DNA of 57,686 nt, from contig JAJYDQ010000018.1 in NCBI GenBank assembly GCA_021777225.1, forward strand, positions 1-57,686. The letters run 5' to 3'. The notes below the pieces were generated by a model. It was not told the DNA's origin. It saw nothing but the letters and a program-made list of their open reading frames with translations, and made no database searches. The translations under genes and the position numbers were made by a program. Position 1 is the stretch's first letter. Every line of letters starts with the position of its first letter. Origin of the DNA: Deltaproteobacteria bacterium. Its GTDB lineage: Bacteria; Desulfobacterota; Desulfomonilia; Desulfomonilales; Desulfomonilaceae. Shown piece by piece: positions 1 through 57,686 of this stretch.

Positions 1-368
1 GAATGTTGGTTATGCAGTTTATCAAATGAATTTGATATTAATTTAAGATAGTTAACGCCATTTGCCACCATTTGAAACCTCCAGTTTCTGTAGGTTATGG
101 GACACCACTGAGCGAAAAATGCGCCCAATGGAGCCCCAGCAGTTAATACATAAGAGCAACCCCCCCAATAAATATTTTAAAGGGGTGTTTAGCCAATTCG
201 GAAAAATTGGAGCCTGGGAGAATTTTGTGGAAAATTTTGTGTAGCATGAGTTGATGAATTAATATGCGATAAATGTCAACATGAAAATGGGAAACGGCTA
301 TTGGTGCGGTTATGGCTATTTTTTCGGTCAATTGGAGCATCCCGCATGTCATTTCGAACGGACAAATT

Positions 369-426
369 CCCCCGGCGCTGCCGGGGGCTAACATATCATG
401 CCCCCGCTGGGGGCGGTTAGAACCAG
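369..426. repeat. Twin-hairpin repeat E
   Basis: Two adjacent GC-rich palindromes, CCCCCGGCGCTGCCGGGGG and GCCCCCGCTGGGGGC, are separated by CTAACATATCAT. A near-identical copy lies at 6390-6448 in the same orientation, and an inverted, diverged copy at 1671-1721. It lies next to composite A-B-C-D repeats at each of these places. Confidence 0.75.
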
Positions 427-536
427 GAGGGCCGGATACGTTCCCATAGTTCGTTCCGGTCGCCCCTATTAGGGGCAAAACAATTCAGCCCACGGCATCG
501 CCGTGGGAATGGGGCAATTAGCGTAACCCTTTGTTA

Positions 537-666
537 CCCATAGCGTTGCTATGGGCTATTTTGTATGACCCCTCCGGGGTCAGGAATGGTAGTACGGTCG
601 TTAATCGAGTAATCCCCCAAAGCCCCGTAGGGGCGGTGTCAGAATAGCCCACGAGATCGCCGTGAG
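537..666. repeat. Composite palindromic repeat (REPIN-like), copy 1
   Basis: Four hairpins occur in fixed order: A (CCCATAGCGTTGCTATGGG), B (ACCCCTCCGGGGT), C (GCCCCGTAGGGGC) and D (a degenerate form of CCCACGGCATCGCCGTGGG). A is followed by CTATTTTG and D is preceded by AGAATAG, so the ends are inverted relative to each other. The bases between B and C are unique to this copy. This is the layout of paired REP sequences. Confidence 0.75.
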
Positions 667-674
667 AATTGGTC

Positions 675-1475
675 CTATTTCCTCCCAGAACCCAGCCTGA
701 TATCGAGTTTCCTTTGCCAGGGCTGGTAGTATCCGAAGTTGACACCGAGCCGGTCGGAAAGAAGATCATCGGCGTCGGTCCAACCCGCTGCGGATTTCCC
801 GATTCGTGAAGCAAGCCTGGCTTTCGCCGTGAGCGCCTTCCATTTGGTTTCGTCGGCGATTTTGGAGTCTGCCGCGCCCTTTTGCTGTTCCAGATCAGCG
901 TTGAGTTTCGCTGTTTCCTGCGCCACTTTCTGGGCCTGTGTCTGATTTTGGAGATTCGCCTGCTCCAGATTGAACTTTTGTTCCGCCGTCTTGGCCAGCC
1001 AATCGGTCTGCGAAGTTAGCAGCCGGTTTCGGGTGGTTATGAGATCGTTGAGGCCACTGAGCGCGTCATTTTGGCGCCCATATTCGGCGTTCCTGACAGA
1101 TTGGGCGTTTTTAACGGCTTCACTGAATTTCTTGGAATATTCGGCGGCCAACTGTTTTAACGCTTGATGTTGAAGTTCAGATTCGGAAAAAGCCGGGTTT
1201 GTGGATGACGCGGCTGCTCGTCGCGAGGTCGAGACGCCCCCTCTGGCGCTGTACGAATCAATAAGGGTTTTCGCCCCGCCGAGAGATTTCGCGAGATAGT
1301 CCTGGATAAGTGGATCATCAGCGCTACTCGCAGGTTGCGGCGCAGCAAGCGATGAATATTTCGACAGCAGTTCCTTGATCAGTGTGTTTATCTGATCGAG
1401 CGAAAAGCTGAACGGATCGGATGATGGGTCGGCCCCCGGCGCAGCGGAAGCTGAATATGTGTATTCTGATGGCAT
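675..1475 (-). CDS. Ala/Gln-rich coiled-coil protein of the phage-like block
   Basis: This 266-residue protein is not recognised by family. Its N-terminal 60 residues are Ser/Ala/Pro-rich. Residues from about 105 to 215 are rich in Ala, Gln, Lys and Glu and should form long helices or coiled coil. There is no signal peptide or membrane segment. The start is supported by AGGAGGACAC about 6 bases upstream of ATG. It is the last gene of the minus-strand phage-like block, so an internal virion or ejection-type protein is possible, but that rests on position and composition only. Confidence 0.55.
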   Translation of the reverse strand: MPSEYTYSASAAPGADPSSDPFSFSLDQINTLIKELLSKYSSLAAPQPASSADDPLIQDYLAKSLGGAKTLIDSYSARGGVSTSRRAAASSTNPAFSESELQHQALKQLAAEYSKKFSEAVKNAQSVRNAEYGRQNDALSGLNDLITTRNRLLTSQTDWLAKTAEQKFNLEQANLQNQTQAQKVAQETAKLNADLEQQKGAADSKIADETKWKALTAKARLASRIGKSAAGWTDADDLLSDRLGVNFGYYQPWQRKLDIRLGSGRK

Positions 1476-1536
1476 TGTTATGTGTCCTCCTGTTTATGGG
1501 ATGTACTATGTCCGGGCATTTGCGTACCCATTCAGT

Positions 1537-1654
1537 CCCATAGCGTTGCTATGGGCTATTTTGCGTGACCCCTCCGGGGTCAAAAACCAGGAGATGGGCA
1601 TCGACAATAGCCCCGTAGGGGCGGCGTCAGAATAGCCCACGGCATCGCCGTGGG
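1537..1654. repeat. Composite palindromic repeat (REPIN-like), copy 2
   Basis: Hairpins A, B, C and D are all present in standard order, with a private linker between B and C. It sits in the gap between the 266-residue coil gene and the zinc-ribbon gene, directly followed by an inverted twin-hairpin E element. Confidence 0.8.
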
Positions 1655-1670
1655 ATTAGTTCAATGCGTT

Positions 1671-1721
1671 TTACCGCCCGCAACGGGGGCATAATATGTT
1701 AGCCCACGGCAGCGCCGTGGG
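1671..1721. repeat. Twin-hairpin repeat E, inverted and diverged copy
   Basis: It reads TACCGCCCGCAACGGGGGC then ATAATATGTTAG then a CCCACGGC/GCCGTGGG palindrome. This is the reverse complement layout of the element at 369-426, with substitutions in the stems. No gene overlaps it. Confidence 0.6.
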
Positions 1722-1744
1722 AACGCGTGAGTGTGCAAACATTT

Positions 1745-1972
1745 TCACCGCACCTCCATCTCGCCACAATCAGCATTTTCGCATTTCCAAATCGCGCGGT
1801 ACCCGCAAGCGTATTCTTCACTTGAAGGGCAAACCCTTTTCCATACAGACCATGTTTCGCCGCACTCGGGGCATTTCGCTTTTACCACGGGAACACCGCC
1901 GGTCTGTTTGATTGTGGACGCAAGATATTCCAGAAAACTCGTATAATTGCTTAATGATGTTCCATCGGACAT
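1745..1972 (-). CDS. Small zinc-ribbon protein
   Basis: A 75-residue protein beginning MSDGTSLSNY. Four cysteines in a CPECG...C...KCENADCG arrangement suggest a zinc ribbon in the C-terminal half. The ATG at 1972 was chosen over a start 14 codons upstream because GGGAGAATAAT precedes it. It lies between the cysteine-rich 563-residue gene and the coil gene of the phage-like block. Function is unknown; small zinc-ribbon proteins are common in phage and host genomes. Confidence 0.5.
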   Translation of the reverse strand: MSDGTSLSNYTSFLEYLASTIKQTGGVPVVKAKCPECGETWSVWKRVCPSSEEYACGYRAIWKCENADCGEMEVR

Positions 1973-2012
1973 ATTATTCTCCCTGGGATAAAAATCGTGA
2001 TGCCGTGTGAAC

Positions 2013-2109
2013 ATGTCATTTCAAACGAAGTGAGAAATCTATAGCGCCGCTGTGTTTCCATCAAACCGCCTGGATAGATTTCTCGTCGCAACGCTCCTCG
2101 AAATGACAT
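2013..2109. repeat. Short inverted-repeat element, family 2, complete copy
   Basis: The ends ATGTCATTTC...GAGAAATCTAT and ATAGATTTCTC...GAAATGACAT are inverted copies of each other around a roughly 40-base centre. Partial copies of the same word set occur at about 348-361, 6337-6366, 9210-9243, 10190-10223, 12323-12347, 12809-12839 and 47350-47375. This matches the look of a non-autonomous MITE-like intergenic repeat. Confidence 0.75.
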
Positions 2110-2114
2110 GGCCG

Positions 2115-3806
2115 CTAATTCGGGCAGCATCCGCTATTTGGCCCGCCATTGATCCATGCGCCGTTTGTCGTGTCGATCACGCAGCATCTTGAGCCGGACA
2201 CGCTGACGATCCTGGACATGAATTCGAGCCCGGACAATCCATTGTCCGAGTAGAAGCAGCAATCGGCGCCATCAATAACCCCACCGCAGCCGATAGGCCC
2301 CGCGAATGCCGGCGCTGTTGAGCCAGCAATTTGCGTGAGACATTCCTCGAGCGTAACGTAATAACCGGGAAAGGGATTGCTGAATTCGCCAAGACTCCCA
2401 TCGCACCGCAGGTCGGCGGTGGCCACCCGATAGAAATAGCCAATGGGGGTAAAGTCCCGGAAGAAACGCTCACACCTGAATACCCGCCCAATGGTTTCCT
2501 GATAGGCAGTTTGTAAAATAGGGCGCCTAACCGGATAGCTCGCTGTCATTGACGATCCGCAACCGTTAGCGAAACTCAGATTTATCATCCCGTGCCCGCA
2601 ACACCCGCCGCACTCATGTGAATCCTGGAACTTGAGAGTCAGGTCCACATTCCGGACGAGGGCCATGTCGTACCTGTAAAGGGATGTAAGGCTGTTGTCG
2701 ACACAAACCGTTTCAAGATCGAGCCCGGCGGCGTTCGAGTACGAGCACGCCCCCTGCCCGGTAAATGAACAGGGGTCATTTTCATGCAGAATGGTCCCGT
2801 CAGCCGGCAAGACGCTCATGTCCTGTGGGTTAGAGGAGACAACGGTAGCGCCGTGGCGCAGAGCGCCACATCCATCGTCACCGATCCACTCGATTTTTCC
2901 TCCGCAGCACGCCGGGTTTGAGACGTCGCCCACGACAGGAAGCTCCCGGCTGATAGCCCTGCTCACGCCGTCGGAATGGTAGACGGTCGGTTTTGGCCAC
3001 GATACCGCTGTTGCGCCATATGCGCCGTAAAAAATACCGTCAATTGTTCCTCCCCGACACGCGGGCGCCCCTGAGATGGAAATATTTGGACTGAGCCGAT
3101 TTTCGGGGCCACCATCAATTATGTCAGGAGCTGTAAGGTACATGTTCGGCGCAGGGAACTCGCCCAATTCTCCACAACAATCGCACCCGCAATCCCCAGG
3201 GAAGTCGAGTCCGGCTCGAACTTCGTAGCTCAATGATCGCCCGTTGCAAAACTCTTCGGTGAATGTCGCCACTCCTGAACAGCTTTTGTAAATGTTGTTG
3301 ATGATTTGGGGATCGGGCGTGTAGTCGAGTATAAGGACTTCTTCCGCTTCGAGGCCAAGCGCCCGAAAGGTCCCGTATTGTCCCTTGAGCGAGCCACTAT
3401 TGCGAATTTCGCTGAATTCGGCGCATACGGACGGACATTTTATTCTGATGCGCCGGACGCGGGCCGACTCCGTGGCGCACATCCCGGTTGAGTCCTCGAT
3501 GGATACTTCGAGCGTTTCACATCCATTGATCCTGATCCTGGGCGAGCAATCGCGGGGCCTCATGGGCTTTGAAACCGAAGCGAACTGCGGTTTGTTCTGA
3601 AAATTGAGGACAGGCTCGTCACAGCACGTAGTATTGGCCGCATCAAAGTGGTTACGCTCGGCCATGTTCCCAAACTGAAAGAGATACCCCCGCTGGGAAT
3701 GAGCGCAATGGTATTCAGGCAGCTTGTATGGTGGCGTGGCCGCCCTGTCGGCTTCAGTGAAGCTAAGGTCCTGGTAAACATGATAGGCTGTGTATCTTCC
3801 GGCCAT
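2115..3806 (-). CDS. Cysteine-rich protein of the phage-like block
   Basis: A 563-residue protein with about 35 cysteines, including at least seven adjacent CC pairs (for example TTCCDEP, GCDCCGE, GGCCGHG, SRCCV, SGCCPN). I do not recognise the family. It has no signal peptide or membrane segment and is Gly/Asn/Ser-rich, which fits a beta-structured virion or appendage protein. The start MAGRYTAYHV at 3806 lies one base after the TAA of the upstream tail-like gene and is preceded by GGGGGC; the longer open frame would overlap that gene by 100 bases. Tight coupling to the upstream gene argues that the two are made together. Confidence 0.6.
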   Translation of the reverse strand: MAGRYTAYHVYQDLSFTEADRAATPPYKLPEYHCAHSQRGYLFQFGNMAERNHFDAANTTCCDEPVLNFQNKPQFASVSKPMRPRDCSPRIRINGCETLEVSIEDSTGMCATESARVRRIRIKCPSVCAEFSEIRNSGSLKGQYGTFRALGLEAEEVLILDYTPDPQIINNIYKSCSGVATFTEEFCNGRSLSYEVRAGLDFPGDCGCDCCGELGEFPAPNMYLTAPDIIDGGPENRLSPNISISGAPACRGGTIDGIFYGAYGATAVSWPKPTVYHSDGVSRAISRELPVVGDVSNPACCGGKIEWIGDDGCGALRHGATVVSSNPQDMSVLPADGTILHENDPCSFTGQGACSYSNAAGLDLETVCVDNSLTSLYRYDMALVRNVDLTLKFQDSHECGGCCGHGMINLSFANGCGSSMTASYPVRRPILQTAYQETIGRVFRCERFFRDFTPIGYFYRVATADLRCDGSLGEFSNPFPGYYVTLEECLTQIAGSTAPAFAGPIGCGGVIDGADCCFYSDNGLSGLEFMSRIVSVSGSRCCVIDTTNGAWINGGPNSGCCPN

Positions 3807-3807
3807 G

Positions 3808-6300
3808 TTACATCGGCCCCCATTCCCGGACATTACACACAGCCGCCTGAAGCCCGTAAAGTTTCGAGCCTGGGGGCAGGTGAATGCGGAACCTGAAGAA
3901 CCTGCCATGAGCGTCCAGTGGCTTGTGATCTATGCTGAAGTCACGCTCACCCGAGCGGTTTAACCCTGTGAATTCGACCCGGGACTGGTTCGAAACAGCG
4001 CCGTCGGCAAGGACGTCGATAGCAGGCGGGACTGAGCCCGGAGCTGTTGCGCACATCGCTAATATTCGAAGGGTCTTTTCAACATGGGGTGAACCGAAAT
4101 GTATCCAGGGAGTTTCAGCCCACGCATAAATTGGAGCGCCGGAGTCGGCGCAAGCAGTTGGGCCAAAAAGCTCAAGGACGGAACCGTTGTAGTCGCCCGC
4201 AAGCATGGTCGCCCCAACGCCGCCGCTTTCCGATAATCTCCCGGAGAGCGCTGTGAGTGAGCAGACGCTGATGGTGAACGGCGGAAGCCAGGCCCCCAGA
4301 TTGAGATCATAGATGATGAGGCGATTATTTGTTCGCTGAACACCGGATTCCATAAGCATGGGCACGGCCCAGACAATCCAGTTACGAGTCGCCCAGTAGG
4401 CTCCGCAAGATGAACCGAGATTGTTAAGGTCAAGCCTTAGAGCTTTGGAAGCATGGTCCCACCAGGAGACTCGCTCGTTGATTCGATAAACCTTCAGCCC
4501 TGCGAAATGCCACGCTCCATTCTGATTAATGTAATAGAGACCCATGAGGTTCTTGGAGTCGGCTTCCATGTGCGGCGCCCGTACCAGCACGCGGTTATTT
4601 ACCGGCGCTTGCCCGGCCGCTTCCGCCCGCTCAACGGAAAATGTGGAGGGACTGTACCCGTTGAGTAGGTACCAGTCGTCAGTTTTTGCTATAAAGCCCT
4701 GGTTGAAGACTTCAATTGCGGCTGTTATTTCTCCTGTTCCGCCGATCCGTAGGGATGCGGAATCGGAGCCTGAGAACCCATATTCTTCAAGCGAGCGCGA
4801 GATATCGAGCCGATCACTGGCGTCCGAGCGGTTACACAGAATGACGCGATCACGTACCGTTATAGCAAAATTGTATTTCTTGAGTGGTTCATAACTGGGC
4901 CGGATAGAAGCCTCACTGATGAAAGTGCGGGGTGTGAGCGGGGCCGACACGGAGAGCCGTATCCAGTAGCCGTACGGGTACTGGGCGCCGATAGGGCGGT
5001 TGGGCTTCCAGTCGTTGGGCTCATTCCACGAGATTATTCCCCTTTTACCTAAGGGCGTTGCGACAGGCTCCATGGAACCGTCGGTGAATCCGGACAGTAC
5101 GATCCAGTCGGAACCATTCCAGTAAGATCCGTTAAGTTGCGATGGCGCCGTGTTGTGATAATCGTTGTGCGGTATGACTTCGACAGACTGGAACCTGGTG
5201 AGGTAACCTATGTAGATGAAATCCTCGGGAGACATCCCTTGTGGGTTTTCAAGCGCGGCGTCATTCAATCTTGCAAAAGATGGATAATTGAAATCCTGGA
5301 CCTCGATAGTGAAATCTTTTGCCGAATGACCGGACTCATCCCAATAAATGAAACCAAGAGGAGTATCCGGCACGCCATTTCCAAAGCGGCTCAGCGTTTG
5401 GCACGGACCTCGAAACAGGACGCGATTCAAGGAGCAGCCTGGGGTTGTCCCTGCGGTAAAACGCATTCTGATCCAATGTCCTTCAATGTTATTGATTGTC
5501 GATATGTCCATGGTTGTGTCGGAGGTTGAAGGCCACGTGAGGACCCCGGAGCGGTTAAGATGAACGGTGCTGTCGGTAACGTTCGGGATGGGAGTCCATT
5601 CGTGAGTGTAAACATCAATCGCTGGTCCGGCGGTTGATGTGTTGGGGACATTCAGATCAAGAAACAGGCCGGTAACTATCGGAGTATCCACACATATCGC
5701 AATCCAGCAGTTTTCCGGGGACATTACACCGATGTCCGCCGTTGTTTCCGGGTCTACGTCAAGGGCGCTATCCGAGATGTCGAACCAGTTAGCTCCACTG
5801 TCACGGGTCAGCAGGACCGCAAGAGGGACGGCCCAGTCGAGACCTGTTGGGTCAAGTCCCCCTGAGAACACCAGTGGAGCGGACGCTTCGCCGTCCGTGA
5901 TTATGGCGCGGTCATTGAGGGCAGTGACTGAAACGGGATTGGCTCGCTCTCCGAGTGTGTAAATCTCTGTCCATGATATTGACTGTGGGCAATCCGGGCG
6001 AAATAGGGCCGCATAGAGCCTGGATGAGCCGGAAGCGTCAACTGTTTGCGCAAGCAGGTAGCGTGCCCTGTTGACAGGGAACATGACAGAACTGAGGTGG
6101 AGGACCGGACCAGGGGTCGGTAGAGCTGAAAATGTTGACACACCATTGCGAACTTCGAGTCCTGTGTTGGTAATGTCGATATTTTCGCCGGCGAACAGGG
6201 AGTTATTCGTGGTGAGCAAGGGATTTGAAGCCTGGTCCTGGATCCCTTTTGTCCAGTCGAACATATTGAATACCTGCGTACTGGATTGTGTAGCCGTCAA
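3808..6300 (-). CDS. Phage tail/head-stabilisation-like structural protein
   Basis: An 830-residue protein that begins at a TTG preceded by GAGAGGAACATAAGA. It is rich in Trp, Gly and beta-strand-type repeats over its whole length, with no membrane segment. The C-terminal end (FRFRIHLPPG...LYGLQAAVCNVREWG) resembles the closing segment of podovirus tail-tubular or P22 gp10-like stabilisation proteins. It follows the adaptor-like gene in transcription order, as expected for a neck or tail component. The exact family is uncertain; a beta-propeller tail protein is the best reading. Confidence 0.5.
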   Translation of the reverse strand: MTATQSSTQVFNMFDWTKGIQDQASNPLLTTNNSLFAGENIDITNTGLEVRNGVSTFSALPTPGPVLHLSSVMFPVNRARYLLAQTVDASGSSRLYAALFRPDCPQSISWTEIYTLGERANPVSVTALNDRAIITDGEASAPLVFSGGLDPTGLDWAVPLAVLLTRDSGANWFDISDSALDVDPETTADIGVMSPENCWIAICVDTPIVTGLFLDLNVPNTSTAGPAIDVYTHEWTPIPNVTDSTVHLNRSGVLTWPSTSDTTMDISTINNIEGHWIRMRFTAGTTPGCSLNRVLFRGPCQTLSRFGNGVPDTPLGFIYWDESGHSAKDFTIEVQDFNYPSFARLNDAALENPQGMSPEDFIYIGYLTRFQSVEVIPHNDYHNTAPSQLNGSYWNGSDWIVLSGFTDGSMEPVATPLGKRGIISWNEPNDWKPNRPIGAQYPYGYWIRLSVSAPLTPRTFISEASIRPSYEPLKKYNFAITVRDRVILCNRSDASDRLDISRSLEEYGFSGSDSASLRIGGTGEITAAIEVFNQGFIAKTDDWYLLNGYSPSTFSVERAEAAGQAPVNNRVLVRAPHMEADSKNLMGLYYINQNGAWHFAGLKVYRINERVSWWDHASKALRLDLNNLGSSCGAYWATRNWIVWAVPMLMESGVQRTNNRLIIYDLNLGAWLPPFTISVCSLTALSGRLSESGGVGATMLAGDYNGSVLELFGPTACADSGAPIYAWAETPWIHFGSPHVEKTLRILAMCATAPGSVPPAIDVLADGAVSNQSRVEFTGLNRSGERDFSIDHKPLDAHGRFFRFRIHLPPGSKLYGLQAAVCNVREWGPM

Positions 6301-6389
6301 TCTTATGTTCCTCTCGTGTTGTACCCAACAACTGTAATGTCATTTCGAACGAAGTGAGAAATTTATGTCGGTGGTATGTGCCCGAATAT

Positions 6390-6448
6390 CCCCCCGGCGT
6401 GGCCGGGGGCTAACATATGATGCCCCCGTTGGGGGCGGTTAGAACCAG
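6390..6448. repeat. Twin-hairpin repeat E, second direct copy
   Basis: This copy is nearly identical to 369-426, including the CTAACATATGAT spacer and the trailing GGTTAGAACCAG. Confidence 0.75.
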
Positions 6449-6469
6449 TAGGGTCGTATATGTACCCGC

Positions 6470-6605
6470 AAGAATCCCCATAGCGTTGCTATGGGCTATT
6501 ATGTATGACCCTTGCAGGGTCAGGAAAACACATCGATGTTAACAGAATATTCCCATTAGCCCCGGAGGGGCGGCGTCAAAATAGCCCACGGCATCGCCGT
6601 GGGTA
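6470..6605. repeat. Composite palindromic repeat copy 3; left arm of a 136-bp inverted pair
   Basis: Hairpins A, B, C and D are in standard order. Over 136 bases it is the reverse complement of 7985-8120 with about four mismatches, and even the B-C linker (ACACATCGATGTTAACAGAA) is shared. Other copies in the window have unrelated linkers, so these two are recent duplicates. Confidence 0.85.
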
Positions 6606-6629
6606 GGGGGTTCTGATGAGAAGGTGTAT

Positions 6630-7766
6630 TCACCTCGGTCGTACACGGGCGTGCGCAGGTTCGCTTCCGTCAATCAACCGCTTTTTTTCAATTTCATACA
6701 ACTGTGAATATTCACGGAACTTGAGATCAGCGCCGGCGGAGTCGCGATCACGCAGGAAGGCCTGTCTCAGAGCGAACAGGATAAACACCGTATCATGGGC
6801 TTGAGGGACAGGAGGGTCGCAGTTACTCTCATCACACCCGAGGGACGCGGGAAGCCTTGAATAATAGACACGAAGGCCGGATTCCGCGTCGGTTGACGGG
6901 ACGGGCCATAGTCGCATCATGTTGTTCTGAATGAGGTAGTATGAGGGTACGCCAAGCCGGCGTCCATGAGATGTTAGTTCAAGGTATGCGTCCAGGGATT
7001 GCAGGTCGGTCAGGGTGCGGCGTTGGCCGTCGAATCGGACCCGTAAGACTTTCCTCAAGTCGGGTATGGCCTCGAAGAGATCGACAATTTCACGACCGGC
7101 GGAGATGGGGATAGATCTCTCGGCAATCCAGTAATCCTCCAGCGCAAGGTCTTTCATACAGCCGTTAATTGATCTGAGTATGAAACTGTCGGACAGGAAG
7201 GCTCCTGTTTCTTCATTAAACAGGTCCCTCGTTTCACGGATGATATTTGCGACCCTGCCTGCGCAATCCGGGGTATCGGGATAGCTGTCGACGGCCATTT
7301 CGATCCGGTACGCCAGGGTCAACAGCTTGCCAGGACAAGGACCGTCGGTTGAGGATGAAAGTTTGAGGCGTAAGCAGAGTATGTCCCCTGTGGTCAACTC
7401 CATTTCGTTAATACGGCCATTGGGCGCAAGATCTGATATCGAACGCGTGATAATGAGACCCTGCTGTTCCGTGGTCATGAATTGACGGGTAATCACACTT
7501 GCGGGAACTGTCGACGCAGCCTGGCCGGGACGAAGCGCCGAGATGTAGGTGTCCCACGAATAAATGAAATCCGGACCTGGCGCTATTTCGTCAAAGGACA
7601 GATTTATCGTTGGCCCGCCCGTGATCCCGTACGGAATTCGGAAAGCGAATGCGGCTTCATCGCCTGGCTTCCATGCTACGACGCTCAAGGATCGCTCAGT
7701 GTCGTAATGATTCATGGGGCGTGGTCCTTCAGTGGCCCCGAGTGATTCGATGTCAAATATTGCCAT
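6630..7766 (-). CDS. Phage adaptor-like structural protein
   Basis: A 378-residue protein starting MAIFDIESLG; GGGAGGAGATC precedes this ATG. The first 150 residues look beta-rich. The C-terminal half carries the pattern typical of phage head-tail adaptor proteins: VRFDGQRRTL, a long helical stretch, SYYLIQNNMMRLWPVP and then GLRVYYSRLPASL, followed by a helix-rich tail. In known virions this class joins the portal to the tail. The gene overlaps the small holin-like gene upstream by about 14 bases. The assignment is by pattern, not by search. Confidence 0.5.
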   Translation of the reverse strand: MAIFDIESLGATEGPRPMNHYDTERSLSVVAWKPGDEAAFAFRIPYGITGGPTINLSFDEIAPGPDFIYSWDTYISALRPGQAASTVPASVITRQFMTTEQQGLIITRSISDLAPNGRINEMELTTGDILCLRLKLSSSTDGPCPGKLLTLAYRIEMAVDSYPDTPDCAGRVANIIRETRDLFNEETGAFLSDSFILRSINGCMKDLALEDYWIAERSIPISAGREIVDLFEAIPDLRKVLRVRFDGQRRTLTDLQSLDAYLELTSHGRRLGVPSYYLIQNNMMRLWPVPSTDAESGLRVYYSRLPASLGCDESNCDPPVPQAHDTVFILFALRQAFLRDRDSAGADLKFREYSQLYEIEKKRLIDGSEPAHARVRPR

Positions 7767-7947
7767 CGAGCGAGATCTCCTCCCTGGTAATGAGGCGTAA
7801 AACAAGGTTGACAGCGGCAAGTGTTACCGTGGAGATTTCAGCCCAACGGCCGGGATCACATCCGAGAGATATCGCAATAGAGCCGGAGAGCGCCACAAGA
7901 TTTATCCAGATTGTTTTTGAAGCCCACCATTTTTTTGAATTTTCCAT
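7753..7947 (-). CDS. Small holin-like membrane protein
   Basis: A 64-residue protein starting MENSKKWWAS, with AAGGAG 7 bases upstream. One or two hydrophobic segments (TIWINLVALSGSIAISLG and ISTVTLAAVNLVL) end in VLRLITREEI, a pattern common in small phage proteins often annotated as holins. It sits between the lysin and the adaptor-like gene. A holin role would let the NlpC/P60 enzyme reach the cell wall; this is inferred. Confidence 0.55.
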   Translation of the reverse strand: MENSKKWWASKTIWINLVALSGSIAISLGCDPGRWAEISTVTLAAVNLVLRLITREEISLDGNI

Positions 7948-7984
7948 ATATGTTCTCCTTTGTGTTGAGATGATGATGTTGGCG

Positions 7985-8120
7985 TACCCACGGCGATGCC
8001 GTGGGCTATTTTGACGCCGCCCCTCCGGGGCTAAAGGGAATATTCTGTTAACATCGATGTGTTTTCCTGACCCTGGAAGGGTCATGCACAATAGCCCATA
8101 GCAACGCTATGGGGATTCTT
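7985..8120. repeat. Composite palindromic repeat copy 4; right arm of a 136-bp inverted pair
   Basis: It reads D, C, B, A on the plus strand, the exact inverse of 6470-6605 and of equal length. The pair encloses the adaptor-like and holin-like genes (6606-7984). Confidence 0.85.
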
Positions 8121-8137
8121 GGGATCGGCATGTGTCC

Positions 8138-8650
8138 CTAATCCCCGATTGTCAGCCGCCGCAGACCGCTCAGTGATTTTGCGGGAAATTTATCCAGTGG
8201 TTCAGCGACGACTCCACGCAGGGTCGAAGCGTGAGCCACGACGCGATCTTTCAGGGTTGCTTTTAACAGGGCGCCAACATGACCGTTTTGTCTTGTTGGT
8301 GAGAATGTCCAGAATACAAGGTCGCAATCCTGAGATGCGTCAATCGCTACGGGTCTGGATGTCCAGCCGCCGAGGCCGAGGGCCATACGGCAAGCCGTAG
8401 TGCGGGTCACGCCAGGAACGCCGGCCCATTTAGCCGCCAGGTAAAGATAGCCTGAACAATCAAGCCCGCTCGATATATCGTTTGAACCACCCCATGCGTA
8501 CCGTGGTTTTTTGGAAACAATAAATTCAAGTTGTCTTTTGAATGAATTCCGGTATTCGGCGCGAAAAGCCCGGCATTCATGTCCAGCAAAGGATTGCGCC
8601 AATAACGAGCACAACGGAAGCCATAACATAGGAGCAAGCTTTAGGGTCAT
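8138..8650 (-). CDS. NlpC/P60-family endopeptidase (probable phage lysin)
   Basis: A 170-residue protein of about the size of single-domain NlpC/P60 peptidoglycan hydrolases. Motifs: RYAWGG, then LDCSGYLYLAAKWAG with the catalytic Cys, then GHVGALL with the catalytic His and a further polar residue in VAHAS. These enzymes cut peptide stems of peptidoglycan. The N-terminus (MLWLPLCSLLAQSFA) looks like a weak export or anchor signal. The coding start overlaps the upstream membrane gene by 74 bases, so the true start could be later. It lies beside small membrane genes, forming a lysis-type cassette. Confidence 0.75.
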   Translation of the reverse strand: MTLKLAPMLWLPLCSLLAQSFAGHECRAFRAEYRNSFKRQLEFIVSKKPRYAWGGSNDISSGLDCSGYLYLAAKWAGVPGVTRTTACRMALGLGGWTSRPVAIDASQDCDLVFWTFSPTRQNGHVGALLKATLKDRVVAHASTLRGVVAEPLDKFPAKSLSGLRRLTIGD

Positions 8651-8885
8651 TTCTAATGCTTTCCATCCAGTTCCCCGGGGTTACGAAATCGACCGCAAGC
8701 ATGAGGCCGGTGAGAAATGGGGCGGCCATAATCGCCGCAGTCAGACGGATGATTGTGTAACGTAGCAAAACATAAGGATCATCACCCATGATAAGTGGGG
8801 ACAAAAGACTGACCGTAAGCATGATTACCATGCCTAGCGCCGCAATCAGCGCTAGTATGCAAACGTGAATAAACTCTTTCTTCAT
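8577..8885 (-). CDS. Small membrane protein with about three TM segments
   Basis: A 102-residue protein starting MKKEFIHVCI, preceded by AAAGGACA. Three hydrophobic stretches are visible (about residues 7-30, 42-65 and 84-101). Its ATG overlaps the stop of the XhlA-like gene upstream as ATGA, which indicates translational coupling. Family not recognised. In a lysis cassette it could be a holin or a second membrane factor. Confidence 0.55.
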   Translation of the reverse strand: MKKEFIHVCILALIAALGMVIMLTVSLLSPLIMGDDPYVLLRYTIIRLTAAIMAAPFLTGLMLAVDFVTPGNWMESIRNDPKACSYVMASVVLVIGAILCWT

Positions 8886-9175
8886 TGTCCTTTCCCCATG
8901 AAGTAGCCAATAAATGCGGCGACTCCGGAGATTGCGGTCCCAAAAGCAATGATCATCTGCCACCGAAGGTTCTGGGAAGCTTGAGTATGTTTACGGTTTT
9001 CTTCGTGACCGATCTGTATGGCCTGTTTTAGCTCGGTCTCCTGAACTCGAGTGAGCATGTCGGTCATTTGCGTTGAGAGGCGATCCACTGTTTCCCTGAT
9101 ATGCCCAAGGACCGTATTGACGTGGTTGAAACGTTCTTCGAGCCATTTGTGTTGAATATCGACTGATTCGGTCAT
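8882..9175 (-). CDS. XhlA-like coiled-coil protein with C-terminal TM
   Basis: A 97-residue protein starting MTESVDIQHK; AGGAAAC precedes this ATG, and an upstream in-frame start has no better site. Residues 1-65 form a heptad-rich helix (LEERFNHVNTVL, IRETVDRLSTQM), followed by a C-terminal hydrophobic segment (MIIAFGTAISGVAAFIGYFM). This is the build of XhlA-type haemolysin-like proteins in prophage lysis modules. It directly follows the scaffold-like gene, where a capsid gene would be expected. Confidence 0.55.
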   Translation of the reverse strand: MTESVDIQHKWLEERFNHVNTVLGHIRETVDRLSTQMTDMLTRVQETELKQAIQIGHEENRKHTQASQNLRWQMIIAFGTAISGVAAFIGYFMGKGQ

Positions 9176-9260
9176 GGTTGTTCTGTTTCCTGTATAAAGA
9201 GCGAGGATTGTCATTTCGAACCCCTACTGGTTTGAGATGACACGTCAGCGGTGTTGTTGA

Positions 9261-10010
9261 TCACATTTTAGTTTTCTTCAACGCTGCGAACATTTCATCG
9301 AGGTTCCTCGCCTGCTTGAAAGCGCGAGTGAGGTCCCTGTCCTGGTCAGGCGTTTCCATGGGTCGGCCTCCGGATTCAGTAGTCGCCCGAGTGCGGACTT
9401 CCCGCAGCGCCGCTGACTTGTGAATGGCGGCCTTACGCGCTTTGGTCTCAATGGACTTAAGGAAATTGGCCGCCTCTTTTGGCTCGACGCCTCTGTCCCG
9501 CACCAGGAATTCGAGTTCACTCCGAAAGCTTTTCAACGAATTGTGAGAGGGGTCTTCCAGGAAGTCGTCCATAAGGCGGTTAAACTGTTCACGAGCCCCA
9601 AAGGCTTCATAGATTTTTTGGTCCATGAGTTTTGCGAGGTCGTCCCGAGCTTTACCCACGAGCATGGCCGTGCCCTGAAATGGGTCAGATTGGTAATTTT
9701 CTCTGGTTTTTCTGATAAAATCGTCTTCAGACGCCCGGTTGGCGGAGTCAAGTTCACGATCAAAGATCTTTTTGAAGAGGTTTCTGGTTTCGGCGAGTTC
9801 CGCCTTTGTTTCGAGCGACTGTTTGAGCAGGTCGCGTATTGCGGAATTTGTATCAGGTTCAGGGGTGTTTTGAGGCTGAACGGAGCTTGTCGGAAGAGCG
9901 TCGTCATCTGATGGGTCCGGGCCCGGCGCCCCAGAAAGCGTTTCGGGACCGGCAAGTAGTTCGTCCGGTGTGATTGTGTCCTGTTCCGTGAAAAGTTTTT
10001 CTTCGTCCAT
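9261..10010 (-). CDS. Scaffold-like acidic/helical protein
   Basis: A 249-residue protein starting MDEEKLFTEQ. GGAGGACACT lies directly before ATG at 10010; the frame could begin 12 bases earlier, but that ATG is part of the ribosome site. The first 60 residues are acidic and Pro/Ser-rich, the remainder is charged and helical, and the end is basic (MFAALKKTKM). Length, charge profile and position directly after the portal gene match phage scaffolding proteins, which guide capsid assembly and then leave. No capsid gene follows it here. Confidence 0.45.
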   Translation of the reverse strand: MDEEKLFTEQDTITPDELLAGPETLSGAPGPDPSDDDALPTSSVQPQNTPEPDTNSAIRDLLKQSLETKAELAETRNLFKKIFDRELDSANRASEDDFIRKTRENYQSDPFQGTAMLVGKARDDLAKLMDQKIYEAFGAREQFNRLMDDFLEDPSHNSLKSFRSELEFLVRDRGVEPKEAANFLKSIETKARKAAIHKSAALREVRTRATTESGGRPMETPDQDRDLTRAFKQARNLDEMFAALKKTKM

Positions 10011-10054
10011 AGTGTCCTCCAATGTTGTTTTTTGTGATTTCGAACGTATTGAAA

Positions 10055-10177
10055 CCCATAGCGTTGCTATGGGCTATTTTGTGTGACCCCTCCGGGGTCA
10101 GGGGTTATTAGTGATAAGTTGAATCCTCAATAGCCCTGTAAGGGCGGCGTCAAAATAGCCCACGGCATGGCCGTGGG
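10055..10177. repeat. Composite palindromic repeat (REPIN-like), copy 5
   Basis: Hairpins A-B-C-D in standard order with a private linker, between the scaffold-like and portal genes. A family-2 half element (10190-10223) lies directly beside it. Confidence 0.8.
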
Positions 10178-10263
10178 TATAAGGCCTGGTTAGATTTCTC
10201 GTCGCAATGCTCCTCGAAATGACAATGGGAGCAATTCGTCGAGATGACATGTAATTAGCATCA

Positions 10264-12285
10264 TCATTTAGGCTGGGCGCTCATTTGTAAGAATTGCGCG
10301 AGAGTGTTGAGGTCATCAGGGTATGAGCCCAGTGGCCCGCCATTTAGACCGAGTGGCGCTGGATCACCGACGCGACTTGAATCGGACGCCTCAAATCCGT
10401 TGGTTAGAAAACCATTGTGTCCGGATGGGGCATCAAGGTCAGGTTGTGTACGTGTGAATACTCGATCTACGGCGTCTATGCCGAGTAGGTCGAGATATCT
10501 CTTGATCAACTCGGAAAAGGATACACGCACTCCTTCTTCAGCAAGTATCGGAGTGAATTTGGCCAGGGTAGGCAAGGCCCGCTCGATACTCTGGGCTTTG
10601 GCGATACGGGTTGAATCCTGGCGTGTGACCGTTGCGACCACACTGTATCTGCCGGACTGAATTTCATCAGCGGTTACCGTTAGCGGGATATCAATCCCGT
10701 TATGATCACGTACAGCAATTATCTGGTCCTCGATAAGAAATTGCTGGATCATTGAGAGAGCGAGTTTCCCCAATGGCTCAACGAAACTCCTTGCAAACAG
10801 GTCCGCCCGTGTGGCGAATGTGTTCATTGCGGATTCCTGCAGGATGTGGGCTTCGGTAGCTGTTTTGTCCCTGGAAGAAACGCCAAGCGTGGAATCAGAA
10901 ATACTGGTCCGTTTTTCGAGAAGGATGTTGAGATAATTGATGAGAGAATTAACCTCAGCCTGCGGGAAACCCATTGAAGGAAACGGGCGGATATCGTCCG
11001 GGTCGTCTACGAGCCAAACTTTTCCCGGATATACAAAGTCATCCTCATCTGAAAGCGCCCTGGCGGCCGAAGATCCCCGTCGGGCCACCAGCATGGCGTT
11101 GGCTGTAAGCCTTGCGTTGTCCTGGGATTGACTGAGAAACTGGGAAATGGAATGAATCAGGTCGAGATTGGTCTCGACGGCGCCCAACCCGAGCGGGCCG
11201 GGTATCTGCGTGTAATGGGCGCATATGAAAGGGCGCAGACCGGACCATAGGGCCGGGGAATCGGCTATTCTTATTATAAGGCCGTTATCGATAGAGTCCG
11301 CGCCGGGTTCAGTGACAATAGCGCAAATGATTTCCTGGTTTCCTTGAGGCATGGGAATATGACCGTGCCATTCCCATATTGAAAACCGGGCGCCTTCTTG
11401 AGCGCCTTCCTGAAGCGATAAACCGGCCGTATTGTGAGGCGACCCGAGCGAACCTGCCGGGGGAGCAGTGGAGGGGGTAGATTCACTCCAATGTTCCGTG
11501 AATTCCTTACGGTTCACATTGTAAACACCGAGATCAAACATCTCGATTATGTCATCGTACGATTTATCGACAATATGGCCGATTCCTGAATGACGCTGAA
11601 CATCATTATGAGTGGCCTGCCAGTCTATGAGGATACGGTCCAGAGGAATAAGTTCAATGAACGGGCAGTCAAACTGTTCGGTTCGTTCTTCTATTATACT
11701 TGAGGAGTTGCGGTCCCATCGTCTTGAAGCGCATGGGCGCCACCTCCACGAGATTTTTGCGAAAACAGTCCCGTACAGGCAGAGGCTCTGGAGGGCTTCA
11801 TACATTCTGGCGTGGACGTGGCCCTGGGCGAGCCTTTTTGTGAGGAGTTCCTGAAGCTTGAATGATGTTGGGTATCTGGTGTCCGCTGTGGTTTCATAGT
11901 AAGATTCTTCAGGAATTACAGTAAGCCATTCCGGGCCGTTAAAGATGGATTGATATGTCCTGTCGGTCCATGTGTCCACAATGTAAGAAGGGGAGAGGAT
12001 TATATCCGACTGCCAGTTTCTGGAAACCGTCGACTTCTCGTCGCCAGCGCCTGACGATTCAGGGAATGCGGCCCCAGTATTTTCGCGGGCGTTCCAGGAT
12101 GAAAGGTCACGTCGGTTGTGGTAAAGGTCTTCGAGGAGTTTCCATTTGTTGATTCGTGTTTGAGTAAATTCCCGGGAACTCCTTATCCATGGCCTCAAAT
12201 GTTCGAGCGCCGCCTGAGCGAGTTTCTCGAGATCATCATTGGCTACGCCATCTTCAATTGCCCTATTATGGGAAAACCGTTCCAT
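10264..12285 (-). CDS. Phage portal protein (podovirus-type)
   Basis: A 673-residue protein. The N-terminal third contains LYHNRRDLSSWN and a conserved-looking core with Trp-rich strands. The middle has RPFICAHYTQIPGPLGLGAVETNLDL and then QSQDNARLTANAMLVARRG. The later part has DKTATEAHILQESAMNTFATR and a helix-rich C-terminus. These are hallmarks of dodecameric portals of podovirus and P22-like phages, which form the DNA channel at one capsid vertex and the tail docking site. It is intact. The terminase that normally precedes it is absent; cellular genes lie upstream instead. Confidence 0.8.
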   Translation of the reverse strand: MERFSHNRAIEDGVANDDLEKLAQAALEHLRPWIRSSREFTQTRINKWKLLEDLYHNRRDLSSWNARENTGAAFPESSGAGDEKSTVSRNWQSDIILSPSYIVDTWTDRTYQSIFNGPEWLTVIPEESYYETTADTRYPTSFKLQELLTKRLAQGHVHARMYEALQSLCLYGTVFAKISWRWRPCASRRWDRNSSSIIEERTEQFDCPFIELIPLDRILIDWQATHNDVQRHSGIGHIVDKSYDDIIEMFDLGVYNVNRKEFTEHWSESTPSTAPPAGSLGSPHNTAGLSLQEGAQEGARFSIWEWHGHIPMPQGNQEIICAIVTEPGADSIDNGLIIRIADSPALWSGLRPFICAHYTQIPGPLGLGAVETNLDLIHSISQFLSQSQDNARLTANAMLVARRGSSAARALSDEDDFVYPGKVWLVDDPDDIRPFPSMGFPQAEVNSLINYLNILLEKRTSISDSTLGVSSRDKTATEAHILQESAMNTFATRADLFARSFVEPLGKLALSMIQQFLIEDQIIAVRDHNGIDIPLTVTADEIQSGRYSVVATVTRQDSTRIAKAQSIERALPTLAKFTPILAEEGVRVSFSELIKRYLDLLGIDAVDRVFTRTQPDLDAPSGHNGFLTNGFEASDSSRVGDPAPLGLNGGPLGSYPDDLNTLAQFLQMSAQPK

Positions 12286-12322
12286 TTTGATATTTCATCC
12301 TCGTTTTACAAGCGTCACTGAA

Positions 12323-12595
12323 TCATTTCGAACGGAGCGGGAAATCCACAGCAGGGCATGAGATATTCTCCGCTTCATTGGCGCTGGATGGGGAGCAGAG
12401 TTTGTCGAAGGTCTTCCGGCGAGCTATCCGCCAGAATTCGGAATTTTCTATAAGTTTGGAATGTTCAGGAAAATCCTGATCAAAATTGTACTTGCTTACT
12501 GTAAGCGTTTGAAGTTCCTGACGGGTAAGTGTTTGGAGTTTTTTCCTTTCATGAGTGGGTTCCAGCTCTATCGCCGGTGACAGAATCATTATCAT
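12323..12595 (-). CDS. Small protein whose C-terminus is encoded by a repeat
   Basis: A 90-residue open frame of unknown function, preceded by AAAGGGGGC before ATG at 12595 (a second ATG lies two codons later). Residues 20-70 are charged and could be helical. The last dozen codons (ISCPAVDFPLRSK) and the stop fall in a family-2 repeat, so the natural C-terminus may have been replaced by insertion. It is the first gene of the phage-like block in transcription order. It could be a non-functional remnant. Confidence 0.4.
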   Translation of the reverse strand: MIMILSPAIELEPTHERKKLQTLTRQELQTLTVSKYNFDQDFPEHSKLIENSEFWRIARRKTFDKLCSPSSANEAENISCPAVDFPLRSK

Positions 12596-12907
12596 GCCCC
12601 CTTTCGCAGAAGCCTGTTCAGGTAGAAGATTAATCTGTTTGGTGAAAATGAATCTTTGGGAATGTGAGATGTGTCTCGTGGTTCCTGATATCAGTATGTA
12701 AGATCGGAATCAGGGGGTCAACGACTCATTGGAAAAGGTCGGGGATGGTCGATCATGTCGCCCACGGGATGATGTCCGGTGTGGGCGCAAATATAGGGGC
12801 GCCAATTTATGTCATTTCGAAAGCCGTGAGAAATCTATAGGCGGGGGATACACGCGGCAATCCCCCCGGTGTTACCGGGGGAAGCCGCGGCGTTGGTCAC
12901 ACCTTGC
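12596..12907. other. Gene-free gap at the border of the phage-like block
   Basis: No gene is seen. A family-2 repeat fragment (12809-12839) and a GC-rich palindrome (12862-12881, CCCCCCGGTGTTACCGGGGG) lie at the border with the housekeeping genes. No attachment site or integrase is recognisable. Confidence 0.6.
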
Positions 12908-13429
12908 CTACCTGATTGCAAATGTCAGGCGTCGGGCAAGTTTATCATCCAGAAAAAGTTCTACTTTCCAGAGGCCGGGTTTATGATTAAAAAGCTCTTC
13001 CGCAGGCATTGACATGATCCTCATTGTCCCTTTCGGATTTCGATTCATGCCTTTCTTGCTTTCTTTCTGGCTGTCATATGTCTCACGGATTTTTCTGAAT
13101 TCAACATTTGAAGGGTCATACCAGATAGATTCAGCGGTATAATGGTTAGTTTCATTGCGTGGGGTAAAACAGAGATTTACAGAACTATGGACATTATGGT
13201 CAAAACTTTCCTTGGGGCCAATTGCAGAACCTGGCGAAAGATAAGCGTCTTTGACGAGATAGTAATATTCATCCGCGGATGAATGTTCTATGCCCTTCCA
13301 TTTCCCAAGGTTGATCATACCACATCCGGCAAGCCAGCAAACCAGAAAGAGCGAAAGTAAAGGGACCCATAAAGTGAGTAAGCCCCTTTCTGAAGGAATA
13401 ATTCGTCTCAAGATCGATCGCTTTTTCAT
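12908..13429 (-). CDS. Putative lipoprotein
   Basis: A 173-residue protein starting MKKRSILRRI with GAGGGATTG directly upstream. The N-terminus is basic, followed by a hydrophobic stretch and the lipobox LAGCG, so it should be lipid-anchored in the envelope. The C-terminal domain (PGLWKVELFLDDKLARRLTF) is reminiscent of beta-sandwich periplasmic domains. It lies 8 bases after the acetyltransferase gene and is probably co-transcribed with it. No further function can be assigned. Confidence 0.65.
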   Translation of the reverse strand: MKKRSILRRIIPSERGLLTLWVPLLSLFLVCWLAGCGMINLGKWKGIEHSSADEYYYLVKDAYLSPGSAIGPKESFDHNVHSSVNLCFTPRNETNHYTAESIWYDPSNVEFRKIRETYDSQKESKKGMNRNPKGTMRIMSMPAEELFNHKPGLWKVELFLDDKLARRLTFAIR

Positions 13430-13436
13430 CAATCCC

Positions 13437-13919
13437 TCATTTTGTATCCGGATCGGAACCATGGTTGGGCTCCATGACCATTGCGACTTCATCACATTCA
13501 GGAAACTTGGGACATTTAACACAATCCGCCCAGATTTTGTGGGGCAAAAGGCCCTTATCCATTAAAGAAAAGCCCATCTTGTTAAAAAGATTCACTCGAT
13601 AGGTTAACACAAAAACCTTCTTTATGCCCAGTGTGCGTGATTCTTCAATCAGGGTCTCAATTAATTTTCTGCCGACGCCTTTACCTTGGCGCTGAGACTG
13701 AACAGCGACGGACCGGACCTCCGCAAGGTCTTCCCAGACAATACGAAGGGCTCCACAGCCTATAATTTCGCCGGTATCATCATCGACAGCGACAGAAAAA
13801 TCCCGGATCTGTGAATACAGGTCTGCAATGGCGCGTGCCAGCAGATGGCCACCTTTAGCCTGTTCAGAGATCAATGCGTGGATTTTTTTGACATCCTTCA
13901 AAGAAGCCTTTCTTATCAA
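13437..13919 (-). CDS. ArgA-like GNAT N-acetyltransferase
   Basis: A 160-residue GNAT protein. The acetyl-CoA loop is visible (VRSVAVQSQRQGKGVGRKLI), preceded by IIGCGALRIVWEDLAEV. The C-terminal LPHKIW.DC..CPKFPECDE segment is characteristic of the short, stand-alone ArgA-type enzymes found in many anaerobes. That family acetylates glutamate at the first step of arginine biosynthesis. It lacks the amino acid kinase domain of classical ArgA. It directly follows recN with almost no gap. The family is well supported; the substrate is inferred from the family. Confidence 0.8.
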   Translation of the reverse strand: MIRKASLKDVKKIHALISEQAKGGHLLARAIADLYSQIRDFSVAVDDDTGEIIGCGALRIVWEDLAEVRSVAVQSQRQGKGVGRKLIETLIEESRTLGIKKVFVLTYRVNLFNKMGFSLMDKGLLPHKIWADCVKCPKFPECDEVAMVMEPNHGSDPDTK

Positions 13920-13920
13920 A

Positions 13921-15600
13921 TCATGGACCTTTCGTGTTTTGTCTTACCAGTTTTCTAACGTGTTCACGGATTGGGGCTGAGTCTTCCGACGCCCCCAACA
14001 TTCGAGTAAGTTCCTTCACCCGTTCTTCCCGATCAAGAGAAGTGGCATGGATAGAAGTCCTGCCTTGTTTCACGAACTTTCCGACAGCAAGATGGTTGTC
14101 CGCTCTAGCGGCTATCTGGTGCAGATGGGTGATACAAATTGTTTGTTGACGTTTTGCGACACGAGAGAGCCTCGCCCCTACCGCTACTGCGGTGTGGCCT
14201 CCAATACCCGCGTCAACTTCATCAAATACGAGGGTGCTGGCCTGTTGTTCTGCGTCTTCAGTTTCAAGGGCCTTTAATGCGAGCATGACACGGGACAATT
14301 CACCGCCGGACGCTATCGCGGCGAGAGGCCTCTCTGTCTCTCCAGGATTGGAAGCAAGAAAGAACTCAACATTTTCAATTCCTTCAGCGCCAAACTTTTC
14401 CCTGGGAAGCTCTTTGAATCTAACAGAGAACTTTGCGTCACTCATAGCGAGGTCGTCAAGCTCCTTTTTCATGGAGACTTCAAGGCGACTAGCGGCCTCA
14501 CGCCTCTTTTTGGAGAGATTTTCAGCTTCTGTCAGGAAATCTCTTTGAGCCTCATCAAATCGCTTTTCACATTCCTTAAGAGAATTTTCAGCGTCCATCA
14601 CCAGCGAGACTTCGGCCGACAGCGACTGGAGACGATTTATGAGATACTCAATATCACCCCCATACTTCCTTTTCAATTTTTTGAGGCTCGTAAGGCGTTC
14701 CTCTATCTGTTCAAGTCTTACAGGGTCATCGTGAGTATTCTCCGAGACATTACGCAACTCAAGGGCCACATCCTCAAGTTGATAAACCGCTCCGCTGAAA
14801 TTTTGGAGCGTTTCATCCATTTTAGGGTAAAGAGAAACGAGGCTCTGAATCCATTTCTTAATTTCCGAGAGGTTTGAAATCACGCTGCCTGATTTAGAGT
14901 AAAGACGTTGATAGCTTTCGTAAGCTTTTTCACGTATCTGGACGGCTTTTCTCAAAACATCCCGTTCCTGTTCCAGTTCCTGCTCTTCATTGACTTTCAG
15001 GTTGGCCCTGGTAAGTTCCTGGACAACAAACCTGTTTTCAGAAGCCTCAGTTTCGAGCGCAAGAAGTTTACGTTTCAGTGTAGCCAGTTCATCAGATGCC
15101 TTACGGGAAACGTGGTAGAGCCGCTCGACCTTTTTCCGTTGCCTCTGAAGATGCGCAGACCGGTCAAGTATTTCAATATGTTCGTCGGGATTCAGCAGGA
15201 CGTGACTTTCGTGCTGGCCAAAAACTGTAACAAGACGGTTTCCAAGGGTTTCAACCATGGCCAGCGTAGCGCTATGTCCGTTTATGGAGCATTTCGAGCG
15301 GCCGCTCAGATTAATCCGACGCGATATCACCAACTCAGCGGGCCCGCCTGGTTCGAGTTCAAGGTCATCGGGCAGGGCGGAAGGGTCCTGAATTTCAAAG
15401 AAGGCTTCGACCCTTGCTTCCTGAGCCCCAGACCTTATCATGTCTCCACTGGCCTTTGCCCCGAGAACAAGACCGAGGGCGCCAATCAGAATGGACTTCC
15501 CCGCTCCGGTCTCACCGGTCAGAACGTTAAAACCTTCCTGAAATTCAACCTCGATCTCATCGATAATCGCAAAGTTATTTATTCTTAAATACCTTAGCAT
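13921..15600 (-). CDS. recN: DNA repair protein RecN
   Basis: A 559-residue SMC-like ATPase. Walker A GETGAGKS is at residues 29-36, a central coiled coil covers roughly 150-360, and Walker B LVFDEVDAGIGG lies near 460. RecN binds DNA ends and aids recombinational double-strand break repair in the cytoplasm. The start MLRYLRINNFAII at 15600 matches the family N-terminus; a TTG 22 codons upstream is also open but adds an untypical extension. It lies downstream of nadK on the same strand, a common bacterial pairing. Confidence 0.92.
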   Translation of the reverse strand: MLRYLRINNFAIIDEIEVEFQEGFNVLTGETGAGKSILIGALGLVLGAKASGDMIRSGAQEARVEAFFEIQDPSALPDDLELEPGGPAELVISRRINLSGRSKCSINGHSATLAMVETLGNRLVTVFGQHESHVLLNPDEHIEILDRSAHLQRQRKKVERLYHVSRKASDELATLKRKLLALETEASENRFVVQELTRANLKVNEEQELEQERDVLRKAVQIREKAYESYQRLYSKSGSVISNLSEIKKWIQSLVSLYPKMDETLQNFSGAVYQLEDVALELRNVSENTHDDPVRLEQIEERLTSLKKLKRKYGGDIEYLINRLQSLSAEVSLVMDAENSLKECEKRFDEAQRDFLTEAENLSKKRREAASRLEVSMKKELDDLAMSDAKFSVRFKELPREKFGAEGIENVEFFLASNPGETERPLAAIASGGELSRVMLALKALETEDAEQQASTLVFDEVDAGIGGHTAVAVGARLSRVAKRQQTICITHLHQIAARADNHLAVGKFVKQGRTSIHATSLDREERVKELTRMLGASEDSAPIREHVRKLVRQNTKGP

Positions 15601-15686
15601 GGGCTTGGGACAATCAGTTGTCTGGCTTTGTCCGGTTTGTCGATAAACACAAAATTGGCGAAACAAGGGTTCATTTTGTGTTCAGG

Positions 15687-16523
15687 TTACCGGACCAATC
15701 CGAGTTTTGCGTCAAGAGCGTCGAAATAGCCTCGCGTTCTTGATTTAACAATAACAAACGGGATCGGAGATTTTTCGATTTTGATAGCGTCTCCCAATTT
15801 CAAATCACACGAAGTACGGCCATCGATGGTGACTTTAAATGTTTCACCCCGCCGAATGACCAATTCGAGTTTTCGGTTGGACGGCAGGACCAGTGGTCGT
15901 GTAAGTCCGAAGTACGGACATATTGGTGTGATCAACATTGCTTCGACGTCGGGATGAACAAGAGGACCGCCGGCGGCATAAGAATAGGCGCTTGATCCAA
16001 CCGGTGTGGCGACGATGACCCCGTCGGCGCGGATTTCGATATCTCTGGTAGCTTCCAGTTTCACAAGAATGTCAATGATCCTCGCTACCCCGCTCCAATG
16101 GATTACAACCTCATTCAATAGCCTGATCTTGCGGTTGTCGGGGAGAGTAGCTTCGAGCATCATTCTTTCGGCCGGCAAGTAATTACCGTCAATGGCTGAT
16201 TGTACTTCCGAACATACTTCTTCGGGTGATATCTCGGCAAGAAAGCCGACTCGACCGAGGTTAACTCCAAGGACAGGGACAGGCTTGTCGTTAAGCAACG
16301 CCGCAACCCGTAAAATTGTGCCGTCGCCTCCGAGAGCTACAATGAGATCAGACTCATCGGCTATTGAGGATGTGGAGATGACGTCCCAATTTGAAGAAAG
16401 ATTGGCAAAGGGCTCTTCGATTAACGTAACCTTTCCGGCCCTGGAAAGGATATGGGAGATCTTTTCAGCTAGAGCCAACGCCTGGGCATGTCCGCCCTTT
16501 AAAACCAGTCCGACCTTACGCAT
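15687..16523 (-). CDS. nadK: NAD kinase
   Basis: A 278-residue protein of normal length for NAD kinase, which phosphorylates NAD to NADP. The catalytic GGDGT loop is at residues 65-69. NEVVIHWSG and the second signature ADGVIVATPVGSSAYSYAAGGPLVHP are present. It heads the minus-strand run nadK-recN-acetyltransferase-lipoprotein and is divergent from rarA across a 272-base gap, which must hold both promoters. Confidence 0.93.
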   Translation of the reverse strand: MRKVGLVLKGGHAQALALAEKISHILSRAGKVTLIEEPFANLSSNWDVISTSSIADESDLIVALGGDGTILRVAALLNDKPVPVLGVNLGRVGFLAEISPEEVCSEVQSAIDGNYLPAERMMLEATLPDNRKIRLLNEVVIHWSGVARIIDILVKLEATRDIEIRADGVIVATPVGSSAYSYAAGGPLVHPDVEAMLITPICPYFGLTRPLVLPSNRKLELVIRRGETFKVTIDGRTSCDLKLGDAIKIEKSPIPFVIVKSRTRGYFDALDAKLGLVR

Positions 16524-16795
16524 GATCGCCCCACGGCACAGATAACTAAAACATTCAAATTGAGTACCATGTTTTTGGGTTAAAATCTAGAGAAATAGCC
16601 TAAATTCCCCCGGCTGGCTGATACAGCTTGATGGTCTGCGAACAATCGTATAGGCTGAAACTGAAATTATGCCATTTGGCGATCCTATGAGGAATTTGTG
16701 AAAAGCGGCGGCACGGGCTCCCCTTTAGTACTAGTGGCGCAGGGCTATAAAATTTTCGTTGGCGTCCCCGTACGGTTAACGTAGAGAGATACAGT

Positions 16796-18121
16796 ATGGA
16801 TCTTTTTGAGAACGTAAACATTTCGTCAAGTCAGCGACCGCTGGCTGACCGTATGCGACCAGTCAGCCTGGACGAATTTGTTGGTCAGGAGCGCCTGCTG
16901 GGCGCCGGCAAGGCCCTGTGTAAGGCTATTGAAGCGGGCAGGCTGTCTTCCATGCTGTTCTGGGGTCCCCCAGGGGTTGGGAAAACCACTCTCGCGCAGA
17001 TAGCCGCAAAACAGTCCGGATCAAAATTTTATTCTTTTTCGGCAGTTATGGCCGGTGTGAAAGAAATCAGGGAAGTTTCGGTAAAGGCGAAGGAAGATCT
17101 AAAGTTCTCAGGTATAAGGACCATTTTGTTCCTGGATGAAATTCACAGATTCAACAAGGCTCAACAGGATTATCTGCTTCCTCATGTTGAAAAGGGAGAC
17201 CTGATCCTGATTGGCGCCACCACTGAGAATCCAAGCTTCGAGGTCAATTCGGCGTTGCTTTCAAGGATGCGGGTTTTCATCCTTGATCCTTTGGGACCAA
17301 AAGATATTGAGACGATTATTTCGAGGGCTCTGCAGGATGCTGAGCGCGGCCTGGGCAAGATGGCTCTTGTCATGGGTGAGCGGGCCAGAGACCTGCTGGT
17401 TTCTCTGGCAGGGGGTGACGCGAGAAACACTCTTAATATACTTGAAGCCGCGGCGAACCTTTCTGAAATGAACGGTCAGAAGGAAATTGACACCGTCACT
17501 TTGCAGGAGGCGGCACAGAGACGCAGCCTCCTTTACGACAGGGCGGGTGAGGAGCATTACAATCTAATAAGCGCATTGCACAAATCGCTTCGCGATAGTG
17601 ACCCCGACGCTGGGCTTTACTGGATGGGACGCATGATTGAAGGTGGAGAGGATCCATTATACATTGCCAGGCGTCTGGTGAGGTTTGCCAGTGAGGACGT
17701 AGGACTGGCGGCCCCTCAAGCGTTGGAGCAGGCAGTGGCCGCGTATCAGGCGTGCAGGTTTATCGGTCTTCCCGAATGCGCCCTGGCGTTAGCTCAGGTT
17801 GTGGTTTATCTGGCGATGGCCCCCAAATCTAATTCACTGGAAGCAGCTTATATAGATATAAAGGAAGAAATCAGGAAATCCGGCTCCCTGCCGACCCCGT
17901 TACATATCAGAAACGCCCCGACAAATTTTATGAAAAACATCGGATATGGCAAGGGTTATAAATACGCTCACGATTTCCCGGGCGCTGTCGTGGAACAGGA
18001 GCACATGCCTGATGAGTTGAAGGGTAGAAGATTTTATTATCCTGTGGACAGGGGTTTTGAAAAAAATCTGAAGGAACGTTTGGACGTAAAACGTGATCTA
18101 AAAGATCAAAACGACACATGA
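16796..18121 (+). CDS. rarA: Replication-associated recombination protein RarA/MgsA
   Basis: A 441-residue AAA+ ATPase of the RarA (MgsA) family. Walker A GPPGVGKTT is at about 57-65, Walker B FLDEIHRFNKAQQD near 110, sensor region GATTENPSFEVN, and the family C-terminal domain is present (DAGLYWMGRMIEGGEDPLYIARRL). RarA acts at stalled replication forks. GAGAGA lies upstream of the ATG. Full length. Confidence 0.93.
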   Translation: MDLFENVNISSSQRPLADRMRPVSLDEFVGQERLLGAGKALCKAIEAGRLSSMLFWGPPGVGKTTLAQIAAKQSGSKFYSFSAVMAGVKEIREVSVKAKEDLKFSGIRTILFLDEIHRFNKAQQDYLLPHVEKGDLILIGATTENPSFEVNSALLSRMRVFILDPLGPKDIETIISRALQDAERGLGKMALVMGERARDLLVSLAGGDARNTLNILEAAANLSEMNGQKEIDTVTLQEAAQRRSLLYDRAGEEHYNLISALHKSLRDSDPDAGLYWMGRMIEGGEDPLYIARRLVRFASEDVGLAAPQALEQAVAAYQACRFIGLPECALALAQVVVYLAMAPKSNSLEAAYIDIKEEIRKSGSLPTPLHIRNAPTNFMKNIGYGKGYKYAHDFPGAVVEQEHMPDELKGRRFYYPVDRGFEKNLKERLDVKRDLKDQNDT

Positions 18122-18171
18122 CAATTTTGAGATCAATTGAATTGTTATAGAACAGATACGAATTGAATTTT

Positions 18172-18756
18172 ATGGGATGCTTCGAAGACCTATCGGACCA
18201 GGAACTGATAACCGCCGCTAAAGGGGGTTCAGATACATGTTTCGGCGAACTTGTCGATCGGCATACGACGACAGCGTACCGGGTCGCGAGATCCATCACC
18301 GGTTCTCATGAAGAAGCTGAAGATGTTGTTCAGGAATCATTTCTAAGGGCTTTCAAGAACCTTGACAGGTTTGATGGGTCCAAGTCCACTTTCAAGACGT
18401 GGTTATTAACTATCACCAGAAACCAGAGCATCAACATAGTCAGTTCGTTTCGGAGAAGGGCCCTGAAATTTTTCAGTGATCATGAGGAGGGCGAGCCGGA
18501 ACTGGAATTTGCGTCAAACCCGCTGTCCCAGGAACCGCTGGACGCGGAAACACAGTTATCGCTCAAGCGACAATACCACACGATGGATAAGGCTTTGAAA
18601 AAGCTACCTGAGCGGCAAAGGACCGCGTTGTTGCTGAGGTCTCAGGAAAGTCTGAGTTACGATGAAATTGCGACTGTAATGGACATCTCCGTTTCATCTG
18701 TTGAATCACTGATATTCCGGGCGCGAAAAAAAATTATTGAACTTGTGGAAAGATAA
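18172..18756 (+). CDS. ECF RNA polymerase sigma factor (RpoE-like)
   Basis: A 194-residue ECF sigma factor. Region 2 is seen in EEAEDVVQESFLRAFKNLDRF and TFKTWLLTITRN; region 4 in LPERQRTALLLRSQESLSYDEIA with VSSVESLIFRARKKI. The ATG at 18172 is used; a TTG three codons upstream is possible. It directly precedes a zinc-finger anti-sigma gene, forming a standard two-gene switch. The periplasmic Spy/ZraP-like genes behind it are the likely regulon core, so the signal is probably envelope or metal stress. Confidence 0.88.
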   Translation: MGCFEDLSDQELITAAKGGSDTCFGELVDRHTTTAYRVARSITGSHEEAEDVVQESFLRAFKNLDRFDGSKSTFKTWLLTITRNQSINIVSSFRRRALKFFSDHEEGEPELEFASNPLSQEPLDAETQLSLKRQYHTMDKALKKLPERQRTALLLRSQESLSYDEIATVMDISVSSVESLIFRARKKIIELVER

Positions 18757-18812
18757 AAGATTTCCGCGGGTTCTGTGTCAGTTCCGTGTATAAGATATTG
18801 GAGGGACAGACC

Positions 18813-19259
18813 ATGAGGCACATAGATTACCAAAAGCGGATATCATTGCTAGTGGATGGCGTCCTGGACGGACCGGCCGCTAAGGAAGCGCTCGCTCATT
18901 TGACCGAATGTTCGGATTGCGCGCGTGCCTATGAGGAGATGGTGTCCTTAAACAAGGCGCTAACGAATGTGAAACCTTCGTTATCCGACCTCTCACTGGC
19001 CAATAAGGTAAAGGCCCGCATTTCAGGCTCGTCCAGTTCAGTGGGATACACGTGGAATTTCTCTCTTTTGAAACAAGCCCCGATTTGGGCGCTGATAGCG
19101 ATTCTGGCGGTTGGTGTCGGGGACATGGCTGGCAAGACATTGACTGAGGCCCTGAAAACTTATGATACGTCGCATAATCTGGAGAATTTGATTCAGGATC
19201 ACAGCGAATCCCTTACTGATGTGCTGATAGATTTTGGGCAATCGGAGAATGGGCGATGA
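18813..19259 (+). CDS. Anti-sigma factor with ZAS zinc finger
   Basis: A 148-residue protein starting MRHIDYQKRI with GGAGGG nine bases upstream. The zinc-binding anti-sigma motif HLTECSDC (Hx3Cx2C) lies at about residues 30-37, followed by a helix and a single membrane segment (APIWALIAILAVGVGDMAG) near 90-110. The rest is periplasmic. The family holds its cognate ECF sigma factor at the membrane until a signal releases it. The stop overlaps the next gene start as ATGA. Confidence 0.85.
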   Translation: MRHIDYQKRISLLVDGVLDGPAAKEALAHLTECSDCARAYEEMVSLNKALTNVKPSLSDLSLANKVKARISGSSSSVGYTWNFSLLKQAPIWALIAILAVGVGDMAGKTLTEALKTYDTSHNLENLIQDHSESLTDVLIDFGQSENGR

Positions 19260-19753
19260 AAAGGGCGTTCTTTGTGGGTTTACTGATCTTTTCGCTGCTG
19301 GCCAACGTTTCGGTTGGCGCGGTGATATTGAGACACTGGTGGTGGAAACCTGGAGATTTCGAGGCTCAATTAGCCAGAGAATGCCCGATTATATCGAGCG
19401 TGGACATGAAAAGGATGTCCCAAATCTGGTCAAAAACGGCAAAGCAGGGGATCATCAAGACCAGACGTGAACTTAACGCAAAGAGAGCTGAGGTCCTGGA
19501 CCTGATAGCTAAAAACCCAGGGGACCTGAAACCTGCCGGAAGCGCCATAAATGAAATGATTGATCTTAGAGCCTCTCTTGAGAACCAAATCCTGGAAAAA
19601 GTCAGTATGACCATGGCCACATTACCGCCGGAGAAACGACAGGCCTTTCTTGAATTCCTGAAGCACAGGACCTGTAGAATGATGGGGCGGGGACGAGGTT
19701 TTGGCAAAGGAGGCCGGGGCTGCTGTCCCCCGGCTGGAGCCCCATGTAATTGA
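19256..19753 (+). CDS. Periplasmic heavy-metal-sensor/Spy-like protein (ZraP/CnrX family)
   Basis: A 165-residue protein. It has an N-terminal hydrophobic signal or anchor (residues 4-25), two long helices with an LPPEKRQAFLEFLK motif typical of Spy/CpxP/ZraP-like proteins, and a Gly/Cys-rich basic tail (RGRGFGKGGRGCCPP). Family members are metal-binding chaperones or sensors that modulate envelope-stress systems. It is translationally coupled to the anti-sigma gene, so it may act as the periplasmic signal sensor of that pair. Confidence 0.75.
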   Translation: MKRAFFVGLLIFSLLANVSVGAVILRHWWWKPGDFEAQLARECPIISSVDMKRMSQIWSKTAKQGIIKTRRELNAKRAEVLDLIAKNPGDLKPAGSAINEMIDLRASLENQILEKVSMTMATLPPEKRQAFLEFLKHRTCRMMGRGRGFGKGGRGCCPPAGAPCN

Positions 19754-19802
19754 CGCATTATCCAGTGCCACTTCGTCTTATTCATAAATAGCATGAATCC
19801 GG

Positions 19803-19828
19803 AAAACGAACTGAATAGTTCGTTTTTT
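19803..19828 (+). terminator. Rho-independent terminator
   Basis: A 10-base stem (AAAACGAACT/AGTTCGTTTT) with a GAAT loop runs into a T tract. It lies 50 bases after the sigma/anti-sigma/sensor operon and separates it from the next ZraP-like gene. Confidence 0.75.
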
Positions 19829-19962
19829 GATTTTGGGTGACCAGTTTTTTTGCGTGAATTTCCTCGCGCGGGATTTTCGAGTCTGGCCGGTATTAAAAAC
19901 ATAGGCGAAGCGCGACGCAACATTCAAAATCATAACAAAACAGGAAAGGAGAAATTGAACAA

Positions 19963-20508
19963 ATGAGAAACTCAAAGATGGTGATCGGATTAGTAGGCGC
20001 AATGACATTGATGGTAGTTTCCACGGTGTTTGCGTTTGGTCCGTGTGGCGGTGGAGGAGCGTGTGGATTCGGCCGAGGCATGGCGATGTGTCCCTGTCTT
20101 TCTTCTATTGACAACCTGACCAAGGAACAAAAAGACCAGATCAACACCTTGAGGTCAGAATTCCTGAGGAAACAGGTAACATTACGCTCACAAAAGGCCC
20201 AAAAACGAATCGATCTGATGGAACTGGCTTCCAAGAGCCCGCAGGACGAGGCGGCTATTCAGAAGAAGAAAGAAGAAATCTGGGCGATTCAGGATCAGAT
20301 GCGTAATGGCGCAAGGGCTTTCGGCACAAAGATTCGTTCATTGCTGACCCCTGAGCAACGAGAAAAGATGGGTGTCTGGATGGGACGCGGAGCAGGTTTT
20401 TGTGGCGCCGGTGGATGTGGCATGGGCGGTGGAATGGGACGTGGCATGGGCATGCGTGGTGGCATGGGAATGCAGGGCGGAATGATGCAAATGGGTCCAA
20501 AAAACTAA
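19963..20508 (+). CDS. Secreted Spy/ZraP-like protein with Gly-Met-rich tail
   Basis: A 181-residue protein starting MRNSKMVIGL after AAAGGAGAAATTGAACAA. It has a signal peptide ending in VSTVFAFG, then a Cys/Gly-rich segment (GPCGGGGACGFG), a helical Spy/ZraP-type core (LTKEQKDQINTLRSEFLRKQ, LLTPEQREKMG) and a tail of GGM/GMG repeats with two CG pairs. Met- and Cys-rich tails suggest copper or zinc binding in the periplasm. It has its own upstream region after a terminator, and may be a target of the neighbouring ECF sigma factor. Confidence 0.78.
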   Translation: MRNSKMVIGLVGAMTLMVVSTVFAFGPCGGGGACGFGRGMAMCPCLSSIDNLTKEQKDQINTLRSEFLRKQVTLRSQKAQKRIDLMELASKSPQDEAAIQKKKEEIWAIQDQMRNGARAFGTKIRSLLTPEQREKMGVWMGRGAGFCGAGGCGMGGGMGRGMGMRGGMGMQGGMMQMGPKN

Positions 20509-20550
20509 CCTTGTGGCATCTGTCTGATTGTTTGATACCTGATCTCTTCT

Positions 20551-20576
20551 AAAGCCCGGCTCGTTAGCCGGGCTTT
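20551..20576. terminator. Bidirectional terminator
   Basis: AAAGCCCGGC and GCCGGGCTTT pair perfectly around TCGTTA. It lies between convergent genes (the ZraP-like gene and larE) and has A/T runs on both sides, so it can serve both. Confidence 0.85.
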
Positions 20577-20592
20577 ATTGTTCCACATCAAG

Positions 20593-21414
20593 CTATGCCG
20601 CTCCATATTCGTCAAGGTCCAGCGTAACGGTTTTATATCCGACCTTCTTTAATTCTTTGGAAATTGTTTTTCTTGTAGTGTGGTCGGACGAAATCTTTTC
20701 AAATCCATCAGCGTCGAGAACTATTCTGGCCCAATCTCCGTGGGTGCGCAGACGGAACAGGCCGAAGCCAAGTTTTTTGAGGACCATTTCACCTGCTCGA
20801 ATGCGGTCCAGTGTTTCCAGATTTATTGGGACGCCGTGTGGGATTCTGGTGGCCAGGCAGGGCTGGGATGCTTTGGTGGCTATTTTATGAAAGCCTGCGC
20901 TTTTTAGTAAAGCTCTTATATCCTCTTTATTCATGTTGGCGTCACGAAGCGGCGTATGGATGCCCAGTTCCATCAATGCCGCGAACCCGGGGCGGTCGGA
21001 GGGATCATCATCAACATTGGTCCCATCGAAAATAACCGAATCCGGATCAATTCCAGGCAGCCGTTTAATGGCTTGATAGCGTATCTTTTTACAGTGATAG
21101 CAGCGTTCGGTCCCGTTTGCGATGAATTCGGGCGCGTCACATTCATCTGTTTGAGCTACGATCAGCCTCACGTCGAGAGCGTGCGCAAGGTCCTGAGTTT
21201 CCTGGAGTTGATCCGGGACGGATGTTGGTGAGTGGACCGTAACCCCGATCACGCGCTCGGGGTTAAGAGCGTCTACTGTTTCCAGAAGCAGGAGGCTTGA
21301 ATCAACTCCGCCGGAACAGGCGACCACAACAGACCTATCATCTGCCAGACGCCTGATAATTTCCTGAAGTTCCTTTTCTTTGCCTTTCAGATTCGAGAAC
21401 TGACTATGGTTCAT
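20593..21414 (-). CDS. larE: ATP-dependent sacrificial sulfur transferase LarE
   Basis: A 273-residue PP-loop protein. SGGVDSS is at residues 34-40. It carries RCYHCK (C105, C108) and SQPCLATRIPHG (C186). LarE supplies sulfur for the nickel-pincer nucleotide cofactor used by LarA-type racemases. The third cysteine is the site used as sacrificial donor in the classical enzyme; three cysteines together are reported for the Fe-S-cluster class. AGGATATATT precedes the ATG. No larA, larB or larC is present in the window. Confidence 0.85.
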   Translation of the reverse strand: MNHSQFSNLKGKEKELQEIIRRLADDRSVVVACSGGVDSSLLLLETVDALNPERVIGVTVHSPTSVPDQLQETQDLAHALDVRLIVAQTDECDAPEFIANGTERCYHCKKIRYQAIKRLPGIDPDSVIFDGTNVDDDPSDRPGFAALMELGIHTPLRDANMNKEDIRALLKSAGFHKIATKASQPCLATRIPHGVPINLETLDRIRAGEMVLKKLGFGLFRLRTHGDWARIVLDADGFEKISSDHTTRKTISKELKKVGYKTVTLDLDEYGAA

Positions 21415-21506
21415 AATATATCCTGTCTATGCGGCTAGATCAGACGTACGCGTTTTAAACGCGAGGAACAATTGGATAGCGCTGATCATAAAAAACCATG
21501 GGGTTA

Positions 21507-22544
21507 CTATTTAAGGCCCTGTTGAATCCAGCCACCGCCTATGAGTTCGTCTCCATAGTAGAGGACTGCCGCCTGGCCGGGAGCTACGCCTGATTGCGGG
21601 GATTCGAAATAGACGTTGAGAGAATCGGCTTGTATTTTATCTACCACGCAACGAACTTCTTTGGAAGTTGATCTGACTTTTATTGAAAATTCGGAAATGT
21701 CTTCAGGATAATTTCCGGAAATAAAATTGAGCTGGTTAATCACTATCCCAGATACAAGGGTCGATTTCCTTTTGCCTATTACTATCCTGTTTTCAGAGGG
21801 ATCAATACGGATCACGTACGAAGGCTCAGGACCGCAAACCCCAAGACCTCTGCGCTGTCCGACGGTATAAAACATTATACCCTTGTGTTTTCCGACAACA
21901 TGGCCATTGATGTCCACAATCGGACCTTCTTTGGGTTCAAGTCCGTGTTCCACAAGAAAATCAGTGTACATTGTGTGAGGCGTAAAACACAACTCCTGAG
22001 ATTCTTCGGTCAGACTAACCGGTAGGTTGTGGATTTTTGCGATATTGCGGACTTCATTCTTGGTTAGTTCACCAAGCGGAAAACAAATTTTAGAAAGTAT
22101 GGCCTGATTAAGCATAAACAGGAAATATGACTGGTCCTTAGTATGATCCATTCCTTTGAGCAGGCCGAATCCTCCAGCCGATTTGCGAAAAGTCCTGGCG
22201 TAATGACCTGTGGCGAGCCTGCTTGCACCGAGTTCAAGGGCCCGTTCGAGCAAGAGCGTCATTTTGATTTTTCGATTACATCGAGGGCATGGAGATGGAG
22301 TTCGTCCGGAAGCGTATTCGGAAACAAAATAATCAATTACGAATTCCCGGAACGGTTCGATAAGGTCTACCAGGTAAATGGGAGCGCCAATAAAATCGGC
22401 GACTGATTGCGCCTTTTGCCACGTGCCATTGTGTCCTGGAGTCAACTTCATGTGAAGGGCGATGACATCGTGTCCCACCATTTTGAGCATAAGCGCCGAG
22501 CAGGCGCTGTCAACTCCTCCACTGAGCGCCACAGCAATTTTCAT
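21507..22544 (-). CDS. mnmA: tRNA-specific 2-thiouridylase MnmA
   Basis: A 345-residue PP-loop enzyme that thiolates U34 of tRNAs for Lys, Glu and Gln. SGGVDS is at residues 8-13. The catalytic pair is C86 (TPSPCPRCN) and C186 (ESQELCF). GQRRGLGV and the C-terminal beta-barrel are present, and the length is normal. The start follows AGGACC and lies 14 bases after the PBP1A stop, so it is likely in one transcript with PBP1A. Confidence 0.93.
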   Translation of the reverse strand: MKIAVALSGGVDSACSALMLKMVGHDVIALHMKLTPGHNGTWQKAQSVADFIGAPIYLVDLIEPFREFVIDYFVSEYASGRTPSPCPRCNRKIKMTLLLERALELGASRLATGHYARTFRKSAGGFGLLKGMDHTKDQSYFLFMLNQAILSKICFPLGELTKNEVRNIAKIHNLPVSLTEESQELCFTPHTMYTDFLVEHGLEPKEGPIVDINGHVVGKHKGIMFYTVGQRRGLGVCGPEPSYVIRIDPSENRIVIGKRKSTLVSGIVINQLNFISGNYPEDISEFSIKVRSTSKEVRCVVDKIQADSLNVYFESPQSGVAPGQAAVLYYGDELIGGGWIQQGLK

Positions 22545-22558
22545 TATAAGGTCCTGAG

Positions 22559-25222
22559 TTACTGCCTGGGATGCGCGGAGTCCGGCGGGGTCCCAGGCGC
22601 CTGTACGGCAGGCTGCGGTTCCTGTGGGGTGATAGGAGCGGCTGTTATCCCGCCACTCTCTGTATATAAGGGTAGAGGGGCCTTTATGTATTCCGCAAGG
22701 GTATCAAATGAATCGAGTGGCGATATGACCAGTGTGTAGCCGTTGAATGGAGCGTAAATTGGTTCCCTTACAGGCTTCAGGGTCGGACCTTCCTTTGGGT
22801 CGGTGACGACCGTGAGCAATTCCTTAAACATTATTTCGGGTGGTATCACAAATTCACGTTCCGGTTTGTTCTTGAGTATCTCCTTCATAAAATAACCCCA
22901 TACAGGGAGAGCTGCCCTTGATCCTTCTTCCCTGCGACCCAGAGGTCTCTTTTCGTCGAAACCTACCCATACGGCAGTTGTATAATCCGGGTTGAAACCG
23001 ATAAACCACGCGTCTTCCGCGTTGTTGGTCGTCCCTGTTTTACCTGCAATATCTTTACGTTTCAGGTATTGGCTGATCCTTGCTCCTGTGCCCTGACGAA
23101 CCCCGCCCTGTAGTAGCGACGTCATTATGTAGGCTGTCTGTGGAGACATTACTGCCTTGACTCGAGGAGGTTCTGTGAGGCGGTCATCTTCTTCGATGCC
23201 AGTGACATTTTGTTCAGCCGAAGCTTGGCGGAGCTGCGGCGGGGGAAAGTTTGATTCAGCTTTGAAAAAAGGCCGGGTCGGCGTCTGATGGAGTTGTGAT
23301 GTTTTATTTTCAGCTCTATCAACAAATTCACGGAATTCATCACGGGGGACCGGTGTAAGAGGATCGGATTCCAGGATTGGCACCTCGCTGTGATCTTCCA
23401 GGACGTTTCCAAATCTATCTTCAACGCGTTTCACAAATATCGGTTCTACATGTATGCCGCCATTCGGGAAAACCGTATATGCGGATGCCAGTTCAAAAGG
23501 CGTAACTTCGGAAGTGCCTAAACTTAGAGATAGGTTCCGTCCAAGCGGGGATGTTATGCCCATGCGGTTGGCCATATCCAGGACGGGACCAAGCCCCGCA
23601 TCCATCAATATCTTAATGGTGCAAATATTTCGGGACAGTTCCAGCGCCCTGCGGAAACTCATCGGTCCCATGAAACTGCCGCTGGAATTCCTCGGTTCCC
23701 ATTCATCTTCCGCTCCGTCAACATCAACAACTATAGGTTCGTCTATAACTATTGTGGCGGGGCTGTAACTTTTCTGCTCTAGAGCCACGGAATACACAAT
23801 AGGCTTGAAAGCGCTTCCCGGCTGTCTTTTCCCCTGGATAGCGCGATTGAACTGGAAATGTTCCGAAGACGATCCGCCCACTATAGCTCGTACATTTCCG
23901 TTATTATTTTCTATACAAACAAGAGCGCCCTGCAACTTTGGGTTGTCGTCAGGAGTGAATTGAGGAACATTTCCGTCATATCTTTCAAAACGTAGGGCCA
24001 GGACCTGTCCAACCCTGTAAATGGCAGCAACGGATTTGTTCAGTCTGACGCGTACCTTGAGTTTCTTGCTGAACGCCACATCGAGGACAATTTCGTTGTT
24101 GGGCACGGGTGCGATCTTTACGACAATTCCCTGATATATCCTGCCTTCCAATAGATTTGGCGTGGTTCGTTTCTGAATCAGATCGGGTATTTCAGAAGGT
24201 TGAACCGTCTTCAGGATCGCGAGGTTTTTTTGACGTTTCTTAATTTCATCGAGCCCCTTTTCCATGGCTTCAATCGCCCGATGCTGAAAATCAAGCCGAC
24301 AGGTGGTGAAAACCTTAATGCCATCGTTGTAGAGCTTTTCCTCTCCATATTTCCTTATAATGTATCGACGGACTACTTCGGTGAAATCAGGCGCCAGGTC
24401 CAAGGGTTTAACTTCTTCTTTCCTAAAGGTTAAGGGTTCTTCTTTGGCCTTTTGGTATTGTGTTTCATTGATGAATCCCGCTTTGAGCATACGGCTGAGG
24501 ACGGTTAATTGACGTTGCCTGGCCAGGTCCCGGTTTTTGAATGGATTGAAACGAGCCGGACTGGCGACCAAACCGGCAATGAGGGCCGCTTCCGCCACGG
24601 TTAGATGTTCTACCGGCTTGTCGAAGTATCCTCTAGCCGCTGCTTCCACGCCGTAACAGCCTTCGCCCAGATAAATTTCGTTCAAATATACATGCAGTAT
24701 CTTATTTTTTCCCCAATTATTCTCCAGGCGGTAAGCCAGGATTATTTCCTTGAATTTTCGGGAAAACGTGCGTTCTCTGGTCAATAGAAAATTTCTGGTA
24801 ACCTGCATGGTGATTGTACTGCCGCCCTGAGTGATACGGCCAGCGGCAAGGTTTCGTCCCATTGCTCTGACTATCCCGTGCCAGTCAACCGCTTCGTGAT
24901 CATAAAAACGAGCGTCCTCCGCAGCGAGAAAAGCGTTGATTACATGTTTGGGGATTTGATCAAGATCAACGACAAAGCGTTTTTGTTTGAAAAATACTCC
25001 AATAACGGTACCATCATCAGCGAAAAAGGTGGAAACTGTCTTGGGCTGATAAGAGTTCATGTTGGGGATCTCGGGGAGTTGACGCGAATATACGAGATAA
25101 GCCCCCAATACTCCGCCTAGAATGCCTATTGGAATTTGGAGAATAAGGATGAGGGGTACCAGGAAGAATAGTGTAAAAATTCCACTTGTCAGTTTGCGGC
25201 GCCTAGCTTCCTTCATGTTCAT
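22559..25222 (-). CDS. mrcA: Bifunctional penicillin-binding protein 1A
   Basis: An 887-residue class A PBP that polymerises and cross-links peptidoglycan in the periplasm. One N-terminal membrane helix (about 15-45) anchors it. Glycosyltransferase motifs AAEDARFYDHEAVDWHG and QGGSTITMQVTRN follow. The transpeptidase has the SxxK serine in PGSAFKP, then SRN and KTGTTN. An OB-like insert lies between the domains, and the C-terminal tail is Pro-rich. A second ATG two codons in is an equally possible start; neither has a strong ribosome site. Confidence 0.93.
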   Translation of the reverse strand: MNMKEARRRKLTSGIFTLFFLVPLILILQIPIGILGGVLGAYLVYSRQLPEIPNMNSYQPKTVSTFFADDGTVIGVFFKQKRFVVDLDQIPKHVINAFLAAEDARFYDHEAVDWHGIVRAMGRNLAAGRITQGGSTITMQVTRNFLLTRERTFSRKFKEIILAYRLENNWGKNKILHVYLNEIYLGEGCYGVEAAARGYFDKPVEHLTVAEAALIAGLVASPARFNPFKNRDLARQRQLTVLSRMLKAGFINETQYQKAKEEPLTFRKEEVKPLDLAPDFTEVVRRYIIRKYGEEKLYNDGIKVFTTCRLDFQHRAIEAMEKGLDEIKKRQKNLAILKTVQPSEIPDLIQKRTTPNLLEGRIYQGIVVKIAPVPNNEIVLDVAFSKKLKVRVRLNKSVAAIYRVGQVLALRFERYDGNVPQFTPDDNPKLQGALVCIENNNGNVRAIVGGSSSEHFQFNRAIQGKRQPGSAFKPIVYSVALEQKSYSPATIVIDEPIVVDVDGAEDEWEPRNSSGSFMGPMSFRRALELSRNICTIKILMDAGLGPVLDMANRMGITSPLGRNLSLSLGTSEVTPFELASAYTVFPNGGIHVEPIFVKRVEDRFGNVLEDHSEVPILESDPLTPVPRDEFREFVDRAENKTSQLHQTPTRPFFKAESNFPPPQLRQASAEQNVTGIEEDDRLTEPPRVKAVMSPQTAYIMTSLLQGGVRQGTGARISQYLKRKDIAGKTGTTNNAEDAWFIGFNPDYTTAVWVGFDEKRPLGRREEGSRAALPVWGYFMKEILKNKPEREFVIPPEIMFKELLTVVTDPKEGPTLKPVREPIYAPFNGYTLVISPLDSFDTLAEYIKAPLPLYTESGGITAAPITPQEPQPAVQAPGTPPDSAHPRQ

Positions 25223-25290
25223 ATCTTACAACAGGCTCGGGGGAATCGCAATCTGCACGGCCAGGAGTTTACAGCAGCGGTCATGGTCCA

Positions 25291-26055
25291 TCAACTCAAC
25301 GTAAAGGTCATCAGGTCCTGAGCTTTCACAATTGTCCCGCCAAATTGGGTCCGTGCGACGGATACCACATCGACCGAGTCACATGGTGGATAAAAATGCG
25401 TCAGAATCAACCGGCTGGCAGAAGCTTGAGCAGCTATCGCGCCGGCCTCGGAGGGGGTCATGTGTCCGCTCACTTTCATGGTATCGGGCATGGAACATTC
25501 ACAGACAAGTGTATGGGAGTCTTGGGCCAACTTTACGAGGTTTTCCGAAACGTCGGTATCGCCTGAGATTGTCAATGCCGTTTCTCCGGTTTCAATCCGA
25601 TAAGACACGGAAGGAAACGAATGAGCGGCGGGAGAGGATACAATTCGAACCCCTTCAATTTTAACTCTATCAGGAGATGTGGCCGATACTTCGCGCATGA
25701 TCAACCTGTTTTGGCTGGGAACTATCCATTGCCCAAATATTTCGATTAGTTTTTTGTAGAATTGTTCCAGGCCAGTTGGCCCTATGACATTGAAAGGAGA
25801 TGTCCTCATAGGACCATGCGCGTAGTTGGAAGCGAAGAGAAACGAAATAAAATCCGTAACGTGGTCCGGGTGAAAATGGGTGAGAGCGATGACATCGATT
25901 TCACGGTAGTCGATCCCGGCTTCGCACATGCGTCTTAACGTGCCGGCCCCCATATCTACGATAATTTTGAGATCAGGTGTTTCAATGAACAGGCCGGAAG
26001 AGTTTCTAAGAAGGGATGGGGTTGCTGTCCCGCTCCCCAGTATAGTTATTTTCAT
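25291..26055 (-). CDS. MBL-fold hydrolase, ribonuclease Z-like
   Basis: A 254-residue metallo-beta-lactamase fold protein starting MKITILGSGTA, after GTGAGGCCC. The HxHxDH motif is LTHFHPDHV, a GDT lies in TISGDTDV, and the later His residues are in VSGHMTPSEAG and LILTHFYPP. The pattern matches RNase Z-like phosphodiesterases, which act on tRNA 3' ends or other phosphodiesters. It is shorter than full RNase Z, so a non-tRNA substrate is possible. Confidence 0.8.
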   Translation of the reverse strand: MKITILGSGTATPSLLRNSSGLFIETPDLKIIVDMGAGTLRRMCEAGIDYREIDVIALTHFHPDHVTDFISFLFASNYAHGPMRTSPFNVIGPTGLEQFYKKLIEIFGQWIVPSQNRLIMREVSATSPDRVKIEGVRIVSSPAAHSFPSVSYRIETGETALTISGDTDVSENLVKLAQDSHTLVCECSMPDTMKVSGHMTPSEAGAIAAQASASRLILTHFYPPCDSVDVVSVARTQFGGTIVKAQDLMTFTLS

Positions 26056-26391
26056 TATGGGCCTCACATCGATTCTCAAAAAACGATAGGCGTTGAAATC
26101 TCATGCTTCATGAAGGCATGGCGCCGAACTTGCTTCCTTCTAACTCAGTCCCAACAAAATTTTTCCCGTAACAAATTAATGAAAAGCTCCGGGTTCCCAT
26201 GTCCCCTCTTTTAACGCTGCCCCCCGGGGCTTTATTTTCTTAATAGTGAGACCACTCCGTAGTGGATTCCGTTCAATCGGAATTATTATAATACAGGAGA
26301 AAGTTAAGTTTGTGATACAAACAGAAATATATGGAATTTTTTCCATAGCGATGATTCCATATTGTGATGATTTCAATGGAGTGGTTTTAAT
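26056..26391. other. Gene-free divergent promoter region
   Basis: No gene is seen in these 336 bases. It separates the minus-strand RNase Z-like gene from the plus-strand gas vesicle block. A weak palindrome, GCCCCCCGGGGC, followed by TTTATTTTC, lies at 26219-26240, and a small ATTCCG/CGGAAT hairpin near 26267. I found no -24/-12 element. Confidence 0.5.
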
Positions 26392-27018
26392 TTGTCATCT
26401 ACAAAATCAAATGACCATGCGAACCGGAAGCTCTTTTACATTCCCATAGTCCATACGGAAGCGGATATGGGCGCATTGAGCGAATCCATAAAAAAGGCTT
26501 ACCTGAAGAAAAAGGGTTTGCAGGCATGGAAGAAAAAGAGGGAATTTATAGAGCGTTTTTGGAAAGATCTTGAGAGCGCTGTCGACAATTTGAAGCTCCC
26601 ATATTCCAGAACGAAAGTGTATCAGGACGGGCTGCCCGTATCTGACGGTGGAAAAGAGCTGGAGATTGTCAAGAAGCTGGCTTCGTCAGGAAGTCACAAT
26701 CATGCGCTAGTGAAGAAACTTGTGGACAATGGCGCTATTTTAGTCGGAACGGAATCCCCGGAACTCCTTATGGCCGAATACGATCTTGCCATGATGACAC
26801 TCAACGGCGCGCAAGAGTCAGAAGGTCAGGAAACATTGAAGGCCCGAGGAGAGGAAATTCTGAAAAAGAGAGACGGGTTCATGGCAGGAAGGATTGACGA
26901 GACCTTGAAACAGGGAGAAATTGGAGTGTTGTTCATAGGTTCGCTCCACAACGTCGTCCCTTTGCTAAGTTCTGACATTGAGGTGATAATCCCTGAGGCC
27001 GCCGTGCCTCGGGGATGA
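26392..27018 (+). CDS. Conserved-looking cytoplasmic protein of unknown function
   Basis: A 208-residue protein that starts at TTG, supported by GGAGTGG 7 bases upstream. It is charged and helical (KKAYLKKKGLQAWKKKREFIERFW) and ends in an alpha/beta segment, IGVLFIGSLHNVVPLLSSDI. I do not recognise the family; no enzyme motif is clear. It lies 50 bases upstream of the NtrC-type regulator on the same strand and could be the first gene of that transcript. Confidence 0.6.
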   Translation: MSSTKSNDHANRKLFYIPIVHTEADMGALSESIKKAYLKKKGLQAWKKKREFIERFWKDLESAVDNLKLPYSRTKVYQDGLPVSDGGKELEIVKKLASSGSHNHALVKKLVDNGAILVGTESPELLMAEYDLAMMTLNGAQESEGQETLKARGEEILKKRDGFMAGRIDETLKQGEIGVLFIGSLHNVVPLLSSDIEVIIPEAAVPRG

Positions 27019-27068
27019 ATGGGCATTAGTTTGTGGCATTGGAAAACTGTCTGGCGGAGAATATTTAA

Positions 27069-28499
27069 ATGGGGCCTACAGGCGCGAGAGTCCTGATCGT
27101 TGATGACGAAAAGGATTTCTGCGACATCTTGTTCCGGGTCGTAAAAAGGGCTGGGTTTACAGCGCTTGTCGCTCATGATGGGGAGATGGCGCTTGAAATG
27201 GTTCGGCTTGGATTACCGGACATTGTGCTTTTGGATGTGCGAATGCCGGGAATGGACGGGATCGAAGTCCTTAAAAGGGTCAAGAAGTTAAATCCCACGT
27301 TGCCCGTGCTTATGATCACGGCATATTCAGGAATTCATGACGCCGTAGAAGCCATCAAGGAGGGCGCTTATGACTATTTACCCAAGCCATTGGACAACAA
27401 CGCCCTTCTGCAAAAGATCAGAAAAGCAATTTCAGAGAGACAGGGTTCAACCAAGAAGAGCGAGTTAGGTAAGAAATCCGATGTTAAACCAGATTTGACG
27501 CTCAGGCAACTCAAAACGCTTATGGGGCCCAGCGCCATTGTCGATCGGCTAATTTCAGATTTGAATCTCGTGGCCAGTTCAAATTTCTCGGTTGTGATTC
27601 AGGGAGAAACCGGCTCAGGTAAAGAATTGGTAGCCCAAGCCATACATGGGCTCAGCGCAAGATCCGACAAACTCATAGTCCCAGTGGATTGCGGCGCCAT
27701 TCCTGAAACGCTTTTTGAATCAGAAGTTTTTGGTCATGAAAAGGGGGCTTTCACCGGCGCTATCGCTAACAGGGCTGGCAAGTTTGAGATGGCCCACGGA
27801 GGGACCCTGTTCCTGGATGAAATTTCTAACATGCCTATGAGCTGCCAGGCAAAACTTTTGCGAGCCATTCAGGAGAAGACTTTTTTTCGGGTGGGAGGGC
27901 GGCAACCGATCACCATGGATGTTCGCCTTATAATAGCCACAAATAGGGACCTGAACACGGAAGTAGCCTTGGGACGTTTCAGTAGGGACCTATTTTACAG
28001 GCTTAGCGAGTTCACGATTGTCATCCAGCCCATTAGGGACAGGAAGGAAGATGTCGTCTATTTGGCGGACAGGTTCAGGATGACTACGAACCAAGAATTG
28101 AACAAAAACGTCCTGGGATTTTCCGATTCAGCTTTGGATCTCATAAAGTCGTATTCATGGCCCGGCAATGTCCGGCAGTTGAAGGCGGCTATAAGACGGG
28201 CGGTTTTGCAATCCGATGAATGGGTAAGTCCGGAGAGCCTTGTTCTGGATTCAGAAGAGGTAACGCCGGCCGTAAGTGATTCCGGTGTGAGTGTCGAAGG
28301 TGACGCATGGGATGGGCTGTCACTTAAAGAAATTGTGCAGAAAACCACGGCGGATGTAGAGAGTCGAATTTTGGCCAAGGTTTTGCGAAAAACCGGAGGT
28401 AATAAGGCAAAAGCGGCGCGTTTGTTGCAAATCGATTACAAAACAATCCACTCTAAAATCAAACAATACGGCATAAAGCTGTATTCGGAGGAAGAATGA
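27069..28499 (+). CDS. NtrC-family sigma-54-dependent response regulator
   Basis: A 476-residue protein. An N-terminal receiver with phospho-acceptor D56 ([12 protein letters not shown]) and K106 (PKPL) is followed by a sigma-54 activation AAA+ domain with Walker A GETGSGKE (179-186), the sigma-54-contacting GAFTGA (226-231), Walker [11 protein letters not shown] and the arginine region [11 protein letters not shown] Fis-type helix-turn-helix ([22 protein letters not shown]) lies at the end. It is the only such activator in the window and is followed with an ATGA overlap by the Hsp20 gene. A matching -24/-12 promoter lies upstream of gvpA, so gas vesicle genes are its likely target. Confidence 0.9.
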
Positions 28500-29032
28500 T
28501 GGCAAAGAAAACGCGAGACACAGCCCAGGATGATGCAATCGGATCCAACGTAGGCGGTATACTTGGCGGCCTCTCCGACCTTGTCCAGAAACTTGCAGAC
28601 CTCGCTGAGAAGGGCAAGGAACTGAAAGCCTCCGGGGAATTCCCGAATCTCCAGGGAAGTAAAGAAATGAAGGCTGTCTATGGTTTCAATGTTAAGTTTG
28701 GACTGGACAAGAAGGGATCAGACCAGATCAAGGTTGAGCCGTTTGGAAATGTGGCCAAGGATAGAGATTCCGGACGGACTGTGGTTCATGAAGTACGAGA
28801 GCCTCTTGTAGATGTTTTTGAAGAGGATGATCACATACTTGTTATAGCTGAAACCCCGGGTATTGGCCCTAAAGATGTGAAGATTGATCTAAAGGATGAC
28901 GTGTTGACGATCTCCGCTTCCAAAGGGGACAAGAAATACCATAAGGAAATCTTGCTGCCTAGGGCTTGTGACAAAAACAAGATGACCATCTCGTGCAATA
29001 ATGGAATGCTGGAAATTAAATTCCTCAGCTAG
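28496..29032 (+). CDS. gvpH: Hsp20-family protein, GvpH-like
   Basis: A 178-residue protein. The C-terminal half is a small heat-shock (alpha-crystallin) domain: PLVDVFEEDDHILVIAETPGI, DVKIDLKDDVLTISA, then GMLEIKFLS. The N-terminal half contains a Gly/Leu segment (GGILGGLSDLVQKLADLAEKGKELKASG) seen in GvpH-type proteins of gas vesicle clusters. Such proteins are thought to keep the hydrophobic GvpA soluble. Its start overlaps the regulator stop, so the two are coupled. The symbol is by analogy. Confidence 0.75.
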   Translation: MMAKKTRDTAQDDAIGSNVGGILGGLSDLVQKLADLAEKGKELKASGEFPNLQGSKEMKAVYGFNVKFGLDKKGSDQIKVEPFGNVAKDRDSGRTVVHEVREPLVDVFEEDDHILVIAETPGIGPKDVKIDLKDDVLTISASKGDKKYHKEILLPRACDKNKMTISCNNGMLEIKFLS

Positions 29033-29046
29033 AGCTGGAGCTTGAA

Positions 29047-31170
29047 ATGGGAAAAAATATGGATGAGCCTCTGAAACTCAAAGTAGTGGAAGCATTGGGT
29101 AAGGATATGGGGCGAGCCTACGCCCGGATGGATCCTGAAGACATGGCAAAGCTGGGGGCAAATGTCGGCGATATTGTGGAGATCGTCGGCAAGAGGCGCA
29201 CAGTTTGCAAAGCCATGCCCGCCTACAAGGATTTACGGGGCCAGGCGCGGGTCCAGCTTGATGGTATTTCACGTCAGAACGCGAGGGCTGGTCTGGATGA
29301 AAATGTTTCAGTCCAGAAGATTACCGCCAAAGCTGCAGACAGAGTAGTCCTGTCCCCTGTGAACGTGAAGCCTTCAGAGCGAGACCTGGAGTACATCGGG
29401 AGTTTGCTGGACGGCTTGCCGGTAATGGAAGGCGATATGGTTAAGGCCACACTGTTTGGGAGCCGTTCCGCTGATTTCACAGTCGAAAGTGTTTCTCCTA
29501 AAGAGCCCGTATTAATTAATCCAACCACCCAGCTCCTGGTGGGAAAATCCGGCGAGGCCAAAGCAGGTCGTACAATATCTTATGAAGACATTGGAGGCCT
29601 AAAGCCCCAACTTCACCGAATTAGGGAAATGATTGAGCTACCGTTGCGTTATCCGGAAGTATTCGAAAGACTTGGCATCGACGCCCCCAAGGGAGTATTA
29701 TTACATGGGCCACCTGGATGCGGCAAGACTTTGATAGCCCGCAGTATAGCCAACGAAACTGACGCGAAGTTCTTTACGGTCAGTGGCCCTGAAATTATTC
29801 ACAAGTTTTATGGCGAGAGCGAAGCCCATCTAAGGAAGATATTCGCTGACGCTGCGGCTCAAGGCCCCAGCATAGTATTTCTTGATGAAATTGACGCAAT
29901 AGCCCCACAGCGGGAAAAGGTAGTAGGAGATGTAGAAAAACGGGTTGTCGCACAATTGTTGGCGTTGATGGATGGTTTGAATAAGCGGCAAAATCTTATC
30001 GTAATTGCGGCCACCAACATACCTAACGCCCTTGATCCCGCATTGCGCCGACCGGGTAGGTTCGACAGGGAAATCGCGATCCCTATCCCGGATAAGTACG
30101 GCAGGCAGGAGATCCTAGAAATTCATAGTAGAGGCATGCCGTTAGCTGGCGATGTTGACATGTCTCATCTGGCAGAAATCACCCATGGGTTCGTAGGGGC
30201 GGACCTGGAAGCCTTATGCAGGGAAGCCGCAATGATATGCCTGCGGCGCCTGATGCCGGACATTGATTTTGGTATGGCGGGAATTCCCTACGAGAGACTT
30301 GCAAGGCTGGAAGTCCTCATGGACGACTTCATGACAGCGTTAAAAGAAGTCGAGCCATCTGCAATTCGAGAGGTGTTCGTTGAAGTCCCTGATGTAAAAT
30401 GGGAACATGTCGGCGGTCATTCAGTTCTCAAGGAAAGGCTTATTGAAGCCGTGGAGTGGCCGTTAAAGTATCCGGAAATTTTTACTCAGGCTGGAGTAAA
30501 ACCTCCCAAAGGGATCTTGCTGTCAGGCCCACCGGGTTGCGGAAAAACTCTTATAGCCAAGGCCATAGCCAACGAGAGCCGGGTGAACTTTATATCGGTA
30601 AAAGGGCCGGCCCTGATTTCCAAATATGTTGGAGAATCGGAAAAGGGGGTTCGGGAAGTTTTTAAGAAGGCCAGGCAAGCCTCACCGTGCATCATTTTCT
30701 TTGACGAAATTGACGCGTTGGTACCGGCGCGCGGTGGCACAGCTTCTGACTCCCATGTTTCCGAAAGGGTTTTAAGCCAGTTTCTGGCGGAAATGGATGG
30801 CATAGAAGAGCTTAAAGGGGTTTTGATTCTGGCAGCGACAAACCGAGCTGACATGATCGATCCAGCGGTCCTTAGGACTGGCCGATTTGATGAACATTTC
30901 GAAATCCTGGTGCCTGACCAGAAAGATCGCGAAGAAATTTTCGCTGTTCATCTTAAAAATAAACCTCTTGTAAAGAAAGTCGATATTAAGATTCTGGCTT
31001 CAAAAACCGAAGGATTTGCTGGCGCAGACATCGCTGGAGTGTGCAACCAGGCGGCTTTAAAGGCTGTAAGACGGGCTGTTCAGAAAATGAGACAAAATCC
31101 TGAAAGGCCTGTCAAGGTCGAATTGACGGAAGAGGACCTTAATGAAGCTATTGACGAAGCCGCCGCTTAG
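29047..31170 (+). CDS. CDC48/VAT-like AAA+ ATPase with two ATPase domains
   Basis: A 707-residue protein. The N-domain (1-160) has the CDC48 double-psi-barrel look (AYARMDPEDMAKLGANVGDIVEI). D1 has Walker A GPPGCGKT at about 221-228 and Walker B FLDEIDAIAP; D2 has Walker A near 494-501 and FFDEIDALVP. Arginine fingers are visible (ALRRPGRFDRE, VLRTGRFDEH), as is the D1 linker. CDC48/p97/VAT unfoldases are standard in archaea and eukaryotes and uncommon in bacteria. It lies 14 bases after the Hsp20 gene and upstream of gvpF/L, so it is probably a gas vesicle assembly or turnover factor. Confidence 0.88.
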   Translation: MGKNMDEPLKLKVVEALGKDMGRAYARMDPEDMAKLGANVGDIVEIVGKRRTVCKAMPAYKDLRGQARVQLDGISRQNARAGLDENVSVQKITAKAADRVVLSPVNVKPSERDLEYIGSLLDGLPVMEGDMVKATLFGSRSADFTVESVSPKEPVLINPTTQLLVGKSGEAKAGRTISYEDIGGLKPQLHRIREMIELPLRYPEVFERLGIDAPKGVLLHGPPGCGKTLIARSIANETDAKFFTVSGPEIIHKFYGESEAHLRKIFADAAAQGPSIVFLDEIDAIAPQREKVVGDVEKRVVAQLLALMDGLNKRQNLIVIAATNIPNALDPALRRPGRFDREIAIPIPDKYGRQEILEIHSRGMPLAGDVDMSHLAEITHGFVGADLEALCREAAMICLRRLMPDIDFGMAGIPYERLARLEVLMDDFMTALKEVEPSAIREVFVEVPDVKWEHVGGHSVLKERLIEAVEWPLKYPEIFTQAGVKPPKGILLSGPPGCGKTLIAKAIANESRVNFISVKGPALISKYVGESEKGVREVFKKARQASPCIIFFDEIDALVPARGGTASDSHVSERVLSQFLAEMDGIEELKGVLILAATNRADMIDPAVLRTGRFDEHFEILVPDQKDREEIFAVHLKNKPLVKKVDIKILASKTEGFAGADIAGVCNQAALKAVRRAVQKMRQNPERPVKVELTEEDLNEAIDEAAA

Positions 31171-31398
31171 TAAACTGAATCATATGGTTTTATACCTTTT
31201 CGCTTAACTAAAAACGACACAGGATCGGGGTTTCCTGAACGAAGATTCGATGACTTCGCGTCGCTAGAAGTGAAGGAGACCCCGGTCCCATGAGCTGCGT
31301 GTAGATTCACTAGTTGAAACGCGAATCGGTACAAGAAACGCAATAGGCAGGTTTTGGCTGAATAGCCGAACCTGTCTATTCCTGATTTCTCCCTGAAA
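31171..31398 (+). promoter_or_regulatory. Intergenic leader with two long hairpins upstream of gvpF/L
   Basis: Two sizeable inverted repeats are present. Bases 31222-31235 (GGATCGGGGTTTCC) pair with 31275-31288 (GGAGACCCCGGTCC) with two mismatches around a roughly 40-base loop. Bases 31342-31380 form a 17-base imperfect stem (AATAGGCAGG.../...CCTGTCTATT) with a GAAT loop. The second could be a terminator for the CDC48 transcript or an attenuator; the T run after it is poor. No -24/-12 element was found here. Confidence 0.45.
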
Positions 31399-32217
31399 AT
31401 GGTAATCCTAATGAATCTGGCGCTATATGTGTTTGGTTTTGTTCCGAAAGGGAACTTGCCTGGAGATCTCGAAATTCATGGACTAGAACCTGATCACAAA
31501 GTGATTCAGGAGGAATTCTCAGACATCAACGCTATTGTGTCACATGTGCCGTTGTCTGAATTTGTCGGCGAAGAAGCTGAACTTCGTTTGCAGGACATAG
31601 AATGGGTAGCTCCCCGCGCCGTAAATCATCAAAGAGCTATTGAAAAGATATCTGAATTGAGCCCAATCCTGCCTGCTCAGTTTGGCGTGCTCTTTTCTAG
31701 TCGGGACAATCTCGAAAAATTCGTCTGCGACAATCAATTGGAAATCTTGGAATTCTTATCGATGGCATCGGATAAGAATGAATTGGGCGTCAAAGTTTAT
31801 TGGGAAAGTCTCCGGGCAAAAAGGAGACTTATGGAAACACAATTTGCCGGACGGTTGGCGCAACTAACGACCCTCAGTAGTGGAGCGCGCTATTTCAAGG
31901 AAAAACAACTGCACTCGGAAATTGAGAAAAAAAGCACAGAGGCACTTAGAAACCTCATGGTTAAGATCTCCACCATCCTGTCAAATATTTCTCATAGCTC
32001 GAGGAAACGTAAAGTCGTCATAGATGATTCGTCTGAGGAAGGTCGCCAGATAGTCGCGAACTGGGCATTCCTGGTTGAAAAGGCTCGATCTGACGAATTT
32101 CTGTCAATGGTAAACGATTTAAATTCCAATTTTTCAGAAGATGGAATTTCTTTGAGAATTTCTGGACCATGGCCCCCATATTCGTTTGTTCCCGGTTTGA
32201 TATGGGAGTATAATTGA
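31399..32217 (+). CDS. gvpF: Gas vesicle protein GvpF/L, copy 1
   Basis: A 272-residue GvpF/L-family protein. Signs are YVFGFVPKG at the start, LSPILPAQFGVLFSS in the middle, a helical region with charged heptads, and SGPWPPYSFV near the end. Family members bind GvpA and are needed early in vesicle nucleation. A second ATG four codons in (MNLALYVFG) is equally likely as start; no strong ribosome site is seen for either. The stop overlaps the start of the next gvpF/L gene. Confidence 0.85.
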   Translation: MVILMNLALYVFGFVPKGNLPGDLEIHGLEPDHKVIQEEFSDINAIVSHVPLSEFVGEEAELRLQDIEWVAPRAVNHQRAIEKISELSPILPAQFGVLFSSRDNLEKFVCDNQLEILEFLSMASDKNELGVKVYWESLRAKRRLMETQFAGRLAQLTTLSSGARYFKEKQLHSEIEKKSTEALRNLMVKISTILSNISHSSRKRKVVIDDSSEEGRQIVANWAFLVEKARSDEFLSMVNDLNSNFSEDGISLRISGPWPPYSFVPGLIWEYN

Positions 32218-32942
32218 TGAAGCAGCTTCTTTACTGCGTTATGGACCCGAAAAAGTTTCAGGAAGATGAATCAATTGTCGGCGTTGGCTCCCAGAGGATC
32301 ATTTTCTTGAATGGCTCGGACCTATGCGCCGCGGTTTCTAACTTTGACAACTCAGAGACATCTTTCGATGTGACTTCCATGATAACCTATCACAATGTAA
32401 TAGAAACCCTGTTCGAACGACTGGCAATAATCCCTTTCAGATTTAGAACTCTTTTGAATAACAAAGAAGAAGTCTTGGCTATGCTTGAAACAAAAAATCA
32501 TGATTATAAGCAGTTACTTTTAAAACTGGATGGAGTCATAGAAATAGGAATAAGGCTGGTAAGCGCTAAACCCGCAAAAGACAATACTCCGCAAAAGAAT
32601 TGTTTATTTAAACGACCATTTAAAGATTCAAATCCAGGGACATCATATTTGGCGAATAGAAAGGCATTTTACTCCACGGCCTCATGGATTGAAGACCAAA
32701 AAAAAGAATTTTCCGAATTATGTGTTAATCAATTTAAAGGACTCTTTGTAGACCTGAAAAGTGAAGCCGCCAGATTGCCGGAAATCCAGAATCGTAGAGA
32801 TCTAATGATGATTTCGATCTATTTTCTCGTCAAGAAGGACCTGCTTCAAAGATTCAGATATAAATTTCAGGAACTCAGGGGCGTGACGCCCGGCAAAATG
32901 CTACTTAGTGGTCCGTGGCCACCCTATAATTTCGTCGTTTGA
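32217..32942 (+). CDS. gvpL: Gas vesicle protein GvpF/L, copy 2
   Basis: A 241-residue GvpF/L protein starting MKQLLYCVMD at the ATG that overlaps the previous stop (TGATG). IIPFRFRTLLNNKEEVLAML fits the family core, and TPGKMLLSGPWPPYNFVV at the C-terminus is the clearest family mark. It is shorter and more diverged than copy 1. Multiple GvpF/L paralogues per cluster are usual. Confidence 0.85.
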   Translation: MKQLLYCVMDPKKFQEDESIVGVGSQRIIFLNGSDLCAAVSNFDNSETSFDVTSMITYHNVIETLFERLAIIPFRFRTLLNNKEEVLAMLETKNHDYKQLLLKLDGVIEIGIRLVSAKPAKDNTPQKNCLFKRPFKDSNPGTSYLANRKAFYSTASWIEDQKKEFSELCVNQFKGLFVDLKSEAARLPEIQNRRDLMMISIYFLVKKDLLQRFRYKFQELRGVTPGKMLLSGPWPPYNFVV

Positions 32943-33006
32943 ACCAACAACCGTATTTTAAATTCTCAGTCTACTTCAACCAGCATTGGGAAAAGAGGTG
33001 TGGAAG

Positions 33007-34488
33007 ATGGAACCTGAGGTGACGGGAGACACGCGACGGGAGAGTTTTAGCAGGCATGCGAAGCTTTTTGAGATGCTACTGGAAGCTATTCCTTCATCAG
33101 TCCTGTTGATAGATAGTCAAATGAGAATTGTCGCTGCAAACAGGAATTTTTTGGAAAAGAACCGCAAATTGCGTGAACATGCAATTGGCGCCAGACTACA
33201 AGACCTCCTGCCGGAACCCCTCATTGAATACATGGACATTACTGCCCGAGTTAGGCAGGTATTCGATCACAAAATGACTACTCGTGGTGGCCGAATGACT
33301 TACAGGGCTCCTGGCGTGCCGCTACGAGTATATTACTACAGCATTCTGCCTTTTTTATGGCAGGAGCAAGTTGAAAACGTAATGCTGTTAATGGACGATG
33401 TGACTGAACAGATAAGATTGGGTGAGGAGGTTGTTAAAACCCAGAGGCATTTGGCAGGTATAGTTGAAAGCGCATGGGACATAATTTTATCGACTGATTC
33501 GGATGGTGTCGTGCTGACATGGAACACCGCAGCCGAGAGGTTAACAGGGTTTCGGTCTCATGAAATATGCGGGGCGTCATTTTTTGATCTTTTCCAACCG
33601 GAACTTCAACTGGAAATACGCAGGATCCTGAAAAAAGTGGCTGGGCAGGGGGAATCTCAGGTTGGTGAGTGGGATCTGAATACCAAAAACAATCAATGTT
33701 TGCCGATTGGTTGGATCTTTTCAGGTATGAAAGATGAGAACAACAAGACGGTCGGGATTGTAGCGATAGGGCGTGATTTACGGGAACGAAAAGAATTGGA
33801 AATGGAGTTGCTGAAGTCTCAAAAACTGGCCGCGTTAGGAGTTATGGCAGGTGGAATAGCCCACGAAATTAGAAATCCTCTGGCCGTGAGTTATTCTTCA
33901 GCGCAGTTTCTGCTTGAAGATTCTATTGACCCAGAATTTAGTAACGTTTGTGTTCATAAGATCCTGTCTGGGATCGAGAAGGCGTCAACGATCATCCAAG
34001 ACCTCCTTAAATTTGCCAGGCCTTCTTCATCCAGCGACATGGAGCAGTTAGACGTTGTGTCGGTTCTCAATGATGCTATAAAGCTTGTTGTCAATCAAGC
34101 CAAGATACAAAAAGTCCAGGTCTCGGTTAAAAATCGCGCCCGTGAAGCCTGGGTATTAGGGCACGCCAACCTCTTGCAGCAGGTTTTTGTGAATCTGTTT
34201 TTAAACGGTTTGAACGCAATGACCGAGGGAGGAGAACTCAGCATTCATGTCGAAAAAACCGAAACTGAAGCTTGCGTAAAAATATCGGATACCGGAGTAG
34301 GTATCGCAAAACAGGACCTGGAAAGGATCTTTGACCCGTTTTATACCTCCGCTTTAGTGGGCAAAGGCACGGGCTTGGGGCTTTCCATTTGCCATTCAAT
34401 CATAGTGAAGCAGCACCTTGGTAAGATAGAAGTCGAGAGTGAAGAAGGGGCTGGGTCAACATTTTGTGTTAGCCTACCCATATTCTGA
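33007..34488 (+). CDS. PAS-domain sensor histidine kinase within the gas vesicle cluster
   Basis: A 493-residue soluble kinase starting MEPEVTGDTR after GAGGTG. Two PAS domains (about 25-130 and 140-265) are followed by a HisKA domain with H286 (GGIAHEIRNPLAVS) and an HATPase domain (NLFLNGLNAM, DTGVGI, GTGLGLSI). There is no membrane segment, so it senses an internal signal such as redox state, or a ligand. The receiver protein directly behind it and the NtrC-type activator upstream are candidate partners. Confidence 0.88.
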   Translation: MEPEVTGDTRRESFSRHAKLFEMLLEAIPSSVLLIDSQMRIVAANRNFLEKNRKLREHAIGARLQDLLPEPLIEYMDITARVRQVFDHKMTTRGGRMTYRAPGVPLRVYYYSILPFLWQEQVENVMLLMDDVTEQIRLGEEVVKTQRHLAGIVESAWDIILSTDSDGVVLTWNTAAERLTGFRSHEICGASFFDLFQPELQLEIRRILKKVAGQGESQVGEWDLNTKNNQCLPIGWIFSGMKDENNKTVGIVAIGRDLRERKELEMELLKSQKLAALGVMAGGIAHEIRNPLAVSYSSAQFLLEDSIDPEFSNVCVHKILSGIEKASTIIQDLLKFARPSSSSDMEQLDVVSVLNDAIKLVVNQAKIQKVQVSVKNRAREAWVLGHANLLQQVFVNLFLNGLNAMTEGGELSIHVEKTETEACVKISDTGVGIAKQDLERIFDPFYTSALVGKGTGLGLSICHSIIVKQHLGKIEVESEEGAGSTFCVSLPIF

Positions 34489-34505
34489 GATAGAGTTTGA
34501 CATAA

Positions 34506-34901
34506 ATGGCGCCGTTCCCCACGATTTTAGTAATAGACGACGAACCTGACATGCTATGGGTCCTGGAGAGTGTCCTCAGGAGTCAAAACTTCGATGTTAT
34601 CAAGGCTTCAACAGGCGCAGAAGCTTTAGCTCTAGCTCCTAAGACCGAATTAGAAATAGCTTTTCTCGACGCGAAGTTACCGGATATGGAAGGCCTAGAA
34701 ATAGCTCGCCTGATCAAATTATCACATCCTTCGACACAACTAATCATGATTTCAGGCTATTACTATGAACATGATGATAAGATCCAGGACGCTCTTAGAA
34801 CAGGCCTCATTGTCCACTTTATTCCCAAACCCTTTTCAAACTCGACCATTATAGAAGCATTAAAGACTGCGCGTTCAGCGCTGGGTCGCCAAAACGAATA
34901 A
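34506..34901 (+). CDS. Single-domain response regulator
   Basis: A 131-residue receiver-only protein: acidic pair D11/D12, phospho-acceptor D55 (AFLDAKLPDMEG), and K108 in FIPKPF. No output domain. It lies 17 bases after the kinase stop and should be its direct partner. It could act as a phosphate shuttle to another protein or a sink. It is the last gene before the gvpA promoter region. Confidence 0.88.
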   Translation: MAPFPTILVIDDEPDMLWVLESVLRSQNFDVIKASTGAEALALAPKTELEIAFLDAKLPDMEGLEIARLIKLSHPSTQLIMISGYYYEHDDKIQDALRTGLIVHFIPKPFSNSTIIEALKTARSALGRQNE

Positions 34902-35265
34902 GTTCAATTCTGGTCTTATTCATAATAATATGGAAACGATTCCATAGAGTTGCCTCCACATATCTCCCCTTGACTCCATAGATACTTATGGTGAGTTGGC
35001 TGCTTTATTTCAGAGGTATTTCGCTGCTGGAACTGCAATTCCACATTCGTGATCATATGGGGGATGCACGGTCTTGATCTTCCGCTTCTTCGTCTCGAAG
35101 GTGAGTAGGAATCTATTCTATCCCCTGAATACGCCTCCTGTTCACGGTTCGTCCGCATGATACCAAAACTTTTTTCATTGTGGCACAGATCTGGCATTAA
35201 CTAAGGTCGGCATGCCAAATCATCAAAAGCCGTTTAGGCAAAACTAAAACACATGGAGGGAGAAA
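34902..35265 (+). promoter_or_regulatory. gvpA upstream region
   Basis: A 364-base gene-free stretch. It contains the -24/-12 promoter described separately and about 270 bases upstream of it, where activator binding sites would be expected. An open frame on the minus strand (34916-35197) has no recognisable domain and is not called. No activator site was identified by eye. Confidence 0.6.
35181..35196 (+). promoter_or_regulatory. Sigma-54 (-24/-12) promoter of gvpA
   Basis: TGGCAC-AGATC-TGGCA: the GG at 35182-35183 and the GC at 35194-35195 are separated by exactly 10 bases, as required. The -24 half TGGCAC is perfect; the -12 half has one change from TTGCA. The expected transcription start is near 35208, giving a leader of about 58 bases to the gvpA ATG. 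An NtrC-type activator with GAFTGA lies 7 kb upstream in the same gene block. Confidence 0.75.
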
Positions 35266-35484
35266 ATGGCCAAGATAGCTAAATCGACCGATTCTTCCAG
35301 CCTCGCAGAGGTTGTGGACAGGATCCTGGACAAAGGTATTGTGATCGACGCTTGGGTGAAGGTCTCATTGGTTGGTATCGAGCTGCTCTCAGTCGAGGCG
35401 AGGGTGGTCATCGCATCGGTCGAGACCTATCTGAAATACGCTGAAGCTATTGGTCTCACCGCCAGCGCCGCCGCTCCTGCGTAA
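35266..35484 (+). CDS. gvpA: Major gas vesicle protein GvpA
   Basis: A 72-residue GvpA. The family core is clear: [31 protein letters not shown] followed by [20 protein letters not shown]. GvpA forms the ribs of the hydrophobic vesicle shell. A strong ribosome site (GGAGGGAGAAA) precedes the ATG. It has its own sigma-54-type promoter and is followed by a large hairpin, both of which suit very high expression of this one gene. Confidence 0.95.
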
Positions 35485-35507
35485 TTAGGCATTCTGCCTC
35501 TGGATTC

Positions 35508-35554
35508 CCAATAGCTTTGGGGGAACTGACATTACATACCTCCCAAAGCTTTGG
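35508..35554 (+). terminator. Hairpin between gvpA and the GvpC-like gene
   Basis: CCAATAGCTTTGGGGG pairs with CTCCCAAAGCTTTGG (about 13 base pairs with a bulge) around a 15-base loop. There is no T run directly after it, so it is more likely a partial terminator or mRNA-stabilising stem than a full stop. In cyanobacterial gvpA-gvpC operons a hairpin at the same place limits read-through. Confidence 0.65.
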
Positions 35555-35641
35555 GTCCAGCGAAACCCGACACAACTGATCAACTTCTACGATTTTACGG
35601 GGCTGGCCAATCTGTCGGGTTAACTAGACAAAGGAGGAGTA

Positions 35642-36427
35642 ATGGGCGCTCTGACTGAAGACATTGCCAGACTGTGCGGCGAGATTGAGGCCTTGCGAGA
35701 CTCTCGCAAGGTTTTCGAATCTCAACTCGACAAGGAAACCAAGGAAATGAAAGCCGAGGTTTCCGTGATGCGAGGCGGTTTCCGACAGGACCATAAGACG
35801 ATGGCAGGTCGGACCAAGGCCGATCGAGTGAAGTTCGTATCAGCTCTGGATGCTGAAGTTAGTGGTCTCCTGAATGCCTTTGACAAAAGCCATGCTGAAA
35901 TGGCGACCCAGACCAAAAAGGCCAACGCTGCGTTCGTTTCAGATGTAGCCAACCACGTGTCCGGTCTCCTGACGGGATATCACAAAAACCGGAAAGAGAT
36001 GGGGGGCACCACGAAACGAGAGAACGCTATTTTTGTAGCTGACGTGATCAGGTTCGTCAATGCCAAGAACAAAGAGACCAAGGTAATGATGGACGGGTTC
36101 AAGGTCGAGCACGTAAAAATGGCAAAAGCAACGAAGGCGGACAGGAAAAAATTCGTAAACCAACTGGAAAACAATGTCAACGCGATGAGAAAAGTTAACG
36201 TTGACGATTTAGTAGGCGCACGGGCCGCATGGGCGACTTTGTCTCCCCAGGGCCGAAAAGTGAAGTTGGCGGCTGAACAACGAGCCAGGGCTGAACAGGA
36301 AAGAAAGACTCGGATGGAAGCTGAACAGCGAGCTAAGGCTTTGGAGGATTCAAGGGCAAGAGCGGAGGCCGAAAAATCAAGACAGCAACATGAATCGTCG
36401 AGTGAAAAGAAAAAAGACAAAAAATGA
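35642..36427 (+). CDS. GvpC-like gas vesicle protein with 33-residue repeats
   Basis: A 261-residue helical protein. Four repeats begin at F47, F80, Y113 and F153; the first two units are exactly 33 residues and the third is 33 plus one heptad. The shared pattern is F/Y-x3-H/N-x2-M-A/G-x2-T-K-x3-x3-FV. The C-terminal 65 residues are a charged Ala/Glu/Arg/Lys coiled coil. Cyanobacterial GvpC, which sits on the outside of the shell and stiffens it, also has 33-residue helical repeats and follows gvpA. Residue-level similarity to it is weak, so the name is by architecture. AAAGGAGGAGTA precedes the ATG. Confidence 0.65.
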   Translation: MGALTEDIARLCGEIEALRDSRKVFESQLDKETKEMKAEVSVMRGGFRQDHKTMAGRTKADRVKFVSALDAEVSGLLNAFDKSHAEMATQTKKANAAFVSDVANHVSGLLTGYHKNRKEMGGTTKRENAIFVADVIRFVNAKNKETKVMMDGFKVEHVKMAKATKADRKKFVNQLENNVNAMRKVNVDDLVGARAAWATLSPQGRKVKLAAEQRARAEQERKTRMEAEQRAKALEDSRARAEAEKSRQQHESSSEKKKDKK

Positions 36428-36507
36428 AACCAAGGCCCCAGCCGAGGCCAACTGACAATGAAATTCAATAAGATTCAGAGGCCGAAGCTGGGCCAACAAG
36501 AATTGTC

Positions 36508-36828
36508 ATGAGTGAAATCACTTGTTCATTCTGTAGAGGTACCGGGAAAGACCCTTTTGGCGTTCTATCGTGGCTATCCACATGCTGCGTTTGTAGCGGA
36601 AGAAGGGTCGTTGATGTTCCTAGTCCATACAAAGTCTGTCCTCATTGCGCCGGAACCGGCGCTGTCAAGACACTGACCTGCACTACCTGTATGGGCAAAG
36701 GTTATATTCCACTACCATCAAGACCGATTGTTAGATGTCCGGAATGCCATGGTTCGGGAGACTCGTCATCTATCCCATCTCTTGCTTGCATCAAATGCCA
36801 TGGCAAAGGATTTATTACAGAAAGCTAA
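36508..36828 (+). CDS. DnaJ-type CxxCxGxG zinc-binding protein
   Basis: A 106-residue protein made almost wholly of zinc-finger motifs: CSFCRGTG, CCVCSGRR, CPHCAGTG, CTTCMGKG, CPECHGSG and CIKCHGKG. This is the cysteine-rich substrate-binding domain of DnaJ without the J domain. It therefore cannot call DnaK by itself but could bind unfolded GvpA. It sits between the GvpC-like gene and gvpN. No clear ribosome site precedes it. Confidence 0.75.
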   Translation: MSEITCSFCRGTGKDPFGVLSWLSTCCVCSGRRVVDVPSPYKVCPHCAGTGAVKTLTCTTCMGKGYIPLPSRPIVRCPECHGSGDSSSIPSLACIKCHGKGFITES

Positions 36829-36926
36829 TCCGAATTCAGATGGGCCCATCTATTTTTACAGTAAATTTCCGTTAAGTTTGGATAGCTTTGTAGAAAAATT
36901 TAGGTGGCAAAAAGGGAGCAAAAGTC

Positions 36927-37931
36927 ATGGGCGGCATGGAAAATATAGAAGCTCTTCAATCTGAAATCATCACTAACGATGATGACAATGTTGTCCCCGA
37001 AGCTAGTGAAGAATTTGTTTATACGTCACATGTGCGATCATTAACAGAAAGGGCCATGGCCTATCTGAATGTGGGCTATTCAGTCCATTTCGCAGGGGCC
37101 GCCGGCACTGGCAAGACGACGCTGGCGTTTCATCTCGCTGCCGAACTCGAGAGGCCTGTGATTTTGATTCACGGGGATGATGAATTCGGCAGTTCGGACC
37201 TGGTTGGCCGCGACTCTGGTTATCGTAAATCAAAATTAATAGATAACTATATACATTCTGTGGTGCGAACCGAAGAAGAAATGCGGAGCCTGTGGGTTGA
37301 CAACAGGTTGACAACCGCTTGCAGGGATGGATTTACGCTGATTTATGATGAGTTCACGCGGTCTAGACCTGAAGCTAACAATGTGCTGTTGAGCATTCTT
37401 GAGGAAAAAATCTTAAATCTCCCCAGCATGCGCCGTACAGGAGAAGGTTATCTAGAAGTTCACCCGGCTTTCAGGGCCATTTTTACATCCAACCCCGAAG
37501 AATACGCAGGTGTGCACAAAACTCAGGACGCTCTCCTGGATCGACTGATCACAATAAATGTGGATCATTATGATCGCGAAACTGAAATTCAGATAACTAT
37601 CTCGAAATCGGGCATTTCCCGGTCAGAAGCTGAAACGATTGTTGACATTGTTAGAGAGCTTCGGATGGTAGGTGTAAACAACCATAGGCCGACAATAAGA
37701 GCCTGCATCGCTATTGGAAAAGTCATATCGCACCTGGGCGCTCATGCATATGAGAATGACCCCATTTTCCTCTGGGTTTGCCAGGATGTCCTAAACACCG
37801 AAACAGCTAAGGTCACCCGTTCCGGGCAATCTCTTATGCCGGAAAAAATCAAGGAAGTTATCAGGAAGGTCTGTAAACAAAACAAGTCAGGAAGAAAAGC
37901 TGCGATTAGACCGGTTATGGAAAGCGTATAG
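36927..37931 (+). CDS. gvpN: Gas vesicle protein GvpN (AAA+ ATPase)
   Basis: A 334-residue MoxR-type AAA+ protein with Walker A GAAGTGKTTL near residue 58 and a Walker B-like LIYDEFTRSRPEANNVLLSILEE, then FTSNPEEYAGVH. GvpN supports growth of vesicles to full size. The start follows AGGGAGC. The C-terminal 40 residues are basic. Confidence 0.9.
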   Translation: MGGMENIEALQSEIITNDDDNVVPEASEEFVYTSHVRSLTERAMAYLNVGYSVHFAGAAGTGKTTLAFHLAAELERPVILIHGDDEFGSSDLVGRDSGYRKSKLIDNYIHSVVRTEEEMRSLWVDNRLTTACRDGFTLIYDEFTRSRPEANNVLLSILEEKILNLPSMRRTGEGYLEVHPAFRAIFTSNPEEYAGVHKTQDALLDRLITINVDHYDRETEIQITISKSGISRSEAETIVDIVRELRMVGVNNHRPTIRACIAIGKVISHLGAHAYENDPIFLWVCQDVLNTETAKVTRSGQSLMPEKIKEVIRKVCKQNKSGRKAAIRPVMESV

Positions 37932-37947
37932 GATTGGAGTGAGAAAA

Positions 37948-38325
37948 ATGGGCCTACGTCGATCAGGAGATATTCGAGGTGTTAGAGACATTCGTACCTA
38001 CTCTGGGCGAGTTGACGCTGGGAGTGTTCCTTACCTTGCTTACATGAAAATAAGCTGCCTGGAGATGGAGAAGGCTCGTCGCGAGAAGGAAAGGAACAGC
38101 GCAATTGCTAGAATGAGAAACATAGATTCCAGGATCCATGATATTGACGCTGAGAGAAACATAATACTCAAGAAGCTTGAAAAACATGAGGACGCCAAGC
38201 AGGCGTTAATTTCCAGGAATGATGGAGCCCGTCAACGAAACGGCAGCGTTCCCAACAGGTCGTCTTTTAGATCGGCGAACACTGGGGGGGCCAAAGATAA
38301 GGACGGTTTTAAAATAAGGTACTGA
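37948..38325 (+). CDS. Small coiled-coil protein of the gas vesicle cluster
   Basis: A 125-residue basic protein starting MGLRRSGDIR after GGAGTGAGAAA. An N-terminal SGDIRGVRDIRTYSG segment precedes a central coiled coil of about 65 residues (MEKARREKERNSAIARMRNIDSR), and the tail is Ser/Asn/Arg-rich. Family not recognised. It is placed tightly between gvpN and further gvp genes, so a structural or assembly role in vesicles is likely but unproven. Confidence 0.6.
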   Translation: MGLRRSGDIRGVRDIRTYSGRVDAGSVPYLAYMKISCLEMEKARREKERNSAIARMRNIDSRIHDIDAERNIILKKLEKHEDAKQALISRNDGARQRNGSVPNRSSFRSANTGGAKDKDGFKIRY

Positions 38326-38363
38326 TTGCGTTTACAGTTGTGCAAAATGGGGGTTATTAAATC

Positions 38364-38576
38364 ATGATCAAAATTAAGACAGTGAATGGAATCAAAACGA
38401 GTTCCGAAATAAAGAGCTACCGATCTTTACGACACGCCGTAGGGGCGCCAGTTAGCGCCCTCGATTGGGGACGGATGAAGATGGGACAGGCAAAGCGTCT
38501 GGCCAAAAAAGACTGGAAAATCTGGTTCCAGGCTGGAACTAAATGCGGGATGACCAAGCGTGTCCTGGGAAGCTAA
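38364..38576 (+). CDS. Small basic protein of the gas vesicle cluster
   Basis: A 70-residue Lys-rich protein starting MIKIKTVNGI. No domain is recognised. GGGGG lies 12 bases before the ATG. It is kept in line with flanking gvp genes on the same strand with short gaps, which is the main support for calling it. Confidence 0.5.
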   Translation: MIKIKTVNGIKTSSEIKSYRSLRHAVGAPVSALDWGRMKMGQAKRLAKKDWKIWFQAGTKCGMTKRVLGS

Positions 38577-38604
38577 ATTCCAAACAAATGGAGGTAACGC
38601 TAAA

Positions 38605-38823
38605 ATGAAGATCAACTGTGTATCCTGTGGCCACAGTATTTTCCTTGATGACGCTTATGATGACTTTGAAGGACCGGTGAAGTGTTATGTCTGTGGTGGG
38701 CTGTTACAAATAAAAACCGAAGAAGGTAAGCTCAAAAGTATTCGTCTACCTTCCATGGGAATGCCCCACCAACAGGCGCCTCAACATAATGTAGCAAAGG
38801 CGCCAAAGGAAAAGCAGGCTTAG
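38605..38823 (+). CDS. Small zinc-ribbon protein of the gas vesicle cluster
   Basis: A 72-residue protein starting MKINCVSCGH after GGAGGTAACGC. Two CxxC pairs (CVSCG and CYVCGG), 23 residues apart, form a zinc ribbon; the C-terminal 30 residues are Pro/Gln/Lys-rich and probably disordered. Unknown function. With the CxxCxGxG protein it is the second zinc protein of the cluster. Confidence 0.6.
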   Translation: MKINCVSCGHSIFLDDAYDDFEGPVKCYVCGGLLQIKTEEGKLKSIRLPSMGMPHQQAPQHNVAKAPKEKQA

Positions 38824-38856
38824 TCATTAATAAAATCGCGGGACAGGAGCCTCGGA

Positions 38857-39621
38857 ATGATAAAAAAAGTCACAAATATCCCCGCCAGAAACGGCCGTTA
38901 CATGTACGCCATAATACCAGGCGCACAAGAACGGTCCTTTGGCTCAATAGGTATTAACGGGGCCAAAGTTTACACAATATGCGTCGGTGAAGCCGCTGCG
39001 GTTGTTAGTGACGCTCCTAACGGAAAAATACGTCCCGAACGAAGAAACTTCGCGGCTCACCAGGCTGTGTTAAAGACGCTTGTGGAAGAAGGTGACCTTC
39101 TGCCGATGTCCTTCGGAAACATTTCCAGTAATGGATCGGCGGTTAAGGATTTCCTTGCGAAAAACAACTCTTCCATATCGAAGGCGCTGAAACGAATTTC
39201 GGGAAAAATCGAAATGGGATTGAGGGTGAACCTGGATGTTCCCAATATCTTTGAATATCTGGTTACAACGTATGACGAACTACGTATAGCGCGGGACGAA
39301 CTGATAAGACCCAACAGAGAACCCAGTCAGGACGATAAGATCGAACTGGGGCGTCTTTTCCAGAATATTCTCGATTCTGCCAGAGACCAACACTTTGAAA
39401 CGGTTTCAAAAAGCCTTGCGGTATGCTGCTCGGAAATCAAAAAAAACAAATGCAGGGACGAGCGCGAAGTCATGAACCTGGCTTGCCTTATTAACAGAGG
39501 GGCCGTAGAGAAATTTGAAGACGGTGTTTTTAAAGCCGCTAGCCTTTTCGACGACAATTTTGCGTTTGATTACAACGGGCCTTGGGCCCCACACAATTTT
39601 GTAGATCTGGAAATCAAGTAA
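38857..39621 (+). CDS. gvpL: Gas vesicle protein GvpF/L, copy 3
   Basis: A 254-residue GvpF/L protein. RYMYAIIPGAQ at the start, LLPMSFGNISSN in the middle and FDYNGPWAPHNFVDLEI at the end are the family marks. AGGAGCCTCGGA precedes the ATG. It is closer to typical GvpF/L proteins than copy 2. Confidence 0.88.
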   Translation: MIKKVTNIPARNGRYMYAIIPGAQERSFGSIGINGAKVYTICVGEAAAVVSDAPNGKIRPERRNFAAHQAVLKTLVEEGDLLPMSFGNISSNGSAVKDFLAKNNSSISKALKRISGKIEMGLRVNLDVPNIFEYLVTTYDELRIARDELIRPNREPSQDDKIELGRLFQNILDSARDQHFETVSKSLAVCCSEIKKNKCRDEREVMNLACLINRGAVEKFEDGVFKAASLFDDNFAFDYNGPWAPHNFVDLEIK

Positions 39622-39654
39622 GAGCCAATCTAGTCTGCTTTGACGGAGACGAAA

Positions 39655-39951
39655 ATGTTCCTCGTTGACGACCTTCTGATGGCTCCAGTAAGTGGTGTAC
39701 TGTGGATTTTTCAGGAAATCTATGAAGCCGCTGAGCAGGAACGCTTAAATGAGGCGGAAAATATTACTCTGGAATTACAAAAACTATATAGGAGCCTGGA
39801 ATCAGGTTCTATTTCAGAAGAGGAATTTGACACGAGGGAAGCTGAACTTTTGGACCGGCTTGATAGCATCGAAGGGGATGATTCCGACCTGGATGATGAG
39901 CAGGAATACGATGAAGAACAGACTATTGAAACGACACATGAAAGCGAATAA
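39655..39951 (+). CDS. gvpG: Gas vesicle protein GvpG
   Basis: A 98-residue GvpG. MFLVDDLLMAPVSGVLWIF at the start and GSISEEEFDTREAELLDRLD later are diagnostic. The C-terminus is very acidic. The ATG at 39655 follows GGAGACGAAA; a TTG five codons upstream is also open. GvpG takes part in early assembly with GvpF/L. Confidence 0.9.
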   Translation: MFLVDDLLMAPVSGVLWIFQEIYEAAEQERLNEAENITLELQKLYRSLESGSISEEEFDTREAELLDRLDSIEGDDSDLDDEQEYDEEQTIETTHESE

Positions 39952-39995
39952 CTCACTGACATGTCATCCAGGCGCCTTTACGAGAGATATTCATC

Positions 39996-40265
39996 ATGCA
40001 CGATGATTTAATCAATGATGACCTTCACCACGTTACCCTCTGTGAGACCCTTGACCGTATTCTCAACAAGGGAGCGGTGATCATAGGAGAGCTGACAATA
40101 TCTGTAGCCAATGTGGATCTCATATATCTAGGATTACAGATTGTTCTCAGCTCTATCGAAACGAGAAATAATTCGAACTCGGCAATGTTGGAGCAATCGT
40201 ATCTGCAGGATGTTCCGGAGACTAAACATGCTTGTCAACACATCGGCGACCAATTTTCGACCTGA
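39996..40265 (+). CDS. GvpA-family protein (GvpJ/S-like)
   Basis: An 89-residue minor GvpA-family protein. LCETLDRILNKGAVIIGELTISVANVDLIYLGLQIVLSSIE is the conserved core, and the C-terminal extension is polar. Such minor paralogues help to nucleate or shape vesicle ends. It could be GvpS or GvpM instead of GvpJ. Confidence 0.85.
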   Translation: MHDDLINDDLHHVTLCETLDRILNKGAVIIGELTISVANVDLIYLGLQIVLSSIETRNNSNSAMLEQSYLQDVPETKHACQHIGDQFST

Positions 40266-40302
40266 TTTGACTATCCTAAAACTCTAAATAGGGATTTTAA
40301 TT

Positions 40303-40734
40303 ATGGCTGCGTCATTCTGTGTAAACGTCAAAGCTGATGAACCAGGCGAAACCTTTAAACTGGCGCCTCAGGTGGATGTTTGCCAAGCGGCCGTCGAATC
40401 GGACTCTATTGGAGACTTTGCCAATATCATGAGCATTGCCTCAGAACTAAAGGCCAAATCCGAAGACAGCGCCGGAAAAATCAATCTCGAGCAGGACAAT
40501 GTCAAGAACGGTCTAGGTCAACTTGTATTAACGCTGGTAAGACTTTTGCACGAGCTGCTTGAACGTCAGGCCATAAGAAGAATTGAAGCCGGATCATTGA
40601 GTGATATGGAGATTGAAAACATAGGCGTAACTCTCATGAGACAAGCTGAAGAGATCGAAAGACTTCGCAAGGAGTTTGGTCTTGAGGAAAAGGACCTGAA
40701 TCTCGACCTCGGTCCGCTCGGCAAATTGCTGTAA
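40303..40734 (+). CDS. gvpK: Gas vesicle protein GvpK
   Basis: A 143-residue GvpK. The conserved block is INLEQDNVKNGLGQLVLTL, LLERQAIRRIEAGSLSD, and LGLEEKDLNLDLGPLGKLL-like sequence at the end. An N-terminal extension of about 60 residues is less conserved. GvpK is required for vesicle formation. It lies directly before the last gvpJ. Confidence 0.92.
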   Translation: MAASFCVNVKADEPGETFKLAPQVDVCQAAVESDSIGDFANIMSIASELKAKSEDSAGKINLEQDNVKNGLGQLVLTLVRLLHELLERQAIRRIEAGSLSDMEIENIGVTLMRQAEEIERLRKEFGLEEKDLNLDLGPLGKLL

Positions 40735-40747
40735 GGAGGACCTCGAA

Positions 40748-41014
40748 ATGTCAATACAACAACACACACGTCATTCGGTGGAAAGCACAAACCTGGCGGA
40801 CCTTCTTGAGCGGGTGCTTGATAAGGGTATTGTAATAGCGGGTGATATAAAAATAAAACTTGTGGACGTGGAACTCTTGACAATTCAAATCAGGCTGGTG
40901 ATCTGCTCTGTCGACAAAGCCAAGGAAATTGGCATCGATTGGTGGGCAAACAATCCGGCTTTTTCAAAATCACAGCCTGTTGCGGCGCCAATTGGAGAAT
41001 CAGCAAGCGCTTAA
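40748..41014 (+). CDS. gvpJ: GvpA-family protein GvpJ
   Basis: An 88-residue GvpA-family protein with STNLADLLERVLDKGIVIAGDIKIKLVDVELLTIQIRLVI as core. AAGGAGGACC gives a strong ribosome site. The position after gvpK matches GvpJ. It is the last gene of the cluster. Confidence 0.88.
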   Translation: MSIQQHTRHSVESTNLADLLERVLDKGIVIAGDIKIKLVDVELLTIQIRLVICSVDKAKEIGIDWWANNPAFSKSQPVAAPIGESASA

Positions 41015-41233
41015 TATCCTGGACTATTCACCAGATATGTAAAACGGAAAAAGACGTTTGTAGCAGCAAGGCAAAAATCTAATTATCACATACTACTTTT
41101 CCGGCGTTTAAATCGCCCAGCAAAAAACTGTGACATTGACCTTGAAATATATTAATCTTTCGATATATTGGAATAATTTCCTAAATGGAAAAAACGCGCC
41201 CGTTCCCTATCCCGCTTATATAGGGTTCCATAA
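41015..41233 (+). other. Gap after the gas vesicle cluster
   Basis: No gene. A small hairpin (ATATCCTGG/CCAGATAT, 41013-41038) lies right at the end of gvpJ but lacks a T run. No sigma-54 element was found before the kinase gene that follows. Confidence 0.4.
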
Positions 41234-43867
41234 GTGGAAACTTACCGTGAGACACGACGAAGATCATTACTTGCGATTATTCTCATTTTCGCCATTCTGA
41301 CATTAGGTGTATCGGCCGCCGGGTATGTCTTCTACAATAATCAAGCGAAACACTATCAAATCGGAATAGAAAATCAGCTCTCCTCTATTACAAATGTGAA
41401 AGCAAGAGTGATCGAGCAATGGTGGCAGGAACGTCTGGGGGATGCCCTGATTTTTTACAGGAATGTCACGTTCTCTGAGGCTGTACAGCGCTATTTCAAA
41501 AAACCGGGTGACCTTGAGTCGATTAAAGAGGTTAGGGTATGGCTGGAAACAGTTCAAACGCAACATCGATATAAAGATATCCTGTTAATAGATAACAAAG
41601 GAGTTGATCATTTATCCGTGTCCGTAGACCTACCTCAGATCTCTGATTTCCTGAAAAGACGAGCGCTCCAGGTCATGAAAACCGGTGAAGTCGAATCAAC
41701 GGATTTTTACCGAAACATTAATGACAATTCCATATATCTGGCCTGTCTAGTCCCAATTGTCGATCCTGATGACAGCAGGCGTTTTATCGCTACGCTAGTT
41801 TTTTTGATTGATCCCCAGCAATTCATTTTTCCCTTCATAAAATACTGGCCTACTGAAAGCAAGTCCGCTGAGACAATAATTGTGCGCCGGGATAGTCATG
41901 AAGTCGTTTATCTGAACGATCTGAAATTCCGGAAGAATGCGCCTCTTGAGCGACGGATCCCCATAACAAGCCTTGAATCCCCGGCTGTTAAGGCGGTTCT
42001 TGGCCAGGAGGGGATTGTGCAGGGCATGGGCTATAATGGAGAAAGGGTTATCGCAGATGTTTGTCAAATAACGGGAACGCCCTGGTATCTGGAGTCTTGC
42101 ATAGACAAATCAGAAGTCTACGCCCCGTTGAGACAACAATTTTGGTTGATGATCGTCATCGTAGGTAGCCTGATTGGGGGGGCTGGAGCTTTTGTGGGGT
42201 GGTTGTGGAACAGGCAGAACGCGAGCTTTTATCGGCAAAGGTACGAAGCGTCTAATACCCTGAAGGAGATCACCCTGCTTAATGAATCTCGACTGCAAAG
42301 TCTGTATGAGATTTCCCAGTATAAGTTTGAAGACGAACAGGACCTGTTGAGTTTTACGCTGGAACAGGCAATCAAACTCACTGGTAGTAAAATTGGGCAT
42401 TTGAGACAGTACGACGAAACGACACAGGTTTTTAACTTGATTACGTACTCGAAAGAAGTTGCGAAAGAATGCAAGGTTACTGATCATAAGCCTGTCCGTA
42501 AACTCGACGAAACCGGATTATGGGCTGAAGCCGTACGGCAGCGGAAGTCCGTTGTGGTGAATGATTTCAAGGCCCCAAATTCTTTTAAAAAAGGGCAGCC
42601 GGATGGACACGTTGAACTTGTAAGGTATGTGGCTACTCCGATTTTTTATGCAGACAAAATAGTAGCTGTAGTCGGTGTGGCAAACAAGGAATCAGATTAT
42701 AACGACACGGATATTATGCAGCTTTCGCTGCTTATGGAGGCGGCCTGGCGAATAATAGAAAGTAATGCGGCCACGGAGCAGCAGAAAAAACTTATAACTG
42801 CAGTAGAACAGTCCGCAGACTGTATTGTTATAACTGACGTCTCCGGAACAATAATATATGCGAATCCAGCCGTTGAGAAAATTACAGGGTACAACATTCA
42901 GGAGCTGATTGGCCAAAACCCGAAAATATTGAAGAGCGGTGTCCACGACCAATCCTTTTACAAGGAAATCTGGGACACTATTACGGCAGGTGAGACCTGG
43001 TCCGGGAGATTTGTCAACAGGAGGAAGGACGGAACCAGATATTTTGAAGAAGCGACGATCTCTCCTGTGCTAAACGCGGTCGGCAAGATAACGAACTTTG
43101 TGGCGGTCAAACATGACGCAACGAAACGGCGTGAGCTTCAAGCGCAACTGTTCCAGGCTCAGAAGATGGAGGCCATAGGGACCCTCGCAGGGGGTTTTGC
43201 CCACGACTTCAACAATTTGCTCCAGGTTATCATGGGATATCTAGAATTGACCCTCTCCACCAAAGACTTGCCGGATAAGTTAAAGACAAACCTGGAGGAA
43301 ACTCAGCGAGCGGCTAAGAGTGGGGCTGACCTGGTTAAAAGAATGCTTGTGTTTGGCAGAAAATCACCTGTCAAACTCGAACCAGTCAATATCAATAACA
43401 TCGTGGAACAAGTTCATCCTCTTCTAGACAGAAGCATGCCCCAGCTCATAGAAATGGAACTTTTGATGGACGATGACCTGTGGGCGATAAACGGGGATCT
43501 CGGGCAAATGGAACAGATTCTGATGAACCTGGCGATAAACGCCCGTGACGCTATGCCGAATGGGGGCAAACTTACTATAGAAACACAAAACATTGTATTG
43601 GAAGAGGAATTCTGCATCGCCCATCTGGGGTTAAAACGAGGCCGTTACGTGCTGCTTTCAGTGACCGACACAGGAACTGGAATGGACGAGGAGACTGCCA
43701 AGCACATTTTTGAGCCATTCTTTACCACAAAAGAAGTGGGCAAAGGAACAGGATTAGGGCTCTCTGTCGTTTATGGTATCGTGGAACAACACGGCGGGAA
43801 AATTATTTGTGATAGCCAACTATCTGTGGGAACTACATTCAATGTCTATTTTCCGGCAATTGAATAA
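41234..43867 (+). CDS. Membrane sensor histidine kinase (Cache-GAF-PAS)
   Basis: An 877-residue kinase; the start is GTG. TM1 is at about 11-33, a periplasmic Cache-like sensor spans roughly 35-295, TM2 at about 298-325 (FWLMIVIVGSLIGGAGAF). A GAF domain (about 355-510) and a PAS domain (about 520-640) precede HisKA with H657 (GGFAHDFNNLLQ) and an HATPase domain (NLAINARDAMPNGG, DTGTGMD, GTGLGLS). It has no receiver domain. Its catalytic core is a close paralogue of the next kinase. Confidence 0.88.
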   Translation: METYRETRRRSLLAIILIFAILTLGVSAAGYVFYNNQAKHYQIGIENQLSSITNVKARVIEQWWQERLGDALIFYRNVTFSEAVQRYFKKPGDLESIKEVRVWLETVQTQHRYKDILLIDNKGVDHLSVSVDLPQISDFLKRRALQVMKTGEVESTDFYRNINDNSIYLACLVPIVDPDDSRRFIATLVFLIDPQQFIFPFIKYWPTESKSAETIIVRRDSHEVVYLNDLKFRKNAPLERRIPITSLESPAVKAVLGQEGIVQGMGYNGERVIADVCQITGTPWYLESCIDKSEVYAPLRQQFWLMIVIVGSLIGGAGAFVGWLWNRQNASFYRQRYEASNTLKEITLLNESRLQSLYEISQYKFEDEQDLLSFTLEQAIKLTGSKIGHLRQYDETTQVFNLITYSKEVAKECKVTDHKPVRKLDETGLWAEAVRQRKSVVVNDFKAPNSFKKGQPDGHVELVRYVATPIFYADKIVAVVGVANKESDYNDTDIMQLSLLMEAAWRIIESNAATEQQKKLITAVEQSADCIVITDVSGTIIYANPAVEKITGYNIQELIGQNPKILKSGVHDQSFYKEIWDTITAGETWSGRFVNRRKDGTRYFEEATISPVLNAVGKITNFVAVKHDATKRRELQAQLFQAQKMEAIGTLAGGFAHDFNNLLQVIMGYLELTLSTKDLPDKLKTNLEETQRAAKSGADLVKRMLVFGRKSPVKLEPVNINNIVEQVHPLLDRSMPQLIEMELLMDDDLWAINGDLGQMEQILMNLAINARDAMPNGGKLTIETQNIVLEEEFCIAHLGLKRGRYVLLSVTDTGTGMDEETAKHIFEPFFTTKEVGKGTGLGLSVVYGIVEQHGGKIICDSQLSVGTTFNVYFPAIE

Positions 43868-44237
43868 GTAAAGCCTACCCATTGTTATACCTGATAAAAT
43901 TTCGGATTTCTAAATGAATATTACGAATGAACAAAACACGATGCCTCAACCGATCAAAGTCGCTGGTGATGTTGAGACGAGGAGTAAGGTCCCAAATTCC
44001 ACCCTTTATATTTCTTGTCTTGTATTTTGGTCATTCTATCCAAAAGCGAAAAATTCAACATCTGTAAAGTCTTTTTTATATTTTGTTGTTCCATATTCCG
44101 GTAACATTTGATAGAATAACATATTACGTCTTTTGTCCACTTGAACATGGCACGAGGGAACACTTTGTGCAAGACAAGACAAGACAAGACAAGACAAGAC
44201 AAGACAAGACCCAGAACAGATTGCCAATGAGTTTGCC
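43868..44237 (+). other. Gap with a pentanucleotide repeat before the second kinase
   Basis: No firm gene in 370 bases; a 65-residue frame (43914-44111) has no recognisable domain. The AAGAC array (44171-44210) and a possible alternative ATG for the kinase (44147) lie in the last 100 bases. Confidence 0.5.
44171..44210 (+). repeat. Tandem pentanucleotide array (AAGAC)x8
   Basis: Eight perfect AAGAC copies. The array begins 64 bases before the GTG taken as the kinase start and ends 27 bases before it. No stop codon arises from the repeat in any plus-strand frame. An ATG at 44147 reads through the repeat but is one base out of frame with the kinase at eight copies; nine or six copies would fuse the frames. 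Confidence 0.9.
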
Positions 44238-45923
44238 GTGATTTGGTCGCGCGTTGCAACCGATATACACGGAAAATCGTTAACTTCTCCCGATATATCC
44301 ACACTATCCGCCGAAGAACTCCAACAGTTCGTGCACGAATTCCACATCCAAAACATCGCGCTGGAAATCCGAAACCAGGAACTTCAAGAAAGTCAAAGTT
44401 GTTATCGTATGTTATGCCAAAATATGTTGGAGGGGTTCGCCTATTGTAAGATCCTTTATGATGAGGACTGTCGGCCATGTGACTGGATATATCTTGATGT
44501 GAATAGAGCGTTCGAGCGATTGAGTGGGCTGAATAATTTGGTAGGAGTAAAAGTTACCGAGGCAATTCCTGGTATCAAAGAGGCGCACCCTGAGTTGTTT
44601 GAGATTTACGGAAGAGTCGCATTGACAGGCCAATCCGAGAAATTCGAAATTGATTTTAAGCCATTGGGAATCTTTCTTGATATTTCGGTATTTAGTCCCG
44701 CAAAAGACCATTTCATAGCTGTTTTCGAAAATGTCACAGACCGGAGGCGAGCACAGAAGGAAAATGAAGCGCTTCAAGCGCAATTGATTCAAGCGCAAAA
44801 AATGGAGGCCATAGGGACCCTTGCTGGTGGAATTTACCATGATTTCAACAACCTGCTTCAGGTAATCGTCGGATACTCCGAGATTTTGCTCCAACGTAAA
44901 CAACTCAATGAGAGCGACTATGCTGATCTCGAACAAATATATGAGGCTGGAAAACGAGGAGCGGAGCTTATCCAGGGTTTAATGACATTCAGCAGAAAGG
45001 ACGATATACAAACTAAGCCCATTAACCTGGAAGTTCAAATCAGACAGTTCAAGAATATATTGTCCAGAACAATTCATAAAATGATCAGGATCGAACTCAT
45101 GTTTGACCCGGCCCTGGCTTTAATAAAAGCGGACCCTGGCCAAATGGAACAGGTCCTTATGAACCTTGCGGTTAACGCCAGGGACGCAATGAGTGATAAG
45201 GGCAAAATTACAATTGGGGCCAAAAACACAATTTTGGACGAGACATATTGCAATACTCATGTTGGGGTTAAGCCAGGACCCTATGTTCTCCTGACTTTTT
45301 CAGATACCGGGACTGGTATGGACAAGGAAACTCTTAGCCACATTTTTGAGCCATTCTTTACTACCAAGGCAGAAGGAAAGGGGACGGGTTTAGGTCTTGC
45401 GACAGTATATGGCATTGTTAAGCGGCACAATGGTTCAATTGACTGTGAAAGCGAACCAGGACATGGAACCACATTCAAGATATATCTTCCTGCAATCCCG
45501 CCTGACGAAAAAGTTTCGATCGATAAAACGCCAGTGTCGCCGAAAAGTGGAATGGAAACCATACTGTTTGTTGATGATGAAGAGCCAGTCAGAATTGTAA
45601 GCTCAAGGATGCTTAAATCAGCGGGGTACGGTGTGCTTACCGCTTGTAATGGCAAGCAAGCCGTAGATTTGTTTAAACGAGAGGGTGGTAACATATCATT
45701 AGTTATTCTGGATCTACTGATGCCGGTGATGGACGGACAGGAATGCCTTGAGGAAATTCTAAGAATCGACCCGAAAGCCAAGGTGATAATAGCCACTGGC
45801 GTAACTACCAACAATAAACAAATTAGCCTGGCGATTGACACTGGAGCTAGGGTGGCCGTGCACAAACCGTATGACATGACCGAAATGCTAAAGATGATCC
45901 GGGACATCCTTGGTAAGACTTGA
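44238..45923 (+). CDS. Hybrid histidine kinase with C-terminal receiver
   Basis: A 561-residue soluble protein: an N-terminal helix (LSAEELQQFVHEFHIQN), a PAS-like domain (about 55-170), HisKA with H201, HATPase (NLAVNARDAMSDKG, DTGTGMD, GTGLGLA) and a receiver with D492 (VILDLLMPVMDG). The residue before the His is Tyr (GGIYHDFNN) where Ala is usual. The GTG start has no clear ribosome site, and the typical family N-terminus would extend upstream into the AAGAC array, so translation may begin at a different codon depending on repeat number. Confidence 0.82.
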   Translation: MIWSRVATDIHGKSLTSPDISTLSAEELQQFVHEFHIQNIALEIRNQELQESQSCYRMLCQNMLEGFAYCKILYDEDCRPCDWIYLDVNRAFERLSGLNNLVGVKVTEAIPGIKEAHPELFEIYGRVALTGQSEKFEIDFKPLGIFLDISVFSPAKDHFIAVFENVTDRRRAQKENEALQAQLIQAQKMEAIGTLAGGIYHDFNNLLQVIVGYSEILLQRKQLNESDYADLEQIYEAGKRGAELIQGLMTFSRKDDIQTKPINLEVQIRQFKNILSRTIHKMIRIELMFDPALALIKADPGQMEQVLMNLAVNARDAMSDKGKITIGAKNTILDETYCNTHVGVKPGPYVLLTFSDTGTGMDKETLSHIFEPFFTTKAEGKGTGLGLATVYGIVKRHNGSIDCESEPGHGTTFKIYLPAIPPDEKVSIDKTPVSPKSGMETILFVDDEEPVRIVSSRMLKSAGYGVLTACNGKQAVDLFKREGGNISLVILDLLMPVMDGQECLEEILRIDPKAKVIIATGVTTNNKQISLAIDTGARVAVHKPYDMTEMLKMIRDILGKT

Positions 45924-46483
45924 TAGGACAAATTGTAATGTCAGACTTATAATAAAACCAGCCCAGGCGCATGGCGTGACTGTTGGACAAGTTGATTCAA
46001 TACGGGTATCGCCCTGGATGTGAGAAGTGAGGATCCTGCGTAGCTCTATAGAATACGGTTCAACGCTGTAGACAAGTTGCTGTTGCACGGGTCAAACCAT
46101 GAAACTGAACAGGTGGCCCGCAACATAACAGCGTCCAAACGACGCCCCCTTTCGATGCTGTCGACTAACTCGTCAGACTCTCTCAAGATTGCCTGCAGTG
46201 CGCTTCCTCAGAACTAAGACATTGTCACAGGTTCCGTTGCTCCTTAGTGGCTCCATGCGATTTGGGTCCGGGCTTCAGGCCAACTCGGGAAAGTATTGCA
46301 ACTTCCAGTCGAAACCAAGTCTGCTAAATCTACATAATTTATTTAATTTCTTCACATGTCCCCCTGTCAAGCCGCCTGCTTGTCAAGGGTTTTGCGCTCA
46401 TTGTTGGTTAATATTATACGGCGAGATTGTCAAGAACAATAGACTTTACTCAACATCAGGAAGGTTTGGCGAATTCATTTCGT
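45924..46483. other. Gene-free stretch
   Basis: 560 bases with no gene I can support. A 103-residue plus-strand frame (46189-46500) has no recognisable domain. The stretch may hold decayed mobile DNA, but I could not read a family from it. Confidence 0.5.
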
Positions 46484-46903
46484 TCAACAACTCACCGTAG
46501 CGTTGAACGTGTCACTGGATTGATTGGGCCGGGATTTTTCGAGTCGGTAATCCTGCGACAACACCTCAAGCGGTATATGCAACATTTCGCTTAACATGCG
46601 AATGTCAGCTAGTGTCAAGCCTCTCCTGCAATTAAGAATGTCGGAGATCCTCCCACTACTTTTTTTGAGATGGTCCATTAAATGTTTACGAGACACCCCC
46701 AAATTTTGCATTTGAATCTTTATGGCCTCGACGGGATGAGGCATCCCAAGGGGAAAGTGGCGCTCTTCATATGCGTCAACTAATGTAATAAGGACCTCGA
46801 GTTCATCATCTTCTTTGGAGCCAGGTTCAGCGTGAAAAATCTGTTCAATCCTCTCACAGGCCATCTCATAATCTTTTGGGGTGTGTATTGGTCTAATGTC
46901 CAT
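46484..46903 (-). CDS. higA: HigA-family antitoxin
   Basis: A 139-residue protein. The N-terminal half is helical and acidic; VEAIKIQMQNLGVSRKHLMDHL starts a helix-turn-helix and SGRISDILNCRRGLTLADIRMLSEMLHIPLEVL completes it, matching HigA-type antitoxins. It would bind and inhibit the toxin and repress the operon. It follows the toxin gene by 16 bases, the toxin-first order typical of HigBA. Confidence 0.85.
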   Translation of the reverse strand: MDIRPIHTPKDYEMACERIEQIFHAEPGSKEDDELEVLITLVDAYEERHFPLGMPHPVEAIKIQMQNLGVSRKHLMDHLKKSSGRISDILNCRRGLTLADIRMLSEMLHIPLEVLSQDYRLEKSRPNQSSDTFNATVSC

Positions 46904-46919
46904 CCTAGGTTACTCCTGG

Positions 46920-47225
46920 CTAATAGAGTTTTACTGTACCAGCATCAACTTTTTCGTAATCAGAGTGTGTTCCTAAAAAACGGATGAAAACGGCTCGTTT
47001 ACCATAATTAATTTCTGCAATTAAACGGTAGTCGTTCCCTTTGATGTTAAATACCGCCCTATTATTTGTCACGAAGTCAACGCTGACACCGAAAGTCATC
47101 TTTACATCCGCAGTGTTTCTAAGTTCTGTTTTCTTAATGAGTTGGTACCAATGCTCCAACGAACTGCGGGCCTGAGGATGTTGCTCGGCAAATTCCAGAA
47201 GGACTAGACGTTTGATAACTCTCAT
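46920..47225 (-). CDS. higB: HigB-family mRNA interferase toxin
   Basis: A 101-residue RelE-fold toxin. LEHWYQLIKKTELRNTADVKMTFG and VFNIKGNDYRLIAEINYGKRAVFIRFLGTHSDYEKVDA are diagnostic of the HigB_toxin family, which cuts mRNA on ribosomes. It is intact and paired with higA. It appears to be the one intact toxin-antitoxin pair of this island. Confidence 0.9.
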   Translation of the reverse strand: MRVIKRLVLLEFAEQHPQARSSLEHWYQLIKKTELRNTADVKMTFGVSVDFVTNNRAVFNIKGNDYRLIAEINYGKRAVFIRFLGTHSDYEKVDAGTVKLY

Positions 47226-47921
47226 AACTCAGTATACACATTCCCAATTTGGGAGTAAAGTCATAGTTGACCTGTAGATTGATCCAATCGACTCGATAAC
47301 CCTTTAATCAACGATATGGTTTTTTTGATTGGCCCGGTTGAATACTGTGTCATTTCGACCGCCACGGGAGAAATTCATTTCCCCTTTTGGAAATATTTTT
47401 ACTCGTGGAAAAATAATTCGATTACATGTGTCCTTATTTGACACATATCTGACTTAAAATCGGGACTCAATACAAAATCGAAGCTGTTTCATTGTCCCCA
47501 CGCACGTGGGGGTGAACCGCTGAGTGGACGGTTGCGTTTATGATGCTGGACATTATACTGCCAACAGGTATATCAGGGCTCACCCATTCAAATGGACTTA
47601 TACAGGTAAAGCGCTGGCCGCATGATGTGAACTTAACTTATGGAACGCGACACTAGGTGGAGATGGAAAAGAATCCAAGTGGGCGGGATAATTAATAACT
47701 GGCCCTGACATGATGCCAGGTCAAGATATTTCTCTCGTGAGCGTGCTTTGGCCCATAATTTATTTCATGAAACCAACATGTTCGAGACTTAATGCAAATA
47801 CAGTCAAATGCGCCCGTACATTAGAGGCCTTCAACCCTTACGGAGCAATGTTTATCCATTTAGTTCCCTAGGAGGTAGTTTTTCATTTATTAGACATTCT
47901 ATAGCATTGTTTTTTGTTCGC
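47226..47921. other. Gene-free stretch with a solitary CRISPR-like repeat
   Basis: About 700 bases without a supported gene. It contains a family-2 repeat fragment near 47350 and the CRISPR-like unit at 47492-47519. No leader, second repeat or cas gene adjoins. Confidence 0.55.
47492..47519 (+). repeat. Solitary type I-E-like CRISPR repeat
   Basis: TTGTCCCCACGCACGTGGGG followed by GTGAACCG: 28 bases with the palindrome CCCCACG/CGTGGGG and the 3' end GAACCG typical of type I-E repeats. No further unit lies 61 or so bases away on either side. A second, more diverged unit lies at 48519-48547. Confidence 0.65.
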
Positions 47922-48245
47922 TTAATATATGGTCCTCCCGGGCTGACTGGAATCAGTTTGGTTTCCATTTTGGTCTATTCTCGTTTCATTAGGTGAAGTG
48001 ACGAAAGAGCCTGGTCCTCTCCGACCCACATAATATCTAGGACTATCGGCGAAAAATCCGTAAGTTCCACCGTGCCAATCTCCCCTTTCGCCGTAACCAG
48101 CAAAAACAGGTAGAACGGTAACTCCTGAAGATTGAAAAGTGGATACAAGTGAGTCAGGACCAGCGTAAGCAATACTTGGAACAATCATTGCCGCTGCTAC
48201 AATGGCGGTTATTCCGGCTGCGAATATTGGCCTTACATATCTCAT
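47922..48245 (-). CDS. Small secreted protein
   Basis: A 107-residue protein with a clear signal peptide (MRYVRPIFAAGITAIVAAAM... cleaved after SIAYA) and AAAGGAGAAAGAAA before the ATG. The mature part is Gly/Ser/Tyr-rich and polar with no cysteine. Family not recognised. The strong ribosome site and signal peptide are the reasons to call it in an otherwise degraded region. Confidence 0.65.
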   Translation of the reverse strand: MRYVRPIFAAGITAIVAAAMIVPSIAYAGPDSLVSTFQSSGVTVLPVFAGYGERGDWHGGTYGFFADSPRYYVGRRGPGSFVTSPNETRIDQNGNQTDSSQPGRTIY

Positions 48246-48290
48246 ATTTTCTTTCTCCTTTCTTCAGTGAATCTATCGCGGGCTGAAGGC

Positions 48291-48514
48291 CTACATTTCA
48301 GACACCAGTGAATTATAAGGGTTCTGTGTCGGCCGAAGAAAGATGAAAATGCTGAACACATACCAGTAAAAACGAGTCTCAGGTACTCTGTCTATAAATA
48401 CCTTCATGAATAATTCCCACCCGCGAACAATGACTCTAAGAGGCTCTTGTGCTTCTGAATGGTCTCTCTTTCGCAAGTTTCACGCCAGAAGGATTCTATC
48501 GGTGCATTAACAAT
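48291..48514 (-). pseudogene. IS3-like transposase C-terminal remnant
   Basis: On the minus strand the frame reads [15 protein letters not shown], resembling the DNAxxESFF segment of IS3-family OrfB, and in another frame MKVFIDRVPETRF resembles the EVFYNRxRxHS end of the same protein. Frameshifts separate them. It directly abuts the second CRISPR-like unit. The match is short, so the family call is tentative. Confidence 0.4.
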
Positions 48515-48518
48515 GGGA

Positions 48519-48547
48519 TTGTCCCCACTCACGTGGGGGGTAAACCG
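48519..48547 (+). repeat. Second solitary type I-E-like CRISPR repeat
   Basis: TTGTCCCCACTCACGTGGGG then GGTAAACCG: the same repeat as at 47492 with substitutions and one extra G, ending AAACCG. About 1 kb separates the two; a secreted-protein gene and an IS remnant lie between. Confidence 0.6.
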
Positions 48548-48629
48548 AAGACACGGAACAAATTTCCCGAGTTCATATAATTTGTGCCAGTTTGTAACGA
48601 CTGTGATTATCAGCTGTATGGAGAACAAG

Positions 48630-49120
48630 ATGATCGAGCTTACAGATGGCAATCTTCTTGATTCTGACACAGAAGCCTCGGTAAATACGGTCAACTGCGT
48701 TGGCGTGATGGGCAAAGGCCTCGCCTTGCAATTCAAAAAGGCTTTCCCAGAAAACTTCAAGGGCTATGAAGCCGCTTGCCTGCATAGGGAAATTCGGCCG
48801 AGCGCATGTTCGTGTTCGAAACCGGTCATATTTTCAACCCTCGCTACATTATCAACTGCCCCACCAAATGCCATTGGCGTGACCGTAGCCATTACGAAGA
48901 TATCGTGGTGGGTTCGAAAGCGCTGGTGACGGAGGTCCGCAGTCGTAATATTCGCTCCATCGCAATTCCGCCACTGGGTTGTGGGTTAGGTGGACTCGAG
49001 TGGGAGAAGGTCCGGGTGATCATAGAAGAGGCCTTCTCTGGTGCACCGGATGTAGACGTTAAACTCTTTGAACCTAAAGGCTCCCCAACAGGCAAAGGAA
49101 ATGCCTGTTGGCACGGGTAA
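48630..49120 (+). pseudogene. Frameshifted macro-domain protein (DarG-like)
   Basis: [39 protein letters not shown] is the start of a DarG-type macro domain, which removes ADP-ribose from DNA. It continues until about 48800. The remainder ([21 protein letters not shown], then IAIPPLGCGLGGLEW) is in the +2 frame from 48806, so one base is missing near 48800-48806. The C-terminal domain of DarG is lacking and no darT lies upstream. GGAGAACAAG precedes the ATG. A sequencing error could mimic the shift. Confidence 0.75.
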
Positions 49121-49183
49121 CCAAACATGAAAATAGTCCCAACCCTTCAACATCTTAGATGATGATTGATCGCGAGCAAAACC

Positions 49184-49330
49184 ATGAAAATTGAATCCAT
49201 TAAGTTGTAGAACTTTAAGGCCTTCAAAGACGTGGAAATGAAAAGTATCCCAAACTTCTGCGTAGTTGTGGGAGCTAACGGGAGTGGTAAATCTACGTTA
49301 TTCTCTTTATTAGGGCTAATATGGAATTAA
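49184..49330 (+). pseudogene. AAA ATPase N-terminal stub with internal stop
   Basis: The frame reads MKIESIKL, then TAG, then NFKAFKDVEMKSIPNF and VVVGANGSGKSTLFSLL, a RecF/SMC-like ATPase start with an intact Walker A. It ends at TAA after 48 codons. Such ATPases are common in defence systems. Only the N-terminal stub remains. Confidence 0.7.
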
Positions 49331-49334
49331 GACC

Positions 49335-49625
49335 ATGACTCCTGAAAACATCTTGAAAAAACTGGAAGAAAATCGTGATGAGATTTTGAGTTTTGGGGTG
49401 CGTCAACTTGGTGTGTTCGGCTCATGCGCCCGAGGTGAGCAGACTGAAAGCAGTGATCTGGATTTTCTTGTGGAATTTGATGACCCAACGTTTGACAATT
49501 ATTTTGATCTAAAATTCTTTTTGGAAAAACTATTTGGTTCCCAGGTAGACCTGGTAATTAAGGATACCATTAAACCCAGGATACGTTCGACTATCCTTGA
49601 GGAGACAGTTTATGCGGGATTATAG
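49335..49625 (+). CDS. MNT-domain nucleotidyltransferase (MntA-like antitoxin)
   Basis: A 96-residue minimal nucleotidyltransferase. GVFGSCARGEQTESSDLDFLVEF holds the GSx10DxD active site, and KPRIRSTILEETVYAGL ends the family. MntA proteins AMPylate and silence HEPN toxins. Its toxin partner just downstream is truncated to about 24 codons, so this antitoxin is orphaned. A second degraded copy lies at 52603-52717. Confidence 0.8.
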   Translation: MTPENILKKLEENRDEILSFGVRQLGVFGSCARGEQTESSDLDFLVEFDDPTFDNYFDLKFFLEKLFGSQVDLVIKDTIKPRIRSTILEETVYAGL

Positions 49626-49686
49626 ACTGTACTTCGATGATATTTTTAAACCTTGCCGCTGCTGCATCCAGGTAACGAAGAAATGA
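49612..49686 (+). pseudogene. HEPN toxin N-terminal remnant
   Basis: MRDYRLYFDDIFKP begins like an MNT-partner HEPN toxin, and overlaps the MNT stop as is usual, but the frame ends at TGA after 24 codons with unrelated sequence. The catalytic RX4-6H motif is lost. Confidence 0.7.
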
Positions 49687-49856
49687 GCGCCAATATTAAG
49701 GAGATCAATAGCCAGACAGAAAAAATACAGTTCATTCCCCGCTCCGATTTGGGCCAAAAGCTACTGGAACTACGAAGACTGGCAATTGACGACGGAATGC
49801 GACTGCTCTCTGAAGATGAAGTGTCGGAAGAAGTAAGCCAAAGGCGTGGGGGATAA
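49683..49856 (+). CDS. Small antitoxin-like protein
   Basis: A 57-residue protein starting MSANIKEINS. LGQKLLELRRLAIDDGMRLLSEDEVSEEVSQRRGG resembles the short antitoxins that partner PIN-domain toxins. Its ATG overlaps the HEPN remnant stop. The next frame (49846-49938) begins like a PIN protein but stops early, so the toxin partner is lost. Confidence 0.5.
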   Translation: MSANIKEINSQTEKIQFIPRSDLGQKLLELRRLAIDDGMRLLSEDEVSEEVSQRRGG

Positions 49857-49938
49857 AGCTGTAACGAATAGCACAGTTCTATTCATTCCGGTCATTTTTA
49901 CTCCCGACTTTGACACTTTTGTTGTGAAAACACTCTGA
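49846..49938 (+). pseudogene. Truncated PIN-domain toxin start
   Basis: From a GTG that overlaps the antitoxin stop, the frame reads VGDKAVTNSTVLFIPVIF, like the VTNSTVLIFL start of PIN toxins, then stops at TGA after 30 codons. Short match; tentative. Confidence 0.35.
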
Positions 49939-49989
49939 TTTCAGTATGTTGATTTTTAGCTGGGGCACTACTTTGTCTTGTGGCGCAAA

Positions 49990-50385
49990 TTAGGTCATTG
50001 GTCTGGGTACCTCTGAGCATTTAGGTCCGAAGATGTGATAGAGTTTTTTCTGAACAGGTGTGGTTTTCGAAGGCATGATGTATTTTTTGCCGGTGGCCGT
50101 ATCCACTAAGACGCTGGCCTCGGCGTGCAACAGCTCATTTCTGATCTTCTCGAAGCTCATCGGCTTATACCGACGGGCAACTCTGAACACGGTCTGTCTG
50201 ATAATGGCGTACGCGATGAAGCAGACCAGAACGTGGGAACGATCCTCTCGGGCGTCAAGTGGTAAATGGTACACATCTTGAGATAATGCTTGCTTATCCT
50301 GAATGACTCCTCAATTTGCCGCATCCCTCTGTGCCTGGAGATTATCTGAGGGGGCGTGAGCCCGTCGGTGTTGCCGCTGATATCC
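49990..50385 (-). pseudogene. IS4/IS1634-type transposase C-terminal remnant
   Basis: On the minus strand one frame reads SGNTDGLTPPQII and RQIEESFRISKHYL, and the next frame continues SHVLVCFIAYAIIRQTVFR and YIMPSKTTPVQKKLYHIFG. Together they match the end of IS4/IS1634-family transposases (IEESFR holds the catalytic Glu), with a frameshift near 50265. No terminal repeats were recognised. Confidence 0.65.
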
Positions 50386-50428
50386 TAGGGTTCTACGAGA
50401 TTTCTAGGATTTCTTTTGACCACGAAAA

Positions 50429-50992
50429 TTATGCTGCCAAACTCTTTATTAGATTTATTTTCTCAAGGAATGTACTCGCTCTGTCCAATTCTTCCTTTTT
50501 AACTTCCCAACCCAGATCTTTAGCCGCATCTTGAATTTCTCGAGAACTTGCCGATTTTTCCTTTTTATCAAGGATGAAATATGCTTTAGCAGCGATGGAA
50601 AGATCCCAATAATCTAAGTTCCCGGCTTCTTTAATCTTTTTGGCAAGGTCGCAGAGGTCTTCCCAAATGTCAGGGTTCTCTGCCCGCTTTCTATCAAGCA
50701 ATCGGCGGCCCTCGTCAGTTAAGCTGAAGTCATAGCGGGCGATTTCAAAACCACGATTGTCGCTCCCCCAACTTGTGGAACATTCACTTAAGTAATTAAG
50801 AGATTTGAGTTCGGAATTTGCTTCAGCTACCGCTGCTGAATATGGACCATAATAATGAGCACGATATCCTAGTTCTTCGACTTTCCCAAGACTCGCGGCC
50901 AGGAAGTAGACTTTCTTTTGTAGATTTGTCTTACCATTTATCTTCCCATCAAAAGCCCCATAACAAAGAACTACAAAATCTCGTACATTCAT
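50429..50992 (-). CDS. YwgA-like protein
   Basis: A 187-residue protein starting MNVRDFVVLC after GAGGCGAAAACG. GKTNLQKKVYFLAASLG and GYRAHYYGPYSAAV are the pattern of YwgA/GepA-like small proteins; a winged-helix-like LTDEGRRLL follows. It lies 16 bases after the HD-domain gene. In Bacillus the ywgA gene sits beside the HD hydrolase gene ywfO, the same pairing as here. Biochemical role unknown. Confidence 0.65.
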   Translation of the reverse strand: MNVRDFVVLCYGAFDGKINGKTNLQKKVYFLAASLGKVEELGYRAHYYGPYSAAVAEANSELKSLNYLSECSTSWGSDNRGFEIARYDFSLTDEGRRLLDRKRAENPDIWEDLCDLAKKIKEAGNLDYWDLSIAAKAYFILDKKEKSASSREIQDAAKDLGWEVKKEELDRASTFLEKINLIKSLAA

Positions 50993-51008
50993 CGTTTTCG
51001 CCTCTTTC

Positions 51009-52397
51009 TTATTTGAACCCATTTAGTACATCAGTTATGTTTTCATCCATATCACTTAAAAACATGCGGCGTTTATGGGGTGATTCATAAATAACCGGCG
51101 CGTATATCTCGACATGAGCTTCGGTAAGTTTTTCATCTATTGAATGAAACAAAGTCGATTCGTCTTCAAATGTCTTAGGCTTCGGGGCGCTACCAACAAG
51201 AATGGGTCCCTCACCGTTTCTTGACTGTTCCTTAACGGATTTAAACTTGTACGAATTAAGAATAACCGAGCAGGAATCCAGATCTCCCGAATAAGGAGAA
51301 TCTTTGAATTCATCAGGTATAATATCATAGATAATGGATTCCAGTTCAGCTTGTTTTCTTTGGCATTCGGGATTCTGGATCTTTTCAATTTCTTCGCGAC
51401 TGTCCTCCGAAAGCTCCTTTAGTCGTTTGCTGTAGATCCTTTTAAGAAGACGTCTTTTGAGAAGTCGATCCAAGAATTTAAAGCAATAAGTCCCACGGAA
51501 TTCTTCGCTGCAGAAATAATTCATGAACCTGGAATCATCCCACTGATTGTACCGGGTTGCAAATTCGGGGCTTCCATCATACGCGTACAATTCGTGGAGT
51601 TCTTGAATGCCGTCTCGTTCAATTCCAAGAGTTATCGCCCTCACGAGCATCTCGTCAGTTATAAGGCGGAGTTTATGCCTGTAGACCTGAGTAGTCATGT
51701 AGTACTTGGCTAAAACAAACTGTTCAAGGGCATGTATACCATTTTGCGATATCCTTAGCTGAGCGCTTTGGTCTCCTGGATCGATCGAAACAAGGGCTCT
51801 GTGCATCTGTTCAACGTCGAAAATGCCATATTTTACGCCACAATAATAGCTATCTCGAAGAAGATAATCCTGTTTGTCCGAATCTAATGGCCCTGAGATT
51901 AAAGCTTTTAGTAAAGGGTCATCATAACCCTCAGCCAGTAACGAAGCAATTTTGTTACAATCGTCTTCACCTATGAGTTTTTTAAGATCAGGGTCGTTCT
52001 TAATAAAATCCTGAGTCAATAGCTCATGAATATTTGTTACATTACCCGTCAATGAAGGTTTAATCCGGTCTCTGTTGGCGTAAAGATCCAAGGCTTTTTC
52101 GGAAACGTGGGAAAAAGGGCCGTGACCAATATCGTGGACTAACGCTGCGAGTCGTATAAGCCGCCGCTGTTCAGACTTCAAATTGAGTCGTTTGGCCATC
52201 TTGCCCGCCAGGTGACAAACCCCCAGTGAATGTTCAAAGCGGGTGTGGTGAGCGCCGGGATAAACCAAGTGGGCAAAAGCAAGCTGGCGAATGCCCCGAA
52301 GCCTCTGAAATATTGGTGAATCAATGACATCAGCTTCTTTGGAGCTAAGGCAAATGAAATCGTGAACCGGATCCCTTATTGCTCGTTCCCATGTCAT
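51009..52397 (-). CDS. HD-domain phosphohydrolase, YwfO/SAMHD1-like
   Basis: A 462-residue protein. The HD-superfamily metal ligands are seen in RFEHSLG (H56) and LVHDIGHGPFSH (H88, D89), with DSDKQDYLLRDS later, the layout of dNTP triphosphohydrolases of the SAMHD1/YwfO group. It starts IRDPVHDFICL, also typical. AAAGGAAACG precedes the ATG. The C-terminal 150 residues are charged. It could deplete nucleotides, and with its YwgA-like partner may be a defence pair; that is inferred from the island setting. Confidence 0.8.
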   Translation of the reverse strand: MTWERAIRDPVHDFICLSSKEADVIDSPIFQRLRGIRQLAFAHLVYPGAHHTRFEHSLGVCHLAGKMAKRLNLKSEQRRLIRLAALVHDIGHGPFSHVSEKALDLYANRDRIKPSLTGNVTNIHELLTQDFIKNDPDLKKLIGEDDCNKIASLLAEGYDDPLLKALISGPLDSDKQDYLLRDSYYCGVKYGIFDVEQMHRALVSIDPGDQSAQLRISQNGIHALEQFVLAKYYMTTQVYRHKLRLITDEMLVRAITLGIERDGIQELHELYAYDGSPEFATRYNQWDDSRFMNYFCSEEFRGTYCFKFLDRLLKRRLLKRIYSKRLKELSEDSREEIEKIQNPECQRKQAELESIIYDIIPDEFKDSPYSGDLDSCSVILNSYKFKSVKEQSRNGEGPILVGSAPKPKTFEDESTLFHSIDEKLTEAHVEIYAPVIYESPHKRRMFLSDMDENITDVLNGFK

Positions 52398-52989
52398 AAA
52401 CGTTTCCTTTAATCGATCTAGATATCATTTACAATATTTTTCAGGATCTGGAATTTACACCCTAGCCCCGCCCAAATCTGAAATACGAATAACTTCAGCT
52501 CCAGTATCTAAACTAATGCCCTAACAGTTAGAGTACCCAAGGGAACCTTTGTGTCCAGAGTTGTCTTAAAAAATTAATCTTGACTATTATCCTCTACATT
52601 AGGAATAAATTCTTTTTGGAAAAATTTTTTGATTCCGAGGTGGATCTGGTCATTAAGGACACCATCAAACCCAGGATACGTTTGACTATCCTTGAGGAGA
52701 CAGTTTATGCGGGATTATAGACTGTACCTCGATGACATCCTTGAATCTTGTGGCAAGATCCGAAAAAAATACCTGTCCTCGAAACACAGACCCGAAAGGC
52801 GCTGGATGAATGATTGCACAGCCTATTGCGCCAGCCTTCAATTGCATTGAATCCAGCGGACGTTGGCGCCATGACCGCTGAGATTGATGCAATAAAAGAT
52901 GAAGACAGAAGAGCAGAAGAGCAGAAGGGAAGTGTTTTAGATGCCTTTGAAAACCATCCTCTGGATTGTCCAGATAGCGAATGAAAGGA
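52398..52989. other. Gap with a second MNT/HEPN remnant
   Basis: About 590 bases. The only recognisable content is the remnant at 52603-52850. A short GAAGAGCA direct repeat lies at 52900-52930. No intact gene is seen. Confidence 0.55.
52603..52850 (+). pseudogene. Second MNT/HEPN toxin-antitoxin remnant
   Basis: The first part reads KFFLEKFFDSEVDLVIKD and TILEETVYAGL, the C-terminal third of an MNT antitoxin with no N-terminus. MRDYRLYLDDILESCGKI at 52707 is the start of its HEPN partner, which soon degrades. The 145 bases around the junction are roughly 85-90% identical to those around 49513-49657. Confidence 0.7.
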
Positions 52990-54312
52990 TTATGATATCT
53001 TGCGCAACTTTGTCTGAGGCTTGATAGTTCGTCCGCTAACTTTTCTATAGACCCATTCAGCCACGAGGCAAACGGGAATCAACACAAACATGGTCACAAA
53101 GGCGGGTTTAGAATTCTGGTATATGTAGAATCCAAGGATAGCCGCCATTACCAGGCATGCTATGATTGATGCCCATATTATGCGCCTATTGGCTCCAGTT
53201 TCTGAAGTTAGCTTCAGGTGCGCCGCGTTTACGCAGGCGTAAATTAGCAAAAATGCCCCGCTCCCCATCATGGCCACGCCGGACAAGTCGAAAAACAGGA
53301 TGAATATAATGATAAGAGCCGAGGTAATTACAAGTCCTCCTGTCCCTCCTTGCCAGATTGTTCGTGAAAACACGTCCGGAAGCTCACCATCTCGAGCGAG
53401 CATGTATGAAACGTTGGCAGCCCCAAAAAGCGTTGCGTTAACAGCGGATGCGGTTGAAAATAATGCGCCTACGGCAATTAGCCGAAATCCCAGATTTCCC
53501 AGGAATGGTTTAGCCGCTTCGGCCAGGGCATAATCTCTTGCCGCCAGGATGTCCTTGACAGCGAGATTCCCTATAACCGCAACCGATACTAACAAATAGA
53601 GCGCGATTACAGCTATGACGCTAAGATATAGCGCTATAGGGAGCGATTTCCGAGGATCATCCATATCTTCAGCCGCATTGGTAACGAGGCCGAATCCTTC
53701 GTACCCTATGAAGAGCACGCCCGCACCGAACAGGATTCCAGAGGGTCCGACCCAGTGCGTTGGTGAAAGATACGATGGTTGAATAAAGAATAGGCCGGTT
53801 ATGGCGAATAATAGCAATATCAGAAGCTTAACCGCTACGATAAAAGTTTCTGATTTACCAACAACACCCGGTCCAATGAAATTCACACCTGTAAAGAGCA
53901 GCACTACCATTGTTCCGATGAATTTGGGAAGCCATCCAGCCGAATTTTGAGGTAAAAAGGTCATAAAGTACGCTGCAAATGCCTGCGCATAAAGGGCTAG
54001 GGCTATGATGTAGCCTACCCACATATAAATGTTTATCCCTCCGCTTAATACCCCATCGCCTAACCCCTGCACAAGGAATTCAACGGCCCCGCCGGATGAT
54101 GGAAATCGAGTGCCCAATTTAGCGTAAGAATAGGTGGATAGAAGAGCGATCAGGCCACCAATAAGAAACGAAAGCCACATTGCGGCCCCCGCTGCCTGGG
54201 CTACTACTCCCAGAATGGAAAAAATACCGGCCCCTACCATGCCGCCAATCCCAATGGACATGGCCGCAAAAAGCCCAATCGAGTTTCGAGTAGATTTCTG
54301 TTTGTTAGGCAA
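52990..54312 (-). CDS. APC-family amino acid permease
   Basis: A 440-residue inner membrane transporter with about 12 TM segments. The N-terminal GIGGMVGAGIFSILG is the APC-family substrate-binding motif in TM1. The TTG start at 54312 follows GGAGG at ideal spacing; the longer frame has no site. Substrate cannot be told from sequence by eye; cationic or neutral amino acids are usual for the family. Confidence 0.85.
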   Translation of the reverse strand: MPNKQKSTRNSIGLFAAMSIGIGGMVGAGIFSILGVVAQAAGAAMWLSFLIGGLIALLSTYSYAKLGTRFPSSGGAVEFLVQGLGDGVLSGGINIYMWVGYIIALALYAQAFAAYFMTFLPQNSAGWLPKFIGTMVVLLFTGVNFIGPGVVGKSETFIVAVKLLILLLFAITGLFFIQPSYLSPTHWVGPSGILFGAGVLFIGYEGFGLVTNAAEDMDDPRKSLPIALYLSVIAVIALYLLVSVAVIGNLAVKDILAARDYALAEAAKPFLGNLGFRLIAVGALFSTASAVNATLFGAANVSYMLARDGELPDVFSRTIWQGGTGGLVITSALIIIFILFFDLSGVAMMGSGAFLLIYACVNAAHLKLTSETGANRRIIWASIIACLVMAAILGFYIYQNSKPAFVTMFVLIPVCLVAEWVYRKVSGRTIKPQTKLRKIS

Positions 54313-54537
54313 GGTATTGGCCTCCAGGTCAAACAAGTGAGTTTTGTAACTGAAGCGCAACTACGAGCCTTTTGTCATAGAGACTTAATAAGCGTATTAG
54401 ACGCTCTATTGCCAGAATATTCAACCTTTTTGGGTTGATTTCATGCGTAGTCTGGAAAGTACCGCAAAAAAATCGCAGTTTCACAAGCAAAGAGCGTCCT
54501 GAATTACTGAATGGTTTCACTTTGCGGCTATATCAAA

Positions 54538-55332
54538 TCACAACCCATGTGTAACGGCGATCTTTTCGAACATAACAGCCAGTCCTGTAGCGATCCTGTA
54601 AATTGAATCAATCGTCAGATTGTCCTCCGCTGTGTCGTCAAAGAATAGATTCAGTGCCGATTCCAGGGGCCCGTCAGGTTTCCAGTAGCAAATGAGGATT
54701 GGCAATTTCGGCAAAGGACGCAAAACTACCGCGATGTCTGAATTAAAAGCGCTCGGAGCCGGTTTTGCGCTGAAAATCTGGACCATGAATTCGAATACAT
54801 CAGGGTGGGCGTCGGCTATCTGTTTTAGAGGCTTTTCGCAGCGTTGTCCGAAAAGACCGGCCCAAACCGCCCCGTTCATGAGTTCACGCAATGGAACCCA
54901 GTTTCCCGAAGGTGGTTTACCAGAGCAGGACGCCACGTAATCGAGGATCGGGGTTGTGACCCATCTGTGTACATGGCATTCGGATGAGATGTTTGCGTTA
55001 GAGTCGACACGAAAATCCTTGCCGAGCACCTTCAGAGTGATGCTGTCTCCGGAAAATTGTCCGCCAAGGCGTTCAGCGGAAGAGGCAAGATCCACTTGAG
55101 CGGCTTTTTCTTTTAACAGGGTAAATGCACGTTCTTCTTCAGAGTCCAACGCCGGGGCATCAGAGTTACAATGGCTGAAGGCCTCGATGACAGCTTTATC
55201 AACATGAGGACACTCCTCCAGGTTCTTTTCACCTTTGAACACTGCGGCGGCAAAGGCCAGGCAAGTAGGAACACGACAGTCCCGGCAATTGTTTCTCGGT
55301 AGTACCTTAAAAATTTCCATGGCATTTTTCAT
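54538..55332 (-). CDS. DUF3786-like protein with N-terminal Fe-S motif
   Basis: A 264-residue protein starting MKNAMEIFKV after AGAAGGAAG. Residues 14-45 carry NCRDCRVPTCLAFAAAVFKG and ECP, the four-cysteine Fe-S motif of the Cdh/Acs gamma-subunit type (PF04060-like). The remainder (VLGKDFRV, GQFSGDSITLKVLG, LPKLPILICYW) matches DUF3786, known from anaerobes. Possibly a corrinoid or redox partner protein; function not established. Confidence 0.7.
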   Translation of the reverse strand: MKNAMEIFKVLPRNNCRDCRVPTCLAFAAAVFKGEKNLEECPHVDKAVIEAFSHCNSDAPALDSEEERAFTLLKEKAAQVDLASSAERLGGQFSGDSITLKVLGKDFRVDSNANISSECHVHRWVTTPILDYVASCSGKPPSGNWVPLRELMNGAVWAGLFGQRCEKPLKQIADAHPDVFEFMVQIFSAKPAPSAFNSDIAVVLRPLPKLPILICYWKPDGPLESALNLFFDDTAEDNLTIDSIYRIATGLAVMFEKIAVTHGL

Positions 55333-55499
55333 TTGAATAACTTCCTTCTCATTCACCCCATGCCTTACGGCTGCGCTATGCTTTCTTACAATCTTCCACA
55401 ATGCTGACTTGAGAAAAGACTCAGGGGAAGGATTGATGTCATTGTGTGGCGTGAATCTGTAACGTTCATGAACCAGGAAGACATGTCTCTGAAGTATTT

Positions 55500-55907
55500 T
55501 TACGCCTCGTAATGCCTCGCTTCTATGAGGTTTCCTTCCGGATCCCGAAAATAAATCGATGTCCCGTTACCATGCGCTCCCCAACGCTGGACCGGTCCTT
55601 CCTCTATCGGGACGGAATTTGCATCAAGTCGCTCCAGGAGTTCCCGCCAGGCCTCTTTGCTCAATGCGATGCAGAAGTGGTTCAAATTGTCGCGGCCTTC
55701 CCCCAACCGAGCTTTTTGACGCCACATTTCTTTCGGAAACAGGTCGATGATCGTGTCCGCATTGAGCCGCACAGATGGGAATGGGACTTTCCCGGCGCGG
55801 TATTCGTCAAGCCGTTCGGTGGGAAACATAAGTACCTGTGAATAAAAAGCCATCATCTTTTCGTCGTCTTCGACGTTCAATACTATGTGGTCCATTACGC
55901 ATTGCAT
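55500..55907 (-). CDS. VOC-family (glyoxalase-like) protein
   Basis: A 135-residue protein starting MQCVMDHIVLNVED after GGAGGGATTGACC. It has the paired beta-alpha-beta-beta-beta modules of the vicinal-oxygen-chelate fold: DHIVLNV at the start, LNHFCIALS in the middle and SIYFRDPEGNLIEARHYE at the end. The His, His and Glu are the usual metal ligands. Substrate unknown; metal-dependent lyases and dioxygenases share this fold. Confidence 0.82.
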   Translation of the reverse strand: MQCVMDHIVLNVEDDEKMMAFYSQVLMFPTERLDEYRAGKVPFPSVRLNADTIIDLFPKEMWRQKARLGEGRDNLNHFCIALSKEAWRELLERLDANSVPIEEGPVQRWGAHGNGTSIYFRDPEGNLIEARHYEA

Positions 55908-56022
55908 GGTCAATCCCTCCGGAACATCTGCGTGGATTGTCGCAAATTTGATTTCAATCCGCAATAGAAGTAAAATCGTATGAGCATTGACTGCTGGCGG
56001 TACTTCATATTGGAGGCTGGTC

Positions 56023-56889
56023 ATGTCAAAAGTTTCTGACGTCTCGTTTGAGAAGGTCATACCAACGGCCTGGGGCGTAGCTTTCCGAAGAACTTTAACG
56101 TCCATACCGCTTTGTCAGGAGATCTTCAGTATTCTTGACAAAAGCCTGACTGACCTGGCAGACCGAACAAAACTCGAACAACTCAAACGGCCCAAACTTG
56201 CCCCATTCTTTGAAGCCCGGTACCTGCTCACTCAGAAACTCTTAAAGGAAAACCCTACCAATCAGGTCCTTGAACTTGCTTCGGGACTTTGCCCTCGCGG
56301 AATCCTACTGACTGAGAATGCAGATATAACTTATGTCGAAATTGATTTCCCAAGCACGATAGAACAAAAAACAAAGATAATAGAAGAACTTGTTAGCCTA
56401 CGGAAGATCGACCGCAGGCCAAATCTACGCTTCCTCGCCGGGAACGTCCTTGATCCAAATGTAATTGATTTAGCTGCAAGCTTTTTTCAGCAGGCGCCGA
56501 TAACTATCATTAACGAAGGTCTTATGCGCTACCAGTGGTTCGATAACAAAGCCCTTGTGGGTAAAAACAATCTTCACTTGTTACGCAGATTTGGTGGAAC
56601 ATGGATCACACCGGATATCACGCTTCCGGAACAGAATACCATTCGGAAAGCGGTAATTCAGCAGACCATGGAACTAACCGGGATCGATGTTAGCGAGAAT
56701 GCTTTTCCAGATGCGGCCCATGCTAAATCGTTCTTCGAGACATTAGGCTTCGAAGTGGAACAACGGTCATTCATAGAAGTGACGGATCAGCTCACCTCGC
56801 CGAAAAGATTAGGTATGTCTGAGAGTGAGGTCGAGCAAATGATCTCCTGGAGGGTAGCTTTTGTTATGAGAAACAGGAAATCAGAATGA
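56023..56889 (+). CDS. LCMT-type SAM-dependent methyltransferase
   Basis: A 288-residue protein starting MSKVSDVSFE after GGAGGCTGGTC. It shows VLELASGLCPRGI as SAM-binding loop, TYVEIDFPSTIEQK, FLAGNVLDPNV and TIINEGLMRYQ, the order seen in leucine carboxyl methyltransferase-like (PF04072) enzymes. Divergent from the VOC gene across 115 bases and convergent with the activase. The substrate is unknown. Confidence 0.75.
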   Translation: MSKVSDVSFEKVIPTAWGVAFRRTLTSIPLCQEIFSILDKSLTDLADRTKLEQLKRPKLAPFFEARYLLTQKLLKENPTNQVLELASGLCPRGILLTENADITYVEIDFPSTIEQKTKIIEELVSLRKIDRRPNLRFLAGNVLDPNVIDLAASFFQQAPITIINEGLMRYQWFDNKALVGKNNLHLLRRFGGTWITPDITLPEQNTIRKAVIQQTMELTGIDVSENAFPDAAHAKSFFETLGFEVEQRSFIEVTDQLTSPKRLGMSESEVEQMISWRVAFVMRNRKSE

Positions 56890-56908
56890 CTGGATTTGTC
56901 TCTTGTCC

Positions 56909-57667
56909 TCAATCTTTTTTTCGTATTCCGTATAGGGCCGCCCCGAGAGCCCCAATCATTTCCGGGTCTTCGGGGATCAGGACTTCGTCAGCCATTTCAC
57001 GACGGACGAGTTCAACTATGCATGGATTTAGGGCCACTCCCCCGGAAAAGACTATGGGACCGGTCATAGTAACCCTTCTCAACATTGAAATTGAACGTTT
57101 AACCACCGAAAGATGTAACGCAAAGGCTATGTCCCGTGGACGACTACCTCGAGCCATGAGAGAGGTCGCTTCAGCTTCAGCGAATACCGTGCACATACTG
57201 TTGATTTTAAGACCCTCGACCCCTGCTAAGGCAAAACTGCCAAATTCCTCGATCGGGACCTGGAAACTTGTGGCCATAAACTCCAGGAACTTGCCAGTGC
57301 CTGCGGCGCAACGGTCATTCATTTCGAACTTCTGAGCCTTCCCTCTAAGGTCCAACGAAATGGCTTTAGTATCCTGACCACCTATGTCAAGGATCGCCTG
57401 ACATTCTGAAAACATGTGTCTGGCTCCAAGAGCGTGCGCCTGAATTTCCGTTATAGAATGGCCGCCAAAGTTTTCCTGCGCAAGCCTCCGCCCGTATCCA
57501 GTCGCAATAAGGCGGTCGCTCTCAATTCCATCTAGTAGTTTTGTGGCCTGACCCAAAGGATTAAATGTCGTTTCAACCCTTCTGTTCACGACCATTTTCC
57601 GATCACTGGAATCTATACTAACTATTTTGATGGTTCTGGACCCGATGTCGATCCCTGTAGAAATCAA
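56909..57667 (-). CDS. BcrA/HgdC-type dehydratase activator ATPase
   Basis: A 252-residue ASKHA-fold ATPase that feeds electrons to 2-hydroxyacyl-CoA dehydratases or benzoyl-CoA reductase-like enzymes. GIDIGSRTIK is the phosphate-1 motif, DIGGQDTKAI phosphate-2, and the [4Fe-4S] cysteines are in NDRCAAGTGKFLE and NSMCTVFAEAE. The TTG at 57667 has AGGAG six bases upstream and is preferred over an upstream TTG. The partner dehydratase genes probably lie beyond the window end. Confidence 0.88.
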   Translation of the reverse strand: MISTGIDIGSRTIKIVSIDSSDRKMVVNRRVETTFNPLGQATKLLDGIESDRLIATGYGRRLAQENFGGHSITEIQAHALGARHMFSECQAILDIGGQDTKAISLDLRGKAQKFEMNDRCAAGTGKFLEFMATSFQVPIEEFGSFALAGVEGLKINSMCTVFAEAEATSLMARGSRPRDIAFALHLSVVKRSISMLRRVTMTGPIVFSGGVALNPCIVELVRREMADEVLIPEDPEMIGALGAALYGIRKKD

Positions 57668-57686
57668 TCCCAACTCCTAATAAGCC

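Follow-up and report, generated by a model that had tools for sequence, protein, structure and literature searches.

The kinase gene, its leader and its neighbours

The window, by which we mean the whole stretch of DNA that was analysed (57,686 nucleotides), comes from an uncultured bacterium related to Desulfomonile, which lives in lakes and sediments. On its plus strand it carries a frame that is open from 44145 to 45923, as the initial annotation had read it, and the encoded protein is a hybrid-type histidine kinase in which HisKA, HATPase_c and receiver domains all score above the Pfam cut-off. Protein homology begins at the codon GAA at 44214. Ahead of this point, at 44170..44210 on the plus strand, lies a pentanucleotide array, (CAAGA)8.2, which takes up the kinase codons from the second onward.

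A further sensor kinase (Cache, GAF, PAS, HisKA and HATPase_c; 41234..43867, plus strand) precedes the gene and is also found upstream of the orthologue in G002, a genome of the same genus. Directly upstream of the two kinases is a gas-vesicle cluster (28496-41014) that encodes three GvpL/GvpF proteins, a GvpH/Hsp20-like protein, a Gas_vesicle shell protein, a CDC48-like AAA ATPase and a possible GvpN-like AAA protein; immediately ahead of the cluster lies a sigma-54 response regulator. Between the kinases, a short ORF at 43914-44111 (MNITNEQNTMPQPIKVAGDVETR...) is similar to the 5' end of a kinase of which G003, another genome of the genus, has a complete copy (L035 290-1894) just upstream of the array gene; in the window and in G002 the short ORF is apparently a deletion scar. 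Just downstream of the array kinase, a HigB-type toxin (Pfam HigB_toxin) and its probable antitoxin lie on the minus strand at 46484-47225, and at the other end of the window (675-12285) there is a run of minus-strand proteins that resemble phage structural genes, as judged by eye only.

The leader runs into the array in the order GAGGGA-ACACT-TTGTG-CAAGAC. Here GAGGGA (44154..44159, plus strand) is the Shine-Dalgarno sequence, placed five bases before a TTG at 44165 and seven before a GTG at 44167; these two starts lie in different frames and overlap in TTGTG (44165..44169, plus strand), which is conserved in relatives. Further upstream, TTGATAGAATAA at 44108..44119 on the plus strand is a probable -10 region, judging from its conservation in the orthologues (TTGATATAATAA in G002 and G003) and in the paralogue C40 (TTGATATAATAG), and a consensus promoter scan gave this segment no promoter score. 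A structured RNA leader was sought at the array and not found, with no Rfam match and a folding z-score of -0.98. The leader and the first 40 codons (43970-44330) have a dS of 0.04-0.08 among the window's own genome (G000), G002 and G003, while the rest of the kinase gene, at 0.18-0.35, is far less conserved; the high conservation of the 5' end would reflect either constraint at the nucleotide level or its recombination.

The start codon can be read from related loci. The C40 leader is the same as that of the window, and there the GTG reads in frame into an intact 708-aa kinase with the architecture PAS-HisKA-HATPase-receiver; the GTG is likewise the in-frame start of the intact kinases C85 (859 aa) and C31b (1225 aa), and the TTG is that of the G003 orthologue (584 aa). 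The initial annotation had instead proposed an ATG at 44147 as the switched start. On the window sequence this ATG does enter the repeat and terminate at the TGA at 44228, and the arithmetic by which nine or six units would put it in the kinase frame is correct, but the same position reads ATG GCA TGA in both G002 and G003 and ATC at C40. By these comparisons the predicted conserved start of the kinase is GTG 44167 (or TTG 44165), not ATG 44147.

The array and the frames that it sets

Tandem Repeats Finder reports the array with a period of 5 and a 100% match, in agreement with the eight perfect AAGAC copies described earlier ahead of the kinase frame. It was also rightly described as free of stops: all three frames read the same five codons, CAA GAC AAG ACA AGA. 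Because the unit has five bases and gives the same codons whatever the frame, the peptide (QDKTR)n is unchanged across frames and a stop never arises, so that changes in length would be tolerated. Antisense ORFs across the array vary in length between relatives.

Such an array is expected by chance about 1e-17 times per genome on a first-order Markov estimate. A repeat census covered 487 kb of G000, or 12% of the genome, with the window contig and the C40 contig included deliberately; the only arrays above threshold with units of 2-12 bases were that of the window and an identical one at C40:8530-8570, and the unbiased part of the sample, about 395 kb, held no above-threshold array of period 2-12. 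The window array is thus a perfect and chance-improbable short repeat whose length sets the reading frame, which is what is looked for in an SSR contingency locus.

On comparison of N-termini, the array is an expansion of QDKT codons (Gln-Asp-Lys-Thr) that belong to the N-terminus of the kinase itself. The G002 orthologue, with two units, begins VQDKTQEQIANEF and contains the seed motif VQDKTQEQ, which resembles the M.DQDKTKEQLI of other kinases within the genus; kinases of the genus that have no array begin MQDQDKTKEQLIHEL, MSDQDKTKEELIEEL or MQRQDKTKEQLIAEL.

With the ancestral downstream sequence, 2, 5 or 8 units join the kinase to the GTG, 1, 4 or 7 join it to the TTG, and 0, 3 or 6 join it to neither. 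The window departs from this scheme by an apparent one-base deletion at 44214..44215 (plus strand), either a true mutation or an error of the consensus, where the orthologue alignment has CCCAG-AACAG against CCCAGGAAC in G002, G003 and C40; compared with the CCCAGGAACAG of relatives, there is one base fewer directly after the array. As a result of this loss the frame table of the window has moved, to 7 or 10 units for the GTG and 6 or 9 for the TTG, and the present 8 units serve neither start. The description of the locus as being in an off state stands in so far as neither start is in frame at 8 units, but the state does not come from unit number alone, since the missing base also contributes. 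Likewise, 9 and 6 are not the only copy numbers that would switch the gene on, as 7 and 10 would do so through the GTG.

All three frames are seen among related loci. The GTG is on in C40 (8 units) and G002 (2), the TTG is on in G003 (7), and neither start is in frame in the window (8) or in the loci C2a (8), C31 (5) and C51 (11) of G004, a fourth genome of the genus. The initial view of the kinase as a contingency locus is well supported by the 2, 7 and 8 units of the orthologues, by the spread of unit number among paralogues and by the three frames observed, although the start codon it relied on was wrong and its copy numbers were incomplete.

Unit number, family and selection across the genus

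All unit numbers given here come from consensus sequences of different species or of paralogues, with one consensus genome per species. At the window locus the orthologues have 8 (window), 2 (G002) and 7 (G003) units, and their 90-base upstream flanks are 92-99% identical. The C40 orthologues have 8 units (C40) and 2 (G003:C7) with flanks 94% identical, and within G004 the paralogues C31 and C51 have 5 and 11 units (flank 99% identical) and C2a and C116 have 8 and 3 (98%). Among paralogues with near-identical leaders the number ranges from 2 to 11. Between species and between paralogues, unit number differs and flanks are conserved, as expected of contingency loci, and on this sequence comparison array length changes faster than the flanks. 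Copies with 2 units are probably not prone to slippage. Four G004 loci (C2a, C31, C51 and C5; L036, L038, L039 and L131) have CCAGTAACAG or TCAGTAACAG after the array; in each, the GTG frame runs to a TAA, after which comes an in-frame ATG or GTG. The units in this subtype (8, 5, 11 and 2, in that order) fall in one class modulo 3; the shared class of 2, 5, 8 and 11 hints, weakly for four loci, that the frame may be kept rather than switched.

The window locus is one of a family. Four genomes of the genus together have about 14 loci with a cassette made up of a Shine-Dalgarno sequence, TTGTG, the array and a PAS-type histidine kinase, with 2 loci in G000, 1 in G002, 2 in G003 and 10 in G004, where the count takes in short or interrupted arrays. 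The Shine-Dalgarno position holds GAGGGA, GAAGGGA or GGAGG, and at nearly all loci TTGTG stands directly 5' of the array; C6 and C13 of G004 are one locus each in which the start pair differs. By their Pfam domains, the genes behind the arrays are PAS/GAF histidine kinases, mostly with a receiver domain. Within a single genome, several paralogues can carry the same array at the same codon, as in a multi-locus pentamer system of the opa kind.

Arrays of at least 4 units were absent from 38 of 41 genomes (the window's own and 40 relatives), and an anchored 18-base pattern (the start and 3.2 units) matched 16 stretches in 84,980 species genomes, among which no start-anchored array before a kinase was found outside the genus. 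Among the records with the cassette, CAJBEZ is named as a MAG of an uncultured Desulfomonile and JARLHM as one of the Syntrophaceae. The other matches fell in Ghiorsea, Dyella, Gemmobacter, Akkermansiaceae, Mycoplasma, Nitrosopumilaceae and Microbulbifer. The idea of a widespread mobile array was rejected, as matches beyond the genus did not resemble the starts of kinases, and a single viral contig proved to be unrelated. A family-wide pattern that allowed one mismatch was too loose beyond the genus.

The kinase has been kept intact behind its array. Its orthologues are 94% and 89% identical, and dN/dS over the kinase frame is 0.108 (window-G002) and 0.163 (window-G003), which indicates purifying selection; with an intact ORF, these are the values of a gene whose function has been maintained although it is out of frame. 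The window copy has 43 synonymous and 19 nonsynonymous changes of its own, a balance like that of the in-frame G002 copy (24 to 13). The low dN/dS and the window-specific changes together argue that the out-of-frame kinase is not free of constraint, as expected of a switch; the same dN/dS would also be seen if the frameshift were very recent or the consensus wrong. Long intact ORFs lie behind three off arrays, namely those of the window, of C31 (726 codons) and of C2a (at least 1500).

Proposed slippage switching, its alternatives and known systems

We consider it likely that the array acts as a slippage switch, placed in the opening codons of a hybrid histidine kinase, and is a member of a genus-wide family of such switches. 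Ribosomes would bind GAGGGA and initiate at TTG 44165 or GTG 44167, in two frames, and slippage at replication would add or remove five-base units and thereby shift the kinase among three frames. Three states are predicted, with the kinase joined to the GTG, to the TTG or to neither, the last being off or weak, although expression from each start is presumed. Within a population the switching would be reversible and might carry a phenotype. As array length differs between relatives and between sister genes, the kinase family is probably switched on and off at random, and each gene with this 5' cassette could switch independently.

The array might instead be an expansion that switches nothing: a hypervariable growth of the QDKT codons, neutral or mildly harmful, in which frame-breaking lengths mark the way to gene loss in a set of dozens of redundant kinases. 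Many G004 copies are indeed broken further downstream (C2b, near codon 97, C51, C5 and C116), the number of kinase matches (at least 26 in G000 and at least 62 in G004) suggests redundancy, and interrupted, stabilised arrays precede the intact in-frame genes C85 and C31b, of 859 and 1225 codons. We nevertheless judge this unlikely, as the same unit has expanded independently at the same codon at several loci and in several species and nowhere else in the sampled genome, out-of-frame copies retain long intact ORFs and purifying selection, and TTGTG supplies two start frames.

It is less probable still that termination and reinitiation at GTG 44238, or at some other internal start, supply the kinase all the time, with the array in a short leader peptide that tunes expression through its length. 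The 24-codon frame from GTG 44167 (44167..44241, plus strand) ends in a TGA at 44239-44241 that overlaps GTG 44238 (GTGA), and C31 and C51 of G004 have a TAA after the array with an in-frame ATG about 12 bases further. Against this, array and kinase form one continuous reading frame in C40, G002 and G003, protein homology reaches the array, the N-terminal motif matches that of full-length kinases without an array, and GTG 44238 has no strong Shine-Dalgarno sequence, as had been noted from the start. Weak reinitiation there is possible and would give residual kinase expression; this GTG may also give a constitutive short-form kinase, which would be a point against switching.

That the off state is an error of the metagenome consensus (a missing base or the unit number) and the gene simply on fits the one-base gap to every relative and the eight units that are in frame with the GTG once the base is restored, but a 41-bp array is shorter than ordinary reads and several independent assemblies and loci carry arrays of differing length, so that this is the least credible of the alternatives and the wider finding stands despite a possible error in the window.

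Returning to the slippage switch, we suggest more tentatively that its members form an independently switching sensor-kinase family, with an opa-like array and GTG, TTG and off states, so that clone-mates differ at random in what is sensed, and that the pair by the gas-vesicle genes could diversify buoyancy. If confirmed, this would mean that an uncultured environmental genus diversifies its sensing at random, and for each locus the unit numbers that are on can be predicted precisely; on and off unit numbers can be read from existing long-read metagenomes of lakes and sediments.

The array family works like Neisseria opa and is not homologous to it. The opa genes, numerous paralogues dispersed over the genome, carry a pentameric coding repeat, (CTCTT)n, within their first codons (PMC11475388, PMC13183285); they are out of frame more often than expected, and 6.6% of them have additional frameshifts beyond the repeat (PMC13183285). 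In the same way, the pentamer described here lies in the first codons, is readable in any frame, recurs in many scattered paralogues and leaves more copies out of frame than in, some of them frameshifted again after the repeat. Unlike opa, which is a surface adhesin of a host-bound pathogen and has one start, the present genes encode sensor histidine kinases and have two overlapping start frames, their bacterium is free-living and rich in kinases, and their switching in a population is predicted from sequence comparison.

The Haemophilus influenzae genes lic1A and lic2A are lipooligosaccharide genes of a pathogen with tetramer repeats, and their start codons are not known to overlap, unlike the TTGTG seen here. 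According to PMC4019658, which cites Dixon et al. 2007, these tetranucleotide genes have starts in two frames. Both systems thus have starts in two of three frames, so that two are on and one is off.

Two-component signalling genes are also switched through frameshifts in repeats in Campylobacter jejuni (flgS/flgR) and Bordetella (bvgS), there in homopolymer tracts inside single genes of pathogens, whereas the array here is a pentamer and opens the genes of a multi-copy kinase family. The Campylobacter genes are described in PMC3930126, and bvgS by Stibitz 1989 as cited in PMC5084427. The literature that was searched, incomplete in coverage and hence weak evidence, held nothing that joins pentanucleotide phase variation to two-component genes, and nothing on slippage in sulfate reducers or on Desulfomonile. 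Most descriptions of simple-repeat phase variation concern surface genes of pathogens with small genomes and few sense-and-respond systems (PMC11475388). In the free-living bacterium described here, which has dozens of histidine kinases, the apparent targets are by comparison these very sense-and-respond systems, at about 14 loci.
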